Assembly (NCBI RefSeq): GCF_003148665.1 | Contig: NZ_QGGQ01000010.1 | Span: 1-64,000 of the forward strand | Direction of reading: 5' to 3' | Length of the DNA stretch: 64,000 nucleotides | Source of the DNA: Maribacter polysiphoniae | GTDB taxonomy: Bacteria > Bacteroidota > Bacteroidia > Flavobacteriales > Flavobacteriaceae | Shown here: positions 1-64,000 of the stretch, piece by piece | Position numbering within the stretch: position 1 is the stretch's first letter | Layout of the letters: every line of letters begins with the position of its first letter | The notes under the pieces: generated by a model | Database searches by the model: none | Told to the model about the DNA's origin: nothing | The model's input: only the letters and a program-made list of their open reading frames with translations | Program-made: the position numbers and the translations under genes

Positions 1-1444
1 ATATACATATGATTCTGGCAATAAGCTATTGAAGGTGGATGATAATACGACCAGCAATCTAAAGGATGAGGGTTTTAAGGACGGTGCCAATACCACCACC
101 GAATATACTTATGACACCAACGGCAACATGAAGACCGATGCCAACAAGGGCATAACAGGTATTACCTACAACCATCTGAATTTACCTACGCAGGTAACCC
201 TAAATTCTGGGAATATTTCCTATATTTATGATGCCACCGGCGTAAAGCTAAAAAAGACAGTGAGTACGGGAACCACCACGGAATATGCAGGCAACTACAT
301 CTATGAAGGTGGTGTTCTACAGTTCTTTAACCATACGGAAGGCTATGTAGAACCTAATGGCAGCTCATGGGACTATGTATACCAGTACAAGGACCACTTG
401 GGCAATATTCGTCTCTCCTATAGTGATGACAACAATAATGGCAGTATTGCCACTAATGAAATTAGGGAGGAGAACAATTACTATCCTTTTGGACTTGAAC
501 ATAAAGGGTACAATAATGTCATAAATGGTACTGAACATCCATATACTTACAACGGAAAAGAGAAGCAAGAAGAACTTGGATTGAATTGGATGGATTATGG
601 AGCAAGAAATTATGATGCTGCTTTAGGACGTTGGATGAATATTGATAATCTTGCAGAACAATATAAAACTTCTTCACCTTATCATTATGCAGGAAATAAT
701 CCAGTTTTAAACTATGACATTGATGGTAATGAGTTTACTGATGCTGCTTGGGAATGGGTTAATAAATTGATTGCAGATGTCAATAGTAGACAAGAACGCA
801 ATAATGAAAAGATTGCGGATAAGCAGGCTCAATTAGCAGAAGGAGGTTTATCTAAAGGAAAGACAAGAAGGCTTAATAGACAAATAGGTAGACTTCAAGG
901 TAATAATGCCGACCTTGAAAATGTTCGAGGAGAAGTAGCGACTTTAGCTGCATCTGACCAAATCTATGATGTAGTAGAAGATAGTGGAGGAACTGAAAGA
1001 GACTTAATTGGAAACTCTTCAACTACAAATTCAACAAGTTTTAATTTTGGTAATGGTAACGTTGAAATTACGGTATCTAGTGGTACAGGACTTGATTTAT
1101 TCGCACACGAATTAAAACACGCTTATCAGTTTGAAATAGGAGAAATAAGTTTTGGACCTAAAAGACCAGATTTTATTTTTGGCATTGATAAGCAGGATGA
1201 ATTAGCTGGTTATCAGAGAGGAGCTTTGTTTGGAGGAACGAATATTACTTCTACTAAAGATTTAGGAGATAGTTATGATATTTTACCTAATGGTTCGTCT
1301 AATTTTAATAGTATAAAATGGATTAGACAAGCGTTACAATACCCAACAGCAGCAGAACAACAAAAAAGGCTAAAGCAAGTTGCTACATCCTTTAGGCACG
1401 CATTTAGAGTTAATAATAAAACATATTATAAAAAGAAAAAATAG
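1..1444 (+). CDS. Rhs-family protein, C-terminal part, with metallopeptidase-like tip (5' end outside window)
   Basis: The frame is open to the left edge, so this is the 3' end of a larger gene. YD-type repeats (for example TYDTNGNMKTD, YIYDATG) lead into the Rhs core signature (DHLGNIRLSY, YYPFGLEHKGYN, YNGKEKQEELGL, YGARNYDAALGRWMNID, SPYHYAGNNPVLNYDIDG). In this family the core ends a shell that encloses a variable C-terminal toxin. The roughly 230 residues after the core are variable: a charged helical stretch (about 240-300 in the visible part), then a segment with HELKH, an HExxH zinc-site motif, followed by YQFEIGEISFG. I infer a metallopeptidase-type effector. The 3' half is more AT-rich than the Rhs part, as expected for a swapped tip. 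The next gene, one base downstream, is the expected position for an immunity gene. Toxic activity is inferred, not shown. Confidence 0.85.
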   Translation, partial: YTYDSGNKLLKVDDNTTSNLKDEGFKDGANTTTEYTYDTNGNMKTDANKGITGITYNHLNLPTQVTLNSGNISYIYDATGVKLKKTVSTGTTTEYAGNYIYEGGVLQFFNHTEGYVEPNGSSWDYVYQYKDHLGNIRLSYSDDNNNGSIATNEIREENNYYPFGLEHKGYNNVINGTEHPYTYNGKEKQEELGLNWMDYGARNYDAALGRWMNIDNLAEQYKTSSPYHYAGNNPVLNYDIDGNEFTDAAWEWVNKLIADVNSRQERNNEKIADKQAQLAEGGLSKGKTRRLNRQIGRLQGNNADLENVRGEVATLAASDQIYDVVEDSGGTERDLIGNSSTTNSTSFNFGNGNVEITVSSGTGLDLFAHELKHAYQFEIGEISFGPKRPDFIFGIDKQDELAGYQRGALFGGTNITSTKDLGDSYDILPNGSSNFNSIKWIRQALQYPTAAEQQKRLKQVATSFRHAFRVNNKTYYKKKK

Positions 1445-1445
1445 A

Positions 1446-1865
1446 ATGAAATTAAAAATAGTTGTTTTATTAATAACGTGTTTTACGTTGTTTAGTTGTG
1501 GAAGTATTAAGCCTGGTGTCTACAAAACTACTTGCGAGTTATATCATAGTCCAGCTCTTATTTTAATACTCAATAATGATGGGACTTTTCAATATATTAG
1601 AACATATGTTGATGAGAAAATAACAGGAAAATGGAAAAGAGAAAATGATATTTTGATATTGGAAGCAGATTATTTTAAATTACAAGAAGAAGGGAAAGTA
1701 GAACCATTGTACAAGTTTACAGAGTCAGAGGGAAATGATATGTATAAAATCAAAGGAAATAAGTTACTCGTATATTCATCAAATGAAGGATATAATAGTA
1801 AATGCCATTTGATACGTATTAGTGATGATACAAAAAAGTTTAAAGATTATAAGCTGCCAAAATAA
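1446..1865 (+). CDS. small lipoprotein, candidate immunity protein of the Rhs effector
   Basis: A 139-residue protein starting at the ATG at 1446, one base after the Rhs stop codon. A longer in-frame start at 1380 would lie inside the Rhs gene and lacks the signal peptide. The N-terminus MKLKIVVLLITCFTLFSCG is a lipoprotein signal with the lipobox cysteine at residue 18. The rest looks like a small lipocalin-like or META-like beta domain (GTFQYIRTYVDEKITGKWKRENDILIL). Position and spacing suggest it neutralises the metallopeptidase tip of the Rhs protein, and a lipoprotein location would fit a toxin acting in the periplasm or envelope. The alternative is an unrelated orphan lipoprotein; I recognise no family. 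Confidence 0.75.
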   Translation: MKLKIVVLLITCFTLFSCGSIKPGVYKTTCELYHSPALILILNNDGTFQYIRTYVDEKITGKWKRENDILILEADYFKLQEEGKVEPLYKFTESEGNDMYKIKGNKLLVYSSNEGYNSKCHLIRISDDTKKFKDYKLPK

Positions 1866-1881
1866 GAGTATTGAATCGTAC

Positions 1882-1907
1882 AAAACCGCCCAAGTGGCGG
1901 TTTTTTT
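1882..1907 (+). terminator. Rho-independent terminator after the Rhs/immunity pair
   Basis: Stem AACCGCC / GGCGGTT with a 5-base loop (1884-1902), followed by a run of seven T. It lies 17 bases after the lipoprotein stop codon. Confidence 0.8.
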
Positions 1908-2851
1908 ATGCTTTTTAGGAAGCGATAAGATTAGATAGATTATCCTTTAACTTCTTTTTAGAAATAAGCGAACCTGCTCTGCGAAGTTTTTAACTTCGTA
2001 GCGTATTGAGTAAGCGATAAGAGTAAGAAATAAATTAAAGAAGAAACCACAGCAGTAATGTTGTGGTTTTTTTGTAGAAGTTGTTTTTAATTTTAAATTA
2101 AACGATGTTTAGATAACCACGCTCTGTGAAGTCTCTACCATAGGCAGATAAATGTTACTCCCCGCTCTGCGAAGTTTGCATCTTCGTAGCGTTTTGAGTA
2201 TGAAATAAAGAGAAGAACCACAATAGAAATATTGTGGTTTTTTTATGCATTAAAAGGAAGCCATATTTTTATCAAAAAAATCCTTGAACCCCGCTCTGCG
2301 AAGTTTTTAACTTCGTAGCGTATGATTTATACTTCACTCATCATTTTTGTTTATTTTCATAGTATGTTCAATACCGACGGCTTTAAAATACGAGACCAAA
2401 ACAAACCACATTTTGTAAAGTTTACAGCCCCGCTCTGCGAAGTTAGCAACTGCTGAAGACAACACCGTTTTGAAAATCGATGATATCGGTTTTTTAGGTT
2501 AGGAAACGTTTGGTTTTCTTTACGGTTAGGCCACCAGTTACAAACTGGCGGGAGCGAGGGTAGCAGGGGATGGTATATAGCGATATGTTCAATGGGGGAT
2601 TTCATATGATATTCCTACAAACTTCAATTGTCTTGGGGTATATCGGACTCTGCGAAGTCTGTGACTACATGGTGCAGTATAAAGTACCACTGAACCATTG
2701 GGTTTCATAGAAATACCGCCTGGAATGTCCTTTGGTAACCGTTAGAATACAAAAGCTGTAATTCGTCTAAATTATCCCAATTTTATAGTACTTTTCTTTC
2801 ATATTTCCTAAATTAGTGAAAGAATAAAAACAACCATAATCAACTACCTTT
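1908..2851. repeat. gene-poor tract with REP-like palindromes in irregular tandem copies
   Basis: Three full copies of a 28-base unit, GCTCTGCGAAGTT-N-AACTTCGTAGCG (the middle copy has CTTCG instead of AACTTCG), lie at 1976-2003, 2164-2191 and 2293-2320. Each can fold as a short hairpin (CGAAGTT/AACTTCG). Degraded or half copies start near 2120, 2432 and 2646. The first two full copies are followed 40-50 bases later by a second hairpin ending in T-runs (AACCACA...TGTGGTT, 2045-2072; AACCACAATA/TATTGTGGTT, 2217-2243), giving a loose period of about 170 bases. Unit size, palindromy and the nearby transposase-like fragment suggest REP elements. Apart from that fragment I see no credible gene here. 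The 82-residue minus-strand open frame at 2357-2605 is antisense to it and looks accidental. Confidence 0.6.
2364..2456 (+). pseudogene. N-terminal fragment resembling a REP-associated tyrosine transposase
   Basis: From the ATG at 2364 the plus strand reads MFNTDGFKIRDQNKPHFVKF and then runs into a REP-like half copy (GCTCTGCGAAGTT at 2432) and a stop codon at 2454. Small Y1 (REP-associated) transposases of Bacteroidota typically begin with a short lead followed by IRDQ...HFVTF(T/A)V. The match is short and judged from memory, and no catalytic HUH motif or tyrosine remains. If right, this is a dead remnant interrupted by the repeat family it may once have moved. Confidence 0.4.
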
Positions 2852-5800
2852 TTGAAAAAATCCCTTGCTTTTTTGCTCTTGATCAGCTGTTTTTATGTTT
2901 CCTTAGCTCAGAACAGGGCTAATATTTGGTATTTCGGATATAGGGCTGGGTTAGACTTTAATAGTGGTGTTCCTGTAACTTTATTGGATGGGCAATTGTT
3001 TACACGGGAAGGCTGTGCCTCTATGTGCGATAATTATGGCGGGTTGTTGTTCTACACAGATGGTATAAGTGTTTATAATAAAAACCATATGCTTATGCCC
3101 AACGGTACAGGGCTTTTAGGGGATAGTTCATCCACGCACTCTGCAATCGTGGTACCTAAACCAGATACGTTGAGTGAATACTATATTTTTACGGTAGATG
3201 ACTCTTTTGGAGATGATGGCTTACGATATTCCATAGTTGATATGTCCTTGGATGGCGGTCTCGGGGATGTTACCTCAAAAAACATTCAACTGGAGAGCAA
3301 AATTCCTGAAAAAATAGTGGCCTACAAAATTACAGGAACTGACGATTATTGGGTGGTTTCCCAAAGATACAACAGTAATGATTTTTTAGCTTTCAGGGTT
3401 TCCGGAAGTGGCGTTGATCACGTACCCGTTATAAGCTCTTCCGGGATTGGTAATGGCCCAAAAGATAGGCCAACTAGCCAAATAAAGATATCTTTGGACG
3501 GGAAACGATTGGCAACTGCAAACGGATGGGAAGTTCAGGTTTTCGACTTTGACGAAACAACTGGGAAAGTCAGCAACCCTATCACCTTATTGCCCAATAT
3601 CAGTAGTTATGGGGTGGAGTTCTCGCCAGATGGCAATTTGTTATACGTTTCTTATTACAGCGGGGTATGCCAGTTCAACCTTGGCGCAGGTTCGGAAACC
3701 GATATTGAAAACTCCAAAGTAATCTTACAATCCAGCGTAGAAGCATTTGGTTCACTGCAATTGGGCCCCGATGAAAAAATATACGGGGTTAAAGTAGAGC
3801 GAGAGTATTTAGACGTTATCCATAACCCAAATGAATTGGGTGTGGCCTGTGGGTATCAATATGATGATGTATATTTAGGTGGTAGACTGGGATTTTTAGG
3901 GTTACCCACGTTTATCTCAAATATTCATACCCTAACAAGTGATGTATTGTACCAAGGTGAATGTTTCGGTGATACCACTGAGTTTTCCTTGGACATTCAA
4001 GAAGCGGCGACAACGATCCTTTGGGATTTTGGGGACGGTAATACTTCGTCCTTAGAAGCTCCCACACATAGTTATGCTACTCCTGGAACTTACACATTGA
4101 CAGTAACTGCCGATTTTTCCGGGGTACCTTTAAATGAAACCATTGACCTCACTATTTATGAAACCCCTATCGCTAATGTTGCAGTAGATGAGGAAATTTG
4201 TCATTATGAAGATGGTTATTCTTTTGATCTTAGTACAAAAGATACAGAGATTTTAGGGGGTCAAGATCCAAACAATTTTTCAATTGATTATTTTGGGACA
4301 CAGCAAGATGCTGACAATAACACCAATGCCCTTAGCACCAGCTTTGATTTTGATATAGGAAGTACAACGGTTTATGCAAGGGTATCAAATAAACAGAACG
4401 GTCAATGTTTTGAAACCTCAAGCTTTGATATATTGATTAAACGAACACCTGATTTATTGGCCGTACCTGATAGTACGGTTTGTGATGATGATGGTGATGG
4501 CCTCTACACTTTTGACTTAAGTGCTTGGGATGAGCTGATTGCCCCGGCCATGACCAATGTAAATGTTAGTTATCATGCTTCACAGACGGATGCAGATACA
4601 AACCTTAATCCGCTGCCCATCAATTATACCAATGCTACAGCGACCGAGATCATTTATTTCCGCATTGAGAATACTACCTATCCAGAATGTTACCAAGTAG
4701 GTAATTTTAAATTGGAGGTCATTGGGCAGGTGATTGCAAATCAACCTGCCGATTTGGAGTATTGTGATGATAATAATGACGGGCAGGCGGTATTTGACCT
4801 GACCCAAGTGGAAGCGGAAATCATAGGGGCGCAAAATGCTTCGAGTATAAATATAAGCTACCATGAAACCCAAATAGATGCCGATGCCAATTTGAATGCG
4901 TTGTCACCGACCAATTATATCAGCACTTCGTATCAGAAGACGATTTTTGTGAGGGTATCCAATACCTCGGATACCTCTTGTTACGACACGACTTCGTTTC
5001 AATTGAACATTTTTGATTCACCTATTGTCCCCACTGTTTCGGATGGGTTGGTTTGTGATGATGATAATGATGGTCAGTACACATTTGATCTATCTCAAAA
5101 AAGTAATGAAATCTTGGCCAGCACCATCGGTAATTCGGTTTTGTTTTATGAAACGCAACAGGATGCGGAATTGGACCAAAATAGAATAGCGGGAACATAT
5201 CAAAATATTTCCAATCCACAGACCGTGTATTTTAGATTGGAAAACACCAATAACCCTAGTTGTTTTAATTTTGGTTCATTTGAACTACAGGTTTATGATA
5301 CACCATCTGCGAATAGGCCAACGGATATTATTGTCTGTGATGTGAATGAAACCGGAATTCAGGTTTTTGATCTATCTATAAAAGACAGCGAAGTTTTGAA
5401 CGGACAGGATCCAACTTTGTACACTGTAAGTTATTTTGGGAACCAAACCGATGCGATAACTAATGAGAATTCATTGACAAAACAGTCCTATACCAATTCC
5501 GCCACTCAGGAAACCCTCTATGCAAGAATCCAGAACAACGCCATAGAAACTTGCTATGATACCACTAGTTTTGTGCTCATCGTGAATCCTTTACCACAAC
5601 CAGGCCTAGAGGAAACTTATGTGATATGTCCCGATAGTCCGGAATTGATTATTGATGGAGGTGATTTTGATAGTTGGACCTGGCGGGATGATAACAATAT
5701 TGAAATTGGCAATGAAAGGATCATAAACATACCCTCAATAGGTGATTTCAGTTTAACGGTCACTAGAACACTAAACGGGGCCAGTTGCGAACAGACCGTT

Positions 5801-6289
5801 TTATTTGAAGTTTTATCCTCTGGGGCTCCTGATGATTTCACCACGGAAATAACCGGTTTCTCGGATAGTACAACCATTCAGATAGATGCTATCGGAGTAG
5901 GGGAGTTCGAATATTCAGTTGACGGGGAGAATTTTCAGGAAAGTAATCGTTTTGAAGTCTTTCCTGGGGAATATACGGTTTACGTGAGGGATAAGTTATT
6001 ATGTAGGACCTTAAGTAAGGAAATTATTGCCATGGGCTATCAAAAATTCTTTACCCCCAATGGTGATGATACAAATGATTATTGGAACATCATAGGTGCA
6101 GCTAACCATCCGGGATCCCAATTGTTTATTTATGACCGCTATGGGAAATTATTGAAACAAATCAACCCCTTAGGTCAAGGTTGGGACGGCACTCACAATG
6201 GAACACAGTTACCTTCTTCAGACTATTGGTTCCGATTCATATATGATGGGGGCAAGGTGTTTTCGGGGCATTTTTCGTTAAAAAGATAA
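2852..6289 (+). CDS. large secreted protein with PKD domain and T9SS type-B (gliding-motility) C-terminal sorting domain
   Basis: A 1145-residue protein; the start is a TTG at 2852, chosen because it gives a clean signal peptide (MKKSLAFLLLISCFYVSLAQ). Residues about 20-370 form a beta-propeller-like region seen in flavobacterial cell-surface proteins (RANIWYFG at the start, LSLDGKRLATANG, FSPDGNLLYVS). A PKD domain follows (ILWDFGDGNTSSLEAPTHSYATPGTYTLTV, about 390-435). Then come five or six repeats of about 90 residues, most with VCDDDxDGxxxFDLS followed later by YFRxxNxxxxxCY. The C-terminus carries the type-B sorting domain (FFTPNGDDTNDYWNI, LFIYDRYGKLLKQI, GWDGTHNGTQLPSSDYWFRF). Such proteins cross the outer membrane by the type IX system and stay on the surface or are released. 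Substrate or partner is unknown. Confidence 0.9.
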   Translation: MKKSLAFLLLISCFYVSLAQNRANIWYFGYRAGLDFNSGVPVTLLDGQLFTREGCASMCDNYGGLLFYTDGISVYNKNHMLMPNGTGLLGDSSSTHSAIVVPKPDTLSEYYIFTVDDSFGDDGLRYSIVDMSLDGGLGDVTSKNIQLESKIPEKIVAYKITGTDDYWVVSQRYNSNDFLAFRVSGSGVDHVPVISSSGIGNGPKDRPTSQIKISLDGKRLATANGWEVQVFDFDETTGKVSNPITLLPNISSYGVEFSPDGNLLYVSYYSGVCQFNLGAGSETDIENSKVILQSSVEAFGSLQLGPDEKIYGVKVEREYLDVIHNPNELGVACGYQYDDVYLGGRLGFLGLPTFISNIHTLTSDVLYQGECFGDTTEFSLDIQEAATTILWDFGDGNTSSLEAPTHSYATPGTYTLTVTADFSGVPLNETIDLTIYETPIANVAVDEEICHYEDGYSFDLSTKDTEILGGQDPNNFSIDYFGTQQDADNNTNALSTSFDFDIGSTTVYARVSNKQNGQCFETSSFDILIKRTPDLLAVPDSTVCDDDGDGLYTFDLSAWDELIAPAMTNVNVSYHASQTDADTNLNPLPINYTNATATEIIYFRIENTTYPECYQVGNFKLEVIGQVIANQPADLEYCDDNNDGQAVFDLTQVEAEIIGAQNASSINISYHETQIDADANLNALSPTNYISTSYQKTIFVRVSNTSDTSCYDTTSFQLNIFDSPIVPTVSDGLVCDDDNDGQYTFDLSQKSNEILASTIGNSVLFYETQQDAELDQNRIAGTYQNISNPQTVYFRLENTNNPSCFNFGSFELQVYDTPSANRPTDIIVCDVNETGIQVFDLSIKDSEVLNGQDPTLYTVSYFGNQTDAITNENSLTKQSYTNSATQETLYARIQNNAIETCYDTTSFVLIVNPLPQPGLEETYVICPDSPELIIDGGDFDSWTWRDDNNIEIGNERIINIPSIGDFSLTVTRTLNGASCEQTVLFEVLSSGAPDDFTTEITGFSDSTTIQIDAIGVGEFEYSVDGENFQESNRFEVFPGEYTVYVRDKLLCRTLSKEIIAMGYQKFFTPNGDDTNDYWNIIGAANHPGSQLFIYDRYGKLLKQINPLGQGWDGTHNGTQLPSSDYWFRFIYDGGKVFSGHFSLKR

Positions 6290-6363
6290 GGAACAATCCC
6301 CTAAGAAGATGGTTGATACAACACAAAAGGCATTTTTTCGTTAATCCTGTAAGAATCTTACAT

Positions 6364-7083
6364 ATGCGATCTAAACATTATTTAATGCTTTGGGCATTAC
6401 TGATAATTTCATGTGGCCCTATAAAGGAATTGGGCGGTACACAAAACAATACCCCTTCGTTAGGAGCTATTGGAAAGGAACATAAGTCAATATTGAACAA
6501 AAAATTTGAGCAAATCGGATCCCCAAAAATAGAGGAAGGGATTACTATATCCGTTTTGGAAATTCCTTTTACTAAATCCGAATTCAAGACATATGTACAG
6601 TATAAGAAGGGGAGGGGTGAGGAATCTAATTTGGTCTTTACTGATTCGATTGCATCAAAACCGGAGTATCTTAAGCTGAATATATCGGATAAAATAAACC
6701 TACTGACCCAATTGAACAATGAAAATAATTCGAATGTGCGATCGTATTTAGCAAATGACGGAGAATATACTATAGTAACCGAAATATCCCTTTTGGCAAA
6801 CGAAAATTTAACCGACCGATTAAAAAAGGCAGAGCATGTTTTTTTGGTCGAGGACAACAACGGACTTCTGATTCTTGAGATTCTTGAAAGCAACCAACGA
6901 ACGATAGTAAAATGGTCAGATTTGGAGATTTTTGATTATGGACTTTCTGGTTTTTGTTGGGGAAAAAATCGTTATGGAAACTTGGTGATCAAGACCATTA
7001 ATGGGGATAATTCAGGTTGCCCTAAGGGGACGGAAAAAAAACCGAGTAAACTAAATGACATTAAACCGTACTTAAAATTATGA
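6364..7083 (+). CDS. putative lipoprotein, first gene of a T2SS/T4P-like operon
   Basis: A 239-residue protein; the ATG at 6364 is preferred over an upstream in-frame start at 6313 because it gives a lipoprotein signal (MRSKHYLMLWALLIISCG, cysteine at 17). The rest is charged and soluble, without a domain I recognise. It contains FTKSEFKTYVQYKKGRGE and a cysteine pair near the C-terminus (GFCWGKNRYGNLVIK, SGCPKGTEKKPSK). The stop overlaps the start of the next gene (ATGA), so it opens a tightly packed operon running to the GspF-like gene. I infer a periplasmic or outer-membrane accessory role in that machine. Confidence 0.7.
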   Translation: MRSKHYLMLWALLIISCGPIKELGGTQNNTPSLGAIGKEHKSILNKKFEQIGSPKIEEGITISVLEIPFTKSEFKTYVQYKKGRGEESNLVFTDSIASKPEYLKLNISDKINLLTQLNNENNSNVRSYLANDGEYTIVTEISLLANENLTDRLKKAEHVFLVEDNNGLLILEILESNQRTIVKWSDLEIFDYGLSGFCWGKNRYGNLVIKTINGDNSGCPKGTEKKPSKLNDIKPYLKL

Positions 7084-7472
7084 GGAATATTTTAAAAATC
7101 ATGTTTTGTACACTACTTGTTGTTTCCATGGGTTCTTGCGAGGATATATTGGAGGTTGTGGACATTTCTGACGAACCGGTTGTTTTATTGGCCCCGGCAG
7201 AAGGTGTTATTGTCACGGACAGTTTGGTGAGTTTCAATTGGAACGGCATAGATGAGGCCGACGCCTATTTAATACAAGTAGCAACTCCCAGCTTTGAAAA
7301 TGCCTCCCAGATTCTTTTAGACAGTGTAATGGTCATAGACAGTACCTTTCAAGGAACTAGAATATCAAAAGTTCTCTCGAACAATGATTACCAGTGGCGT
7401 GTGCAAGCTTATAATAGTGGCTATCAAACAGAATTCAGCACACACACATTCAGTGTTTCCAATACCGATTAA
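7080..7472 (+). CDS. lipoprotein with one fibronectin type III-like domain
   Basis: 130 residues, starting in a 4-base overlap with the preceding gene. Lipoprotein signal MRNILKIMFCTLLVVSMGSC with the cysteine at 20. Residues about 35-128 look like an Fn3 fold: VLLAPAEGVIVTDSLVSFNW, then GIDEADAYLIQVATPSF, then NNDYQWRVQAYNSGYQTEFS, with the usual W near strand B and YQWRVQA near strand F. Such modules bind other proteins or carbohydrate. It probably works at the envelope with the secretion/pilus-like genes that follow. Confidence 0.7.
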   Translation: MRNILKIMFCTLLVVSMGSCEDILEVVDISDEPVVLLAPAEGVIVTDSLVSFNWNGIDEADAYLIQVATPSFENASQILLDSVMVIDSTFQGTRISKVLSNNDYQWRVQAYNSGYQTEFSTHTFSVSNTD

Positions 7473-7483
7473 CAGATGTACCT

Positions 7484-7951
7484 GTGAAGAAAAACCACAA
7501 AACATATCTACTATTGGCCTTGGTGCTTGGTATTTGGGGCATTATTGCCTTCAAGATTATTTCCGCAGTAAACCCACCTGCTGAGAAAACTAATGTGATG
7601 GCTACTAATGACAGTTTTGTTCCTGCAAAAATTAAGGCAAGGGATACCTTTAGTATCGTGGCCAACTACCGAGATCCTTTTTTGGGAACCATGCCTAAAA
7701 GTCTTAAAAAAAGTAAATCTCGAAAGGGAATTATAAAAAAGAACCCCATTCCCGACAAGAATATTATTTATACAGGTTTTATTACGGAAAGCACCTCAAA
7801 AAAAAACATTTTCTTCTTAACAATAGACGGCCAACAACAAATGATGTCAAAGAACGATATAATTCAAGATGTTAAACTTATTTCAGGCAATACCGATAAG
7901 GTTAGGATAAGATATAAAGGCAGAACCAAAACCATCTACTTAACGGAATGA
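7484..7951 (+). CDS. GspC/PilP-like inner-membrane component
   Basis: 155 residues from a GTG start at 7484, 11 bases after the previous stop. One N-terminal membrane helix (about residues 8-27, LLLALVLGIWGIIAFKIISA), a linker containing YRDPFLG, and a C-terminal beta domain (IIYTGFITESTSKKNIFFLT, KNDIIQDVKLI, KVRIRYKGRTKTIYL). The single helix, DPF motif and a short C-terminal domain with G..N..V..I pattern match the plan of PilP and of the GspC homology region, which link the inner-membrane platform to the secretin. Sequence similarity is too weak to name it more firmly. The stop overlaps the next start by 4 bases. Confidence 0.55.
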   Translation: MKKNHKTYLLLALVLGIWGIIAFKIISAVNPPAEKTNVMATNDSFVPAKIKARDTFSIVANYRDPFLGTMPKSLKKSKSRKGIIKKNPIPDKNIIYTGFITESTSKKNIFFLTIDGQQQMMSKNDIIQDVKLISGNTDKVRIRYKGRTKTIYLTE

Positions 7952-9219
7952 AATGGAATCTGAAAATAAAGGCAGGGGCGCTACAATTCGTATTGTTCAT
8001 AGGTGCGATAATCGCGGTTTTACTCATGGCCTTTGTTTTGATTACCTACATCCACAATTTTTTTGGTAAAATAACGGCATTGACGATAGACATTGTCCAA
8101 CAAGCCGATTTTGCAATGGGCTATTCTCTAAGTAAACCTATGCGTAGAGGAGAATCCATTGACTTTAGTGCGTTGGATAATCCCAATATCCATGTAATTA
8201 TAGAAAAAGAGTTTTGGGGTATTTTGGAAAAACGGACTTCTACGGCAAGTTTTGATAAAATAGAGTATTCCAAAACGGCCTTTATTGGCCAAAATTATCC
8301 AAAAGGAATGAATGCCCTTAATTTACGGGATAAACAAAGGCCCCTGGTACTGGCAGGAACTACCAGAATTATGGGAGATGTGCTGCTTCCTGCCCAAGGA
8401 ATCCGTATGGGGAATATTGCAGGCAACTCATATAATCAAGACCAGCTTGTGTACGGGAGGGAACAAACAAGTAGTAGTACTTTACCAAAATTGGATCAAG
8501 GATTATTACAACAGATAGATAGATTATTGAATGAAGATTTTCAATTGAACAAACAAGTCGTCACTTTAAAACCCGAGGCAGAAATTAGAAACTCATTTAA
8601 AGAAGAGACGCTATTCATTATGGATGATGTTGTACAATTGGAAAACAATACTTTGGTTGGAAACATAGTAATTTATGCCAGTCGTAAGATTATCGTTGAA
8701 TCCAGCACTTATTTGGCGGACGTGGTATTGGTAGCTCCAGAAATCATTATTAAGGATAGGGTTCAAGGTTATTTTCAGGCCATTGCCAAAAAGAGTATCC
8801 ATGTAGGTAAGAATTGTGCATTGGCATATCCAACAACCTTGGTGGTAAAGGAAGATGCAAAGGGGAATAAAACGGTAAATACAACGAAAACGCCAAAGAT
8901 TTTTTTAGATACCAATGTAGTCGTAAATGGCATGCTTTTGTATTTAGATACTTCGGAAGAAGGGTCGAATTCACCTCAAATCAGGATTTCGAACGGGTCG
9001 GTGGTAAATGGAGAAATTTATTGCTCCAAAAACTTGGAACTCAAAGGTACCGTTAATGGTAATGTTACCACAGATGGGTTCATAGCCATGGAAAATGGGA
9101 GTATATATCAAAACCATCTATACAATGGAACCATAAATAGTACCATATTGCCTACGGAGTATTCTGGTATACTCTATGAAAATGAAGCCCATAAAAAAGT
9201 AATGAAATGGTTGTATTAA
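7948..9219 (+). CDS. membrane-anchored bactofilin-like protein of the T2SS/T4P-like operon
   Basis: 423 residues. N-terminal helix at about 10-34 (ALQFVLFIGAIIAVLLMAFV), which could also be read as a PilX-type minor pseudopilin start, although no prepilin cleavage motif is present. The C-terminal half (about 205-400) is a run of short parallel-beta repeats resembling bactofilins (NNTLVGNIVIYASRKIIVE, STYLADVVLVAPEIIIKDRV, NGSVVNGEIYCSKNLELKGTVNGN). This suggests a polymer-forming or beta-helix part exposed in the periplasm or pilus. It overlaps both neighbours, so it is translated with the prepilins. Confidence 0.55.
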   Translation: MKWNLKIKAGALQFVLFIGAIIAVLLMAFVLITYIHNFFGKITALTIDIVQQADFAMGYSLSKPMRRGESIDFSALDNPNIHVIIEKEFWGILEKRTSTASFDKIEYSKTAFIGQNYPKGMNALNLRDKQRPLVLAGTTRIMGDVLLPAQGIRMGNIAGNSYNQDQLVYGREQTSSSTLPKLDQGLLQQIDRLLNEDFQLNKQVVTLKPEAEIRNSFKEETLFIMDDVVQLENNTLVGNIVIYASRKIIVESSTYLADVVLVAPEIIIKDRVQGYFQAIAKKSIHVGKNCALAYPTTLVVKEDAKGNKTVNTTKTPKIFLDTNVVVNGMLLYLDTSEEGSNSPQIRISNGSVVNGEIYCSKNLELKGTVNGNVTTDGFIAMENGSIYQNHLYNGTINSTILPTEYSGILYENEAHKKVMKWLY

Positions 9220-9542
9220 GGCGAATAAAAGCATCTACCTTGATGGAAACGTTGGTGGCAACGGTATTGATCGTTATTATTTTTATGATTTCGAGTATGC
9301 TTTTGAACAACTTATTTTCGAATAGTATAACTGGCAATAACCAGCGTATAAAAGAACAATTACACCGTTTGCAATATGAATATGGTCACCATGGGATTAA
9401 ACTGCCTTATTATCAAGATACTGGGGATTGGCAGTATTCTATTACCAAGGAAAAAAAAGAAAGTGTCAATGTAGTGGTTTTCCAGGCCATGAATCCAATA
9501 ACCCAAGAATCGATTACTAAAATAAGCGTAGATGAGGAATAG
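9207..9542 (+). CDS. prepilin-type protein (GspI/PilV-like minor pseudopilin)
   Basis: 111 residues, starting 13 bases inside the preceding gene. A short positively charged leader (MVVLRRIKA) is followed by STLMETLVATVLIVIIFMIS: a type IV prepilin signal with cleavage expected after A9, E at mature position 5, and one hydrophobic assembly helix. The mature protein is short, as in minor pseudopilins. It shares the 3' overlap and the leader pattern (IKA before the cleavage site) with the next gene. Confidence 0.75.
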   Translation: MVVLRRIKASTLMETLVATVLIVIIFMISSMLLNNLFSNSITGNNQRIKEQLHRLQYEYGHHGIKLPYYQDTGDWQYSITKEKKESVNVVVFQAMNPITQESITKISVDEE

Positions 9543-10002
9543 GGTAAGGAAAATAAAGGCATTTACCTTAAGTGAAATGATCGTGGTTCTTTTGATAACC
9601 ACTATTGTAGTGGGCATGGCTTATTCAGTACTTAATTTAGTTCAGAAGCAAATGAACGGTATTGAAAGGAATTATGAAAAAAAGACAGACCTAAATCTAT
9701 TGAGGCAGTCCCTTTGGATCGATTTCAATAGGTATGATAGGGTTTTTTATAGTGCGAAAAGTGGCGAATTGTCTTTTGTCAATGAATTGGGGGCAATGAA
9801 CTATACGGTCAGTGGGAATCTAATTATTAAGGAAAAGGATACATTTAATATAAATTGGGAAGTACAAAAGTTTTTATTCGAGAATAAAGAAAGATCTTTT
9901 GGGGAAATCGATGCAATTTATTTTGAAACCACCAAGGAATTTGGTAGCCAGCCTTTATTTGTAAACAAAACTAATTCCGCTACAACTTATATGAATCAGT
10001 AA
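9532..10002 (+). CDS. prepilin-type protein (GspJ/PilW-like minor pseudopilin)
   Basis: 156 residues. Leader MRNRVRKIKA followed by FTLSEMIVVLLITTIVVGMA, a classical prepilin N-terminus with F1 and E5 of the mature chain. The remaining 120 residues are soluble, with LRQSLWIDFNRYDRVFYSAKSGELSFVNELG, typical of GspJ-like minor pilins. It begins 11 bases before the end of the preceding prepilin gene and ends 2 bases before the GspF-like gene. Confidence 0.75.
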   Translation: MRNRVRKIKAFTLSEMIVVLLITTIVVGMAYSVLNLVQKQMNGIERNYEKKTDLNLLRQSLWIDFNRYDRVFYSAKSGELSFVNELGAMNYTVSGNLIIKEKDTFNINWEVQKFLFENKERSFGEIDAIYFETTKEFGSQPLFVNKTNSATTYMNQ

Positions 10003-10004
10003 CC

Positions 10005-11138
10005 ATGGGTTTTAAAATTGAACATTCCGTTACAGATCCTAAAAAGGATGCCAATAAGGACTGGCTGGCCACCACCCTTCAAAAAGAGGTTACTATTTTT
10101 GGAAAAACCTTCAATAACAAGAAAAAAGAGGATTTCTATTCCGAATTGGGTGTATTGTTAATGGCGGGAATTAACTTAAAGGATTCCTTGTCATTGATTC
10201 AAGAGAACCAGAAAAAGGAAAAGATGAAATCTTTTTTTGGTGAAATGGTCGATGCCCTGATTTCCGGAAAAAGTTTTTTTGAAATACTTAAGGACAAGAA
10301 AGAATTTACGGAATATGAGTATTATTCCATTAAAATAGGGGAAGAAACGGGAACCTTGGTAAGAATCGTGGAGGAACTAGGGAAGTTCTTTGCTAGAAAG
10401 AACGAACAACGCCGGGGACTGGTAAATGCCCTTACGTATCCCATAATTATACTGGTGACCGCAATACTGGTGGTGGTTTTTATGCTCCGCATGGTAGTAC
10501 CCATGTTTGAAGATATTTTTAGACAGAACAATGTAGAGCTTCCGGTTATTACCAAAATGGTCGTCAATGCGTCGAATTTCATTAGAGATTATGGATGGCT
10601 TGTACTTTTGGTTTTGGTTGCGGTTGTCTTGGTAAGAAAAACATTTTCTGATAAGGCATGGTTTAAAAAGGGCAAAGACAAGTTGCTTTTAAAGACACCA
10701 TATTTAGGGAATTTTATAAGTTCGGTGTATTTGGCACAATTTACCCAAGCTGTGGCGTTATTGACATCATCAAAGGTTCCAATGCTCAATAGTATCCAAT
10801 TAGTCAATAAAATGATTGATTTTTACCCTTTGAATTTGGCTCTATCAAAGGTTGAGGACGATATATTGAAGGGGAAAAGTCTTAGTGCCAGTATGGGAAG
10901 CAATAAAATATTTGATAACAAAATGGTCTCTTTGGTTAAAGTGGCCGAGGAAACCAACCAAACAGAATATATATTCGAACGGCTCAATCAACAATATGCA
11001 ATTGAGGTACAACAAAAATCCAAGTTATTATCTACATTGATGGAACCGTTGATCATTGTAATTGTTGGTGTTTTTGTTGGGGTGATATTGGTTTCAATGT
11101 ATTTGCCGATGTTTAAGTTGAGTAGTGTGTTGGGGTAG
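10005..11138 (+). CDS. type II secretion/type IV pilus inner-membrane platform protein, GspF/PilC family
   Basis: 377 residues, close to the usual length for GspF/PilC. Two cytoplasmic F domains, each before a membrane segment: EDFYSELGVLLMAGINLKDSL...EYYSIKIGEETG (about 45-125) with a helix at about 142-165, and FTQAVALLTSSKVPMLNSI...MVSLVKVAEETNQ (about 240-325) with the last helix at about 345-370 (PLIIVIVGVFVGVILVSMYLPMF). This protein anchors pilus assembly in the inner membrane. No GspE-type ATPase, secretin or prepilin peptidase gene is present in the window, so the machine must be completed elsewhere. Confidence 0.85.
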   Translation: MGFKIEHSVTDPKKDANKDWLATTLQKEVTIFGKTFNNKKKEDFYSELGVLLMAGINLKDSLSLIQENQKKEKMKSFFGEMVDALISGKSFFEILKDKKEFTEYEYYSIKIGEETGTLVRIVEELGKFFARKNEQRRGLVNALTYPIIILVTAILVVVFMLRMVVPMFEDIFRQNNVELPVITKMVVNASNFIRDYGWLVLLVLVAVVLVRKTFSDKAWFKKGKDKLLLKTPYLGNFISSVYLAQFTQAVALLTSSKVPMLNSIQLVNKMIDFYPLNLALSKVEDDILKGKSLSASMGSNKIFDNKMVSLVKVAEETNQTEYIFERLNQQYAIEVQQKSKLLSTLMEPLIIVIVGVFVGVILVSMYLPMFKLSSVLG

Positions 11139-11552
11139 ATAATTTTCATTAGATAGTTCGCTTAGCACATTCCCCTTCATTTCGTAAAAAGCTCCATTTC
11201 GGGCAAAGAGCTTCACTTCAAAGTTCTTGGACACAATCCCCATTTTTGACTTTTCATTCCGTTAGCCCTTCCCGATACTCTGGGAAGGGACACTTCATTC
11301 CCAAGTAAAAAGTGTGAATCAAGTCCGCTTCAAATAAAAATTGTATTTCATTTTGTCCCACTTCCTATGATTGCATATTTCACAAAGGGTTTAGACTGAC
11401 TCCCGAACCTCCACTATCACCTTTTTTTGACGGCAAAATAACAACATTCAATCTTGGACAGCGGCATAAAGCCGCTGTGCTTTTTATACGCTTTACCCAG
11501 GTTGAATATTGAAATGCCCTAAGCAACAAAAGAAGGTAACAGCGAAGGCTCT
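11139..11552. other. intergenic tract holding the probable left edge of the ICE
   Basis: No credible gene on either strand. It holds a perfect 8-bp stem CCCTTCCC/GGGAAGGG (11267-11290), which may terminate the gspF operon, and a second strong hairpin CAGCGGC/GCCGCTG followed by T-rich sequence (11459-11485). The second is nested inside a wider imperfect inverted repeat (TTCAATCTTGG near 11445; CCAGGTTGAA near 11499). The ICE genes begin just to the right. I found no copy of the tRNA-Ser 3' end here, so the exact left att site cannot be set from this sequence. Confidence 0.45.
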
Positions 11553-11681
11553 ATGGGAAGTAAATCTAAAATGAATCTTATGAAATCTTACAAAATCATC
11601 AAAAAGGAAGTGGAACAAAAGTTAAAAAAACAACAGAAGGAAAACGCTCTGGATATAATAAGTAAATCAATTTTCAAATAA
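11553..11681 (+). CDS. small lysine-rich protein upstream of ssb
   Basis: A possible 42-residue gene (MGSKSKMNLMKSYKIIKKEV...SKSIFK) ending 24 bases before ssb. It is basic and probably helical (KKEVEQKLKKQQKEN). An in-frame ATG at 11571 could also be used. No family is recognised; it may be an unannotated small gene of the mobilisation module or a chance frame. Confidence 0.35.
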   Translation: MGSKSKMNLMKSYKIIKKEVEQKLKKQQKENALDIISKSIFK

Positions 11682-11705
11682 ATATTAATCTTTAAATCTT
11701 TTAGT

Positions 11706-12047
11706 ATGAGTACTCTAAAAAATCATGTACAGTTAATTGGGAATGTTGGACAAGAGCCAACAATTACAATCCTTGAAAGTGGTAAAAAGGTAGCACGCCT
11801 TTCTTTAGCCACAAATGAACATTATAAAAATGCCAAGGGAGAAAATCAGACGGAAACAAACTGGCATACTGTTGTCGCATGGGGCAAGACCGCTGAGATC
11901 ATAGAAAAGTTTGTTGCAAAAGGCAAGGAAATCGGAATCAGGGGAAAACTAAAAACTCGAAGCTATGAAACCGAAGATGGCAATCAAAGATATGTAACCG
12001 AGGTAGTGGCGGAAGAAATTCTGTTGATTGGAACCAAAAGTGAGTAA
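11706..12047 (+). CDS. ssb: single-stranded DNA-binding protein carried by the ICE
   Basis: 113 residues with the OB-fold SSB signature: MSTLKNHVQLIGNVGQEPTI, VARLSLATNEHYKN, TNWHTVVAWGKTAEIIEKFVAKGKEIGIRGKLKTRSYE, followed by the QRYVTEVVAEEILLI strand. It lacks the long acidic C-terminal tail of chromosomal SSBs, as is common in short element-borne versions. It would coat the transferred strand during conjugation or repair after entry. It is the first clear gene of the mobilisation module and has its own terminator downstream. Confidence 0.92.
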   Translation: MSTLKNHVQLIGNVGQEPTITILESGKKVARLSLATNEHYKNAKGENQTETNWHTVVAWGKTAEIIEKFVAKGKEIGIRGKLKTRSYETEDGNQRYVTEVVAEEILLIGTKSE

Positions 12048-12054
12048 CAAAATT

Positions 12055-12092
12055 AAAGAGGGCGTTCCCGTGAGAAGTAGCGCCCTCTTTTT
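12055..12092 (+). terminator. Rho-independent terminator after ssb
   Basis: Stem GAGGGCG (12058-12064) / CGCCCTC (12081-12087) with flanking A and T runs, eight bases after the ssb stop codon. Confidence 0.8.
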
Positions 12093-12125
12093 CATTATTA
12101 AAAATCCTATTAAAAGACGTTTACA

Positions 12126-12575
12126 ATGAGAACACAAGTTAGAGAAATAAAAGTTAGTTATCAAGATAATATCGGAACCAAGAAATCCCATACCATTAAT
12201 TCTTCAAAAGCTGCGGCAAGTTTGATCTTTGATGATTGGGACAAAAATACGATCGAGCTCCAAGAGTGTTTTAAGGTACTCTTGCTTAATAATAGCAACA
12301 AGGTGAAAGGAATCTATCAAATCTCCCAAGGCGGACTAACGGGAACTTTGGTGGATCTTAGAATTCTGTTCGCCGTAGTACTGAAATCCTTATCCGTCGG
12401 CATTATTTTATCCCACAATCACCCGAGCGGAAAAATGAAACCGAGTGAACAAGACATATCACTTACCAAGAAAATCAAAAAGGCAGCGGACTATTTTGAC
12501 ATTAAACTTTTGGACCATATCATCCTAGCACCAAATGGAAGCTATTTTAGCTTTACCGATGATGGTATATTGTGA
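12126..12575 (+). CDS. RadC-like JAB-domain protein
   Basis: 149 residues covering only the C-terminal JAB/MPN-type domain of RadC. The metal-site signature is intact: an E upstream (TIELQECFKVLLLNNSNKV), SHNHPSG (HxHPSG) and then SEQDISLTKKIKKAADYFDIKLLDHIIL with the conserved D. Short RadC-like proteins of this size are very common on Bacteroidota mobile elements. They are presumed metalloenzymes acting on DNA or protein, but their role is not settled. A possible terminator follows. Confidence 0.85.
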   Translation: MRTQVREIKVSYQDNIGTKKSHTINSSKAAASLIFDDWDKNTIELQECFKVLLLNNSNKVKGIYQISQGGLTGTLVDLRILFAVVLKSLSVGIILSHNHPSGKMKPSEQDISLTKKIKKAADYFDIKLLDHIILAPNGSYFSFTDDGIL

Positions 12576-12601
12576 TTACAAACCTTTTTTAAAACAATTT
12601 G

Positions 12602-12629
12602 GACCTTTGATTTTCAAGGGTCTTTTTTT
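12602..12629 (+). terminator. possible terminator after the radC-like gene
   Basis: Imperfect stem GACCTTTG/CAAGGGTC (12602-12622) followed by seven T. Confidence 0.6.
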
Positions 12630-12770
12630 ATGGGTATTCAATAATTCGTAAAGAATTTTCGTATTTGTTATAGATACTTCTAAAGGCGTCTTTTCCTAGT
12701 CTTAAAAAAATGATTTCACTTTTCAGACATTCAAAAAGCCAGTACATTTTTTCAATGTAATGGTATTTCG

Positions 12771-12850
12771 TTTTTGTTCGCTTTTGGCGAACGAAAAGGA
12801 ATAGCAAGAGGGTAACCCGCTGGCGCGAGGTTTCGGTATTTGTTTTCTGT
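12771..12850. other. candidate origin of transfer (oriT)
   Basis: Within the 400-bp gap in front of the mobilisation genes lies a hairpin GTTCGC (12776-12781) / GCGAAC (12787-12792), extended by imperfect T/A arms. It is followed by a 9-base palindrome GGGTAACCC (12810-12818) and a GC-rich patch GCTGGCGCGAGG. Inverted repeats just upstream of the accessory/relaxase genes are the normal place for oriT in Bacteroidota mobilisable elements. The nick site cannot be identified by eye. Confidence 0.4.
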
Positions 12851-12974
12851 GTAAATCATTAAACATCAATTGGTTAAAATGGTATATTATTTGACGAATC
12901 TCGATTTAGAGGCTTGTTATTCACGGAAAAACCATCGCAGCCCAATAAAAGCAATAAATATTTCAAGGAAAAAG

Positions 12975-13373
12975 ATGGATAAAGGATATGAAAAAGAGCG
13001 GTTTGAAAGCATAAGTATCAAAACTTCCGTGGCCCAAAAGTTCAAGAAATTTTGTAAGGGAATGTCGAGATCCAAGTCGATGACCTTGTTATTGATGATT
13101 GACTTTTTTGAGGACAATGGTATTTCCCCCCATGAATCAATAGGCCCGAAAATGCAAACATTGGAGTCATTGATCAAGAAGCGTATCAATGGGGTAATCG
13201 CTATAATGAAAGACATTGAAAAAAACCAGACCAAGCCTACGGTCGCAATGATGCAATCCCTTTTTGAACAAGCGGAACCTCCTAAGAAAACTTTTATTTT
13301 GGAAAAGGAAATACCAAAGGAAAAACCCAAAACCAGATTTGTTGAGCGATTGGAAAATGATGATGAATTATAA
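12975..13373 (+). CDS. BfmA/BtgA-family mobilisation accessory protein
   Basis: 132 residues from the ATG at 12975 (MDKGYEKERFESISIKTSVA). A longer frame from 12870 adds 35 residues over a region without the expected composition, and BtgA-like proteins start as chosen here. The ISIKTSVAQKFKKFCKGMSRSKSMTLLLMIDFF segment has the shape of a ribbon-helix-helix DNA-binding domain. It is followed by a helical region (LESLIKKRINGVIAIMKDIEK) and a proline/lysine-rich tail. Such proteins bind oriT and help load the relaxase. It lies 11 bases upstream of the relaxase gene. Confidence 0.75.
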   Translation: MDKGYEKERFESISIKTSVAQKFKKFCKGMSRSKSMTLLLMIDFFEDNGISPHESIGPKMQTLESLIKKRINGVIAIMKDIEKNQTKPTVAMMQSLFEQAEPPKKTFILEKEIPKEKPKTRFVERLENDDEL

Positions 13374-13384
13374 AAACAGCAGCA

Positions 13385-14413
13385 ATGTATATAACCGTAA
13401 CGGCACAAAAATTAGGAGGGGATTATTCACAGAGCTCAGCTGATTTCGTGGAATATCTGGAGAAAGAAAACCAAGGGTTGGAACAGGAACAAATGGAATA
13501 CTTTTTCAATCAGTATGAAGGAGAAATTCCTACTCTGGAAGTGGTCAAGGAAATTGATGCGAACACAACAAAACTTAAAAAGAAAGAACCTAAGTTTTAT
13601 TCCATCACCGTTAATCCGAGTAAATATGAATTACGGCAATTACGGAATAACACTAAAGATTTAAAACACTATACCCGGGAGCTAATGAAGGATTATGCAA
13701 GCTCTTTTAATCGTGAGATTAATGGTAGACCTGTTACTGTTGATGATATTAAATACTATGCTAAAATTGAGCATCAACGTACTTTTAAGGGAACAGATAA
13801 ACAAGTTAGAGAGAACCAACCATTCGCTACTAAAATTTTAAAACTTAAAATTGATATCAGAAAAATTGAACAGGGGGAGCAGGAGGGAAGCATCAAAAAA
13901 TTAGAAGCTCAAATCAATGGATTTGAAAGAGAAGCCCCACATCAGCAAAATGGAAAACGGATTGTACAGGGAATGCAGAAGGAAGGAAACCAAAGCCATA
14001 TTCATATCATCGTAAGCCGGAAGGATATGACCAACTCGGTCAGTCTTTCCCCAGGAAGTAAATACAAAGCCTCCGATGTAATGATGAATGGTAAAAAAGT
14101 AAAGCGTGGATTTAATAGGGATGCCTTTTTTGGGAAAGCGGAAAAGACTTTTGATTCCACTTTTGGATATAAACGTAATTACGCTGAATCCTATACGTCC
14201 AAAAAGGATTTCATCAAAAACCCCAAGATCTATTTCACAACCTTACTGGGATTACCAACAAGTGAAAGGGCGGTTGCCTTCAAGATTTTGGGTAAGGCTG
14301 GTGTGCCCATAAATAATTTACCAGCCAACAATGTTCAGCTAGCTTTGAAAACCATTAGGTATTTAAAACGCGGTATTGAAAAAGCCCTAAGGTCCGGTTC
14401 AATAGGTATCTAA
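13385..14413 (+). CDS. MobB-like relaxase (DUF5712 type)
   Basis: 342 residues. It would nick oriT and pilot the transferred strand. N-terminal MYITVTAQKLGGDYSQSSADFVEYLEKEN is typical of this relaxase group. The HUH-type metal motif is present as SHIHIIVSRKD (about residues 204-214), with KFYSITVNPSKYEL earlier. The C-terminal part (FGYKRNYAESYTSKKDFIKNPK) is conserved in the group. The expected nucleophile tyrosine could lie in the N-terminal KIEHQ/YYAK region, but I cannot assign it. It sits between the accessory protein and the coupling ATPase, one base from the latter. Confidence 0.8.
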   Translation: MYITVTAQKLGGDYSQSSADFVEYLEKENQGLEQEQMEYFFNQYEGEIPTLEVVKEIDANTTKLKKKEPKFYSITVNPSKYELRQLRNNTKDLKHYTRELMKDYASSFNREINGRPVTVDDIKYYAKIEHQRTFKGTDKQVRENQPFATKILKLKIDIRKIEQGEQEGSIKKLEAQINGFEREAPHQQNGKRIVQGMQKEGNQSHIHIIVSRKDMTNSVSLSPGSKYKASDVMMNGKKVKRGFNRDAFFGKAEKTFDSTFGYKRNYAESYTSKKDFIKNPKIYFTTLLGLPTSERAVAFKILGKAGVPINNLPANNVQLALKTIRYLKRGIEKALRSGSIGI

Positions 14414-14414
14414 T

Positions 14415-16007
14415 ATGGAAATAGAAGGTCTCACTTTTACGATTGTTTTATTGTTAGGGATGGCTTTGGTATTTTGGGGTTTGTTCAAGATAACCCGATA
14501 TGCTTTTCTGATCAACTTTTTTTTAACCTCGCTTTGTCTAGGATTACTTTTTAAAATGGAATCCCATTGGTTACTTTGGGCAGAAGATGTTTTATATATC
14601 GGTTGTCCGTTACTATTGATAAATGTGGCATTCTATGTCTTTCTGTTTAAAGACAACGATGTGGACAAAGACAACAAGTATCAGGTACATTTTAAAGTTC
14701 AACGCGGTCGTTTTAAAATTGATAACATCAAAAGGGGAGCTTCCGTAATTGGATCTGCAGGAAGCGGTAAAACAGAAAGTATTGTTTACAATTTTCTGAG
14801 ACATTTTAGTAAGTATTCCTTTAGTGGAATAATCCATGATTATAAGGATTTTGAAATTACTGAAATGGCATATCCTTTATTTAAACAAAATAACATCGAT
14901 TTTCGGATTATTTCCTTTGATGAAATCTATGACCGGGTAAACCCGATTGCCCCAAGGTATATGCAAAATGAGGAGAGCGTTAATGAGGTGGCCAGGGTAT
15001 TGATTGAAAACCTATTGGAACAAAAGGAATCCGGGAGCTTTGGGGCAAGTAAGTTCTTTAATGATGCTGCGGAAGGTTTAATAGGTGGACTCATTTGGAA
15101 ACTACGGACTTCCTATCCGAAATACTGCACATTACCACATCTTATCGCCATTTATCAATTTCTGGACACAGACAGTCTTATTGCTTTTTTAAGTTCTAAT
15201 ACGACTTCTAGGGCGATGGCAGATGCTTTTATAAGTGGGAAGGATTCCGATAGGCAAACAGCAGGCGTAAAAAGTACCTTGGCCAATGCATTAAAAAAAA
15301 TCAGTACCCAACGGATTTTCATGGTGCTCTCTGCGGATGATATTCCTCTTGATATAAATAGCCAGGAGAAACCTTCAATAATTTCAGTGGTAAACAATCC
15401 AAAATATGAAACTGCTTATTCCCCTATCATCGCGACCATAATACATACTATCATAAAACAAATGAGTGTGCGTTCTGGAAAGTCATCATTCTTAATGATG
15501 GAAGAAGCCCCGACCATTCGATTACTGAATATGCACAGAATTCCAGCAACCTTACGTAGTTACGATATTGCAACGGTTTACGTGATGCAGGACAAAATAC
15601 AGAATGATATGATGTACGGGGATAAAGCGAGCAAGGCGATTCTAAGCAATTTGTCTTATCAGTTTTTCGGAAAAGTGAATGACCCGGATACAGCCAAATA
15701 TTACGAACGCTTTTTTGAAATCGTCAAAAGCGAAACGACAAGCGTGAACAGGGGGTACAATCTTAATTTTGATACTCGAATTACTAAAGGGGAACGGGAA
15801 GTTGCAAAGATTAGGGCTGATGTATTCTTTAGGTTAAAGCAAGGGGAGTTTATCACTTTTGCCGATGGAGAGGATAAGAAAGTACAATTTAAACTGGTTA
15901 AGATAGAGCAGGGATTACCGGAAAAGAAAAAAGCATTTACCAAGGAGGATTTGGAAGAAAATTTTGAACGAATTTATAATGAGGTGAGGTCTATATTTAA
16001 GAATTAA
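14415..16007 (+). CDS. type IV secretion coupling ATPase (VirD4/TraG family, MobC-like)
   Basis: 530 residues. Two or three N-terminal membrane helices (about 7-30, 32-50 and 58-80), then a cytoplasmic RecA-like ATPase: Walker A GSAGSGKTES (about 113-122) and a Walker B region SSFLMMEEAPT (about 356-366). KFFNDAAEGLIGGLIWKLR and NNPKYETAYSPIIATIIHTI are typical of T4CPs. It brings the relaxase-DNA complex to the transfer channel encoded at 44.7-52 kb, about 28 kb away across the cargo block. Confidence 0.85.
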   Translation: MEIEGLTFTIVLLLGMALVFWGLFKITRYAFLINFFLTSLCLGLLFKMESHWLLWAEDVLYIGCPLLLINVAFYVFLFKDNDVDKDNKYQVHFKVQRGRFKIDNIKRGASVIGSAGSGKTESIVYNFLRHFSKYSFSGIIHDYKDFEITEMAYPLFKQNNIDFRIISFDEIYDRVNPIAPRYMQNEESVNEVARVLIENLLEQKESGSFGASKFFNDAAEGLIGGLIWKLRTSYPKYCTLPHLIAIYQFLDTDSLIAFLSSNTTSRAMADAFISGKDSDRQTAGVKSTLANALKKISTQRIFMVLSADDIPLDINSQEKPSIISVVNNPKYETAYSPIIATIIHTIIKQMSVRSGKSSFLMMEEAPTIRLLNMHRIPATLRSYDIATVYVMQDKIQNDMMYGDKASKAILSNLSYQFFGKVNDPDTAKYYERFFEIVKSETTSVNRGYNLNFDTRITKGEREVAKIRADVFFRLKQGEFITFADGEDKKVQFKLVKIEQGLPEKKKAFTKEDLEENFERIYNEVRSIFKN

Positions 16008-16039
16008 GTAATTGGTATTGTGGGTTTTGATTTTTAGGA

Positions 16040-16230
16040 TTAAAAGGAGTATTTAAACGACCCTTTGACCTATATTAAAAATGACCTTTCAGTGAACTTT
16101 TCAATAGTTTAGCGATAGGAATGGGATAAAGAACTTTTTGAAATACTCCGGAAGAGTATAATTATAAATACCTTTTTTTGGACTTTGAATGTAATCTTAA
16201 GAGTTCAAATATGGATGGGATTATCTACGT
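16040..16230. repeat. cargo-boundary repeat, copy A
   Basis: About 190 bases that align along their whole length with 19066-19250 (copy B). Shared blocks are TTAAACGACC near 16050, CAATAGTTTAGCGATAGGAA near 16105, GTATAATTATAAATACC (16156-16172) and AGTTCAAATATGGATGGGAT near 16208. The TATAATTATA block and the AAACG(A/G)(C/T)CG blocks recur upstream of the serine recombinase gene (26.23-26.58 kb). It starts just after the coupling-ATPase gene and opens the cargo. Confidence 0.65.
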
Positions 16231-16341
16231 CAAAATTTAAATATAAATGGATCCGAAAATCCTTTGTTTTGTGGCACTGATTAAAGGGCGAACAGTGATT
16301 CATTGAATTAGAACATATAGCATACTTAAACGCTCCTTTTT

Positions 16342-16581
16342 AAACCACGATTAGAGATTTTAACGGATTATGTAAAATACTCCTATGGTGGAACTATTGG
16401 GCAATTAGATGAAGATGCACTTTTTTATCTTCGGTCACGTGGAATCCCTAAAAAAAGTAAGAGCTTAGTTATTGTACTCCTTTACAAATAACGTTTTTGG
16501 AAAGTATACGTATTCCTGAAATCAAACATAAAGAGACTCATTGCTGTAAAGTCAGGAGTGAGTTTGGGGTTTGATCTTTAA
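16342..16581 (+). pseudogene. sufD: degraded 3' fragment of sufD (Fe-S cluster assembly protein)
   Basis: The plus strand reads KPRLEILTDYVKYSYGGTIG and on to QLDEDALFYLRSRGIPKK, then after a frameshift near 16480 NVLESIRIPEIKHK, and after another near 16530 LIAVKSGVSLGFDL and a stop at 16579-16581. This is the expected order and spacing of the SufD C-terminus (LEIFADDVKCSHGATVGQLDE..., RSRGI, IRIPEI). Only about the last 75-80 codons remain, with at least two frameshifts and no start. It is an orphan piece of a core gene between a cargo repeat and an outer-membrane gene, and so a sign of recombination with chromosomal DNA. Confidence 0.7.
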
Positions 16582-16675
16582 CAGTAAATTGTACTATTAT
16601 TAACTTATTTTTTTAATTCGAAGATTAGGATTTATCCTACATTTAAATTTTAATTAACCATATAAAATATTACAA

Positions 16676-17266
16676 ATGAAGTTAAATTTACTCCTATTAC
16701 CTGTATTGTTTTTTTCAATCAATTCAATCGCCCAAGATTTAAATCATAAATGGAATGTGGAAGCCAATTACTCAGTGATTCCCGAGGAAGGTTTTAGTGG
16801 GGATCATAACATCATAGAATTTGGGGTAAAATACCGATTTATAGATTATGATTTTGTTCAAATTGGTCTTGGAATTAATAGTGGATACTCACAAAAGGTT
16901 TATGATGAATTCAACATAGACGGGAAAGTCAAAAGGTATTATTTTCAACCTAGGTTATTCTCAGAGTTTAAAATACCAGGTCTGGATAGATTACGTCCGA
17001 CCATAGGTTTGGGATATAGTATCATGAATGAGGATTCATCGGTAATTTCAATTGGTGAGGATGTATCGGGAAACACAACAAATGGGGGATTTAATTTCAA
17101 CCTGGGTCTAACTTATGACATAACGGATAGATTCTTTATTCAGGCCCAATATGATTTTATTAATTTGAATGTAAGGGATGAGTTCACCTTTCAGGGGGAA
17201 GTGATAAAACCTAATTACAATGAAAAACTGAATAATCTTAAAATTGGAGTTGGGTTTAGATTTTAA
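16676..17266 (+). CDS. outer-membrane beta-barrel protein
   Basis: 196 residues. Signal peptide MKLNLLLLPVLFFSINSIAQ. The mature part alternates hydrophobic and polar residues in eight or so strands (HNIIEFGVKYRFIDYDFVQIG, YFQPRLFSEFKI, LRPTIGLGYSIM, GFNFNLGLTYDITDRFFIQA, FINLNVRDEFTF) and ends in an aromatic (KIGVGFRF), the usual outer-membrane insertion signal. It looks like a small OmpW/OmpX-like barrel. No transport partner is adjacent. A strong ribosome-site signal is absent, as is common in this phylum. Confidence 0.8.
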   Translation: MKLNLLLLPVLFFSINSIAQDLNHKWNVEANYSVIPEEGFSGDHNIIEFGVKYRFIDYDFVQIGLGINSGYSQKVYDEFNIDGKVKRYYFQPRLFSEFKIPGLDRLRPTIGLGYSIMNEDSSVISIGEDVSGNTTNGGFNFNLGLTYDITDRFFIQAQYDFINLNVRDEFTFQGEVIKPNYNEKLNNLKIGVGFRF

Positions 17267-17502
17267 AGCGGGTTTAAACAGGTAAAAAATAACAGGTTGT
17301 CAAGTGTGTCCGTTCTACTGTCCTTTCGAGTGGAAGCGAGAAAATTGAACCACCGTTTGGTCATCTCGAAAATAACGTATTTATCAAATTTGATAAAGAT
17401 TAGAGATAGGTATGGGAAAATGAACTTTATAATTCCGCACTTTAGAAGTATATTAAAAGGTGGGTTTAAATTGTTTCTTCTAATTTTAATGAGAAAACCA
17501 AC

Positions 17503-18999
17503 CTAAGCACCACCAGAAAGACCACCTCTAGAAGGTATCGGAGGGTCAGGACATACAACCCTTTCACCTCGTAAGATTGACAATTGCATAAATACCCAAT
17601 ATTGCGCATCATCGCCACTTACGCCTAATCTTTGGCCACGAGTATCTTCAGGCGGCAAATTACCTAATGTATTACCTCCAATCTCCCACATGTAACCATT
17701 TGTACCTATATAATCATCCTTTGTGGGCGAGGGTGCAGCATATCTTAATGGTGGAAATTCCTCTTCATTACGAATGGCATGTTCTATATTCGTTGCTACC
17801 CAGGTACCCAGAGATTTATAATCATGTTTCTGAATTGTGCGGGTGGATGTTGGACGTTCGGGAATATATGCCCCATGACTTGGGTTTTCAAATTTTGGAA
17901 CTTTACCTGGACTATAGTATCGCTTCTTAGGCAATTCTTGTTCGGTTGATATTGGTCTCGTCCATCTAACACTTGGTATTCTTCTCCAAGGGAAGCTAGA
18001 ACCAGAATCCAAACCACCTATATGATCATCTTCTATAACATAAAAAACAACACCTAATTTTGCAATTTCATTTTCACTATTGTTTTTAGGTTGATATGCA
18101 ACGTGAAAACAAGCGCTAGATTGATGCTCTCTGGGTTGTAAATATGAACCTCTCTTTGCGTTTGAGCCTAATCCGCCAGTAAAATGGGATACAACTTGTA
18201 TTTGGGCAGCGGCAGGGTTATCCCAATCAACTGTACTGGAATCCGCGTTAAAAAAAGCCATTGCAATCATGGGCTCGTCACCCCTTCGTTCATTTTGCCT
18301 TATGATATTTAAACTCGAACATTTTATTTTCACAACTACAGAATTCATTCGTTTCCATTTCCTACCGCTTCCAATTCTAGAACCTATCTTAATAAACTCA
18401 TTGTTGTCTCCATTTAATTCAAACTCAATATTTCCGGAGTTCCTAGTTATACCCTTAGGGGTGTCGTAGAATGTTCCTTTAATAACTTTTCCTCTAATAG
18501 AATCTCTTTCCACTCTACCAATAAAGATGTTAGACCAAGGTAAAGGTTCTTCCATATTTCGTCGTTCTGGTTCCCCCATCCAAAAAACCCTACCATCCCG
18601 AAACTGTCTAATATAATAAACACCTCCGTTATCACTTAGCCAAGTCCCTGTTAACTCATGTAGAGGGCTTTGAAAACCTGCTTTATGCATTAGCGAGTTT
18701 CGTATGTGTCTTATCTCGGGCCATTCTTCAAGCTTATCATAATAATACCCTAGGGAACGAACATTCTCAAAACGCGTTCTATTTATTACATTATACTTTT
18801 CAGTACCTGTATTATTAGTCATCCCCTTTGGTAAATCTACATAAGAACCTTCGAAGGTGCCATCGGTAGAGAATTCACCTTCATATATATGGCACCAATG
18901 CCCATCTGATCTTTCTGCTAACCAACGAATAGAGTTTCCTTCCACCATTACGTAGTATACTAGTCCATTACCTAATTTATAAACGCCTGAATCCATCAT
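17503..18999 (-). CDS. unknown 498-aa protein with duplicated PKG-motif beta domain
   Basis: No signal peptide or membrane segment. Two copies of a domain of roughly 70 residues with the pattern (G)VYxxxxxxxxVxWxxE...xFxGxxxxGxxxDxPKGxTxNxG: residues about 4-66 (SYVDLPKGMTNNTG) and about 116-208 (GTWLSDNGGVYYIRQ, FWMGEPE, GTFYDTPKGITRNSG). The second half (about 218-345, VVVKIKCSSLNIIRQNERRG..., AAAQIQVVSHFTGG) looks like another beta domain, and the C-terminus (KSLGTWVATNIEHAIRNEEEF...GGNTLGNLP) is unlike anything I can name. It stands alone on the minus strand between cargo repeats A and B. Function unknown. Confidence 0.75.
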   Translation of the reverse strand: MMDSGVYKLGNGLVYYVMVEGNSIRWLAERSDGHWCHIYEGEFSTDGTFEGSYVDLPKGMTNNTGTEKYNVINRTRFENVRSLGYYYDKLEEWPEIRHIRNSLMHKAGFQSPLHELTGTWLSDNGGVYYIRQFRDGRVFWMGEPERRNMEEPLPWSNIFIGRVERDSIRGKVIKGTFYDTPKGITRNSGNIEFELNGDNNEFIKIGSRIGSGRKWKRMNSVVVKIKCSSLNIIRQNERRGDEPMIAMAFFNADSSTVDWDNPAAAQIQVVSHFTGGLGSNAKRGSYLQPREHQSSACFHVAYQPKNNSENEIAKLGVVFYVIEDDHIGGLDSGSSFPWRRIPSVRWTRPISTEQELPKKRYYSPGKVPKFENPSHGAYIPERPTSTRTIQKHDYKSLGTWVATNIEHAIRNEEEFPPLRYAAPSPTKDDYIGTNGYMWEIGGNTLGNLPPEDTRGQRLGVSGDDAQYWVFMQLSILRGERVVCPDPPIPSRGGLSGGA

Positions 19000-19065
19000 A
19001 GCTTGTTATTTTGAAGTTTGACCTTTTATGTATTAAAAATTAAATGGTTAACATCGAACTTTCAA

Positions 19066-19250
19066 ATTTCATTAAAACGACCGTCTGACCCCTTTGAAAA
19101 TTAGCGTTTCGCTAAACTTTCCAATAGTTTATCGATAGGAAAGGACAATCAAACTATTTAAAAGACTTCAGGTAAGGTATAATTATAAATACCTTTTTAT
19201 AGACTTTAAAATTAATTTTTAAGGTTCAAATATGGGTGGGATTAAGTAAA
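19066..19250. repeat. cargo-boundary repeat, copy B
   Basis: Direct-oriented partner of copy A: TTAAAACGACCG near 19073, CAATAGTTTATCGATAGGAAAG near 19123, GGTATAATTATAAATACC (19176-19193) and GGTTCAAATATGGGTGGGATTA near 19230. A further inverted pair AAGTTCA / TGAACTT lies just after it (19262-19286). It separates the 498-aa gene from the 231-aa gene. The remaining bases to 19449 hold no gene. Confidence 0.65.
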
Positions 19251-19449
19251 GTAATTCAATTAAGTTCAGATGGGTTTGTTTGAACTTTTCAAGGTTTGGT
19301 GCAGAAGCTTAAGCAATTGGGGGTTCATGATGAATTTTGTGGTATTATGTTAACCTCGATGGTTTGCTTTACATAAATAGTAGCAAATGAATTATTAACA
19401 CGGAAGCTGAAAAGTGAAAAGAGTAGGCGAAATTTAAATAATATAAATT

Positions 19450-20145
19450 ATGGCAATTCAGCAAACAATCATCGGTTTAGAGAATAATTTTAGCGGAAGA
19501 GCTTCCGTTTTAAGTAGGACAATATCTCCTGATAACGTGGTTGCAAACAGTGAAACAAGTCAATTGATCTTAAGAACAAATTTCAATATGCGCAGTGTTA
19601 AAGTTCGTACAAGAGCGAGAACAGAACGAGAGATTTCCACGGATTTTATTCCTGGAGTAATCCAATCTTCCCTTGAAAGTGAATTAGATTCTAGTGTGAG
19701 AATCACAAGAGATGTATCTATTGGGGCAATGTTTACGGATGACTTGCCAATTGGTGGTCATACCTATTCTAATGTTTTCTTGGTAGTATCTTGGGAAATG
19801 ATTATCAGTCGGCCATTTCGTGATCCTCAAGTTGGTGTAGAAATGTATTTTGGTTGGAACAGAGAAGGTAGGAATATGAGCCTAGCTGATAATTGGTATC
19901 TAAATGTAGATGTTTCAAATGTTATTCGCATAAAGCAAAGAGCGGTTAGAAATGAAGTAAATAACCAATTACGATCTATAAATTCAGGATTAAATGCCGG
20001 TCAACTGATTATTAATGGGTTAAGGCCTTTCTTTGATGTTGCAAATGTTAATGATTTCTATGTATTACCAGGTTCGGCTGCCCATAATTCACAGGAGAGC
20101 AATATAACGGTCAGACAGGATGCCTCTTTTTGGGTAGTAGAATAA
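19450..20145 (+). CDS. unknown 231-aa cargo protein
   Basis: A soluble protein without signal peptide or membrane segment. It is rich in beta-type segments (QLILRTNFNMRSVKVRTRAR, HTYSNVFLVVSWEMIISRPF, PQVGVEMYFGWN), with a helical segment containing IRIKQRAVRNEVNNQLRSI. No motif that I recognise. It shares the repeat-bounded block 19.2-26.6 kb with the SLATT remnant and the 1542-aa gene but is divergent from them. Possibly part of one system with the 498-aa and 1542-aa proteins, purely by proximity. Confidence 0.65.
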   Translation: MAIQQTIIGLENNFSGRASVLSRTISPDNVVANSETSQLILRTNFNMRSVKVRTRARTEREISTDFIPGVIQSSLESELDSSVRITRDVSIGAMFTDDLPIGGHTYSNVFLVVSWEMIISRPFRDPQVGVEMYFGWNREGRNMSLADNWYLNVDVSNVIRIKQRAVRNEVNNQLRSINSGLNAGQLIINGLRPFFDVANVNDFYVLPGSAAHNSQESNITVRQDASFWVVE

Positions 20146-20272
20146 AATTATCATATTTCAATCACGCACTCCTTTCTGCGTACCTAACACGGCCATTACC
20201 GTATATCATTTCGTGATCCAAGATAATGGCTGTTTGGTTGCACTAAAAACGGTTGTGGAGAACGAATTCTTG

Positions 20273-20338
20273 AAGTTCAAATAAACGCGGGTTTAAATGA
20301 ACTAGTTCAATTAAGTGAAAGTAGTTTTATTTGAACTT
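20273..20338. repeat. long inverted repeat with nested palindrome
   Basis: Arms AAGTTCAAATAAA (20273-20285) and TTTATTTGAACTT (20326-20338) are a perfect 13-bp inverted repeat around 40 bases that contain a second palindrome TGAACTAGTTCA (20298-20309). The left arm is the same motif that separates the small genes at 42.1-44.75 kb. It follows the 231-aa gene by 125 bases. The rest of 20146-20470 holds no gene. Confidence 0.7.
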
Positions 20339-20470
20339 TAAGGGGCTAAATGTTGTTCTGTAAAACGTTCGTTTTATGAGACTTTTTAAATAACGTCAGA
20401 TATATCCAGAGTCATGACGAAGGAGTGATTCTGTGATGCATTGTTAGTGACATTTTTGGCTTTTCTGATG

Positions 20471-20952
20471 TCAATCTTCATTTGTATTTTGTTCCTTAAC
20501 CGCTCGATTATATACAATATCAGGTGGGTCAGGACTAATCGTGTCTAAATTGTTGATTTCTTCGATTAAATCCTCTAGCTCCTTTATTAAATCTCCTCGA
20601 TCCATATCGTCAAATTTCAGCATGAAAAGTTCAAGATTACGACTAATAGAGGAATATTCCGCCCCAGCAATTCTATGTCTCTCACTTAGCTCAGAATGTT
20701 TAAAGAAAGTTTGTAAAGAGGCTAATACAGCTGCGGATATTGACAGAAAGCCCGTGATTATTTTCCATTCAATGTCCGGATTGCTACTTAGGGTGCTAAA
20801 GATTGTCGTTGCAACAATTGTTGATGTTATAACTATAGGAACTCCGAGCTGGATATGTCTTTTCGATTCAATTTGGAGCTTAGGAAATGAGCTCTGGCTT
20901 TACGGTGCGATCTAATTCTTTCTTTTTCCGCTTTATCTCTTATATCCTTCAT
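20471..20952 (-). pseudogene. SLATT-domain membrane protein, frameshifted
   Basis: The start (ATG at 20952, MKDIRDKAEKERIRSHRKAR) and the rest lie in different frames. The first frame stops at 20833-20835, while a frame open from a TAA just upstream of 20900 down to the TGA at 20471 reads KLQIESKRHIQLGVPIVI, then TSTIVATTIFSTL, ASLQTFF and SERHRIAGAEYSSISRNLEL. That is the SLATT pattern: LGIPVV...ATxIFxxL for the first helix, a second helix (WKIITGFLSISAAVLASLQTFF), then RHRxAGxxYxxLxRxLE. The second frame has no ATG, GTG or TTG before its conserved part, so one frameshift near 20885 is needed. SLATT proteins are 2TM effectors predicted to form pores in nucleotide-signalling defence systems. 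Confidence 0.65.
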
Positions 20953-20983
20953 CTAATTATGATTGTAAATAGTCCTGAAATAG

Positions 20984-23900
20984 TTAGAAGGCACTCCGAT
21001 ACATAACGGCAGAATTCATAACGTTATGAACATGCTCGTCAATCTTTTGATTGCGCTTTGTTTCGTAGTCCAAGTCCGTCCGTTTAGTAGCACTATGAAA
21101 TTCTTCCCAACTATTTATTAGCTTCGACTTCATGAAGTAGGCTTTTGAATAGTCAGACGTATCTGCGGGTTGACTAGGAAAGACTGAGTCTGCAGCAATT
21201 CTGAGGTCTTGCTGCTTGCTATAATCAAGACCATCTTTAGATGCTGCCTCGGAAAGCTTGAATCCAGTAGCAATGTTTTCCAGGTATGAGAGGCCGATGC
21301 CGGGAGCAACCTCTCTTTCGACTCGACCAGGATGAATTTCTGGTTGCAGGTTATATCCAATCTTGTTCTTGGGATCGACCTCTCGAAGAATTTTCGCCTC
21401 ATCTATTCGAACAGCAATTTCTTCATTGACACCATCAACAATCGCGGCACCTAGATTCGAAGCTGATTGGCGCTTGGCTGCACGTATCGCATGACAAACC
21501 TCGTGTGCTAAACTGGGAACAGATTTAGTCAGAAAATCTGATTGATTGAACGATCCATATACAATCGTATCTGTGTAGCCAAATTGACCATCACCTTGAA
21601 TGAAATATCCTCCGGCTGTATCACCGGGAATTACTTGCAGGAATTTCTTGCCAGTGTAGGTTCCATTCTCAAGTTTCTCCAGGGGAACCTTCTCCAGATC
21701 AGTTATAAAGGAGCGGTAACGTTGTCCAAGTGTTCTAGCTTTGGATTGAAATGTGGGGGATTTCCTGAGAGTATTGACTATGATCGCCCTAGCTTTGCTT
21801 TGATCGATAAGGCTTTTCATCTCTTTGCCGAATGCTCCCCAACGAGATAACTGATTTGTAACAAAATTTGCAAGAACAAGACCGCTTTCGTCACCCGTGA
21901 GCTGTTCCGACAAATTAGCAATGCCACCAGGAGATAAGGATACGTTATCTCCATTAGGAGAATTTCTCGAGTAATTGACGCCCGTCTCATTTACTTTGTC
22001 TAGAAGTTCAAGTTCGCTAGACGATTCTCTGTTGTTGCTCTTATTATCGGTCATTTCGTCGAGAATCTTGTCTATTTTCTCAGAAGCTGCCTCGGGTGAA
22101 TAACCCCCCTTATCAACAGCCTTCTTAACTACGGATATTTTTTCTTTTGCAACCTTTGCAGCTATCTCTTGTTTTCTTATTTCAGCTGCCTGTGCGCCGA
22201 AGGTTGTAGCTAATTGGGCGGCAGAATCCATTGCGGCTTTAGAGTTAGCTTGCGTCCCCTCCAACCCGGCCATGTCACCAAATACGCCAGCCTTCGTTAT
22301 AGCATCCAGAGTCCCTGAAAGTCCAGACGGGGCAGGCACATTGGGTGCGTTTTGCAGATTAATTATAGAGGCCGGCATTTGTGAGGGCGTAAGATCTGGA
22401 ATTACTGATCTTCTACTACTAAGCATACTCGGGTCTAGTGATGCAAGCTCTTGTTCTTTGTCGTCCAGAATCCATTCTGTACTCCCAAAGTGTTCTTCAC
22501 AGGCCTCACAATCGTCGAGGAGTGCCTGCGCATATACGCCAGCGGTTGGTAAGCTTACCCTTATGGGCTCACCACTTGGTACAGAGTCCACGTAGTATTC
22601 ATTCAGTGCCTGGGCCGTGTCATGACCATTAATTTTGAGGTGAGCACCGCCGGCCACCTTATAGACTAAGTTGTTGCCCATTACGGCTATTGGGTTTCTC
22701 TCTACTACTGATGCAACGCTTCTACCGTCCTCTTCCGACACTGCATAGATAGTGTCTAACAACATGTAGAGCTTGTCTCGGTCCATGTTCCACCATAAGT
22801 GCTTGTGGTAATGCTCTAGATGCTCGTTTAGGTGCTTCTTAAGTAGTTCAACTTGAGTACTGATAATATCCCGTTGGTGCTTTTTCTCCCAATCATTCAG
22901 AGGTAAACTGACATCGGCACCTTCTGTATCGACGTTGCCAGTATCCACATCGATCAGGTCCATGGCAGATTTATTGCTTGATACATTCCGGCTAAAGTCG
23001 TTTGTGGTGTACCGAATCGACACCCGCTCAACGTTTGCGATAGAGCCTATGGTCAGTGGGTAGTCAGCGTCGCCAACGATTTTGAGATTAGTTAAATTGG
23101 CACGAGTAAGCGATACGGTTGGTACGCAAGTGAAATCCACCCGAAAAGATTGTCCATAGCGGTACTTGCTAGCCATGGTCATATCAACGCCGTCGAGTGT
23201 TGCTCCGCCATTAATCTTAATAATGATTTTGTCGATCCACTTTCTTGCAACACTTGGTGCGTAATCAGACTGAAATATTTGGTCTTTCTGGTCTTTGTTT
23301 CGATTAAGCCGATCAAAAATCTCGCGTATCGGCCTATTAACGAATGGGTACAGTGCAATCCATCGCGCTTTTTCGAAAACGTTCTCGTCTTCTGGGTCTA
23401 GCGGTCGGTCAACCGCCATACGCAAATAGATCGATCCTGATATGTAGGTAACCGGTTGGTCAGCACGCCTGTTAGCGGCAATTTCACTGTTTTGAAAATT
23501 GTCGCGGACATCTTCAAGATACGGCATTACCCATCGTAATCGTGGCCTCATCAAAACATTGGTAAGCGAGTCACGCCAACGAATCATCCTGTTTATTGTG
23601 AAGGGTTTTATTGGCAGGGGCACGAAAATGCACTCGCGTGCACCAACCACTTCTGTGTCAACGCGCAGATGCCTCAAAATCTCGTGATAAACAATGGTAA
23701 GGGTATGGCAGTAATTGGGGTTTCGAACAACTTCGGATACCGCCTGAGTGGTTTCTTCTTGAGTTTGTTCCTGAATGACAACAGTCTCAAGCTTTCGTAC
23801 TGATTCTCCATACTGTCTGATGGCATCACGAAGAGACTGCTGCTCAATCGCCGATACATTCCTACCACCCTCCTGCCAACTACTTGACTGTGCTGTTCCG

Positions 23901-25612
23901 TGAGAAGCGCCACCGCCCAAAACTACCGGGCCAAGAACAGCTCCAAACCCTCCGGCAACTCCAGTTTGTTTGGATTTTGAACCACCTTTCGACCACTCAG
24001 ACAACCCGGCTTGCACTGCGTCGGTGTAACCATATTCTCGAGTTGTGCCCTGTGCAATTTCTTCACTTGCAGTTGTTGACTCTATACGTCTGGCACTGTC
24101 CGTGATTTCAGAAGTCACGGTAACGATCTGCTTAGTTTGTCTTGGCGCAAGCGGAAGCGAATACAGAACATTCCCAAGCGAGTATCCATTGTTTCGCCAG
24201 CGAACTCTATATTCCAAAATGTGCCCATAAGATAACGAGGCTGCCTGGGCAGGAGTATCGTCTTCCCAGTCGAGTACCCTATTGCTCGTCAACAGTCGAC
24301 GCCCTTGCGGTTGTCGCATTATTTCAGCTCGCGCTTCACCGAGGATCTTCTCGGCGGTTGTTTGGGTCGTCACCTTGGTCTTCGAAGTGACCAGCGAGGA
24401 TACGGCTTTGGCTGCGCTCGTTAGATTAGCTAGAACATTTGTGCTAATAGCTGATAAGCGGATATTGCCTAGCCGCGCTCCGCGGCCGCTCGTTCCTCCT
24501 ATGTCGCCCGTCTTTGTTGTGGCAGCAGCGTAAACGTACTCGGATTGGTCGATCTCATAGATTCGTGCCAAGTCTCTCGCACTAGGAGGTTTTGGAGCTG
24601 CCGCATCGGAGCTGATTTCCGGTTGGGTGACGCGAAGCACGGTCTGAAATGATCGCTCTCCTACGATTCTATGTGGCGAACTGAACGGTTTGCAGCGCGT
24701 GCCGGGGTCGTCGGAAAAAAGCTCCGGACTGTTGAGGATTTCTTGCTCTGAGGCGTCGACGGGGATTTCGTTTCCGTTGACCTCTGCGTTATTTGCATCC
24801 TCTTCTTCAGCAAATTGTTTTTCGTCAAACGGAAGCCAAAGTACGCGTCTAAACGCAACTTTTTCAGGGTGAAAAGCTACGATTCCTGCGAACGACTGGG
24901 GCCCGGATAAAATCCAGACCCAAGCGTCATCATTAGCTTGTTTCTGGATAGTAAAATCAAACTGACCTTGAAGATTGACAGAGATACTGTTAACTGATGC
25001 CGCATTGATGTCGCTCAGTAAAGAGTTCGCTCCAACAGTCAGTGGGGCAGACGATGTATCCAAATCTGCCGAACCAAAATACTTTTTTCGCTTGATTTGG
25101 CTAAGATTACGGAATTCAACAGTAGATACAACCAACGAGTAGTTTTTATAAAATATCTTTCGTTCGATTGTTGGTCGAAACTCAGCTTTGGCGGACATTA
25201 CATCAGTAACGACCGGCGGCTTCGGCGTGCTGCTTTCAATGATTCGTTTGGTTAATTCTTGAGCGATCTCGACGTTTAGGTTCCATACATCCGATCCTCG
25301 CTCTTTGGTTGGCATCTTCTTTGAGAAAGACAATAGCTTCGATCCCTGACTGTCGGCGATTACGAGGGTTACAGTCGTTTCGGCAGAGTAATCTTCAATT
25401 AGAGCTTCCGTGCTCAGCTCTTTTAACAACGAAAATTGTCGTTCGTTGAGTCCTACTTCGTCAGGTATAGTCGTGTTGTCGTCGTCAACGCCACCAACAC
25501 GAACAATCCGTGAGTATGAAACAATTGCTTGCAGTTCAGATTGTGCTGTTATCTGTTTCCCGCTTGCATCGACAGGTAGTTCAGCTTTTATTTTCAGTCG
25601 CAACTCAGCCAT
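20984..25612 (-). CDS. very large (1542-aa) protein of unknown function with C-terminal HExxH metallopeptidase-like domain
   Basis: No signal peptide. Residues 1-330 are beta-rich (LVIADSQGSKLLSFSKKMP). About 460-500 carries RVRWRNNGYSLGNVLYSLPLAPRQ, a segment I associate with large uncharacterised bacterial proteins. About 545-580 is glycine-rich (GVAGGFGAVLGPVVLGGG). Coil-forming stretches (QEQTQEETTQAVSEVVRN; NSKAAMDSAAQLATTFGAQA; AAKVAKEKISVVKKAV) follow. Near the C-terminus H1370-E1371-V-C-H1374, with NEE at 1396-1398, looks like a zinc peptidase site. Codon use and GC are visibly higher than in both neighbours, indicating separate transfer. It could be a toxin or secreted protease with a very large carrier part, but no secretion signal is seen. 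Confidence 0.8.
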   Translation of the reverse strand: MAELRLKIKAELPVDASGKQITAQSELQAIVSYSRIVRVGGVDDDNTTIPDEVGLNERQFSLLKELSTEALIEDYSAETTVTLVIADSQGSKLLSFSKKMPTKERGSDVWNLNVEIAQELTKRIIESSTPKPPVVTDVMSAKAEFRPTIERKIFYKNYSLVVSTVEFRNLSQIKRKKYFGSADLDTSSAPLTVGANSLLSDINAASVNSISVNLQGQFDFTIQKQANDDAWVWILSGPQSFAGIVAFHPEKVAFRRVLWLPFDEKQFAEEEDANNAEVNGNEIPVDASEQEILNSPELFSDDPGTRCKPFSSPHRIVGERSFQTVLRVTQPEISSDAAAPKPPSARDLARIYEIDQSEYVYAAATTKTGDIGGTSGRGARLGNIRLSAISTNVLANLTSAAKAVSSLVTSKTKVTTQTTAEKILGEARAEIMRQPQGRRLLTSNRVLDWEDDTPAQAASLSYGHILEYRVRWRNNGYSLGNVLYSLPLAPRQTKQIVTVTSEITDSARRIESTTASEEIAQGTTREYGYTDAVQAGLSEWSKGGSKSKQTGVAGGFGAVLGPVVLGGGASHGTAQSSSWQEGGRNVSAIEQQSLRDAIRQYGESVRKLETVVIQEQTQEETTQAVSEVVRNPNYCHTLTIVYHEILRHLRVDTEVVGARECIFVPLPIKPFTINRMIRWRDSLTNVLMRPRLRWVMPYLEDVRDNFQNSEIAANRRADQPVTYISGSIYLRMAVDRPLDPEDENVFEKARWIALYPFVNRPIREIFDRLNRNKDQKDQIFQSDYAPSVARKWIDKIIIKINGGATLDGVDMTMASKYRYGQSFRVDFTCVPTVSLTRANLTNLKIVGDADYPLTIGSIANVERVSIRYTTNDFSRNVSSNKSAMDLIDVDTGNVDTEGADVSLPLNDWEKKHQRDIISTQVELLKKHLNEHLEHYHKHLWWNMDRDKLYMLLDTIYAVSEEDGRSVASVVERNPIAVMGNNLVYKVAGGAHLKINGHDTAQALNEYYVDSVPSGEPIRVSLPTAGVYAQALLDDCEACEEHFGSTEWILDDKEQELASLDPSMLSSRRSVIPDLTPSQMPASIINLQNAPNVPAPSGLSGTLDAITKAGVFGDMAGLEGTQANSKAAMDSAAQLATTFGAQAAEIRKQEIAAKVAKEKISVVKKAVDKGGYSPEAASEKIDKILDEMTDNKSNNRESSSELELLDKVNETGVNYSRNSPNGDNVSLSPGGIANLSEQLTGDESGLVLANFVTNQLSRWGAFGKEMKSLIDQSKARAIIVNTLRKSPTFQSKARTLGQRYRSFITDLEKVPLEKLENGTYTGKKFLQVIPGDTAGGYFIQGDGQFGYTDTIVYGSFNQSDFLTKSVPSLAHEVCHAIRAAKRQSASNLGAAIVDGVNEEIAVRIDEAKILREVDPKNKIGYNLQPEIHPGRVEREVAPGIGLSYLENIATGFKLSEAASKDGLDYSKQQDLRIAADSVFPSQPADTSDYSKAYFMKSKLINSWEEFHSATKRTDLDYETKRNQKIDEHVHNVMNSAVMYRSAF

Positions 25613-26230
25613 GATCTTTGTCTTTTCATTTCTTCTTCTTGTTATTCATCATCGCCATAATCAACATTATGACTGCCAATTCTAAAAATAATCCTGAAGT
25701 AAAATAACTTATTTTTATTATCTTTTTTCAACTAATGTATTGACGGTAAGAAATTACGTTTAAATGGTAAGAATAAGTTTATAAAGACAGTTTAGATATT
25801 TAATGAAACCCAAATCAATTTAATTAATGACCACCCCAATAGCGAGAGTAACAGATATAGTTTTGTTATCGCCTGAGCAAAATTAATCTATACTCAATTG
25901 GGAAGAGTTAGCAACTGAAAATCAAGAAACTTTTGTATTGAATTACAAACGTAATATAATAATTGATTCGAAATATCCAAATAGCAGATCATGTAACGGA
26001 TAGAAAGAGAACATACAATCTTCTGGAAATAAGCATATTTTAAGATAAGAAAGAAGAAATGTCATTCAATTTACTAATCATATCAAAAAAGTAAATAGAC
26101 CTAAACATCATATACGATAAAAGATGTGGTATGGTTGGAAAGAAAATAGCCACTAAAGGTACTGTCTCTATCAAAACCTAAACTATTCGAGAATTAACCT
26201 GAACTAATCTGTTTTTATCTGATTTAACAT
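25613..26230. other. gene-free tract upstream of the recombinase sites
   Basis: AT-rich with stops in all frames. A short open stretch near 25898 (WEELATENQETFVLNYKRN) might be a decayed gene, but nothing supports it. No repeats stand out until 26231. Confidence 0.4.
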
Positions 26231-26576
26231 GTCCCGCTAAACGGCCGTTTTAAGGAACGAGCTCAAGAAAAGTTGAGCACAAATGATTCCAGTTCCATTT
26301 GTCGTTCTTTTTAGTAGTTCCGGTAATTCACGTTTTACGGAACTAAAAAAGTACATTTAAACGACCACTTCTTTGAACTAAATTCAAAAATTTCATTTAA
26401 AGGCCGTTGGCAAGGTCATTTTATGTTAGGAAAACTTCTCATGAATCACGCTGGTTAGCGTAGTACATTTAAACGGTCGTTTTATTGAACTTTTAAGAGA
26501 ATTGAAAATCGAAATAAATATGGGTTCATTTTTTCGGTATAATTAAATAGTTTACTTTTAGAGGTATAATTATACC
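26231..26576. promoter_or_regulatory. cluster of palindromes upstream of the serine recombinase, candidate recombination (res) site
   Basis: Contains a perfect 12-base palindrome AAACGGCCGTTT (near 26236), a hairpin GCTCAA/TTGAGC (near 26260), an imperfect inverted repeat AGTTCCGGTAA/TTTTACGGAACT (near 26315-26343), and three spaced elements TTTAAACGACC (near 26352), TTTAAAGGCCGTT (near 26395) and TTTAAACGGTCGTTT (near 26467). The recombinase start codon is preceded by a perfect 14-base palindrome GGTATAATTATACC (26563-26576). Resolvases of this family bind several spaced inverted-repeat subsites next to their own gene and so repress it. The same blocks recur in cargo repeats A and B. Confidence 0.55.
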
Positions 26577-26580
26577 GCTT

Positions 26581-27243
26581 ATGCTATTTGGTTACGTTAG
26601 GGTCAGTACAAAGACCCAAAATCCCAGTTTACAGATCGACGCCCTATTAAAAGAAGGGGTTAAGGAGAAGAACATCTTTAGGGATGTTTCTTCAGGGGCT
26701 AAGGCCGAACGCCACGATCTGGACTTGATGATATCAAGACTTCGAGAAGGAGACACGGTAATCGTTTGGAAATTGGACCGTATCGCCAGGAGTATTTCCC
26801 ACCTTTTAAAATTGGTAGATCAATTTGAAAAACTTGGGGTAAAATTCAAAAGTATCAATGACCCATTTATAGATACCACGTCTGCCCACGGTAAATTTAT
26901 TATTACCCTTTTCGGCGCCGTGGCCCAATTGGAACGTGATATCATAATCGAGCGCACCACTGCCGGTCTAAAAAGTGCCAGGCGCAGGGGCGTTCAATTG
27001 GGCCGTAAAAAAGGTTTGGGAAAAGAGGCCAAGCAAAAAGCCATGCTGGCCGCAGCCTATTATAGGGAAAACAAACTTCCCATAGTGGATATCATGAAAT
27101 TGGTGGGGATAAAATCAAAACCTACATTATATAAATACTTGGCCATACAAGGTCGAAGAAACTGCAAGGAGTGTGGTGCGGTTTTTTGGGATGAGACCCA
27201 AGAGATAGATGAGGCGTTTTGTAAAAAACATTACAAAAAATGA
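26581..27243 (+). CDS. serine recombinase (resolvase/invertase family) with C-terminal cysteine-rich tail
   Basis: 220 residues. Catalytic domain: YVRVST with the nucleophile S9, then RLREGDTVIVWKLDRIARS (catalytic KLDRIAR), TSAHGKFIITLFGAVAQLERD and the long E helix ERTTAGLKSARRRGVQLGRKKG. A helix-turn-helix follows (about 160-190, PIVDIMKLVGIKSKPTLYKYL). The last 25 residues are unusual for this size class: CKECGAVFWDETQEIDEAFCKKH, with four possible metal ligands (C-x2-C...C-x2-H). The start codon directly follows a 14-base palindrome. It may rearrange the repeat-bounded cargo at 16-26.6 kb, or be a plain resolvase left from another element. Confidence 0.9.
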   Translation: MLFGYVRVSTKTQNPSLQIDALLKEGVKEKNIFRDVSSGAKAERHDLDLMISRLREGDTVIVWKLDRIARSISHLLKLVDQFEKLGVKFKSINDPFIDTTSAHGKFIITLFGAVAQLERDIIIERTTAGLKSARRRGVQLGRKKGLGKEAKQKAMLAAAYYRENKLPIVDIMKLVGIKSKPTLYKYLAIQGRRNCKECGAVFWDETQEIDEAFCKKHYKK

Positions 27244-27405
27244 ACATTTCGTTTTCCATTACGCTTTTCTGTAAGGGTATTTCTTATTAAATCCTTTAAT
27301 TTGATTATAATATTTGAAGATTGATTTAGTACCGTTTTCAAATTTGGTTTGTTAAATTTGGTTGTTATAATGACCCCCCTTTTAAAACTCTAGTACATAT
27401 TGCAT

Positions 27406-28992
27406 ATGGCAAAAGCAGATATTGATTTTGAAAAAGAACTATGGGATGCCGCCAACGAACTTCGCGGTGCGGTTTCCGAGAATAATTATAAGAATTATAT
27501 TTTACCTCTGGTCTTTTTAAAACACCTCAGTGAACGATTTGATATCGTTAAAGAGGAACTTGAAAACACCTTAAACGAACCAAGTTCTACCTATTACACC
27601 ACGAATGAGGCGGAAAAGGAATATGTATTGACCGATCCGGACGAATATCGTTCACGTAATACGTTTATGATACCGAAAACTGCCTCTTGGCAGTATTTAA
27701 AGGATAACGCGGAGCAAGACGATATTAAGGTAAAGGTAGATGATGCCTTTGATGTACTTCAAGATCTGCTTACCGCCTATAATCCCCAGTTAAATAATCT
27801 TTTGCCCAGGATTTTTGTAAAGAGTGAACTCTCCGCCAAACAAACGGGTGGTATCATCAACCTGCTCTCCCATCCCAAATTCTCGGAAAAGGAAAACCCG
27901 GAGAGCGACATCCTGGGTCGTATCTATGAATACTATATTGGCCGTTTTGCCATGGCGGAAGGTTCCGGTGCGGGGCAATTCTTTACACCGGGAAGCATTG
28001 TACGCCTTTTGGTGGAACTATTGGAACCTTACAAAGGAAGAATCTTTGACCCTGCCTGTGGTAGCGGTGGTATGTTCGTACAGTCATTGAAATTTATTAA
28101 GGAACACGGTGGCAACAAGAGCGACATCTCTATTTACGGTCAAGAAATGACAGCCCAAACCTTGCGTTTATGCTTAATGAACCTACTGTTAAGAGACCTT
28201 TCCTTTGATATTAAACTCGGCAATTCTTTGTTGGATGATAAGTTCCCAGAGTTAAAAGCTGATTTTGTTATTGCCAACCCACCTTTTAATGTCAGCAATT
28301 GGCACCCTGAAGATTTACCGGAAAACGACCCCAGGCTTTTTGGCCCAAGGGAAGAGTTCACTACCGATGGCAGCGCCAATTATATGTGGATGCAAACCTT
28401 CTGGAACCACCTTAGCGATACGGGTACGGCGGGTATTGTAATGGCCAACGGTGCCATGACCTCTAATACCAAAGGAGAGAAGAACGTTCGGCAGTATATG
28501 GTAGATAAGAGTATGATCGATTGTATCGTTCGTATGCCGGATAAGCTATTTTTGACCACAGGCATTCCTGCCTGTTTGTTTATTCTGAGTAAAAACCGTG
28601 ACGGTAAAGATGGTGAGCACCGTGAGCGTATGAATGAAATTCTCTTTTTGGATGCTGCCAAAATGGGCACCATGGCAAGCCGAAAATTACGTGTCTTTAC
28701 CGATGGGGATATCAATAAGATTTCCGATACGTACCACGCTTGGCGTACGGTAGGTAAAACTTACGAAGATGTGGACGGCTTTTGTAAAGCGGCCACTTTA
28801 GAGGAAGTACAAAAGCAGGATTATAAACTTACTCCCGGCATTTATGTGGGCACGGAGGCCGAGGAAGATGATGGCATTCCCTTTGAAGAAAAAATGGAGA
28901 GTTTAAAGGCTACTTTGTTGGAGCAGTTTGAAAAAGGGGATAGTTTAAAACAGCAGATTTTAATGAACTTAGATAAAATAGATTCCAAGTGA
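27406..28992 (+). CDS. hsdM: type I restriction-modification DNA adenine methyltransferase subunit
   Basis: 528 residues from the ATG at 27406; a TTG two codons earlier is less likely. N-terminal HsdM_N region (DFEKELWDAANELRGAVSENNYKNYILPLVFLKHLSERFD). AdoMet site FDPACGSGGMFV (about 215-226) and catalytic NPPF (about 289-292, IANPPFNVSNW), as in N6-adenine methylases. With HsdS it would methylate the recognition site and with HsdR restrict unmodified DNA. It is the first gene of a four-gene operon and its stop overlaps the start of the KAP gene (GTGA). Base composition is GC-richer than that gene. Confidence 0.93.
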   Translation: MAKADIDFEKELWDAANELRGAVSENNYKNYILPLVFLKHLSERFDIVKEELENTLNEPSSTYYTTNEAEKEYVLTDPDEYRSRNTFMIPKTASWQYLKDNAEQDDIKVKVDDAFDVLQDLLTAYNPQLNNLLPRIFVKSELSAKQTGGIINLLSHPKFSEKENPESDILGRIYEYYIGRFAMAEGSGAGQFFTPGSIVRLLVELLEPYKGRIFDPACGSGGMFVQSLKFIKEHGGNKSDISIYGQEMTAQTLRLCLMNLLLRDLSFDIKLGNSLLDDKFPELKADFVIANPPFNVSNWHPEDLPENDPRLFGPREEFTTDGSANYMWMQTFWNHLSDTGTAGIVMANGAMTSNTKGEKNVRQYMVDKSMIDCIVRMPDKLFLTTGIPACLFILSKNRDGKDGEHRERMNEILFLDAAKMGTMASRKLRVFTDGDINKISDTYHAWRTVGKTYEDVDGFCKAATLEEVQKQDYKLTPGIYVGTEAEEDDGIPFEEKMESLKATLLEQFEKGDSLKQQILMNLDKIDSK

Positions 28993-31900
28993 GTTTTAGT
29001 TCACATATAACAAATAGTATAAATCAAGTTCTGAACTTTATTTGGAATTCGATAATTCTAAAAACTGGTCGAACGGTTTCAGAATGGCCCATCCTTAAAC
29101 CAACGGTACTCTTTTCATCACTTTTACTATTTCATGTTTTTTTTGATAAGATTAAAGTACTTATTGAAAACAACCTATTTATTTCCTCAAGTTTTTCCAA
29201 CATATGGCTCGATATTACAGTAATAGCCGCAACTGTTTTTGTAATACTTTTTTTTGGTATCCGTTTTTGGTATACAAGATATAAACCAAGCTTTTCGAGC
29301 TTTTTTCTTGTTTTTTTACTGTCTTATACAAGTAGCTTTATCTTTTGGAATTCTGACTTATTGGGTTGGCAATTTTATAAAGAGTGTATCTTTCAACTTC
29401 CTTACGTATTTTATTATTTAGTACCCGGTTCTCTTTTTATATTATATGCTTTAATCACTGGAATTATTTCCTTGTTTCCTAGGGAGAAATTATATCGTAG
29501 TCAATTTTCTAACGACGAACCAATAGGCAAAAGAGATGATGATAAACTAGATTATGAAGTTTATGTAGATAATTTATCTAAAATATTACTTCATGAAAGC
29601 TTTCCAAAGGCTTTTTCAGTAGGCTTGGTTGGGCCTTGGGGTAACGGAAAATCAAGTGTCCTTGATTTAGTTAAAAATGAACTTGAATCTAATGAGGGTG
29701 ATAGAAGGAAAAATATTTTCATTCATTTCTTACCTTATCTGAATCACAATGAAGATGATATCATTAATGAATTTTTTCTTCTTCTTAGTAGCCAATTGTC
29801 AAAATTTGATGGTAAAATATCGAACCAAATTTTAAAATATTCTCAAAAACTAACCGATTTATATCAATCTAAAAATCTAGTCGATTTTGTAAGTAAGCCT
29901 CCTAATAATATTTATAATCAAGCGGCAAAGGAATTATATGAAGACATCGACAAAAGCCTTACCAGAATCAACAAAAAAATAATTGTCTTCATCGATGATT
30001 TAGATAGATTAAGTGGTGAAGAAATTATTCAAGTATTAAAACTTATACGTAACACTGCAAACTTCAATAACACCATTTTTGTAGTTGCGATGGATAAAGA
30101 CTATGTACTACAAAGATTAAAAAGTAGCAATCAAATTTTAAATTCCGCGTATTTAGAAAAATTTTTTCAATTAGAAATTTATCTCCCAGAAATTGATGGT
30201 AACGTGCTTAGGGAAAGTTTTCTTAAAAGTTTCGATAACTATTCAAATCAGGGTATATCAAATTTTAATGATGATATTAAAACCGCATTGCTTGATAGAG
30301 ACATTTTATTTGATGATTATGTAAAGAATCTTCGAGATGTCAAGAGGTATTCAAACCAAATAAAATTCGATTATCCATTTATTAAAAACGAAATTGATAT
30401 GGTAGATTTTATCAATTTTACTTTTTTAAAAACTAGATTTCCTAGTATAGTTAATCAGTTATACAAGGATAAATCAAATTTGCTTCGGTACGACGATGCG
30501 AAAGACATCTACCATATAGAAGACCTACCTGAAGATCAACAGGCAGATGAAGGTGTGTCCATACCTTTTGATTTAGATGGTATTTTTGATAATTTCCTTT
30601 CTACTTCTAGGACTATTGACACCAAAGATTTAAAAGAATTTAAAAAGTATAAGATTTTTAACAATATTATCAAAGACCAAAGGTCTTTTGAAAACAGCCA
30701 TAAAATTGATTGTGATGATTTGTATTTACTATTAAAAACGCTGTACACCTTATTTGGAAAAAAAGATGTTAAAAGTTCAGGATCTATTCAACTGAGTGAT
30801 AATTTAAATATTCTTTTCTATAGAAAAATTCAGACACATAATTTTACCAAAAATGATTTTAAAGAGCTTTTAGATTTCGAAAATCAAGAAAAATTGAAAG
30901 CAATTGTGTTCAATTTGGATTCCGATAAGAAATTACCCCAATTTCTTAAAAAATTAAAATGGTTTAAACCAGTTGATATAAATCAATTGAAAAAGATAAT
31001 TCAAGTTTTACTTCATCTTTATCAAGTTAAAAATGACTACCAACTAAATAGAATTGAAATTGAAAAAAGGCTTGCAATTTATGTACAAGAACTTTTAACA
31101 GAAAAATATGGAAATCCCGAAGAAAACTCGTCATGGCTATGGGAGAAGATTTTTGAAGGGAAATATTTAACCCTAAAAAACAAGATTTACCTTTTAGGTG
31201 ATTTATGGCAAGCTAAAAATGAAAATTTACTATGGGGGTTTAGTGAACAGAAGGTTTCAGACAAAGCTATTGAACTATTTAAAGATCAGTTTGATAATAT
31301 AGAAGATACTCCATGGGAAGTCTCTAATTTTCATTATTATTCGTTCTACCACTCATTAAAAAAAATAAGAAATATTCAGTCAAAACTAAACGATTTGTTC
31401 AAGGACTTCTGGAATAAAAGAGATATTGAATTGCTCTGTGCCCAAACCATTGACCTACCTGCTTTTTCTTACTCGGTTTATCAATTATCAGACATTATTA
31501 TTGAAATTTTTGGTTCAAAAAACAAATACGTTGAGTTCATTAAATCACACCCCGATGCAACCAAAAAAGAAATTAAAGAGTATATAGAATTCCTAATCTT
31601 GCTACAAAAAACTGAGTTTAAAATTGCTATCGATTTCAAATTTAAAGAATCGAAGCTCATAAAGAAGCGGATAAAGCTATTGATTGAGGCCTATAAAAAG
31701 AATACTTCTTATGACGAAATCGGAAATATCAAACAAGTGATTTTTGAAACTAATGATATGGATTTCTTTTATAAAATAAGAGCGCAGCAGGAGTTTGTCA
31801 CAAAACATCATATTCAAGTTTATCCTCATTCTGATTATGTTGTTGCTAGAATCAATATAATGAGCAACAATGCTAAATCTGATTTATTAAGTATTGCCCA

Positions 31901-32051
31901 GTATATCAATAAAATTGGCGCAGATTATACAGGTTGGAAACATAATAGTTTAGATAAAACCAAATTAGATGAAAATGAGTCATTTTTGACTCATACTAAT
32001 GACCCGCAAAAATACATTAAGATTATTCATCCTAAACCTTTAAAATTCTAA
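28989..32051 (+). CDS. KAP-family P-loop NTPase embedded in the type I RM operon
   Basis: 1020 residues from a GTG that overlaps the hsdM stop. Four predicted membrane helices near the N-terminus (about 35-55, 70-95, 103-120, 135-160), then the NTPase: Walker A GPWGNGKSS (about 213-221) and Walker B IIVFIDDLDRLSGEE (about 330-344), with ANFNNTIFVVAMDKDYVLQRL after it, the KAP pattern. The C-terminal 550 residues are helical, AT-rich and unassigned. KAP NTPases are linked to membrane-associated complexes and several are found in phage defence loci. Being translationally coupled to hsdM and abutting hsdS it probably acts with the RM system, but it is no standard subunit. Confidence 0.85.
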   Translation: MSFSSHITNSINQVLNFIWNSIILKTGRTVSEWPILKPTVLFSSLLLFHVFFDKIKVLIENNLFISSSFSNIWLDITVIAATVFVILFFGIRFWYTRYKPSFSSFFLVFLLSYTSSFIFWNSDLLGWQFYKECIFQLPYVFYYLVPGSLFILYALITGIISLFPREKLYRSQFSNDEPIGKRDDDKLDYEVYVDNLSKILLHESFPKAFSVGLVGPWGNGKSSVLDLVKNELESNEGDRRKNIFIHFLPYLNHNEDDIINEFFLLLSSQLSKFDGKISNQILKYSQKLTDLYQSKNLVDFVSKPPNNIYNQAAKELYEDIDKSLTRINKKIIVFIDDLDRLSGEEIIQVLKLIRNTANFNNTIFVVAMDKDYVLQRLKSSNQILNSAYLEKFFQLEIYLPEIDGNVLRESFLKSFDNYSNQGISNFNDDIKTALLDRDILFDDYVKNLRDVKRYSNQIKFDYPFIKNEIDMVDFINFTFLKTRFPSIVNQLYKDKSNLLRYDDAKDIYHIEDLPEDQQADEGVSIPFDLDGIFDNFLSTSRTIDTKDLKEFKKYKIFNNIIKDQRSFENSHKIDCDDLYLLLKTLYTLFGKKDVKSSGSIQLSDNLNILFYRKIQTHNFTKNDFKELLDFENQEKLKAIVFNLDSDKKLPQFLKKLKWFKPVDINQLKKIIQVLLHLYQVKNDYQLNRIEIEKRLAIYVQELLTEKYGNPEENSSWLWEKIFEGKYLTLKNKIYLLGDLWQAKNENLLWGFSEQKVSDKAIELFKDQFDNIEDTPWEVSNFHYYSFYHSLKKIRNIQSKLNDLFKDFWNKRDIELLCAQTIDLPAFSYSVYQLSDIIIEIFGSKNKYVEFIKSHPDATKKEIKEYIEFLILLQKTEFKIAIDFKFKESKLIKKRIKLLIEAYKKNTSYDEIGNIKQVIFETNDMDFFYKIRAQQEFVTKHHIQVYPHSDYVVARINIMSNNAKSDLLSIAQYINKIGADYTGWKHNSLDKTKLDENESFLTHTNDPQKYIKIIHPKPLKF

Positions 32052-33245
32052 ATGCGCGAAAACTGGAAAACATATAAGCTCTCTGAAATCACTTCAAAAA
32101 TTGGAAGCGGTGCTACACCACGAGGAGGCAAAGGAGCATACAAAGATTCTGGCATTTCACTAATTCGAAGTCAAAATGTACTTGATTTTACATTTTCAAC
32201 TAACGGTCTTGCTTTTATAGATGAAAAACAAGCAGCTAAACTCAAGAATGTAGAGGTTGAATCAAAAGATGTTCTTTTAAATATTACGGGAGACTCAGTT
32301 GCTAGAGTTTGTCAAATTCCTGATCAATTCTTTCCTGCAAGAGTAAATCAGCATGTTGCGATTATTAGAGCAGACAATAAAATACTTGACCCTGATTTTC
32401 TCAAGTATTCTTTACTTACTTACCAGAACAAAAACGAATTACTAAATCTCTCAAGTGCTGGTGCAACCAGAAAGGCAATAACAAAGTCAATGATTGAAGA
32501 CTTTGAAATCAAAATCCCAGAAATCACCGAACAACGCGCCATCGCCAGCATCCTCTCTGCTATCGACGACAAAATAGAGAACAACCTCGCCATGAACAAA
32601 ACCCTCGAAGACATGGCCATGGCACTCTATAAACATTGGTTTGTAGATTTTGGCCCCTTCAAAGACGGCAAGTTTATCGACTCGGAATTGGGCAAGATTC
32701 CTGAGGGTTGGGAGGTGATAAAACTAGAAGATCTAGTTGAAATTAAGTATGGTAAAGATCATAAAAAACTTAATGACGGATCTATTCCTGTCTTCGGTTC
32801 TGGAGGTATTATGCGATACGTGGATACTCATCTTTATGACAAAGAATCCGTACTCGTTCCCCGAAAAGGATCTCTCAATAATATCTTCCTGGTCAGTCAA
32901 CCTTTTTGGTCGGTTGATACAATGTTCTACACCAAAATGAAACATGACAATTCATTAAAATATGTATATCATCTATTGAAAGGAATGAAACTTGGAGATA
33001 TGGATGTGGGATCTGCAATTCCTAGCCTTACGACTAAGCTTCTTAATTCTCTTGAAGTTATTCTTCCTTCGAGCCAAGTACTTTCTAAATATGAGGAAAA
33101 CACAACTCGGTTGTATGAGCAGATTTGGGCAAATGAAAATGAAAACAAAACCCTAACCCAACTCCGAGACACCCTGCTCCCCAAACTTATTTCAGGGGAA
33201 GTCCGCCTAAAGGAATTTGAAGAAAAAATAACTGCAGTCTTATGA
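32052..33245 (+). CDS. hsdS: type I restriction-modification specificity subunit
   Basis: 397 residues, beginning directly after the KAP stop codon. Two target-recognition domains (about 5-150 and 215-360), each followed by a conserved helical spacer: ITEQRAIASILSAIDDKIENN...MAMALYKHWFVDFGPF (about 160-210) and ENKTLTQLRDTLLPKLISGEVRL (about 362-390). TRD1 starts WKTYKLSEITSKIGSGATPRGG and TRD2 starts GKIPEGWEVIKLEDLVEIKYGK. The recognition domains are AT-rich and the spacers GC-rich, a visible mosaic typical of TRD exchange. The target sequence cannot be predicted here. Confidence 0.93.
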   Translation: MRENWKTYKLSEITSKIGSGATPRGGKGAYKDSGISLIRSQNVLDFTFSTNGLAFIDEKQAAKLKNVEVESKDVLLNITGDSVARVCQIPDQFFPARVNQHVAIIRADNKILDPDFLKYSLLTYQNKNELLNLSSAGATRKAITKSMIEDFEIKIPEITEQRAIASILSAIDDKIENNLAMNKTLEDMAMALYKHWFVDFGPFKDGKFIDSELGKIPEGWEVIKLEDLVEIKYGKDHKKLNDGSIPVFGSGGIMRYVDTHLYDKESVLVPRKGSLNNIFLVSQPFWSVDTMFYTKMKHDNSLKYVYHLLKGMKLGDMDVGSAIPSLTTKLLNSLEVILPSSQVLSKYEENTTRLYEQIWANENENKTLTQLRDTLLPKLISGEVRLKEFEEKITAVL

Positions 33246-36241
33246 GCCTAAACGAACATACCGCCCAAAATGCGGCCATTGCTTGGCTAAAAGAACTGGG
33301 TTATACCCATATACCCGGCAATGCCTTGGACCGCGACCTTAAAAAAGTAGTATTGGAAACGGAGTTCAACAACTTTTTAAAAACCACCTACCCAGAGGTG
33401 CCCGAAACGGCACGTAATGAGGCCTTTGCCCAATTTACCCAACATGAGGGTATGGAGGTGGCCTACCGCAACCGTGATTTTCACCGTAAACTCACCCAAG
33501 GTATGGCCATCGCCTGGAAAGATGCCCAAGGCAATGAAAAAGCAAAGCATCTGTATCCCATAGATTACGCCCATCCTCAAAACAATAGTTTTATCGTAGC
33601 TGACGAAGTCAGTATCGTAGGCAAAAACAGTCGCCGTACCGACCTGCTTATTTTCATCAATGGGCTTCCTTTAGTGGTATTTGAATTTAAAAATCCCTTC
33701 GATTCCACCGTAGGTGTCGAAAATGCCCACCGGCAAATCCATAACTACGTACTGGATATTCCGCAGTTGTTCGATTACAACGCTATTTGCGTGGCATCCG
33801 ATGGCTTAGAGGCCTTGCACGGTATGTATTCTTCTTCCTTGGAATGGTTCGCGCCATGGAAAAGTTTGGATGGGGAGGACACCGAGCAAAAAGCAGAGCT
33901 GCAATTGGAGGTACTTTTACAGGGACTATTCCCTAAAGAGACGCTAGTGGATTATTTGCAGCATTTCATTTTTCACGAAGACCACAACGGTAAGATCATA
34001 AAAAAGGGGGCCAAGTACCACCAGTATTGGGGCATCAGCCGCGCAGTCGAAAGCAGCCTAAAGAATATAAAACCAAACGGGGATGGACGTTTGGGCGTTA
34101 TTTGGCATACACAGGGTTCGGGCAAGAGTATCAGCATGGCCATTTTAACCGGTATTCTACGCCAACGCCCGGAACTGAAGAACCCTACCATCGTGGTACA
34201 GGTAGACCGTTCCGATCTGGACGAACAATTATATGACAATTTCCTACTCGCCAAAGATCTGGTAGGCGATGTACAGCATGCCAAAAGCACGGACGACCTT
34301 AGGCGTTTATTGAGCTCCTATGGCGGTGGTGTCATTTTCACCACCATAGAGAAATTCAGGTTGAAAGAGCTAACGGACGGAAAAGAAGTGCAGCACCCCG
34401 TTTTGAGTGAACGTTTCAATCTTATCGTCATGGCCGATGAGGCACACCGCACCCAGTACGGTTTTAAAAGTGGCGGTTTTGCGCAGAACATTCGACGGGC
34501 GCTGCCCAATGCCTCATTCATAGGCTTTACCGGTACGCCCGTAGATAGTGCAGCTGCCGATACCGAACAGGTATTTGGTACCACCATTCACACCTACGAT
34601 ATAAAACAGGCCGTAAAAGACGGAGCTACGGTACCCATTTACTACGAACCCAAAATGGTACCACTCAACATAAAAGCGCAATACACCCAAGAACTCGAAG
34701 AAGTAGAAGAACAGGCAGAAGATACCACGGTAGGGGTTTGGGCAGCGGTAGAAGATGCAGCAGGTGCCGAGGATCGGGTAAAGACCGTTGCAAAAGATAT
34801 TTTAGAGCATTTTAACGCACGTACTGCAACGTTGGATGGCAAGGCTATGGTGGTCTGTATGAGTCGCCGTAATTGCGTAAAAATGTACGATGCATTGACC
34901 GCCTTGGAAGGTTGCCCTGAAATTGCCGTGATCATGACGAGCAACCCAGGTAAAGACCCCTTGAGCTGGAATCCCCACATGCGCACCAAAGATGCCATGG
35001 AAGCGGTAAAGACAAGATTCAAGAATCCGGAAGACCCCCTTAAAATGGTCATTGTACGTGATATGTGGCTTACCGGTTTCGATGCACCTTGCGCACATAC
35101 CATGTATGTGGACAAGATTATGAAAGGCCATAATTTAATGCAGGCCATTGCCCGTGTCAATCGGGTTTTTGAAGGTAAACCTAACGGCTTGGTGGTCGAT
35201 TTTATCGGTATCTCAGGTTTTCTTGCCGAAGCCACCAAAAAATATACCGGTAGCGGTGGTGCCGGCAAACCTACCTTAGATCTAGATGCGGCGGTAGAAT
35301 TGTGTTTAGAGCAATTGAGTATTGTTAAGTCCTTAATGGGAGGGTTTGAATTGGATGCAATAGATAATATGCCTGCCACGGAGAAAATGAAGTGGACAAC
35401 AGATATCCTAAATGGGTTGTTAAAAGACGATGCCACGACAGAAGGTTATCTCAAGGAAGAACGAAAGTTGAGCGAATTGATGGCCATGACCAATTCCGAT
35501 GAACGGATTTGGGCGATTCAGGAAGAAGTGGCCATTGTTCAAAAATTCAGGGAACAGATACGAAAGATAAAATATCCACCAGGAGCGCAACGTACGAAAA
35601 ACGACCGTATAAAGGACCTTATCAGCAAGTCATTGGAATCACAGGCAATTGTGGACCTAGCGGCCATGTACAATCTGGATAAAATAGATATATCCATTGT
35701 AGATGATTCCTTCCAGGCCATCGTAAAGGACAAAGGGGAGGAAAATATTAAAATTGAGCTCCTACGTCGCATTATCAATGATGAGTTGAAAGTCCATATG
35801 AGCAAGAACATCAAGAAAGGACGTAAGCTCAAGGAAGAACTTGAAAAGGTATTGGGCAAGTACCATAAAAACAGTCTGAACTCCATTGCCGCGATAAAAC
35901 ACTTATTGGATATTGCCACTGAGATGAGAGAAGAGGATAAACGTACCAAAGAATTAGGCCTTTCCGCAGATGAGCTCGCTTTTTACGATTTGCTTTCTGA
36001 AAATGCGGCCATTCTCAACCAAGCCGGACCTATCCAGGATTTGGTACATACCGTAGTGGCATCCGTTAAGAAAAACCTGCAATTGGACTGGACCAAAAAA
36101 GAAAACGCCAAAGCGGCCATACGTTTGGCCGTTAAAAAAGAACTAAGGGGAAAAGTACCGTTCTCAGCATTGGACAATCTCCTTAAAGAAGTTATAGAAC
36201 AGGCCGAAGGGCAGTATAGTGAGTGGCCCATTGTGGGGTAA
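33242..36241 (+). CDS. hsdR: type I restriction endonuclease subunit R
   Basis: 999 residues, near the usual length. PD-(D/E)xK nuclease core RRTDLLIFINGLPLVVFEFKNP (about 134-155), Walker A HTQGSGKSISMAIL (about 289-302), DEAH box ADEAHRTQYG (about 398-407), and motif III-VI segments (FIGFTGTPVD, MSRRNCVKMYDAL, DMWLTGFDAPCAHTMYVDK, AIARVNRVFEGKP). It translocates and cuts unmethylated DNA. The start overlaps hsdS (ATGA). No frameshift is seen, so the RM system appears intact. Confidence 0.94.
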   Translation: MSLNEHTAQNAAIAWLKELGYTHIPGNALDRDLKKVVLETEFNNFLKTTYPEVPETARNEAFAQFTQHEGMEVAYRNRDFHRKLTQGMAIAWKDAQGNEKAKHLYPIDYAHPQNNSFIVADEVSIVGKNSRRTDLLIFINGLPLVVFEFKNPFDSTVGVENAHRQIHNYVLDIPQLFDYNAICVASDGLEALHGMYSSSLEWFAPWKSLDGEDTEQKAELQLEVLLQGLFPKETLVDYLQHFIFHEDHNGKIIKKGAKYHQYWGISRAVESSLKNIKPNGDGRLGVIWHTQGSGKSISMAILTGILRQRPELKNPTIVVQVDRSDLDEQLYDNFLLAKDLVGDVQHAKSTDDLRRLLSSYGGGVIFTTIEKFRLKELTDGKEVQHPVLSERFNLIVMADEAHRTQYGFKSGGFAQNIRRALPNASFIGFTGTPVDSAAADTEQVFGTTIHTYDIKQAVKDGATVPIYYEPKMVPLNIKAQYTQELEEVEEQAEDTTVGVWAAVEDAAGAEDRVKTVAKDILEHFNARTATLDGKAMVVCMSRRNCVKMYDALTALEGCPEIAVIMTSNPGKDPLSWNPHMRTKDAMEAVKTRFKNPEDPLKMVIVRDMWLTGFDAPCAHTMYVDKIMKGHNLMQAIARVNRVFEGKPNGLVVDFIGISGFLAEATKKYTGSGGAGKPTLDLDAAVELCLEQLSIVKSLMGGFELDAIDNMPATEKMKWTTDILNGLLKDDATTEGYLKEERKLSELMAMTNSDERIWAIQEEVAIVQKFREQIRKIKYPPGAQRTKNDRIKDLISKSLESQAIVDLAAMYNLDKIDISIVDDSFQAIVKDKGEENIKIELLRRIINDELKVHMSKNIKKGRKLKEELEKVLGKYHKNSLNSIAAIKHLLDIATEMREEDKRTKELGLSADELAFYDLLSENAAILNQAGPIQDLVHTVVASVKKNLQLDWTKKENAKAAIRLAVKKELRGKVPFSALDNLLKEVIEQAEGQYSEWPIVG

Positions 36242-36484
36242 ATGAAAAGGGAATTAGGAGACTATTTCGATAAAGCAAAACAGAATTAATAGTTCAAAAA
36301 TGATTATTTTAAACTCTTTACAAAAAGCGGATTTTGTAAAGGGTATTATCATTTTTAGTATGAAATTAATTGGGTTCATCAACAGTTTCAAAATCATTCC
36401 TAAATGGTGTATTGTAAAGAGTATTGAAAACGTGTCCATGAACTTCTATAAGAAGAAGAGAGATTTAGGAGTAATTTTATTATT

Positions 36485-37330
36485 TTATTCCTTGCTCCAT
36501 TTCATATTCACGGCCCATTTCGTATGAATGCCAATATCATACTCCTGCGTTTTGGTACGGTTGTCGTGGCCCAAACATTGAATTAATTCAGCATCAGCCC
36601 ATTTATAGTATTTGGTATCTCCCTTTTCCTGTAACTTCTTTAATTCTTGTCTTTGTTCTGGAGTTGGAATAATATCTAAAATGTCATACTGTAAAATCTC
36701 ATAACAGTCCCAACCTGGAGTCCTTTTTATTGGGGTCGTGATCCTTCCTTTAAAATTGTAGTTAACATAGGGAAATTTTTCTTTGTTCAATAACTTGGCT
36801 TTACCCTCAATCAACTCCTCATAAAACTCTCGCCAATGACTAATTTCACGGTCTTCCCCTTTGTTAAACCAATCCAAGAAATTAATGGCCTTTCCTGCCG
36901 GAATGAACAACGCAAAATCATCTTTCATTAAATCCTTATTCGGGAGTTTGGGGTCGTCTATGGCATCGAATTGGTTTTGCAAAAATGATCTTGTACCTTC
37001 TAATACTTTATATTTTCCACCAACTAATTGATAATGTGGAAAGTTGTTGTTCTTGACTAAGAGGTATTTATCATCTACCTTTATTCGGTATAAGTAAGCC
37101 ATAGAAAATCTGATTCTTTGTCCTCGTAAACCCAACCATTTGCTATAAATGGTTAACCACAATCTTTTACGGTTAACAATAACTGTTTCAAGAAGTAACG
37201 CGATTAAGCCAAACAGCCCAATTAGTCCTGCCCCAACAAATTCAGGTTGCAGATCAGAACCCGACAAAAAGAAGTATCCATATACAAGAACTCCTGTAAA
37301 TAAAATTGCTTGAAGTATTTTTCTTATCAT
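36485..37330 (-). CDS. cap16: CBASS effector Cap16: two membrane helices plus SMODS-associated NUDIX domain
   Basis: 281 residues. Two N-terminal membrane helices (about 7-24 and 31-49: LQAILFTGVLVYGYFFLSG, EFVGAGLIGLFGLIALLLE), then a NUDIX-like domain with the degenerate box REFYEELIEGKAKLL (about 168-182) and the conserved start FSMAYLYRIKVDDKYLLVKN. This 2TM-NUDIX layout is the Cap16 effector type of CBASS, predicted to act on the inner membrane when bound by a cyclic oligonucleotide. It is the last gene of a four-gene operon and overlaps cap6 by 4 bases. Confidence 0.8.
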   Translation of the reverse strand: MIRKILQAILFTGVLVYGYFFLSGSDLQPEFVGAGLIGLFGLIALLLETVIVNRKRLWLTIYSKWLGLRGQRIRFSMAYLYRIKVDDKYLLVKNNNFPHYQLVGGKYKVLEGTRSFLQNQFDAIDDPKLPNKDLMKDDFALFIPAGKAINFLDWFNKGEDREISHWREFYEELIEGKAKLLNKEKFPYVNYNFKGRITTPIKRTPGWDCYEILQYDILDIIPTPEQRQELKKLQEKGDTKYYKWADAELIQCLGHDNRTKTQEYDIGIHTKWAVNMKWSKE

Positions 37331-38211
37331 TTTATCGCTGGGCTAGGTTTTATTGATTTGATGGTATCTTTCAATATCGAAAATGAAAGTGGGTGGTCAG
37401 GATAAGCATTGGCTATAGCTTCCGGCAAGACTTTTAAACGAATATCAGAAAATGAATATCCCAAATCCGATTCTCCATTCGCGACTGACATTAAGGCCAA
37501 TTCATCCAATTCTTTAGTGGAAAAATTTAGCCCCTCTAAACTCTGGGCATACAGCTCTTTACACTCTTCAATTGTTGGTCGCTCAAATTCCAGTATAACC
37601 GCCGCTCTACGAAGTATAGCCTCGTCTATGAAGTGTAATCTATTGGTGGACATAAATATAATGGCTCTGCCATTCAGCTCTCTAATTTCGTCAATTTTCT
37701 GTATCAAGGTGTTTACCGCCGCCTTTTCTTCTTGATGCATTTGGTTAGTTCCACGAGTGGTTGCAATGGCATCTGCCTCGTCAATTAATAAGAAAGCAAA
37801 ACGCCTTTTACCCGCTTGGGATTTTAACTCTGAAAAGGCATCATTTACCAATTTCCCCATCTCTCCGTGCAGGCCTTCACCTCTAACGCGAGTACTTAAC
37901 TTTAGAAAGAACCCCTCTTTTTTTAGCTCTCGGGTCATCCTGTCCGCAATGGAAACAGCAGAAATCGTTTTACCGGTTCCTGCGTCTCCCGCAAGTATAA
38001 TCAAAGGGTATTTCTCTTTTAACTGTTTTATTATGGGTAGTTCGGTCTTATGATGCTTTTTGCTCCACTCCGTAAGGCTGTCCTGGTCCAAAAGCAATTT
38101 AAGGTTATTATAAATGCGCTTAAACTTACTTTCAAAACCAACCAGAGATCGGGTTTGCATCTGAACCTCATTATTAGGAAGCTCAATCGTATTATCAAAT
38201 ATTGCAGCCAT
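37327..38211 (-). CDS. cap6: TRIP13-like AAA+ ATPase of type III CBASS (Cap6)
   Basis: 294 residues. Walker A GDAGTGKT (75-82), Walker B LLIDEADA (141-148), a sensor asparagine in IIFMSTNRLHFID, and arginines in ILRRAAVILEF. TRIP13/Pch2-like ATPases remodel HORMA proteins; in CBASS type III they take apart the HORMA-CD-NTase complex and keep the system off without phage. Gene order and overlaps (1 base with the HORMA gene, 4 with cap16) support this reading over a general AAA chaperone. Confidence 0.85.
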   Translation of the reverse strand: MAAIFDNTIELPNNEVQMQTRSLVGFESKFKRIYNNLKLLLDQDSLTEWSKKHHKTELPIIKQLKEKYPLIILAGDAGTGKTISAVSIADRMTRELKKEGFFLKLSTRVRGEGLHGEMGKLVNDAFSELKSQAGKRRFAFLLIDEADAIATTRGTNQMHQEEKAAVNTLIQKIDEIRELNGRAIIFMSTNRLHFIDEAILRRAAVILEFERPTIEECKELYAQSLEGLNFSTKELDELALMSVANGESDLGYSFSDIRLKVLPEAIANAYPDHPLSFSILKDTIKSIKPSPAIK

Positions 38212-38732
38212 TATTTATAATTTGTTTTTTGAAGTTCATATCCTTTACTTGCATATAATTGAGCATTGCTAGAGGTCAAATGCGAAAATGTAGTATCATC
38301 GGATGTTGTAGTCCATCCAATCTTGAAATCATTAGTAGTATAAAAGTCTTTTTTTTGTTGACTAGAAAGGCCATGCCATTTGGCAGTATAAGAGAGGTAT
38401 ACGGTTAAGTAAGTGTCGTCAATATTTTGCCAGTCATTATTACGGCCAGCTCTATCACTATCTGATTTGCCGCCTTCTTCATTAATCTTAAATTTTGCAG
38501 CTCTAATTGTATAATCATTTGACCTACGCTTAAGCGCAATTGATACCTTATCAAGGTATTTATTCTCCGCAAGCTTTATGATGTCATGAATTACTTTATC
38601 CACGTAATCAGAAGACCATTTACCAGTTCTCCTAGCAATTGTGCGAATATCTGCTTCGCAGCTTTCAAAAGTTTTTCTGATATCTACTACCGTGTAGGTA
38701 TTGGTGTTTGTCTGTGTATTATACATAATCAA
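38211..38732 (-). CDS. cap7: HORMA-domain peptide sensor of type III CBASS (Cap7)
   Basis: 173 residues. Sequence alone is weakly distinctive: NTYTVVDIRKTFESCEADIRTIARRTGKW, WQNIDDTYLTVYLSYTAKWHGL, FKIGWTTTSDDTTFSHL. The size, central helix and long C-terminal region able to act as a safety belt fit bacterial HORMA proteins, and it sits exactly between the CD-NTase and TRIP13 genes as in known type III CBASS operons. It would bind a phage-derived peptide and activate the CD-NTase. Overlaps the CD-NTase gene by 4 bases. Confidence 0.7.
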   Translation of the reverse strand: MIMYNTQTNTNTYTVVDIRKTFESCEADIRTIARRTGKWSSDYVDKVIHDIIKLAENKYLDKVSIALKRRSNDYTIRAAKFKINEEGGKSDSDRAGRNNDWQNIDDTYLTVYLSYTAKWHGLSSQQKKDFYTTNDFKIGWTTTSDDTTFSHLTSSNAQLYASKGYELQKTNYK

Positions 38733-39709
38733 TTAAGGCTAAATGTTGGACCAAAAACACGCTTCCATTCTTCGGTGGTCGCGCCTTCATTATTTCTTGA
38801 TTGAGCAAGATTTAGAGAATCGAATGCGTCTTCGGCTTCATCGATAATCTCTTGCCATTTAGAAGTATTAATTTTCTTAGCGGAGTTATTTTCATTATTC
38901 GTATCATCAGCAATATAGATTGGAGTGCTATAATATGGAATACTGTTAATGGCGTGGTCGAATGAAATCTCCGGAAAACTTGACTCGCTCAAAAATTGAA
39001 AAAACCTTATTATGCCCTCTTCGATACCTGTTTCTACACCTCTGGTGGCATCTAAATAAGCTACGATCAATTCAATGGAAAATGAAGAGATACCGGGTTC
39101 ATCTTCATAAGGTTTTAGTTCTTTGTAATTCTTCCACCATTTTAATGCTCTCACAATAGAAGAGTAGGACGGATTATTGCGACGAAGGCTATTAGAAAAA
39201 TCAAGATGATTTTCTACACTGGTAATGTACTTACCACCACCACCTCTTTGTGGCTGCCAAACATATTTTTCCGGATTCTCAATGGGTACCACTGGGACTA
39301 TATCTACTTCCAATCCTGAACCGGAAAACCTGATTTTAATTGATTTGGTGTTTCCTTTGGCATCAACATCGCGCCTAATGTCCTTTTGAGGGTATATTTC
39401 TTTTAGATATCCTACGATAAAGTCGTGCAATTTTGACAAGTCATTCTGTATGTTATCATCGCCTGAAACATATAGGACTAAATCAATATCTATGGGATTA
39501 TCCCCTGTTGGGCGAAGAATTGTATGTTTTTTCCAAGACCCGGCTAATAGGAACTTTGTAACCTTCAATCCGTTGCTATCGTCATTTTGAATTTTATCCT
39601 CTAATTTTTTCTTCAGGTTGTTAATCTGGTCTCTGTATTTGCCCATATTGTCCTTATGCAACTTTATTTTATCAATAAAAGGACGAAGACTGTTGTTATC
39701 TAATTTCAT
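38729..39709 (-). CDS. cdnC: CD-NTase (SMODS nucleotidyltransferase) of type III CBASS
   Basis: 326 residues. Nucleotidyltransferase core: LLAGSWKKHT (GS at 57-58) followed by DID at 74-76 and a third acidic residue in GLEVDIVPVVP (D136), all intact. FSIELIVAYLD and the helical C-terminal part match SMODS enzymes. On phage infection it would make a cyclic di- or trinucleotide that triggers Cap16. It is the first gene of the operon. The clade letter C is inferred from the HORMA/TRIP13 partners and is less certain than the family. Confidence 0.85.
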   Translation of the reverse strand: MKLDNNSLRPFIDKIKLHKDNMGKYRDQINNLKKKLEDKIQNDDSNGLKVTKFLLAGSWKKHTILRPTGDNPIDIDLVLYVSGDDNIQNDLSKLHDFIVGYLKEIYPQKDIRRDVDAKGNTKSIKIRFSGSGLEVDIVPVVPIENPEKYVWQPQRGGGGKYITSVENHLDFSNSLRRNNPSYSSIVRALKWWKNYKELKPYEDEPGISSFSIELIVAYLDATRGVETGIEEGIIRFFQFLSESSFPEISFDHAINSIPYYSTPIYIADDTNNENNSAKKINTSKWQEIIDEAEDAFDSLNLAQSRNNEGATTEEWKRVFGPTFSLN

Positions 39710-39839
39710 TCCAATATATGTTTCTTAACATTTTCTTTTCAATTTTTACGCCAACCTATTATTTTGATCTATTATGACAATTTGACTGATTATAGATCAT
39801 TATTATGGCAGCCCCATCTATGAAACCGCCATAATCAGC

Positions 39840-39941
39840 CTACGAGTTAGATTGTTCTAACATTGAAGCTATGCCACTAATAACAATAAGAGTCGCAAGG
39901 CCAAAGACGATAACTTTTGCTATATCGCCTCTAACATTCAT
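39840..39941 (-). CDS. small single-helix membrane peptide upstream of the CBASS operon
   Basis: 33 residues (MNVRGDIAKVIVFGLATLIV, then ISGIASMLEQSNS) from an ATG at 39941. One strong membrane helix at about 8-26. It lies between the CBASS operon and the basic small gene, same strand as CBASS. Too short for firm support; no family recognised. The rest of the gap 39710-40321 holds no other gene besides the basic peptide gene. Confidence 0.4.
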   Translation of the reverse strand: MNVRGDIAKVIVFGLATLIVISGIASMLEQSNS

Positions 39942-40051
39942 ACAATTATTTTTATGACATACACAAAGCTCTACCTTTGAGAAATTAATATTATTCATAA
40001 AATGAATTTAAGATTAAATAATCTCCATTTAGAGCTGTGGATTTTCGCTCG

Positions 40052-40177
40052 TTACTTACCCTTGCTGTCTTTCCTATTGCTTCTGATATGTTCCTTGACG
40101 GTTATAGTTTTGCCGCCTACTTTTCGTTTGTGCTCTGGTATTCTGTTGAACTTTTTACCTGATGAATCTTTCGCCAT
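40052..40177 (-). CDS. small basic protein
   Basis: 41 residues from the ATG at 40177 (MAKDSSGKKFNRIPEHKRKV, then GGKTITVKEHIRSNRKDSKG). A longer frame from 40246 lacks support. About a third of the residues are K or R, so nucleic-acid binding is plausible. It is divergent from the sigma-factor gene at 40322, 145 bases away. Confidence 0.5.
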   Translation of the reverse strand: MAKDSSGKKFNRIPEHKRKVGGKTITVKEHIRSNRKDSKGK

Positions 40178-40321
40178 AATATTAATTTTTAAGTTTGTAG
40201 GGATTTTCTTTATATTTGAACCACCCCAAGAATTATTTAATAGCATTTACTGTTTATACAGTGGTTTTATGAGTGCCACTCACTCATATACCTTAATAGA
40301 TATATCCGTTTTGGTATATAG

Positions 40322-41005
40322 ATGAATACAGATACCGGTCAAGACATAGATTTCGAAAAAATGCCTAGCGTTGAACTGTTAGAGTACATTTCTTTTAAAG
40401 AAGAATTCCCCGCTGAGGCGCAGTTGGCCTTTGCGCAATTCTGCTTTCGTTTTGAGAAGGATGTAAAAAGGAAATCTGAAATCTACTGCAACAAATATGG
40501 ATATAACGAGGTCGTTGCTTTGGAAATAGCAAATTGCACATTTTCTAGGGTATGGAAGTACCCTACTTTTAAGAAAGAAAAAGCTAAGGCCAAAGATTTT
40601 GACAAGGCCATTTTGCTATGGATGAATCCGATTTTGTATACCCAGATTATAAAATATGGAGAATATAATACTTGTGCGGAACCAACAGAGGAGGAAGATT
40701 TAAGTTTGGTCAACGATGCCGAAGGATTGGTTGAAAGATTGAATATAGATAGTGTTGAGGCCAAAAGGGAGGTAGTGGCCAAAATGAAAACAATAGACAG
40801 CGCCCTAACACAATTGACCGAGAAACACCGTATTATATATTTTACCTACCGAGCCTATCAAAAAGAAGGTAAAAAAGTTCCAAGAACGATTACCCGACTA
40901 CTAAGAGAAAAACTCTCTTTGACCCAAAAGTCTGTGAACACTTATTACGGAGATGCGAACAGACACGTTACGAACTACCTAAACATTATTAATGGCAAAG
41001 TCTAA
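40322..41005 (+). CDS. sigma-70-like factor, first gene of a sigma/ImmA-IrrE operon
   Basis: 227 residues. A region-2-like helix set (AFAQFCFRFEKDVKRKSEIYCNKYGYNEVVALEIANCTFSRVWK, about 38-82) and a C-terminal region-4-like part (ALTQLTEKHRIIYFTYRAYQ, KVPRTITRLLREKLSLTQKSVNTYYGDANRHV). It lacks a strong -10 recognition signature, so it is a diverged ECF-like sigma or a regulator built from one. It overlaps the next gene by 14 bases. With the downstream protease this forms a switch-like operon divergent from CBASS. Confidence 0.65.
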   Translation: MNTDTGQDIDFEKMPSVELLEYISFKEEFPAEAQLAFAQFCFRFEKDVKRKSEIYCNKYGYNEVVALEIANCTFSRVWKYPTFKKEKAKAKDFDKAILLWMNPILYTQIIKYGEYNTCAEPTEEEDLSLVNDAEGLVERLNIDSVEAKREVVAKMKTIDSALTQLTEKHRIIYFTYRAYQKEGKKVPRTITRLLREKLSLTQKSVNTYYGDANRHVTNYLNIINGKV

Positions 41006-41333
41006 AAAAATAGGATTAATCGAAGTGGAACACTTGGATAGTTGGTTGAGCTCCACAGGTTATCTGTTTCCGAGCAACGAACTAGAACTCGACAGATTTA
41101 ATAAACTGTATGAAGATTATGACTATAAATTAGATGATACTTCCATTGACCCTGTTGCAATAATCAATAGTACTTTCCATAGAGAACCCAAGGTTATAAC
41201 TATGTTTGAGGAAGATCTTGATGTTGATATAGAGAGTTTAAGAATGGTAGCTAGAAAGGGAAAGGAAAAGCTACCACAGCACATTATAGAAAAAATGCGT
41301 AGAAATCACAATAGAGACTCTGGTGATCAGTAA
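40992..41333 (+). CDS. unknown 113-aa protein between sigma factor and ImmA/IrrE protease
   Basis: A soluble acidic protein: IEVEHLDSWLSSTGYLFPSNELELDRFNKLYEDYDYKLDD, then VIT-type strands and a basic tail (KGKEKLPQHIIEKMRRNHNRDSG). No family recognised. Its overlap with both neighbours (14 and 11 bases) and its position suggest an anti-sigma factor or protease substrate, which is inference only. Confidence 0.65.
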   Translation: MAKSKKIGLIEVEHLDSWLSSTGYLFPSNELELDRFNKLYEDYDYKLDDTSIDPVAIINSTFHREPKVITMFEEDLDVDIESLRMVARKGKEKLPQHIIEKMRRNHNRDSGDQ

Positions 41334-42111
41334 AAGACAGAGTATAAAGGTATTAGCAGAAACAATAGCACTGGAATATCAAGAAAAAATTACTCCCCTT
41401 GATAAAATAGTCGATGATGAAGGCTTGTCTGTGTTTTATGATAGTTATGGCAAAGATACATTTGATGGAATGACCTTCTACGAAAATGGCGAGTTTTCAA
41501 TACATATTAATACGGACTTAGGAAATAAGCATAATTCAGCAAGAGGTAGATTTACACTTGCTCATGAACTTGGACATTACTACATAGATGCCCATAGATT
41601 AGGTCTTAAAAAAGGATTGTTAAAACCCCACTCCTCTAGAACGAACCAAAAGCAATTTAATAAAATAGAAAGTGAGGCGGATTATTTTGCTTCATGTTTG
41701 TTGATGCCGGAAGAAAGATTCTCAAAAGATTTTCACAAGAAGCAATTCAGCATAGAACTTATCGATTTTTTGAAAGACGAATACAATGTCAGTAGGACGG
41801 CCTGTGCTTTTAGGTTTGCGGGAATTGGCAATCATTCAATTATGATAATCTACGGCGAAAATGGGAATGTTATTTGGAAGCATTATAGTAAAGACTTTCG
41901 ATACAAGTATTTGTTATATCAAAATAAAGTTGCACCTAAAACTGTAATGGGCGAATATTTTGCAGAAATTAATGAAAACCTATTCAAAAAAGAAGAAATC
42001 TGGGCTGTCGACATATTCAATTATGTGAAAGATGATGATTCTCACAGGAAGTTCTTTGAGCAGTGCATAACGTATAAGGGTAGAGCCCTCAGTATAATTT
42101 GGGAAGAGTGA
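41323..42111 (+). CDS. ImmA/IrrE-family metalloprotease
   Basis: 262 residues from a GTG start. An intact zinc-peptidase motif AHELGHYYID (HExxH at about 87-91) with the third ligand glutamate in ESEADYFASCLLMPEE, the ImmA/IrrE pattern, preceded by RGRFTLAHE. Enzymes of this family cleave repressors or anti-sigma-type proteins on DNA damage or phage cues. Here the likely target is one of the two preceding gene products. The C-terminal third has no assigned fold. Confidence 0.85.
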   Translation: MISKRQSIKVLAETIALEYQEKITPLDKIVDDEGLSVFYDSYGKDTFDGMTFYENGEFSIHINTDLGNKHNSARGRFTLAHELGHYYIDAHRLGLKKGLLKPHSSRTNQKQFNKIESEADYFASCLLMPEERFSKDFHKKQFSIELIDFLKDEYNVSRTACAFRFAGIGNHSIMIIYGENGNVIWKHYSKDFRYKYLLYQNKVAPKTVMGEYFAEINENLFKKEEIWAVDIFNYVKDDDSHRKFFEQCITYKGRALSIIWEE

Positions 42112-42135
42112 TATATAGTTGAAATAAAGGATTGT

Positions 42136-42573
42136 ATGAGTAATAAGTCAATACAGAAAATTAGGGAGCAAAGAATTGAGATGAATTCTCAAATCGATAA
42201 ACTTTATAACTCCGTTAAATCTTTAAGTACTAGTAGAGAAAAGGCAATACAAATATTAGAAAGATTTGAGGATATTGATTCAAAGAAAAAAGATAAGCTA
42301 CAAGAAGAACTTAAAACTCGAAGGCTAGTTCATTCATTGGATAGGAATATCGAAGATGCAGAAAGGGCTTTAGCTAATGCTGTTTCAGAGAGATTTAGTT
42401 TAAATACAGATTTTCTAAGCGTTCAGTTACTGGAGTTAAGCATTCGACTTCAAGAACAAACCAAGGCAAGCAAAAAAGCTTCAAAACGACAAAGAAAGCT
42501 TACTTGGGCGATTGTAATAATTGGCGTTTCTAGTTTACTAGTGACCATATCTCAATTATTTGAATGGATTTAA
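42136..42573 (+). CDS. coiled-coil protein with one C-terminal membrane helix
   Basis: 145 residues. Long helical coil (about 10-115, KIREQRIEMNSQIDKLYNSVKSL..., SLDRNIEDAERALANAVSERF) then a membrane helix at about 124-140 (TWAIVIIGVSSLLVTI). It would be anchored in a membrane with the coil in the cytoplasm, as in some defence and signalling proteins. First unit of the motif-separated array. The stop codon is joined directly to a motif copy. Confidence 0.65.
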   Translation: MSNKSIQKIREQRIEMNSQIDKLYNSVKSLSTSREKAIQILERFEDIDSKKKDKLQEELKTRRLVHSLDRNIEDAERALANAVSERFSLNTDFLSVQLLELSIRLQEQTKASKKASKRQRKLTWAIVIIGVSSLLVTISQLFEWI

Positions 42574-42588
42574 AAGTTCAAATAAAGG

Positions 42589-42750
42589 ATGGATAGAAAG
42601 GATTTTAAAAATCAAAGTTTTAAAGAAAAAGTTCAAAATATATTTGCTCTTATAATTTTGATAGTCATAGTTCTTTTTATCATTAGCCAATGCGGAGGAG
42701 GAAATTCATCCTATAAATCTTCTACAAGAGGATTGATGATAAGCCAATGA
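42589..42750 (+). CDS. 53-aa membrane peptide
   Basis: From the ATG at 42589, placed inside the end of a motif copy. Charged N-terminus (MDRKDFKNQSFKEKVQ), one hydrophobic helix (LIILIVIVLFII) and then SQCGGGNSSYKSS. Small and unknown, but in the same place and orientation as its neighbours, which supports it as a real unit. Confidence 0.5.
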   Translation: MDRKDFKNQSFKEKVQNIFALIILIVIVLFIISQCGGGNSSYKSSTRGLMISQ

Positions 42751-42806
42751 AAAGATTATCGAAATCTAGAATCATAAAAGCCTTAATAAACCATAAACTT
42801 TAATCT

Positions 42807-42914
42807 ATGGCATTACTAACCAAACTTGACTGGTTATTTGTTGGAGGTATAATAATCGGGCTAATAGTTTTGTATCTGGTGTTTATAAATCCAAACAATT
42901 GGGATGATGATTAA
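42807..42914 (+). CDS. 35-aa membrane peptide
   Basis: MALLTKLDWLFVGGIIIGLI then VLYLVFINPNNWDDD: one hydrophobic helix and an acidic tail. No motif copy directly precedes it (the sequence AGCCTTAATAAACCATAAACTTT is at most a decayed one), and a diverged one follows at 42916. Confidence 0.4.
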   Translation: MALLTKLDWLFVGGIIIGLIVLYLVFINPNNWDDD

Positions 42915-42935
42915 TAAGTATAATTTAACGATTGA

Positions 42936-43178
42936 TTGGAAAAGATTAAAGACTTCGTAATACATGTTTTGGATGTATATCCCATTTACTCGGGTATCTT
43001 CATGATTGTGTGTGGGATATTAATTTTCAACTATCAATATAGCAAGAAAGAATCTTGCAAGATGAGCAAACATGGATTAGCATCTTGGAAAGCTTTTGTA
43101 AACACTTGGGCTATAGTAATAATGCTTCTTCTTTGGGGCTTGATACTAATAATTAGAAATATTAATAAGAGTCTATAA
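42936..43178 (+). CDS. two-helix small membrane protein
   Basis: 80 residues from a TTG start two bases after a diverged motif copy. Membrane helices at about 15-31 (YPIYSGIFMIVCGILIF) and 56-72 (WAIVIMLLLWGLILIIR), with a basic loop (YSKKESCKMSKHG). Unknown function. The next motif copy begins at its stop codon. Confidence 0.55.
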   Translation: MEKIKDFVIHVLDVYPIYSGIFMIVCGILIFNYQYSKKESCKMSKHGLASWKAFVNTWAIVIMLLLWGLILIIRNINKSL

Positions 43179-43227
43179 AGTTCAAATAAAGGATTAACCT
43201 TCTTAAACTGGATAAATAACCAAACCA

Positions 43228-43872
43228 TTGAAATCATCAGAATCACGAAAAATAGGGACAAACAAATATTTGGAGTCAAAAGGAATTCCGATTTGTGAAC
43301 ACCTACCTTTAGTTGCAAATAGTCAAGAAGTAATTCTGAGGAGGCCATCTGAAATTGCATCTAGGATTATGATATTAACTGGCATAATTGACACAGCTTT
43401 CGATGAAGACAGAAAAGAAATAGTAAGTTGGTTAAAGGAGATCAATCTATGGACAGGTGTCTCAAATTCCGAAAAGGAATACTTGAAAAAAAAGAGTTTA
43501 ACCAAAGAAGATAAAATCGCTGCGAGTTGGCGAACCGAAGCTGTAAACGTGCTTTTCTGGTCTCTTGGGATGGTTGACATACTTAATGAACCAATTGAAG
43601 AATGTAACTTAACTAAAGCACATGAAGGAACAAAAGGAAAATATGGTTCATTGAATAATTTCATTGGGCAATCCGAAATTCGGAGTACTGAGGAAATACT
43701 TGATCAAACCGACCTTATTTATCGAATTCTTTGGGCAATAAGGGATGCTAGATTAAATAATAGACCTTATCCTAATGGTTATAATCCCTCTATTGTTTAT
43801 GAAAGACATTATGCCCTGAATTGGATTACATGCTATCAAGAAGATTGGGATGATATAACAACAGATACCTAA
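43228..43872 (+). CDS. DUF4272-domain protein
   Basis: 214 residues from a TTG start. IPICEHLPLV...EVILRRPSEIASRIMILTGIIDTAFDE, SWRTEAVNVLFWSLGMV and DLIYRILWAIRDARLN...YERHYALNWITCY match the helical DUF4272 family, common in variable arrays and next to toxin immunity genes in Gram-negative bacteria. Biochemical role is unknown. It lies 31 bases after a motif copy. Confidence 0.75.
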   Translation: MKSSESRKIGTNKYLESKGIPICEHLPLVANSQEVILRRPSEIASRIMILTGIIDTAFDEDRKEIVSWLKEINLWTGVSNSEKEYLKKKSLTKEDKIAASWRTEAVNVLFWSLGMVDILNEPIEECNLTKAHEGTKGKYGSLNNFIGQSEIRSTEEILDQTDLIYRILWAIRDARLNNRPYPNGYNPSIVYERHYALNWITCYQEDWDDITTDT

Positions 43873-43920
43873 ATTACGTTTGTAAAAAGTTCAAAAAAAG
43901 GATACCCAAACAATTTTTTT

Positions 43921-44241
43921 ATGTCAAAAGATATTGATGTAGATATTTTACTCTTACTCCTTCTGCTAGGAGTGGGAATAATTCCTTGGCTAATTAAACG
44001 TTGGAGATTTAACCTAAAGAAAAAAAGTCGTCAAAACTATTATCGTAAAACCTATTTAAAATCAGCTGCATGGAAAAGAAAACGTTATGTCGTTCTAAAA
44101 CGAGATAATTGGAAATGTGTTTATTGCGGCAAAAGAGACACACAAGTTCATCATAAAAGGTACTCGAAGAAAAATATTGGCAAAGAACCTATTAAATGGT
44201 TGGTTTCAATTTGTAAGTCATGTCATGATGAATTGCATTAA
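43921..44241 (+). CDS. HNH endonuclease-like protein with N-terminal membrane helix
   Basis: 106 residues. One helix at about 8-25 (ILLLLLLLGVGIIPWLIKRW), then a compact HNH domain: VLKRDNWKCVYCGKRDTQVHHKRYSKKN, with WLVSICKSCHDELH as the second metal CxxC pair. Ligands C-x2-C...H-H...C-x2-C...H look complete. A membrane-tethered small HNH nuclease is an unusual combination; a defence or DNA-entry role can be imagined but is not shown. Confidence 0.75.
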   Translation: MSKDIDVDILLLLLLLGVGIIPWLIKRWRFNLKKKSRQNYYRKTYLKSAAWKRKRYVVLKRDNWKCVYCGKRDTQVHHKRYSKKNIGKEPIKWLVSICKSCHDELH

Positions 44242-44288
44242 GAAAGACTTAATTTGCCAGCGAAATAAAAGTTCAATAAAACGATTGC

Positions 44289-44708
44289 ATGAAAATTAAG
44301 CGTTATCAGATCTTTCTTGTCGTTCTACTTTTTTCATTGAATGGTTTATCTCAAACAAAAGACCATCTTAAGAAAGAGACAGCTATAAACCCCTTGCTTG
44401 GACAATGGGAAGCTTATAAGAAAACGGATTTGGATGGATGTGATGGAAGTGATGTAACTTTTAATGGTTTACCATATACAGTTAAATTAGAGTTGATTTT
44501 TTTAGATGGCGATAAATCCTTTTTTAATAATGGAGAGGGTAGGTTGGAGACAAGTTATACTCTAAAAGAAGATACACTGAAAGTTTCTCGTTTTACCTAT
44601 TCCATTATAAAAATCATAGGTTCAGAATTAGTATTAAAGGAGGAAAAGCTAATTGGCAAGCTTATTTATCTGAAAAAAGTAGGGGATTATCCTATAACAA
44701 AGAATTGA
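44289..44708 (+). CDS. secreted small beta-barrel (lipocalin-like) protein
   Basis: 139 residues. Signal peptide MKIKRYQIFLVVLLFSLNGLS, then LLGQWEAYKKTDLDG, FFNNGEGRLETSYTLKEDTLKVS and ELVLKEEKL, the G-x-W and beta-hairpin pattern of small lipocalin-like domains. Similar in layout to the Rhs-linked lipoprotein at 1446. Last complete unit of the array. Confidence 0.65.
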   Translation: MKIKRYQIFLVVLLFSLNGLSQTKDHLKKETAINPLLGQWEAYKKTDLDGCDGSDVTFNGLPYTVKLELIFLDGDKSFFNNGEGRLETSYTLKEDTLKVSRFTYSIIKIIGSELVLKEEKLIGKLIYLKKVGDYPITKN

Positions 44709-44741
44709 TTTAAAGTCTAAATAAACGATAGAATTTTAAGC

Positions 44742-44786
44742 ATGAAGGAAACAATTAAAAAGGCGCTTTTTCTTTTGGCAGTCTAG
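44742..44786 (+). pseudogene. truncated array unit at the junction with the transfer module
   Basis: MKETIKKALFLLAV then a stop: the start of a signal peptide that runs straight into the 3' end of the minus-strand lipoprotein gene at 44755. It is preceded at the proper distance by a motif copy (44713-44731). The unit seems cut when the array and the tra module were joined. Confidence 0.5.
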
Positions 44787-45120
44787 CCGTAGCCTTCCAT
44801 TCCCCATTCGCCTTCACAAGTTTAAAAATACCAGGAGTCTTATCATAAGAGGTCGAGTATTTTACCCATGCTATTTCACCTTCGATTCTTTCATCGATAA
44901 CTTTGAAGTTAGATTCCGAATTTTTAGGCTTGGCAAACATTTTCTGAAGGTTTGAGAATGTTACGAATCCCTCAGGGGTGGTATGTTTTTTCAAAGATGC
45001 TTCGTCGCCCTGGTAGAAACTTTCGGCAACGATTTTCGCGATAGCAGCAGGGGATGCATCCTGAGTTTCCGCGCAAGCGATAAATAATAGCGCAATTGTA
45101 AATAGGGTTATTTTTTTCAT
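44755..45120 (-). CDS. lipoprotein at the end of the tra operon (DUF4878-like)
   Basis: 121 residues. Lipobox in MKKITLFTIALLFIACA. The rest (SPAAIAKIVAESFYQGDEASLKKHTTPEGF, WVKYSTSYDKTPGIFKLVKANGEWKATARL) has the NTF2-like shape of DUF4878 lipoproteins. It follows traN by 6 bases. Such lipoproteins are common beside flavobacterial tra genes and may help anchor the pore in the outer membrane or act in exclusion, which is inference. Confidence 0.75.
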   Translation of the reverse strand: MKKITLFTIALLFIACAETQDASPAAIAKIVAESFYQGDEASLKKHTTPEGFVTFSNLQKMFAKPKNSESNFKVIDERIEGEIAWVKYSTSYDKTPGIFKLVKANGEWKATARLPKEKAPF

Positions 45121-45126
45121 GATACT

Positions 45127-45984
45127 TTAATTTGGGTTATTAATGTAGCTATAGGGGACTTTTAGCTCAATAGTACGCTCCCCATTTTTTTCATTGAGTT
45201 CCACGACAATCCTGCGGTCGTTGTCCAATGAAAATTTCTGCAATACATAAACCATGCTCACGGTTTCGCTTGCTACTATTCTAGTTGGTCGGCCATAAAC
45301 AAACAGTGGTTCTTGATAAATACGCTGTTGTGATTTCTTTCTCCCTTTTTGTCTCGTACGAATCGAAAGGTCTAGGAAATTCAAATCGTAATCCAAAGTG
45401 GATGTATTCTTAATATGGATTACGAAATAGAGTTCCTCTTTATCAAAAACTATATTCTCAATACTTAATACAACGCCCTCGTTCCTTTTTCTAAGATTAC
45501 CCATTGGCTGTTTTCTATCCAATAAAAAGGAACAGAAGTTCTGGTAATAGGATGCTCTGTTTTTAATCAAGTTCTCAGACTTGTCAATAGCGACAGAATC
45601 AGGGCTGACAGGTTTTTCATTCCCGATACTATTGGTTTTTGGAATGAAGTAATTAAGCTTTGAGAGTTGTTGTTTATACCTAACAATATACGAAAAAACC
45701 GAACCATTCCTGTTGATAACCAGAAGATTACTCTCTTTTCCAGGTTTTGCTTGCAGCAATCCAAAATATTGTTCTTTCTCGCGATTGTAAGTAAATATAA
45801 AATTGTCCGAACCGGTTATTCCTTGCCGGATTGGTTGTGGAAAGAAAAGGGCAACGTTTTTTTGGTCGTTGGCATAAATCGTATCGAGTATTATCGGTTG
45901 TTGTGTTAGAGCTTGTGCAAGGCACAGTCGTGGTGCGAAAGTAAAACCAATAACAAATAATAGGGTAAGGATATATCTCTTCAT
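45127..45984 (-). CDS. traN: conjugative transfer protein TraN (VirB9-like)
   Basis: 285 residues. Signal peptide MKRYILTLLFVIGFTFAPRLCLA. DUF4138 features: IILDTIYANDQKNVALFFPQPIRQGITGSDNFIFTYNREKEQYFGLLQAKPGKESNLLVINRNGSVFSYIVRYK, then ENIVFDKEELYFVIHIKNTSTLDYDLNFLDLSI. It corresponds to the outer-membrane core part of the T4SS. Operon order after traM is as in CTnDOT. Confidence 0.85.
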   Translation of the reverse strand: MKRYILTLLFVIGFTFAPRLCLAQALTQQPIILDTIYANDQKNVALFFPQPIRQGITGSDNFIFTYNREKEQYFGLLQAKPGKESNLLVINRNGSVFSYIVRYKQQLSKLNYFIPKTNSIGNEKPVSPDSVAIDKSENLIKNRASYYQNFCSFLLDRKQPMGNLRKRNEGVVLSIENIVFDKEELYFVIHIKNTSTLDYDLNFLDLSIRTRQKGRKKSQQRIYQEPLFVYGRPTRIVASETVSMVYVLQKFSLDNDRRIVVELNEKNGERTIELKVPYSYINNPN

Positions 45985-46014
45985 AATAGTAAATTTAAAA
46001 TGCCCACTTTAGGC

Positions 46015-46944
46015 TTATAACTTAGGTTTTAGAATGAGTTTGTAATTATGGAGTACGGTTACCTTTACACTTCGATTATTGCGACGAAACACTTTTGCCA
46101 CACCTCGAATTTGCGGTACACTGGGGATGTTGATATCCTGTACCATATCATCCAGGACTTCATTGGTAGCTTCTTCCCTGAAGCTGTTCTCAACATAAAT
46201 ACCCTCACTACCGTCCGCAAGGTCATACGCCTTTAAGTTTGTGGGATGATGGTTTACATTTTCAATCGCAATTAAGGCTCGATTGGGTTGAAAACTGATA
46301 AAGCCATAAATAAGGGTGTTTTTTTGAATGCGTTTATTGTTGATAGTGGCAGTTTTTATCAATCGCATCCGCAGACGGGTATGGATTTTGACCACTTGGT
46401 TGCCATCGACAACGGCATAAATTTCCGAATCGGTGCCGCCCAATATGGACGCCTCATTGTTAAGCGGAGCCGATGCAAAGAAGCGCTCATGTTCAAAACT
46501 AAGTTCATTTGCTTGAATTTGGATGTCTCTCTTGATTTCTGCTGAATCTACCTCCAGAATCACATTTGGGATTGATTTTCCACGACCGATATTTTCGTAA
46601 GTCCTATCGGAATAATTTATTCGACTGACTTTGTAGATACTATCTACAATGCGTGCCTTTTCCTTTTCGCCTAAATCCGGGTCATAAAAACCAAGGGAGT
46701 CTATCAATTTTTCATCATAGATGCTGGGTGCGTTGGTTTCACGGACTTTTTTCAGGTCGTTGATGGCATCCAGTTTAGAATCATAATCTTTTTGTTCCTC
46801 TTCCAACTCTGGCACAAGGGTTTGTTTTAGATTTTCGTTGTCACCTTCGTCGTCCCCCATAATCAAAAACGAATAGGATATCAGGAAAATCAATATAATG
46901 GTCAATACCGATGCGAAGACTATTTTGTTCTTTTCTATTTTCAT
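46015..46944 (-). CDS. traM: conjugative transfer protein TraM (VirB10-like)
   Basis: 309 residues from the ATG at 46944 (MKIEKNKIVFASVLTIILIF), which gives one N-terminal membrane helix; a start six codons upstream is in frame but unlikely. A coiled, charged periplasmic stretch (about 35-85) leads to a C-terminal beta domain (NNEASILGGTDSEIYAVVDGNQVVKIHTRLRMRLI..., KNTLIYGFISFQPNRALIAIENV). It spans both membranes in the assembled channel. Shorter than the Bacteroides version (about 400 aa or more). Confidence 0.85.
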   Translation of the reverse strand: MKIEKNKIVFASVLTIILIFLISYSFLIMGDDEGDNENLKQTLVPELEEEQKDYDSKLDAINDLKKVRETNAPSIYDEKLIDSLGFYDPDLGEKEKARIVDSIYKVSRINYSDRTYENIGRGKSIPNVILEVDSAEIKRDIQIQANELSFEHERFFASAPLNNEASILGGTDSEIYAVVDGNQVVKIHTRLRMRLIKTATINNKRIQKNTLIYGFISFQPNRALIAIENVNHHPTNLKAYDLADGSEGIYVENSFREEATNEVLDDMVQDINIPSVPQIRGVAKVFRRNNRSVKVTVLHNYKLILKPKL

Positions 46945-46965
46945 AAGATTGTGTGTTAACACCCA

Positions 46966-47583
46966 CTAAGGGGTTTCATTAGTTATCTTTTTTAAGCTGT
47001 TTTCATAATATGCCGTGATAAGCAACCCGTGTGGATTGTTTGGGAAATTTCGATTTACGGTAATGAGGTTTCCGGTAGTAACAAGTTCATAGGTGTCGAC
47101 GATGGTGCCACGATTGATTTCAAAAACCGTAATCGTTCTAAAACTGTATGCTCCGTTCTTTTCTTCAATTTGGGAATCGATATGCAACACTTTTTGGACC
47201 AAGGAATATTGCAACAGTCGATTATAAACACCATCTGATTTTTTTTGACGGTAGAGATTATCTACGGAACTATTACCGAGCCATAACGCCTTCTCTAAAT
47301 TCTTTTCATAATTGCTCGCATCGATATTGTAGAAGTAGTTATGGAAGAGTTCTAAATGGGCTAAGGCTTCCACACCGAAGTTTTCTTTTTGTGCCACTAG
47401 CTTTAGCGGAATGACCGTGCCATCCGTATTTATGGCAAAAGAACTATTCATAGCCTTGGAATTGATGTTATACACCATCCAAATGGAAAATAGGCTTGAC
47501 GCTGTTGCAAAGACAACTGTCGCCAATACAATGACCCTATTTATTTTTAGAACGGCGTAGATGTCTTTATAAGGTCTTTTCAT
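46966..47583 (-). CDS. traK: conjugative transfer protein TraK (VirB8-like)
   Basis: 205 residues from the ATG at 47583 (MKRPYKDIYAVLKINRVIVL); the upstream in-frame part overlaps traJ and lacks the pattern. One membrane helix (about 14-36), then an NTF2-like periplasmic domain: LVAQKENFGVEALAHLELFHNYFYNIDASNYEKNLEKALWLGN and YSLVQKVLHIDSQIEEKNGAYSFRT. An assembly factor of the channel. Confidence 0.85.
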   Translation of the reverse strand: MKRPYKDIYAVLKINRVIVLATVVFATASSLFSIWMVYNINSKAMNSSFAINTDGTVIPLKLVAQKENFGVEALAHLELFHNYFYNIDASNYEKNLEKALWLGNSSVDNLYRQKKSDGVYNRLLQYSLVQKVLHIDSQIEEKNGAYSFRTITVFEINRGTIVDTYELVTTGNLITVNRNFPNNPHGLLITAYYENSLKKITNETP

Positions 47584-47593
47584 AGGATAGATA

Positions 47594-48436
47594 TTAGTTG
47601 GTGAATAATCGTAGTGTGAACGAAGTAGCACGGCGGTATAGTTTGAATTTCAGGAATACGATAAATCCCACAGAACCCAATTGTACGACCGGAGCAAAAA
47701 ATCCTTGTCCGAATTCAGTCCCAAAAAGGTTTGTCCAGAAGTTGGTATTGATTTCTGTATAAATGGCGTTTACGAATACGTTCACCAAAAAGAAGGCAGG
47801 TACTAGCATATATACCGCAGCATATAATTTGAAAAATGTATAGGCCAGGGACCTGAACTTTTCAAATACTGCAAGGCTGAGGATCAGCGGAAAGAAAGCT
47901 TGCATTATTCCGAGAAGAAAGAAACGTTCGGCCAAAAACAATGGATAGATGAAGAGATCAAGAATCCATAGGAATGTACTGATGATAAAGGCAAATATCT
48001 TGAAACCGTATAATGGGGTTATCAGGGCCTCATAAAGTAAGGTCATTGCCATACTTGCCGCATCCAAAAGATTCACTTCTTCTTCAAGAGGTATGTCCTG
48101 TAGTTGTAAAGGAAGTAGGGCAGGGGCCGTCACCCGGTATTGTCCTTCAATGGCCACTAAAATTCCATCGAAAAAACCGAGTAACTGTGTTGAGAATATG
48201 ACCAGGATAACAATAGCAAAGTTTTTGGCCAATTCGCCCGGACTCAATCCCCAGGTATAACCATCCTTGTTTGCAATGCCTTCATTGTATTTTTTGAGGA
48301 TATTGATCAGAAAGAACAGTACGGCGAGTGTTTTCATTCCTGCAATCGTGTATTGCGAGAAATCACTGTTTTTAATAGTTTGGAATACGGTATCTATGTA
48401 TTCCAAACCAATCCCTAAGAGTATGGTTGCCATCAT
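47594..48436 (-). CDS. traJ: conjugative transfer protein TraJ (VirB6-like)
   Basis: 280 residues, seven or so membrane helices (for example MKTLAVLFFLINIL, LAKNFAIVILVIFSTQLLGFF, FKIFAFIISTFLWILDLFIYPLF, FFKLYAAVYMLVPAFFLVNVFV). A polytopic inner-membrane part of the channel. The order traI-J-K matches the CTnDOT family. It starts 3 bases after the traI stop codon. Confidence 0.85.
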   Translation of the reverse strand: MMATILLGIGLEYIDTVFQTIKNSDFSQYTIAGMKTLAVLFFLINILKKYNEGIANKDGYTWGLSPGELAKNFAIVILVIFSTQLLGFFDGILVAIEGQYRVTAPALLPLQLQDIPLEEEVNLLDAASMAMTLLYEALITPLYGFKIFAFIISTFLWILDLFIYPLFLAERFFLLGIMQAFFPLILSLAVFEKFRSLAYTFFKLYAAVYMLVPAFFLVNVFVNAIYTEINTNFWTNLFGTEFGQGFFAPVVQLGSVGFIVFLKFKLYRRATSFTLRLFTN

Positions 48437-48438
48437 TT

Positions 48439-49011
48439 TTAATAGTTCATTTCACGATTATTGACCATATCCTGCATTTTTCTAAATGAAATGATATCCT
48501 TGTAGCGTTTGGTCTTTATGGTAATAAGGGAAACCATTTCCTTTGATTCGGTTTCCTTTTCTTTTAAGATTTTTGTTCTTTCGGCATCGGTCATTTTTAG
48601 AAAGTCGCTGGATAATATTTGATCAACAAAATCGAGGCTTTCCAAAGAGTTTTCCATAATGGAATTGAAGGTGTCGGATATGCGGGCAATCTCGTTGGGT
48701 TTGATATAGGGGGAATTGAGAACTTCCCGTAAATCATTCCGAACCACATTGAATAGGATTTGATTGTTTCGAGCGAGTTCCCTAACAGCCTTTAATTGCT
48801 TTACAACATTATTGACTTTTTCAATGTTCTCTTTTTGTTGTTTTAGAAATTCAACGGTTTTCAATAATTCTGAAGTTTGTTTTGCTGATTCCAAAAGCGA
48901 TTTGGCCATGCTGATAAAATTGGTATTATCATAGACAGGCATGCCTTGGGCTTTGATGTTTATGCTGAACAGTAGCGAGATTACAAGTACTGATATTTTT
49001 GTTTTACTCAT
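48439..49011 (-). CDS. traI: conjugative transfer protein TraI (DUF4141)
   Basis: 190 residues from the ATG at 49011, which gives a signal peptide (MSKTKISVLVISLLFSINIKAQG); an upstream frame to 49080 overlaps traG and lacks this. The mature protein is almost wholly helical (LLESAKQTSELLKTVEFLKQQKENIEKVNNVVKQL), like VirB5-type or accessory tra proteins of this family. Periplasmic. Confidence 0.8.
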   Translation of the reverse strand: MSKTKISVLVISLLFSINIKAQGMPVYDNTNFISMAKSLLESAKQTSELLKTVEFLKQQKENIEKVNNVVKQLKAVRELARNNQILFNVVRNDLREVLNSPYIKPNEIARISDTFNSIMENSLESLDFVDQILSSDFLKMTDAERTKILKEKETESKEMVSLITIKTKRYKDIISFRKMQDMVNNREMNY

Positions 49012-49057
49012 TGTTAAATAGTTGTTTTGGTATTCGTGAATCTTCGATTTCATAGTA

Positions 49058-51460
49058 TTACGTTTTAGAGGTGAATTCAATAATTGCTTTTTCCATGCAC
49101 TTGTGTTTTTTATAGAGAGCCAATATCATGTCGTTTTCAGGGCCATCGGTTAAGTAGGCTGCATAAACCTCCTTGGGTACCTCCAGTCTGAAGATGTTAC
49201 TTTCTTTTCCGATTTTCATGAACAACTCCGTATATTTTCGATGTCCGGTAAGGTTGTTCTTAATGGACTTTAACTGATTCAAATCGTGGCTAGAGAGATT
49301 TAAACGCTTCTGCAACCCATCATATCCTTTTTCATTGTTAAGGCTATAAACCACCTGGGTGTTTTCAAGAATACTTGCTGATGTGGAATTGTCTGGTAAT
49401 TGATTGATGGATTGAAGGATAATACCAATGGCACTATTCTGTTTCCGGATAGCTTGGTAGTAAAATTCCACACTCTCCAGTACATTGTTGAACTTTAATT
49501 GTTTGGCAAACTCATCAAAGAGAATGATGCCTTTTTCGGCTCTATTCTTCCAAATGGTTCTTTGAATGGCCGACTTGATCAATTTGAGCATTACGGATAG
49601 GATCTCCTTGTTATCCTTGACTTCATCGAGTTCAAAAACAATCAATCGCTTATCCTCGATTTTATAGGTCTGGTCTTCACTTACTTCAAAAAGAAAGCTA
49701 TATAGACCATCGCCAACATACTCCGACATTACATGTAAAAAGCTCGTAACATTGAAGTAGTCAGGATGGATTTTAAGCTGACTTAAAAGGGATGCCTGAT
49801 TAATCTCGATGAACTTGTAAAAGCCATCGAGGGAATGACCTTCGGATGTGCGATCGTAATAGAAGCGCAGTATCTTTTTGATGGATACGGATTGTGTTTT
49901 GGTCACTTTTATGTCAGAAGCAAAGAGTTCAAAAAGGAATACCGATAAATCTTCCAATCGCTCAGGAGTTAAATCCATAGCATCGCTAATATAAAACGGA
50001 TTGATGCCAAGGTTCTTTCCACTTTCATAGCGTAATACAGCGTATTTCCCGGGATAGAGTTTTGCGAACTTTGTATACGAGCCTCCCAAGTCTATAATGA
50101 CCAAGCGTACACCACTTTCGAAATACTGACGTAGGATGTTATTCGCCAAAAAGGATTTCCCTTCACCCGTAGGGGCGAAAATGGCAAAGTTCCTTGCCTT
50201 GATGCGTTTCTTTTTCTCATCCCAAACATCCTTTAGGACAGGTATGTTATGTTCCCTGTCATTAAAGATGATCCCTGTTGGGTCAGACTTATAGTTGCTG
50301 TTATTGATGAACAAGCACAAGGCGTGTTTTAAATCGGTAACATATAAATCTTCATTGGAAAAATTTGACGAGAAGCAACAGTAACTATTCAGTATATAGT
50401 TCTTTCGTTCTTCACCCCTGGGGTAGTAAGGGATGATATCCAATTCTTTAAATTCTGTTTTTATTTTAGAAGCTGTTTTTTCCAACTCTTGGGCTTCTTT
50501 GGCCCAGTAAATGATGTTGAGATGTCCACGGATTACTCGGGAATGGTCATCGGCATTGATCTGATCTAGAATATGTTGAATCTTAGTAAGGACAACCTTG
50601 TTCTGGGAACCAAAATTGGAACTTTTGTTCAGTTCTTCAACTTTCTTATCAAGCTGCTTGCGCCATTTTTGTTTATCGTCTAGATAGATGATTTGATTTA
50701 CAATGTGGTTCTCGTTCAAGGTTAATCCCAAACCGTCAACAAAGCCTTGATGAAAGACAAAATCATCGGAGGTAAACCGTTCATTGGTTTTACTAGTCTG
50801 TACACTTTCACCAAAACAGAGTTCACTGTTTACAGCCAACGCATCGAAGTGATTTTCTCCAATGGTGGTGTTTGATTTTTCCAAAAGGATATCCGTATCA
50901 AAACCCGAATTGAATCCATTAAAATAGTTGTGGGTTAGGGTATGTATTTCTTTCGCTTCGAGCGGAACAAATTCTATTTTACGGCTATTGTTGATAAAAG
51001 AAATAGAGTCATTTACAGACCTAATGAAACTGTTTAAGGTGTCATCTGCTTCACGTAAAATACTTTTGGAAATTTTGCGAAATGGGTTGACGAATTTGCT
51101 ATTGTTCAACGCATTGTTCTTTGTTAGAATGAAGAATATATAGCTTTGATGTTTTATATACCCACGTCCTTTAAAATGCTTGTGGGTCGACTTTTCCAAA
51201 AAGGTTGTGTTGGGAAGCTGTTCGGAGTTATATTTTTGTTTGAGGTACACATCCTGTTTATGTATTACGCATCCTGTTGGCAATGATTTGATAGCCTGAA
51301 ACCAAGCACCATGCATATCTTGAAAATCCTTTTCCGATATGGAATATATTTCAGGGAGTGTACCTTTATAGCACAAAACCACATTGCCGTTATTGGCAAA
51401 CACCACGTTTTCGGTGATATCAACTATGGGATAATAGGATGCCAGGTTAATCTTGTTCAT
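49058..51460 (-). CDS. traG: conjugation ATPase TraG (VirB4 family)
   Basis: 800 residues. Walker A FAPTGEGKSFLANNIL (about 430-445), Walker B GIILFDEFAKQLKF (about 640), and the arginine/sensor region ILQSINQLPDNSTSASILENTQVVYSL. N-terminal domain begins NKINLASYYPIVDITENVVFANNGNVVLCYKG. Energises pilus assembly and substrate transfer. Its start overlaps traF by 14 bases. Confidence 0.92.
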   Translation of the reverse strand: MNKINLASYYPIVDITENVVFANNGNVVLCYKGTLPEIYSISEKDFQDMHGAWFQAIKSLPTGCVIHKQDVYLKQKYNSEQLPNTTFLEKSTHKHFKGRGYIKHQSYIFFILTKNNALNNSKFVNPFRKISKSILREADDTLNSFIRSVNDSISFINNSRKIEFVPLEAKEIHTLTHNYFNGFNSGFDTDILLEKSNTTIGENHFDALAVNSELCFGESVQTSKTNERFTSDDFVFHQGFVDGLGLTLNENHIVNQIIYLDDKQKWRKQLDKKVEELNKSSNFGSQNKVVLTKIQHILDQINADDHSRVIRGHLNIIYWAKEAQELEKTASKIKTEFKELDIIPYYPRGEERKNYILNSYCCFSSNFSNEDLYVTDLKHALCLFINNSNYKSDPTGIIFNDREHNIPVLKDVWDEKKKRIKARNFAIFAPTGEGKSFLANNILRQYFESGVRLVIIDLGGSYTKFAKLYPGKYAVLRYESGKNLGINPFYISDAMDLTPERLEDLSVFLFELFASDIKVTKTQSVSIKKILRFYYDRTSEGHSLDGFYKFIEINQASLLSQLKIHPDYFNVTSFLHVMSEYVGDGLYSFLFEVSEDQTYKIEDKRLIVFELDEVKDNKEILSVMLKLIKSAIQRTIWKNRAEKGIILFDEFAKQLKFNNVLESVEFYYQAIRKQNSAIGIILQSINQLPDNSTSASILENTQVVYSLNNEKGYDGLQKRLNLSSHDLNQLKSIKNNLTGHRKYTELFMKIGKESNIFRLEVPKEVYAAYLTDGPENDMILALYKKHKCMEKAIIEFTSKT

Positions 51461-51731
51461 AATGGAGTTCAGATGATTTTTTGATACTGATAATTTTGGG
51501 AAATACCTTTGAAAACTGAAGTAGTTTCAAATTCTGGGCAAACTTGGTTAAGCCTATATAGAGGAAGGAATTAAAGACAAGTGCACCAATGATGATCCCA
51601 AAGCCAAAGGAGAAGGTAATGACCAACAGTGATGCAATTATCGCTATCATCATAAGGGCGAATAGGGATACGGGCAATCCAAAGATCATTGCCCGTTGGC
51701 GGATGTTTCTGTAGACCTCGAATTTTTTCAT
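51447..51731 (-). CDS. traF: conjugative transfer protein TraF (DUF4133, VirB3-like)
   Basis: 94 residues with two close membrane helices at about 17-35 and 37-58 (GLPVSLFALMMIAIIASLL, GFGIIIGALVFNSFLYIGL), the VirB3 pattern, between traE and traG as expected. Confidence 0.85.
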   Translation of the reverse strand: MKKFEVYRNIRQRAMIFGLPVSLFALMMIAIIASLLVITFSFGFGIIIGALVFNSFLYIGLTKFAQNLKLLQFSKVFPKIISIKKSSELHYEQD

Positions 51732-51765
51732 TTGGCATTTGTGATGATACCCTTTATGAGGGTTT

Positions 51766-52053
51766 TTAGACGACTATTGAAATTAGGTAGGTGAAGATGC
51801 CCACTACTGCGCCAGCGATAAGCACAAAGACCAGAACACGGGTGATTCCTTTTTTGAGATCCGCATTTTCCCCGAAAAAATGACCTGCGTTGAAAAGGAA
51901 TCCTATAAGGAAGATGACACCAAGAATGATGGGGAAAATAGTTCTGATGGTATCTGAAACATCGTTTACGGAGTCTTCAATACCTCCGATTTGAGCAAAA
52001 GTGGGAGCTGTGATAAGCAGCAAAGTGATTAGCATTAAAGTTGATTTTTTCAT
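51766..52053 (-). CDS. traE: conjugative transfer protein TraE (DUF4134, pilin-like)
   Basis: 95 residues. Signal peptide (MKKSTLMLITLLLITAPTFA) and two membrane helices (IRTIFPIILGVIFLIGFLF; VLVFVLIAGAVVGIFTYLI), the VirB2/TraE plan. First gene of the tra operon; its promoter must lie in the divergent gap before 52257. Confidence 0.85.
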   Translation of the reverse strand: MKKSTLMLITLLLITAPTFAQIGGIEDSVNDVSDTIRTIFPIILGVIFLIGFLFNAGHFFGENADLKKGITRVLVFVLIAGAVVGIFTYLISIVV

Positions 52054-52256
52054 CGTTGTATGGATTTTGGATTAAAGTCTATCCGTGCAGCTGCTGATAT
52101 ATTACCGTCTGCTAGGATATACTTTGTGAAATCTATTACGCTAAGACGGTTATGGCAGAAATCCGCTAAAATTTAACGTGGGGTGCTGTTAAATTTTGGA
52201 AGATTCTTACGGAAAGGAAGTAATCACTGCATTTTGCGCAAACAAGAAGTAATGAT

Positions 52257-52892
52257 ATGGATTTTTCAAACTATGTGGTGACAACATTTATTTTTCTCAC
52301 TTTTTTATCCATCTCTTATGGTCAAAGCTCTGATAGACCTGTCATCGTCATCGACCCTGGCCACGGCGGAACAGATGCCGGAGCAATTGGCGTAAATAGA
52401 GTTTTGGAAAAGGATATCGTTTTGAGTGTGGCAAAAAAGATGGATAGTTTGAATACGCATTTATTTGATGACCGATTTGATATGTATTTGACTCGATATC
52501 AGGATACGTTAATCTCATTGGGTAATAGAACGCAGCTTGCCATGAGGCTACATGCGGATGTATTTATTTCCTTGCATTGCAATCAAACCAAAAACAAGAA
52601 AGCTAAAGGCATTGAGGTATATGTAGATGAAAAACGAAAACGCTATTCAAAATCTTCTTTTGGATTGGCAAACAATATACAACGTGAGTTAAACGATATG
52701 ATTGGTTTTAAAAGTAGGGGAGTGAAAGGCGCAAATTTTCAGGTACTACGGGAAACCACTAATCATGGTCCGGCAGTTTTATTGGAACTGGGTTTCTTAT
52801 CATCTAATGACGAAGCCAAACATTTGACAAAGGAAGAAAATCATAATGGTATCGCTTTAGCGATACTGGAATCTATTAGTAAAATAAGATAG
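52257..52892 (+). CDS. N-acetylmuramoyl-L-alanine amidase (Amidase_3)
   Basis: 211 residues. Signal peptide (FLTFLSISYG) followed by VIVIDPGHGGTDAGAIGVNRVLEKDIVLSVAK (H and E zinc ligands), then LHADVFISLHCNQ (second H) and AVLLELGFLSSNDEA (catalytic E). A secreted cell-wall amidase divergent from the tra operon, with a likely role of opening peptidoglycan for the conjugation channel. It lacks an anchoring SPOR or LysM domain. Confidence 0.9.
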   Translation: MDFSNYVVTTFIFLTFLSISYGQSSDRPVIVIDPGHGGTDAGAIGVNRVLEKDIVLSVAKKMDSLNTHLFDDRFDMYLTRYQDTLISLGNRTQLAMRLHADVFISLHCNQTKNKKAKGIEVYVDEKRKRYSKSSFGLANNIQRELNDMIGFKSRGVKGANFQVLRETTNHGPAVLLELGFLSSNDEAKHLTKEENHNGIALAILESISKIR

Positions 52893-53070
52893 TTATGGGA
52901 GCGTTGTATTTGGAGGTCGTTAGGTGTCTGAGGCAGATAATGAAATTAAGTTATCGAAGGGTTGTTTTGTGGGTTATAAAAATCAAAGACGAAATAATTC
53001 TTAGGGAAAATTGAACTTTACAGAGTTCATCCTTCGTAAAGAGTTATTTAGGTGGTTAAATTTTACCATT

Positions 53071-54183
53071 TTAATTGATTTTCCCCCAAATCAATGGATG
53101 CTCACTAGCAGCAGTGTATTTGTTTGAGACTGTCTTGTAAATTGACCATTGTGGTTTCTTTTTTGGCCACACAGCCTTACGGTTAAGACCACTATCTTGC
53201 ATTATTTCAAACAGGGCCGGGGAGAATAATAGATAGTCTTTTTGCTTAATGTTTACACCCATCCTATACGCACCTAAACGAAAGTAGGTAGCGTCATCTC
53301 CTTCGTCAGTTGCCACTTCAAAAGAAAAGTGTTTGGTAATATCTTTTATGGCTGTATTTTGAAATAGGGGAGATAATGAATCACAATAGGACGGCGTGTT
53401 AAAAGTTCCAGCGATAATAACGTTGGACTTTCCTTGGGCCAGTAAGCTTTTATAGATTTTCGCTATATTTTCAACCTGGCTTTTCCGAATGGTATCCGCT
53501 ATTTTAATGTCATCGTTTTGCCTAGCGAGATAGGTGACCAAGACATATATTTTCTTCGATGTTGGAGTACTGATCTCATACTCAAGAAGGTTTTGAAACA
53601 GGTCGCTATACCCTCCAATTAAATGAGTTTTAATAGTTTGTAGTGTATAACCTTCCCGCAGCAGAATCGCCATTTCCAATCCCTTCATAGCACAGCTTTG
53701 GATTACAAAAGTTTGCTCGTAGGGCTTACAATCGAATTTAGGAAGCACTTTTTGATTGAATTCCTCTAAGGAGGCTCTATCCTCAACTTCTTGCAATAGT
53801 AGAATATCCGCATTTACATCAGCGATGACCCGTGCTTTATTGTCCGTGGCAGTTGGTGGTATGGGTTTGGTCTGTACTTCTATCCATCCGTTCCAATTAG
53901 TCAAATGTCCAGCTCTTGTCTCCATAGAATGGTGGATGCCCTTCATATATAAAAACCCTGCTTTACGTCTGAGTATTGCATAGGGTCGGGGAGTGGTTTT
54001 TTCAAACCCAACTAAAAAAGAGAGGTCTCGAATGCGATCTTGTTCAGACATTGAATTGTCCGGTTTTCGTATTAACATATCAAGTTCCTGGATCCAGTCG
54101 GTAAGACATTTTCCGATTGGTTTTTCGTTAAGGCTTTTGTCTCTATGGAATAAATTCTGGATATTAAAGGTTGCTATTTTCAT
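53071..54183 (-). CDS. endonuclease/exonuclease/phosphatase-family protein with altered catalytic motif
   Basis: 370 residues from the ATG at 54183 (MKIATFNIQNLFHRDKSLNE); the longer frame to 54243 overlaps the DnaC-like gene. Family motifs: NIQNLF, DILLLQEVEDR (metal E), a region LVTYLARQND, and SEHPLIWG where SDH is usual. The GDFN motif reads GTFN (VIIAGTFNTPS), so the usual catalytic aspartate is missing and activity may be lost or changed. It stands between the amidase and the replication-like genes of the ICE; the target is unknown. Confidence 0.7.
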   Translation of the reverse strand: MKIATFNIQNLFHRDKSLNEKPIGKCLTDWIQELDMLIRKPDNSMSEQDRIRDLSFLVGFEKTTPRPYAILRRKAGFLYMKGIHHSMETRAGHLTNWNGWIEVQTKPIPPTATDNKARVIADVNADILLLQEVEDRASLEEFNQKVLPKFDCKPYEQTFVIQSCAMKGLEMAILLREGYTLQTIKTHLIGGYSDLFQNLLEYEISTPTSKKIYVLVTYLARQNDDIKIADTIRKSQVENIAKIYKSLLAQGKSNVIIAGTFNTPSYCDSLSPLFQNTAIKDITKHFSFEVATDEGDDATYFRLGAYRMGVNIKQKDYLLFSPALFEIMQDSGLNRKAVWPKKKPQWSIYKTVSNKYTAASEHPLIWGKIN

Positions 54184-54211
54184 GGTGTTGTATTTAGTTC
54201 CCATTATGGGT

Positions 54212-54868
54212 TTATTTGCGTTTGTCATTAGCATTTTTGTCAAAGGCGACTAGGTTGAACAATTGCCGCATTCGACTTCGAACTCTATTGCCGTACATAT
54301 CTTCCAGTTCTTTGGCTTTTAAATTTGTAGTGGCGTGGGTTTTGATTTTGGTTTTCAGGAAAAGTTCATAGCGGGATAAAAGTACTTCGCCCATTACGTT
54401 ACAATCTTTTCCATAGTGCCGGCCAATAGGTTCTACCCCTAGATCATCAAAGCAAAAGAATTGTCCATCCCCATAATCTTCAATGGTTTTATAACCAATG
54501 TGGTTGAAACCGAAAACAATATTCCGTGCAGGGATAACCCGATAAGGTCTTTGCAGTGGAACTAGATGTTTCAATAATCGCATCAAGCTTGTTTTGCCAC
54601 ATCCAACAGGGCCGGTAAGTAATATTCCCTTGTCTGGGTCAATATCATTTTGAGCGCATTTTTCTTTATCTCTTATAAAGTAGTTGCAGAGTTTAAATAT
54701 AATTTCGTGGTCCTTCTCAATGATTTTGAAATCCTTCCCGAAGAGTATTCTCCCTTTGGCACCTAGGTACACAAGAATCTTGGGAAAATCATAGACTACG
54801 TTTTTTCCGTCAAATTTTCCGATGGAGTATTGAACACCATCTTCGTCTATTTTAGAGGGGTTCATCAT
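54212..54868 (-). CDS. DnaC/IstB-like AAA ATPase
   Basis: 218 residues. Walker A LLTGPVGCGKTSLMRLL (about 86-102), Walker B FFCFDDLGVEP, and THATTNLKAKELEDMYGNRVRSRMRQLF with sensor residues, the helicase-loader pattern. It would help replicate or load helicase on the element. Overlaps the upstream gene (ATGATGAACCC in the last bases of it). Confidence 0.8.
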   Translation of the reverse strand: MMNPSKIDEDGVQYSIGKFDGKNVVYDFPKILVYLGAKGRILFGKDFKIIEKDHEIIFKLCNYFIRDKEKCAQNDIDPDKGILLTGPVGCGKTSLMRLLKHLVPLQRPYRVIPARNIVFGFNHIGYKTIEDYGDGQFFCFDDLGVEPIGRHYGKDCNVMGEVLLSRYELFLKTKIKTHATTNLKAKELEDMYGNRVRSRMRQLFNLVAFDKNANDKRK

Positions 54869-55499
54869 AGTCTTTAGTTTTAGTGGTTCGGAGGTTGTCC
54901 TTAAAATGGGACTGCTCTTTTAACGTTTCAATTTCTTTTGCCTTTAGCATCCAATTACTTGCACTTGCCATCCAATCCACAATTTTTATTTTACCGCCGT
55001 GTTTCCAACCAATGGCCTGGTAGTGGTTAAAAAATTTCATTGCTTCCAAAGCAGGCCATTTTTTGGTTTTAAAAAAATCGATCACTTCAATTTCATTTTT
55101 GGGCAGCTTAGGTTTATTATTGTTTTCTTTTTGTTTGATACTGTTTGTATTTGATACCAATACATGTTCAGATGTTGTTTCATTGTTGGCCTGTTGTTGT
55201 TCAGAGGTTGTCCCAAAAATGGGCATCCTTACTTCACTACCTTTAAAGATATTGTGGGAGGGTAAATACTCAATGTAGTTCCAGTTATCGAGATCTTTCA
55301 AACATCTATGGTAGGTACTTTTTGACCCTATTTTTGAGAGTTGCATCACTTCTTGTCTATTTACATAAAACACCTCTGCAAAACGGGTAATGTTCCACAA
55401 TTGGAATAAAGCCATATAAAGACTCACATGTGTTGGGTTCAACCTAGAATCCATCATGATAAGCTGAAAGGCAGTATTGAGTTGTTTTATGTAGTTCAT
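54852..55499 (-). CDS. replication-initiator-like DNA-binding protein (winged-helix type)
   Basis: 215 residues. N-terminal MNYIKQLNTAFQLIMMDSRLNPTHVSLYMALFQLWNITRFAEVFYVNRQEVMQLSKIGSKSTYHRCLKDLDNWNYIEYLPS is a winged-helix module common in ICEs of Flavobacteriaceae and resembling the DnaD/replication-initiator plan. A charged linker and a C-terminal helical part (FFKTKKWPALEAMKFFNHYQAIGWKHGG) follow, the latter like DnaD. With the DnaC-like gene it forms a replication pair. Confidence 0.7.
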   Translation of the reverse strand: MNYIKQLNTAFQLIMMDSRLNPTHVSLYMALFQLWNITRFAEVFYVNRQEVMQLSKIGSKSTYHRCLKDLDNWNYIEYLPSHNIFKGSEVRMPIFGTTSEQQQANNETTSEHVLVSNTNSIKQKENNNKPKLPKNEIEVIDFFKTKKWPALEAMKFFNHYQAIGWKHGGKIKIVDWMASASNWMLKAKEIETLKEQSHFKDNLRTTKTKDYDEPL

Positions 55500-55505
55500 A
55501 CATTC

Positions 55506-55787
55506 TTAATCGGGTTTATGATTAATCCGATTGGCGAGCATCACATTTTGTATCTCATCAGCATCGTAGAAAATGATACCCCCCATCTTTGTATAGGGTA
55601 GTGTACCATTGATACGTAGATTCTGTAATGTACCTGGACTAATTTGAAGCAGCTCTCTGATCTCAGCCGATTTTAAATACTTCTTTAGTTTACCTTGACT
55701 TTGTTTGGTAAGTAACTTTTTAATGTCATCGAGCAGTTCTAGTTTGAAATCTCGGAGGTCATCTGTTGTGATTATACTTGTGGGCAT
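55506..55787 (-). CDS. excisionase-like helix-turn-helix protein (HTH_17 type)
   Basis: 93 residues from the ATG at 55787 (MPTSIITTDDLRDFKLELLD); a start at 55820 in the same frame is also possible. The domain KKYLKSAEIRELLQISPGTLQNLRINGTLPYTKMGGIIFYDADEI is a MerR/excisionase-like winged helix. It is first in the operon with the winged-helix and DnaC-like genes. ACCGTA/TACGGT sites lie just upstream. Confidence 0.8.
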   Translation of the reverse strand: MPTSIITTDDLRDFKLELLDDIKKLLTKQSQGKLKKYLKSAEIRELLQISPGTLQNLRINGTLPYTKMGGIIFYDADEIQNVMLANRINHKPD

Positions 55788-55909
55788 AGTAGAACGATTT
55801 TTATAGAAAGGGACTATCATGAATAAATTTTTAATTGATAGTCCCTGACTTGATTTGACTTTCGTTCGACAAAATTGGAGATGTTCAATTAGTTTTATTC
55901 CCCAGTACG

Positions 55910-55922
55910 ACCGTAGTACGGT
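55910..55922. promoter_or_regulatory. ACCGTA/TACGGT operator-like site upstream of the HTH gene
   Basis: ACCGTA and TACGGT are separated by one base, 123 bases before the HTH start codon. Same two half-sites as at 56035-56052 and 57049-57088. Confidence 0.4.
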
Positions 55923-56034
55923 GAAAATTTAACTTTTTGAAAGTTATGGGGTTTTAGGTCGTTTTGAAGGTTAATTGGCCATTGTCGCGACTAAAACGAT
56001 ATCAAAACCTATTATAATAAGGTTTTTTTATGAT

Positions 56035-56052
56035 TACGGTAGGTTCACCGTA
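56035..56052. promoter_or_regulatory. ACCGTA/TACGGT operator-like site downstream of rteC
   Basis: TACGGT-6 bases-ACCGTA, a perfect inverted repeat in the gap between rteC and the HTH gene. Confidence 0.45.
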
Positions 56053-56098
56053 GTGTGGTCATGTTTTAATAGTTCATTGTTCAGATTACAGGAGTGGT

Positions 56099-56935
56099 TT
56101 ATTTTTCACTTTTTTCCATTTCCGTAAGTAGGGAAGTAGTGAGCTGGTCAAGAAAGAGTGTTCGGCTAATTTTTCTAGCCTTTATATCTTGAAAGGTTTT
56201 ATAAAGATCCTTTGGTGTGAATTCAAAAACCTCTTGCATAATATTGGAAACTTTCATAATACTTAGATTGTTCTTTTTTGCCATTCCTGAAATGGATAGG
56301 GCATAGACTAATTCAACCCAATCTGTATTCGTAAAGGGCCAAGGGAGTTTCTCAAAACTGTTGGAACTGATATTTTCATAGAGATCATCATTTTTTAGAT
56401 GCACTAATTTCTGCTGTAAATAAACAGTTACTTGTCCATAGGCTTTAAAATGGGCCAGCATTAAATCTCGTGGAGTACTGAATTCTGGGTCTTCAACATA
56501 AAGGAACGTACTGGAAATTGGAATGGATTCAACTTTTTTTCTGGTGAAATAATAGGTGTCCAAATGGGTATCCCCTAGTTCCAAATACTGGCCAAAATCT
56601 ATATGGGACAAGAAAAAATGATTAAGCCTTTGTATATTTTTTTGTATAAAATGTTTAATCTGTTTTTTATCGGCTTTAGGTTGACTTAGTTCAAGTCGAT
56701 ATATTTCTTTATGATATATCAATTGGGAGAGAGGTACCGATTTGACATTTTTAAAAAAATGGATTTCCTCGGAGATAGAGGTAAAACCCTTTGCGATGAC
56801 TTTCTTTCTAAAGGTATTGAGGAGCCTACGGCATAGTGCAATGCTTTTTCGCGATTGCTCCATAGAGTGGGGTGTTGAGCTCTTTATTTTTGCTAACTCC
56901 TTCAAAAATATTTTAGATAATGAGTTTAGTTCCAT
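56099..56935 (-). CDS. rteC: RteC-like regulator of excision/transfer
   Basis: 278 residues from the ATG at 56935. RteC features: long helical protein, AIC-like RRLLNTFRKKVIAKGFTSISEEIHFFKNVKSVPLSQLIYHKEIYRLEL, FFLSHIDFGQYLELGDTHLDTYYFTRK and a C-terminal region FTNTDWVELVYALSISGMAKKN, like a winged-helix domain. In CTnDOT RteC controls excision. The nearby inverted repeats may be its operators. Confidence 0.8.
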   Translation of the reverse strand: MELNSLSKIFLKELAKIKSSTPHSMEQSRKSIALCRRLLNTFRKKVIAKGFTSISEEIHFFKNVKSVPLSQLIYHKEIYRLELSQPKADKKQIKHFIQKNIQRLNHFFLSHIDFGQYLELGDTHLDTYYFTRKKVESIPISSTFLYVEDPEFSTPRDLMLAHFKAYGQVTVYLQQKLVHLKNDDLYENISSNSFEKLPWPFTNTDWVELVYALSISGMAKKNNLSIMKVSNIMQEVFEFTPKDLYKTFQDIKARKISRTLFLDQLTTSLLTEMEKSEK

Positions 56936-57048
56936 AGTACACAAGGAGATTATCCATATATCGACTGAATAGAGGAGTTGATTTCTGAATTCACACCAGA
57001 AGGAGTCCTTTAAATATACATTGAATTGATACTTAATAACTATATATT

Positions 57049-57088
57049 ACCGTATATTCCTACGGATTGTACCGTATTTTAGTACGGT
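57049..57088. promoter_or_regulatory. two tandem ACCGTA-N6-TACGG operator-like sites upstream of rteC
   Basis: ACCGTA-6-TACGGA (57049-57066) and ACCGTA-6-TACGGT (57071-57088). They lie between rteC (start 56935) and the LuxR-type gene (ending at 57141), 114-153 bases upstream of the rteC start codon. Confidence 0.55.
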
Positions 57089-57140
57089 TTGCCAATTGTA
57101 ATGAAAAGAATAAGGGAGTCGTTCCTGTTTTAATGTAGCA

Positions 57141-58055
57141 TTATTGTTGGGGTGAAAATCGCATCAAAAATTCTGTTCTCTTTTTTACATTTGTTTTTTT
57201 GAAAATATTTGATGCGTGTTTTGAAACGGTGCTTTCTGCAATAAAAAAGTCCTCCCCAATCTCTTTATAACTCTTATCATCCAATATTGATAAAGCAATT
57301 TCAATTTCACGTCTAGTCAGTCCTTCTTTATAAAAATCAGGGGATATGGGAACTTCTTTCATAGAGTTATAATAACTAAAGATTGCACTCATTTTTCCCT
57401 TATTCTCTAAAAGATATAGATATCTGTCGATTTCAATGGTAGCAATGGTGTAGAAGGTTATATTGATAACTGTGAATGTCAACCATTGATAGTCCCCGAT
57501 TACCGTTAATATAGGAAGTAAGGCTATACAGGTAATACTTATCAATGATAGTTTATTACGGCGTTTAACGAATGGGTTTGTGATATTTGATTTGGTGATT
57601 TTTCTCCAAAATTCCCAACATAGGTAAAGGCAGATTACGGATACTGGAACCGTAAAATAAATACGTGATAAATCAATAGAATCAGTCCAGAAATAAGGGC
57701 CCAGAAACAATAAAAGGAAACAGGCTACGATTAAAAAAGTAATGTTGGTAATTGTGAGTTGGAACTTCAAAAACGTAATATCATATTCATTATAAAAATA
57801 GTGGACTACATAAAGGCACATAGTTATGGCTACCCCGTATGTTATGATATACTGTACGATTAATGGCCCCGGAAAATTCTCGATGGGTAATAGCCCTCCT
57901 GTAAGATTATAAGTTACGAATAGGCAGCCTAGTATCAAAAACCGATTTAAATTGTCGTGCCTAAGTCGACGGGATTTTGAGTATGCTACAAGCACAATGA
58001 ATACATCGATCAAGAGATAAAAAAAGGTTGTCCAATGTATTTCTGTACCAAACAT
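57141..58055 (-). CDS. membrane-anchored LuxR-type transcription regulator
   Basis: 304 residues. Seven or so membrane helices in the first 225 residues (for example FFYLLIDVFIVLVAY, FLILGCLFVTYNLTGG, FLIVACFLLLFLGPYFW, LSLISITCIALLPILTVIG), then a short linker and a LuxR-type helix-turn-helix (GLTRREIEIALSILDDKSYKEIGEDFFIAESTVSKHASNIFKKTNVKKR). A receptor-like sensor with direct DNA-binding output. It is 11 bases after the asparaginase-like gene and on its strand, so the two may be one unit. Confidence 0.75.
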   Translation of the reverse strand: MFGTEIHWTTFFYLLIDVFIVLVAYSKSRRLRHDNLNRFLILGCLFVTYNLTGGLLPIENFPGPLIVQYIITYGVAITMCLYVVHYFYNEYDITFLKFQLTITNITFLIVACFLLLFLGPYFWTDSIDLSRIYFTVPVSVICLYLCWEFWRKITKSNITNPFVKRRNKLSLISITCIALLPILTVIGDYQWLTFTVINITFYTIATIEIDRYLYLLENKGKMSAIFSYYNSMKEVPISPDFYKEGLTRREIEIALSILDDKSYKEIGEDFFIAESTVSKHASNIFKKTNVKKRTEFLMRFSPQQ

Positions 58056-58066
58056 CGATATTGATT

Positions 58067-58555
58067 TTAGAATTTCCGTTCAAAGCGATTTTCTTGCATG
58101 TTTTTCACCACATTCCCATGCAAAAAAACTTCACCGTTCATTGCAATGTATACTCCGTTTTCTAAGAATTTAAGAGCACCTATTGCAAATCCTAAGTTAA
58201 ATGGAGCATCTGAATGTTTTTCCGAACCTAAAATGAAAGATCCAGTTATAACTATGGTCTTCTTTAAATTGAGTTTTCCAAGATACTTAGCAGTGTCTAT
58301 CATCGTATACGTTCCGTGAGTGATTACAATACGTTCCTCCTTCGAAAGTTTAATCCTATCTCGAATAAGCTCTCTATCTTCTAAGGTGATATGGCGACTA
58401 TCTTTATCCAAAAGATAATCTATAGTATAGCTATCAGAAATATTAGGCGCTTTTAAAAATATGGATATGTCAATGCTATCTTCCAAAGATCTGTCCGTAC
58501 TATTTACATATTCCAAACCTCCAATGGTTCCACCAGTTGTAAAGATTTTAATCAT
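58067..58555 (-). CDS. short asparaginase-like protein with a changed catalytic motif
   Basis: 162 residues, the N-terminal domain only. FTTGGTIGG (nucleophile T) and EKHSDAPFNLGFAIGA are typical. The second motif reads HGTYTM where active asparaginases have HGTDTM, so the catalytic D is replaced by Y. About half the length of a type I or II asparaginase. It may bind a small molecule for the adjoining membrane regulator rather than hydrolyse it; this is inference. Confidence 0.7.
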   Translation of the reverse strand: MIKIFTTGGTIGGLEYVNSTDRSLEDSIDISIFLKAPNISDSYTIDYLLDKDSRHITLEDRELIRDRIKLSKEERIVITHGTYTMIDTAKYLGKLNLKKTIVITGSFILGSEKHSDAPFNLGFAIGALKFLENGVYIAMNGEVFLHGNVVKNMQENRFERKF

Positions 58556-58697
58556 GATATGATTTTTTTAATCATGTAAAAGGAAAAAAGGAGCTACATC
58601 ATTGCAAAACAAAGTTTTGCCAATTCCTTAATCTACTAAAAATTAACAAGAATAAAAAGTAAGATAATATTTATGTTCGGTGTAAGGTGTTGAAAAT

Positions 58698-59915
58698 CTA
58701 TTTGTTAGATAATTTATATCTAAGCAATTGCATATCATCGCTAACCTTTCTGTCTAATATTTTGGCATAATGTTGCGTGGTTCGTAGCGATTTATGACCG
58801 AGCATTTTACTGACAGATTCTATAGGAACCCCATTGGACAATGTGACGGTAGTAGCGAACGTGTGCCTAGCTAAATGAAATGTAAGATTTTTGGTAATCT
58901 TGCATAGGACGGCAATTTCCTTTAAATATGCATTCATTTTTTGATTGCTTAGAACGGGTAATAACCTTCCTTTATTTGAAACATCTGGATGATCTTTATA
59001 CTTAACCAATATGTCAAGAGCAGTGGGTAATAATGGAATACTACTTCGTGTGTCGGTTTTAGACCGCTTAATTTTTATCCATTTGTCTCCATCAATACCA
59101 ATTACTATATCATCTCTAGATAGTTTTTTAACATCGGCATAGGCCAATCCCGTAAAACAAGAAAACAAAAAGATATCTTTCACTTGATATAAGCGCTCTG
59201 TATGCAGTTCCTTTTCAACCATCCCTTGTATTTCTTCTTCGGTTAAAAACTCACGTTCTACAATTTTTAGTTTCGCTTTCCAATTCAGGAAAGGATCTTT
59301 GGTAATCAAATCATTCGCGTAGGCAATGCGAATAATTTTTTTAAAGTTGGTGATGTATTTAATTGCTGTGTTATGAGCACATTTACGTTCCGTTTTAAGG
59401 TAGTATTCTAAACCAGAAATGAATTTATAATCTACATCTTTTACGGGAATATCAGTAACACCATATTCTAGTTTAATATAATCATCAACGTGTTTTTTGG
59501 CCGTCTTATAGCGCTCGACAGTTCCAGGAGCAAATTCTTTACCCATTAGTCTTTCAATCTTATCGTTATGGGCTTGGAAGATTTCCAATAACATCTTATG
59601 CTTTATATTTTTGCCCAGATAAATGTTCTTGATAATTTCCGATGAAATCAATTGTTTGTTGTCCGAAAGGGTTTCATGAATCTTATGCACCTTGACTTTA
59701 ATAGAGTCCATATATCTATTAAGCTCGCGAACATTGGCTGTGGTTCCTCTAACCTTACCAGCTTCAGAATTCCATTTAGTCAATAATACCTTTCGTCTAA
59801 TACTAAACTCACTGCGCTTACCATTTACGGTAATCCTTAAGTAAATGGTACTGTTACCGTTTTTATCTACATCATTTCCCCTAGGATAAAAAAGGACAGA
59901 GAATGTAGTTTGCAT
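58698..59915 (-). CDS. int: tyrosine integrase of the ICE
   Basis: 405 residues. N-terminal arm-binding domain (STIYLRITVNGKRSEFSIRRKV), SAM-like core-binding domain, and catalytic domain with SCFTGLAYADVKKLSRDDI, HLARHTFATTVTL and MLGHKSLRTTQHYAKI (H, R, H and Y). The first catalytic arginine expected at TGLR is replaced by A in TGLAYADV, as in many Bacteroidota integrases. It reads away from the tRNA gene and starts 240 bases from it. Confidence 0.92.
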   Translation of the reverse strand: MQTTFSVLFYPRGNDVDKNGNSTIYLRITVNGKRSEFSIRRKVLLTKWNSEAGKVRGTTANVRELNRYMDSIKVKVHKIHETLSDNKQLISSEIIKNIYLGKNIKHKMLLEIFQAHNDKIERLMGKEFAPGTVERYKTAKKHVDDYIKLEYGVTDIPVKDVDYKFISGLEYYLKTERKCAHNTAIKYITNFKKIIRIAYANDLITKDPFLNWKAKLKIVEREFLTEEEIQGMVEKELHTERLYQVKDIFLFSCFTGLAYADVKKLSRDDIVIGIDGDKWIKIKRSKTDTRSSIPLLPTALDILVKYKDHPDVSNKGRLLPVLSNQKMNAYLKEIAVLCKITKNLTFHLARHTFATTVTLSNGVPIESVSKMLGHKSLRTTQHYAKILDRKVSDDMQLLRYKLSNK

Positions 59916-60051
59916 CGGTGCGTGGTTTTCGTTCCTTTTAAAGATACAAAATATTTAAATGTAAATAACATGTAAGGTATTGAATAGCAGTATTTAACAA
60001 TTAATTCGGTGCGTGTTTTTATTCAAAAATTTACGCACCGAATACCGCACC
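59915..60051. promoter_or_regulatory. candidate integrase arm-type sites upstream of int
   Basis: TCGGTGCGTG occurs at 59915-59924 and within ATTCGGTGCGT (60004-60014), which forms a perfect 11-bp inverted repeat with ACGCACCGAAT (60033-60043) over an 18-base A/T-rich spacer. A partial copy ACCGCACC ends at 60051. The cluster between int and the tRNA is where arm-type binding sites and the int promoter are expected. Confidence 0.5.
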
Positions 60052-60096
60052 TTTTATTTGATATTATATGGTTTTATTTGATATGAAGGAAAATTA

Positions 60097-60130
60097 AAAA
60101 AGCCCATAAACATAATGTTTACGGGCTTTT
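60097..60130 (-). terminator. terminator of the tRNA-Ser gene
   Basis: On the minus strand AAAAGCCCGTAAAC, a short loop, GTTTATGGGCTTTT. It lies 24 bases after the tRNA 3' end. Confidence 0.8.
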
Positions 60131-60153
60131 AGTGGAATTTGGTAAATTCCTAG

Positions 60154-60238
60154 CGGAGAAAGAGGGATTCGAACCCCCGGAGGTGTGACCCTCAACAGTT
60201 TTCAAGACTGCCGCATTCGACCACTCTGCCATTTCTCC
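60154..60238 (-). tRNA. tRNA-Ser (TGA anticodon)
   Basis: 85 bases. Acceptor stem GGAGAAA/TTTCTCC, D arm AGAGTGGTCGAA, anticodon loop CTTGAAA (anticodon TGA), long class II variable arm (about GAGGGTCACACCTC), T loop GGTTCGAATCC. CCA is not encoded. The ICE integrase lies just downstream of its 3' end. Confidence 0.95.
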
Positions 60239-60344
60239 TTAGCGGATGCAAATATAGAAACCTTTTTCTATTCCAAAAAGGGAAAGTGCATTATTATTTT
60301 CAACAAAGTCAGTATTATTCTATTCTAGAAGCTATTTTTGTATA

Positions 60345-61103
60345 ATGGAAGCGTGGTACCATTATGTACTTTTGATTGGAATGGGGTTTGTAGTAGGCTT
60401 TATCAATACCGTTGCAGGAGGTGGATCCTTAATAGCATTGCCCGTTTTGATATTCTTGGGACTTCCTCCCAGTGTCGCCAATGGAACCAATAGGGTAGCC
60501 ATTGTCATACAAACGGCCCTGGCCACGGCTGGCTTTAAAAGCAAACAGGTTTCAACATTTCCTTTTAATCTTTATTTGGGTATTTCCGGTTTGTTAGGGG
60601 CCATTATTGGGGCCTATATCGCAGTGGATATCCATGGGGAGACTTTTAATAAGATTTTGGCCATAGTAATGATGCTCGTAGTGTTCATTATTGTTTTTAA
60701 ACCTAAAATCAGATTGGAAACCCTACATGAGCGTATTACGGGTAAGTATCTTTGGATCGGTATAATCTCCTTTTTCTTTTTTGGAATCTATGGTGGTTTT
60801 ATTAATGCCGGCCTTGGTTTCATTATGATACTATTTTTGCACTTTGTAAATCGAATGACATTGGTTCGGGCCAACGCCACAAAAGTGGCTGTGGTATTCC
60901 TTTATACGCTTTCGGCCTTGTTGGTATTTGCCTTGAACGATAAGGTAAATTGGAAAATAGGGTTGATTTTGGCCATAGGAAACGGATCCGGTGCATGGCT
61001 GGCCAGTAGGGTGTCAGTGGATAAGGGAGATGGGTTTATTAAGAGCTTTCTGGTCATAATGGTATCCATTATGGCAATTAAACTATGGTTTTTTGATTTG
61101 TAG
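60345..61103 (+). CDS. TSUP (TauE/SafE) family permease
   Basis: 252 residues, about eight membrane helices. GFVVGFINTVAGGGSLIALPVLIFLGLPPSVANGTNRVAIV is the family signature (GxGGGxxxxPxL...G..P..A.GT...), repeated in the second half (FGIYGGFINAGLGFIMILFL...NATKVAVVF). Proposed to export sulfite or organic anions; the substrate is unknown. Part of the conserved chromosome right of the ICE. Confidence 0.9.
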   Translation: MEAWYHYVLLIGMGFVVGFINTVAGGGSLIALPVLIFLGLPPSVANGTNRVAIVIQTALATAGFKSKQVSTFPFNLYLGISGLLGAIIGAYIAVDIHGETFNKILAIVMMLVVFIIVFKPKIRLETLHERITGKYLWIGIISFFFFGIYGGFINAGLGFIMILFLHFVNRMTLVRANATKVAVVFLYTLSALLVFALNDKVNWKIGLILAIGNGSGAWLASRVSVDKGDGFIKSFLVIMVSIMAIKLWFFDL

Positions 61104-61127
61104 GATTTATTAATTGATAAAGAGTTA

Positions 61128-61769
61128 GTGATAGTGGAAAGTATTGCACATTTAAAATGGCGTTATGCCGTTAAAAAATTCGATTCGAAGCGTTTATTGC
61201 CCAATGAAAAGGTTGAAGGGTTAAAACATGCCTTTAACCTGACAGCAACATCCTACGGTTTGCAACCCATAAAAATGGTAGTATTGCAAAACAAGGAAAT
61301 ACAGAAGAAATTGGTTTCCTACTCCTATGGCCAGCGTCAGGTTGGAAATGCCTCACACGTATTGGTTATTTGTATTGAGAAGAAAATCGATACCGCATTC
61401 ATTAAGCAATATTTCAATCTGGTGAAGGAGGTTAGACGTACCGATGAGGCTATATTGAAACCGTTTGAGGATACATTGGTCCAGGATTTTGGAAAGAAAG
61501 AAACAGAGGAAATTAAGATATGGGCAACCAATCAGGCTTATTTGGCATTGGGGAACCTTTTGTCTTATTGTGCCTTGGAGGAAATTGATTCATGCCCCAT
61601 GGAAGGTTTTGTGCCAGGGGACTATGACAAAATATTGGGATTGGAAAAAATGGGTCTAACATCGGTTTTGGTATTGCCAGTAGGGTATCGATCCCAGAAC
61701 GATCCTTTTTCCAAGATGGAAAAAGTAAGAAAGAACATTGAGGAAAGTATCATTGAAATATTTGATTGA
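61128..61769 (+). CDS. NAD(P)H-dependent nitroreductase-family oxidoreductase
   Basis: 213 residues from a GTG start. MIVESIAHLKWRYAVKKFDSKRLLPNEKVEGLKHAFNLTATSYGLQPIKMVVLQN, NASHVLVICIEKK and WATNQAYLALGNLLSYCALEEIDSCPMEGFVPGDYDKILGL are typical of FMN nitroreductases of the NfsB/oxygen-insensitive type. 24 bases after the TSUP gene, so possibly cotranscribed. Confidence 0.9.
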   Translation: MIVESIAHLKWRYAVKKFDSKRLLPNEKVEGLKHAFNLTATSYGLQPIKMVVLQNKEIQKKLVSYSYGQRQVGNASHVLVICIEKKIDTAFIKQYFNLVKEVRRTDEAILKPFEDTLVQDFGKKETEEIKIWATNQAYLALGNLLSYCALEEIDSCPMEGFVPGDYDKILGLEKMGLTSVLVLPVGYRSQNDPFSKMEKVRKNIEESIIEIFD

Positions 61770-61789
61770 AGTTAAAAAAATAAATTAGT

Positions 61790-62983
61790 ATGCCTGGATT
61801 TGAACTTTTTGGAGAAAAAGAAAAAAATGAAGTACAAAATGTATTGGATACTGGAGTCCTAATGCGCTATGGTTTTGACGGTATGCGGCAGGACCAATGG
61901 AAAGCAAAGGAATTGGAATCGGCCTTGGCTGAACGTATGAAGTCTAAATACGCCCATGTCGTAAGTAGTGGTACGGCCGCATTGACTGTGGCTTTGGCCA
62001 GTGCCGGTGTTGGGGCAGGGGATGAGGTAATCATACCCACCTTTACTTTCGTGGCCAGTTTTGAAGCCGTTTTGGTATTGGGGGCAATCCCTATATTGGT
62101 TGATATTGATGATACCTTGACCTTAGCTCCCGAATCGGTGGAAAAAGCCATTACCAAAAAAACCAAGGTTGTTATGCCGGTACATATGTGTGGTTCCATG
62201 GCCGATTTGGATGCATTGAAGTCGATTTGTGATAAGCACGGTTTATTGTTACTGGAAGATGCTTGTCAGGCTATCGGAGGCAGTTATAAAGGTAAACCAC
62301 TGGGAAGCTATGGGGATTTAGGTTGTTTTTCTTTCGATTATGTAAAAACCATCACCTGTGGTGAAGGTGGCGCTTTGATTACTAATAATGCAAGCTATTA
62401 TAAAAACGCAGACCATTATTCCGATCACGGCCATGATCATATTGGAAATGATAGGGGGGCGGAAAGCCATCCCTTTTTAGGTTATAATTATCGTATCTCA
62501 GAGCTTAATGCCGCTATGGGTGTAGCCCAATTAAGCAGGTTGGATGAATTTATAGATTTACAACAACGTAATTATTCCATTTTGAGAAATACCTTGGATC
62601 AGGTTAAGGGTATTTCCTTTAGGACGGTTCCTGAAGGTGGGATAGAAAATTATTCCTTTCTTAGTTTTTTCCTGCCCGATGGAGAAAAGGCGAAAGCAGC
62701 ACAAAAAGGATTTTCAGAAGCAGGAGTAGACGGTTGCTTTTATTGGTATGATAACAACTGGCACTATTACCGTAAATGGGAGCATTTGATCCATAGGAAA
62801 TCCTTGGGTAATATGACCCAAGAGGTAAAAGACCAATTGCCCGATTATACCCAATCCGATTTTTCGAAATCCGATCAGTGGATTCGCCGAAATATTTCCT
62901 GCTTGATCAAATTAAGTTGGTCAGAGGACGAAGTACGGGAACGGGCCACAAAAATGGCCGCGGTTTTAAGAAACCTCCTATAG
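61790..62983 (+). CDS. DegT/DnrJ/EryC1/StrS-type aminotransferase
   Basis: 397 residues, PLP fold type I. GTAALTVALASAGVGAGDEVIIPTFTFVASFEAVLVLGAIPILVDID, LLLEDACQAIGGSYKGKPLGSYGDLGCFSFDYVKTITCGEGGALITN with the PLP lysine in YVKT, and YNYRISELNAAMGVAQLSRLDE. Enzymes of this family aminate nucleotide-linked keto-sugars or related carbonyl compounds. No sugar pathway genes are adjacent in the window, so the substrate is open. Confidence 0.85.
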   Translation: MPGFELFGEKEKNEVQNVLDTGVLMRYGFDGMRQDQWKAKELESALAERMKSKYAHVVSSGTAALTVALASAGVGAGDEVIIPTFTFVASFEAVLVLGAIPILVDIDDTLTLAPESVEKAITKKTKVVMPVHMCGSMADLDALKSICDKHGLLLLEDACQAIGGSYKGKPLGSYGDLGCFSFDYVKTITCGEGGALITNNASYYKNADHYSDHGHDHIGNDRGAESHPFLGYNYRISELNAAMGVAQLSRLDEFIDLQQRNYSILRNTLDQVKGISFRTVPEGGIENYSFLSFFLPDGEKAKAAQKGFSEAGVDGCFYWYDNNWHYYRKWEHLIHRKSLGNMTQEVKDQLPDYTQSDFSKSDQWIRRNISCLIKLSWSEDEVRERATKMAAVLRNLL

Positions 62984-62986
62984 ATT

Positions 62987-64000
62987 TCAGTAGTTGACGT
63001 AGTCCACAATTTCCAGACCGTACCCGACGATACCAACACGTTTGGATTGTTGGGTATTGGTCAATAATCGTATTTTGGTTATTTTAAGGTCGTGCAGTAT
63101 TTGCGCACCAACACCAAAATCCCTGGAATCCATTTCAATCTTAGGGGCTTCAAAAACGCCCTCGGATTGTAATTTTTTCAATTCGGACAACCTTTTTAAA
63201 AGGTTTAAGGATTGGGTTTCCTGATTGATGAAAACAAAAGCACCGTTTTCGGCATCATTGATGGCCTTGAACATTTGTTGTAACTTCTTGTCAGGATTGT
63301 TGGTCAAGGTTCCCAATATGTCATTGTTGACCAATGTGGCATTAATGCGGGTCAAAACGGGCTCGTCTACCTCCCAGCTTCCTTTTGTCAGTGCAATATG
63401 GACTTGGTTGTTCGTTGTTTGTTGATAGGCATGTAGCCTAAATTTGCCGAATCGGGTAGTGATTTCAAAATCCTCTTTCTTCTCAATGAGGCTATCATGC
63501 TCCATACGGTAGGCAACAAGATCCTCAATGGATATAATCTTTAAATTGAACTTATGGGCCACTTTTACCAATTGTGGTAAACGGGCCATGGTTCCATCCT
63601 CATTCAATATTTCGACCAAGATACCTGCAGGCTTAGCCCCAGCCAATCTTGCAAGGTCGATTGCGGCCTCTGTGTGGCCTGTTCTGCGCAGTACACCACC
63701 ATTCCTTGCCCGTAATGGAAAAATGTGTCCAGGACGACCTAAATCATGGGGTTTTGTGGATTCTTCCACCAGGGATAAAATTGTTTTCGACCGATCATGT
63801 ACCGAGATTCCCGTGGTACAACCATGCCCGATTAAATCGACCGACACTGTAAAGGGGGTATGGTGCAATACGGTACTGTGCTGTACCATCAAATCAAGAT
63901 TCAATTCCTTACATCGATCTTCGGTCAATGGGGCACAGATCAACCCGCGCCCGTGTTGGGCCATAAAGTTTATCATTTCAGGGGTTACCTTTTCAGCCGC
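62987..64000 (-). CDS. ribB: 3,4-dihydroxy-2-butanone-4-phosphate synthase with degenerate GTP cyclohydrolase II half (RibBA), 5' end outside window
   Basis: The frame is open past the right edge. DHBP synthase part: VSVDLIGHGCTTGISVHDRSKTI, PHDLGRPGHIFPLRARNGGVLRRTGHTEAAIDLARLAGAKPAGILVEILNEDGTM and the conserved H and E. The C-terminal half starts RFGKFRLHAYQ like GTP cyclohydrolase II but lacks the three zinc cysteines and most catalytic residues, as seen in flavobacteria, where it is a non-catalytic tail. Riboflavin pathway. The stop lies 3 bases from the aminotransferase stop (convergent). Confidence 0.9.
   Translation of the reverse strand, partial: AAEKVTPEMINFMAQHGRGLICAPLTEDRCKELNLDLMVQHSTVLHHTPFTVSVDLIGHGCTTGISVHDRSKTILSLVEESTKPHDLGRPGHIFPLRARNGGVLRRTGHTEAAIDLARLAGAKPAGILVEILNEDGTMARLPQLVKVAHKFNLKIISIEDLVAYRMEHDSLIEKKEDFEITTRFGKFRLHAYQQTTNNQVHIALTKGSWEVDEPVLTRINATLVNNDILGTLTNNPDKKLQQMFKAINDAENGAFVFINQETQSLNLLKRLSELKKLQSEGVFEAPKIEMDSRDFGVGAQILHDLKITKIRLLTNTQQSKRVGIVGYGLEIVDYVNY

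Follow-up and report, generated by a model that had tools for sequence, protein, structure and literature searches.

Integrons, with their integrase IntI, attI and attC sites and their relatives without an integrase (CALINs), are the textbook gene-collecting device of bacteria. Small serine recombinases, such as the Gin/Hin invertases and the Tn3-type resolvases, normally require two half-sites. To our knowledge, no cassette arrays with half-sites are known for these enzymes, and none was found in a literature search, outside which lay preprints and most subscription journals. The locus described here belongs to Maribacter polysiphoniae and lies in a window of 64,000 nucleotides (the whole stretch of DNA analysed; positions below refer to it). 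It holds an array of small genes separated by an 18-bp site, and it is likely that the array consists of mobile cassettes, exchanged at these sites by a small serine recombinase of Gin-like type whose gene lies upstream.

The site and its one-way arrays

The site, A-AAGTTCAAATAAA[C/G]GAT, is found in six copies between small plus-strand genes (42115-44729). Matches with at most three mismatches number six in the window, for 0.10 expected, and none of 100 shuffles reached six. A weight matrix places the array sites, all on the plus strand, at 42115, 42573, 43177, 43886, 44268, and 44712. The original prediction, made from the sequence alone, of small genes separated by a common motif is confirmed, with all units on the plus strand; the motif, then given as 18-20 bp, is present, its length now being fixed at 18 bp with a choice of C or G at position 14.

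The array, in which all features are on the plus strand, begins with a first site (ATAGTTGAAATAAAGGAT, 42115..42132, matrix score 17.6), followed by an ORF of 145 aa (42136..42573), initially labeled as a coiled coil with a TM segment, whose sole Pfam match, to TMEM120, is below the cut-off. The second site (AAAGTTCAAATAAAGGAT, 42573..42590, score 29.9) precedes two small ORFs, one of 53 aa (42589..42750, read from the sequence, with no Pfam match) and one of 35 aa (42807..42914, read by eye), and then a diverged seventh site copy (TAAGTATAATTTAACGAT, 42915..42932), also read by eye and absent among the matrix matches. Further along are an ORF of 80 aa (42936..43178, no Pfam match), a site again reading AAAGTTCAAATAAAGGAT (43177..43194, score 29.9), a DUF4272 gene (43228..43872, Pfam 2.7e-57), a site (AAAGTTCAAAAAAAGGAT, 43886..43903, score 27.6), a gene with an HNH endonuclease domain (43921..44241, Pfam 1.2e-4, barely over the cut-off), a site (AAAGTTCAATAAAACGAT, 44268..44285, score 24.4), an ORF of 139 aa (44289..44708, no Pfam match), and the last site (AAAGTCTAAATAAACGAT, 44712..44729, score 22.9). 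The backbone of the conjugative element restarts directly 3' of this last site, and homology to M. aquimaris elements begins there. The ORF list for this region also contains mechanical minus-strand ORFs overlapping the plus-strand units. Among the functions first proposed for the units, DUF4272 and HNH are supported by Pfam, and for the unit labeled lipocalin-like Pfam gives no match.

Outside the window too, the site forms one-way arrays. A genome of 5.1 Mb carries 22 exact copies, 11 of them on a single 38-kb contig (reversed control: 0). In a set of 402 sites, which leaves out L032-L050, L108, L110, and L111 (overlaps) as well as loci lacking at least two sites on one strand, the information is confined to 18 bp. 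The longest ORF is on the site strand in 346 of 365 units, and the distance from site to start codon is variable (quartiles 16, 43, and 101), both counts leaving out L067, L146, L089, and the short recombinase and tra loci. Site quality does not decay along the arrays (rho -0.02, n = 104), so that no insertion end stands out, a point against the recombinase model. Sixteen viral contigs hold one exact 18-bp copy each, with no exact-copy array; phage carriage of arrays was considered and rejected, these single copies being read as chance or as single transfers.

The serine recombinase and its upstream site

An intact small serine recombinase of the Gin/gamma-delta type (220 aa, 26581..27243, plus strand, Pfam Resolvase 1.9e-41) is encoded upstream of the array. 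The closest solved relatives of its product are a DNA invertase and the gamma-delta resolvase. Residues S9, R7, R67, and R70, which we take to be the catalytic residues of the Resolvase domain, are invariant across 14 aligned recombinase sequences that can be aligned to Gin and gamma-delta, and the window enzyme thus has the catalytic Ser and Arg of a small serine recombinase. Behind its gene, the first large module is a type I restriction-modification system with a KAP ATPase (27400..36241, plus strand), and a CBASS anti-phage module (2TM effector, TRIP13, HORMA, cyclase) occupies 36485..39709 on the minus strand. The window cassettes adjoin these restriction and CBASS modules.

A reverse motif copy beside the recombinase had been predicted, and one (AAAGTTCAATAAAACGAC, 26476..26493, minus strand, matrix score 18.2) indeed lies about 88 bp before the recombinase start, pointing away from the gene. 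It forms the left end of the recombinase element and is followed by an imperfect second half-site. A second full palindromic site of this type, read from the sequence and also hit in the half-site search, is found further upstream (26350..26379). The perfect inverted repeat announced at 20273-20338 is also there, as an inverted pair of site half-copies (20273..20338) with 13 perfect bases per arm around two imperfect palindromes (single-strand fold z -4.4); it is possibly an old junction.

This placement recurs among relatives. A site is located 86-92 bp before the start of 26 of 36 recombinases with at least 50% identity (the window one included), for 0 of 12 more distant ones and 0 on the control strand. 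L256, with too short an upstream stretch, is not counted, and of the 63 recombinase loci 14 were not entered, being partial, broken, distant, or close to a contig end. The homology between recombinase elements stops at the upstream site in 20 of 23 pairs, with 57-79 of 80 bases identical inside and 17-38 of 80 outside (17 recombinases in five sets; six further pairs with L257, whose register is one base out, were set aside). Several recombinases have upstream, in imperfect form, a pair of inverted half-sites with a 2-bp core between them. The core is GT in 25 of 26 recombinase-side sites versus AT at array sites, a mismatch that should block recombination between the two; locus L251 has a perfect head-to-head palindrome with an AT centre. 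Several distant recombinases (37-46% identity) have a different palindrome, GTCCCGTAAAACG, and near eight distant loci of this identity range no repeat with at least four copies was found, apart from AT-rich ones in L245. At L247, whose recombinase is a 46% relative, both strands carry cassette sites, upstream of the gene. For recombinases of 46-53% identity, from other families of the class, the stretches read contain no array of the site, with one weak match (score 9.3). A plasmid search returned 3653 resolvase-type matches, all below 60% identity.

The suspected link between motif array and recombinase is borne out, as recombinase relatives are found upstream of arrays, most with the same half-site beside the gene. 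In 18 of the 21 neighbourhoods mapped, sites follow the recombinase gene on its own strand, and in none do they lie downstream on the opposite strand, although these neighbourhoods were mostly picked for having both a site and a recombinase, so their proximity is not an independent test. This layout is broken by L251 and by the fragments L187 and L199. Among 299 genomes, the site is present in 11 of 17 with the recombinase versus 9 of 282 without it (p = 5e-11). Similarly, the recombinase is present in 18 of 26 multi-site genomes versus 17 of 299 (p = 3e-14), the other 8 of the 26 having no recombinase relative at the limit used. Genome G153 has 35 sites (score at least 12, in the stretches read) with no Resolvase match, and only an 86-aa remnant past the array end, not before the array; in genome G010, sites occur in the absence of a recombinase. 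Conversely, G027, G302, and G217 encode a recombinase of at least 50% identity but have no exact site, although G302 has four near-matching ones.

Exchange at the site and its possible agents

Of the 366 alignment ends compared between loci, 66 coincide with sites in both partners (random placement mean 0.095), and 15 of 183 alignments have both ends at sites (random placement mean 0), after leaving out alignments shorter than 150 bp, less than 70% identical, or at least 99.5% identical. Twenty cassette pairs match at both ends between different flanks (9-30 of 60 flanking bases identical). Loci L067, L146, L089, and L133, presumed repeats of genomes already included, were left out of both comparisons. 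Unit order is not fixed in relatives, as cassettes recur between different neighbours and homology stops at the site. These site-bounded breaks and recurring pairs support the cassette-array architecture first proposed. Judged on such sequence comparisons, the units, one site to each single gene, are mobile gene cassettes that are integron-like in behaviour only. An apparent insertion of three cassettes, seen on comparing two elements of M. aquimaris, was dropped as proof, its shared left flank being only 135 aligned bases that end in a recurrent tail.

By hand count, the base at position 14 agrees at the right end in eight and at the left end in two of the 10 pairs with at least 84% identity; over all 20 pairs, agreement is 13 versus 8. 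Agreement at the right end points to an exchange 3' of position 14, which places the crossover interval within GAT, where the palindrome of the recombinase's own site has its centre.

The cassette model builds on a site with sharp limits, modular arrays of one orientation, the GAT crossover interval, and co-occurrence with recombinases, most of which keep the site at a fixed place. A cassette measures about 0.6 kb, usually comprises a single gene, and closes at its 3' end with one 18-bp site. The 26581..27243 product is likely the cassette-moving enzyme, and recombinases of this type would perform the exchange. Such an enzyme is predicted to bind the 14-16 bp half-site AAAGTTCAAATAAA(S)G, to break both strands at the central dinucleotide, probably positions 16-17 (AT), and to rejoin two sites. 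Recombination between two sites of one array would free the intervening DNA as a putative circle, and this circle, on joining a AAAGTTCAAATAAACGAT site in another array, would add a cassette there. In each site, the upstream cassette would keep the conserved half, while the remaining half would be supplied by the start of the next cassette or of the target, and the enzyme would presumably tolerate an unspecific second half. No second (right) half-site was detected at array sites in the 30 registers examined, which counts against the recombinase model, as two are normally needed.

Another possibility is that the cassettes are mobile but moved by a different recombinase, such as a tyrosine recombinase encoded by the host or by an ICE, the serine elements only landing at array sites. 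This best-surviving alternative is unlikely. Six genomes with the site lack any match to the Resolvase family (0/6), four of them with just 1-4 exact sites, tyrosine recombinases were found in all 10 genomes searched, and one-way arrays despite a palindromic AT core would suit an asymmetric exchange region. Nevertheless, a crude motif search of L001-L031 and the window revealed no tyrosine recombinase but the ICE integrase, and the array site lacks the paired arms that tyrosine-recombinase sites have. The half-site common to the arrays and to the recombinase's own upstream site, at a fixed distance, and the strong co-occurrence also argue for the serine recombinase.

XerCD-driven dif modules, of the type found on Acinetobacter plasmids, are a very improbable explanation. 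Modules moved by XerCD and bounded by short sites are described, but dif has two arms around a 6-bp centre, where the array site has one arm, and the site is missing from 279 of 299 relatives, nearly all of which should have XerCD.

It is even harder to credit a shared promoter, RBS, or terminator element, with homologous recombination giving the modular look. Several window sites directly precede start codons, but the motif search in flavobacterial genomes left 279 of 299 family genomes without an exact copy, and the variable site-to-start distance also argues against such a signal; the promoter or RBS reading was rejected on this distribution among genomes. In addition, breakpoints fall on an 18-bp match between different flanks, a length that does not suffice for homologous recombination as a routine event.

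A reading as ordinary integron cassettes, or as CALIN arrays that have lost their integrase, with unusual attC sites, is suggested by small genes in one orientation, many of unknown function, and by some arrays without a recombinase, but is the least probable of all, given an 18-bp site without a conserved partner and a pyrimidine after GTT.

Comparison with known systems

The absence of GTTRRRY from the motif, noted at the outset, holds over 402 sites, where GTT is followed by C in 88% of cases and by T in 11%; neither GTTRRRY nor RYYYAAC boxes are found, and attC identity was rejected on the R boxes. Likewise, no IntI had been seen nearby, and none of 10 genomes has a match above the 265-bit cut-off of TIGR02249 (the 14 control genomes also have none, leaving the scan without a positive control), the best in the window's own genome reaching 74 bits in one piece. 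In five others of the 10, however, tyrosine recombinases score 110-129 bits against the IntI model in one segment and a further 84-91 in another. Bottom-strand folding is at most weak evidence for attC: 120 sites average -5.4 kcal/mol and their mononucleotide shuffles -4.4, a small mean gain of 0.9 kcal/mol, and of five sites folded from the window, four lie at or above the shuffle mean (z -1.96, -0.08, 0.89, 0.36, and 0.12). An Rfam scan of 40000-46000 gave no match up to E = 1.

If the cassette model is true, cassette banking evolved more than once, through a convergent device with a different chemistry and a tiny site. This would provide a rule for spotting captured mobile genes in flavobacterial genomes, and an enzymology puzzle, namely a serine recombinase using a site with a single specific half. 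The 18-bp site renders the model directly testable.

Acinetobacter dif/pdif modules resemble these arrays in having small gene modules between short recombination sites. They differ by their two-arm 11-6-11 site, whereas here one arm is conserved and the arrays are one-way. The staphylococcal SCC elements (CcrAB/CcrC) share a serine recombinase and tandem elements with end-to-end sites. Ccr enzymes are large, however, while here a Gin-like enzyme of 190-220 aa accompanies mostly single-gene units without their own recombinase, and the window recombinase (220 aa) reaches only 43-50 bits against CcrA/B/C models with cut-offs of 700-900, outside the range expected for SCC. Gin/Hin invertases and Tn3-type resolvases are alike in protein family and in having a palindromic site, such as res, ahead of the recombinase gene, but they invert or resolve fixed segments.

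Integrons are alike in their one-way arrays of small single genes, many of unknown function, in the recombinase gene at one array end, and in the existence of recombinase-less arrays elsewhere. They differ in using a tyrosine instead of a serine recombinase, in their GTTRRRY/RYYYAAC boxes, in a recombinase gene reading away from the array rather than towards it, and in inserting at one end, of which no sign is seen here. On balance, we favour the view that this is a second, independently evolved integron-like gene-capture platform, in which a small Gin-like enzyme would excise and insert single-gene cassettes via an asymmetric, one-armed 18-bp site. Through it, marine flavobacteria would fill their ICEs and genomic islands with exchangeable genes by the hundreds, many of them without a known function.

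Distribution of the cassette site and mobility of the cassettes

With up to three mismatches allowed, the window has six matches to the 18-bp site that separates the small plus-strand genes at 42115-44729, against 0.10 expected. Its exact form, AAGTTCAAATAAASGAT, occurs 22 times in the 5.13-Mb genome of M. polysiphoniae (reversed control: 0), and 11 of these 22 copies lie, all on the same strand, on a single 38-kb contig (C17), a 17-site array with small genes in between. Elsewhere in the genus, 7 of 11 genomes have the site, with 4 to 18 copies each; family-wide, the count is 20 of 299 genomes (M. polysiphoniae included). A scan of named genomes yielded at least 114 stretches, of which 80 were listed; among the listed matches, multi-copy stretches belong to Maribacter, Allomuricauda/Muricauda/Flagellimonas, Aquimarina, Ulvibacterium, Pelagihabitans, and uncultured Flavobacteriaceae, and the lone matches in Bacillus, Treponema, and other taxa seem to be chance events.

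Over 402 non-redundant sites (88 loci), information is confined to 18 positions, A-AAGTTCAAATAAA-S-GAT, where S (position 14) is C in 52% and G in 45% of sites, and the flanks are flat except for a slight bias at the two bases that follow. A second half-site was searched for at array sites, and none was found. At locus L251 (12013-12046), a perfect palindrome, ATAGTTCATTTAAACGATCGTTTAAATGAACTAT, with an AT centre, has the form expected of a head-to-head joint of two half-sites.

Among alignments of at least 150 bp over 156 loci, 66 of 366 alignment ends fall at a site in both partners; randomly placed sites averaged 0.095 such ends and never exceeded 1 in 200 trials. In 20 cases, a cassette found in two places matches at both of its ends (70-99% identity), and the flanks on either side differ (9-30 of 60 bases alike); one such pair lies within a single genome (G009), and one shows a twofold length difference. 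A 1.56-kb cassette is 97% identical across two loci whose neighbours are different. It is hardly in doubt that these are mobile cassette arrays. In the ten pairs that are at least 84% identical, position 14 carries the same base at eight right ends and two left ends; over all 20 pairs, the agreements number 13 and 8 (counted by hand), a weaker contrast, as expected of old pairs. This right-end agreement implies that the first 14 site positions travel with the cassette on their left, with exchange inside GAT, which makes this trinucleotide the crossover interval.

The window array ends where a conjugative element starts, and the genes next after it include TraN (a match below that model's cut-off). 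Beyond the last site (GAT-AGAATTTTAAG), the window and two M. aquimaris elements share the first base of the conjugative-element backbone, and ahead of that base their sequences differ; this backbone also occurs in a third M. aquimaris element, with no recognisable site at its start. One M. aquimaris contig (G005:C22) carries three copies of one conjugative-element gene (32936, 134372, and 181712), 83-97% identical to that of the window, two of which directly adjoin a cassette site.

Cassette content

In 346 of 365 units (median 633 bp; median ORF 158 aa), the longest ORF is on the strand of the site. Of 319 proteins of at least 80 aa, 90 were drawn at random from the 80-500 aa range and tested, matching 76 Pfam families in total; each of the 25 families listed is matched by one or two proteins, and ParE toxin, Fic, Abi_2, acetyltransferase, LGT, and AsnA are among them. 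PADLOC returned 11 families for cassette proteins, one protein apiece. Two recurrent tails, perhaps terminators, precede the site (L001 16466-16340 on the minus strand, L016, L018, and other loci): GGACAC...CTCGG, with 21 of 55 copies adjoining a site, and TCCTATGAAAAGC, with 19 of 23. Ahead of some cassette genes lies a leader, CATACGAGCYGAACCGTT (five copies at four loci: L001 at ~6790 and ~3300 on the minus strand, L005, L016, and L017), which we take to be reminiscent of attC ends, so that some of these genes may once have been integron cassettes.

The recombinase and its own site

The window encodes an intact Gin-like serine recombinase at 26581-27243 (+). Of 21 mapped neighbourhoods of relatives with 50% identity or more, gene fragments among them, 18 have cassette sites downstream of the gene and on its strand, and 0 have them downstream on the other strand, a count that tests orientation and side rather than proximity, since the stretches were mostly fetched for having both site and recombinase. 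Seventeen of the 18 cases were seen inside one stretch, and in the eighteenth (C17) the sites carry on into the next. The three exceptions are a remnant past an array in G153, a 38-aa fragment in M. aquimaris, and genome G027, where the only such sequence is a palindrome 2 kb upstream of the recombinase. G007, whose gene is partial, is a further case that fits the downstream layout. Two neighbourhoods (window 20272; locus L195) have one weaker same-strand upstream site. A C-terminal CxxC...CxxxH extension is present in 6 of 14 aligned recombinases and absent from the other 8. Between an inverted pair at 20273-20338 and the recombinase, the window holds a 1542-aa minus-strand ORF (20984-25612) with no Pfam or PADLOC match.

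Of 36 recombinases with 50% identity or more, 26 have AAAGTTCAATAAAACGGT or a near variant on the opposite strand, 86-92 bp ahead of their start codon; among the remaining ten, nine carry a weaker version at almost that distance, and locus L172 has none. The sequence is absent from more distant recombinases (0/12) and from the control strand (0). Several of these upstream sites have an imperfect inverted second half, the palindrome being centred on positions 16-17, a centre that lies inside the crossover interval deduced from cassette sequences. Homology between recombinase elements stops at this site: inside, 57-79 of 80 bases are alike; outside, 17-38 of 80 in 20 of 23 element pairs, and 50-63 of 80 in the three pairs with a common target. 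The recombinase's own site, the element boundary, and the cassette sites therefore have one half-site in common.

A second recombinase clade (44-46% identical; L242, L244, and L247) has the palindrome GTCCCGTAAAACG-GC-CGTTTTACGGGAC upstream of the gene, and immediately outside several elements of the window's recombinase type there are sequences of this kind (window 26218-26345), as if one element type had inserted into the other. Five elements of two subtypes (L273, L259, L255, L278, and L275) share a target, lying after TGCCTCGCTCAGTA...GGGGCTTGCAGCACTCCACTTCGTTGCGTTCGCC or a near variant; the ORF before it resembles a tyrosine integrase by eye in three of four elements examined.

The recombinase as candidate cassette enzyme

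At E <= 1e-30, site and recombinase occur together in 11 genomes, the recombinase alone in 6, the site alone in 9, and neither in 273 (p 5e-11); by hand count, exact sites are present in 10 of 13 genomes whose recombinase is at least 50% identical. Of 26 genomes picked for multiple sites (30 loci, L057 and L106 not being among those searched or placed), 18 have a relative with 51% identity or more, versus 17 of 299 family genomes (p 3e-14), with the same E-value limit on both sides. The serine recombinase is probably the enzyme of the cassette arrays.

Several observations speak against this assignment. At the E-value limit used, no recombinase was found in 8 of the 26 multi-site genomes, and G153, with its long arrays, has no Resolvase-family match and only an 86-aa remnant. 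The dinucleotide is AT at array sites versus GT beside the recombinase, so that the two would not be expected to recombine in a simple way. One-armed sites are uncommon in the small serine recombinase family, and a younger array end was looked for, with none apparent. Loss of the recombinase after array stocking, by analogy with CALINs (integron arrays without integrase), could explain the eight genomes and G153. The sources covered by a literature search on the topic contained no described counterpart of these cassette arrays. The cassette system works like an integron and is not one.
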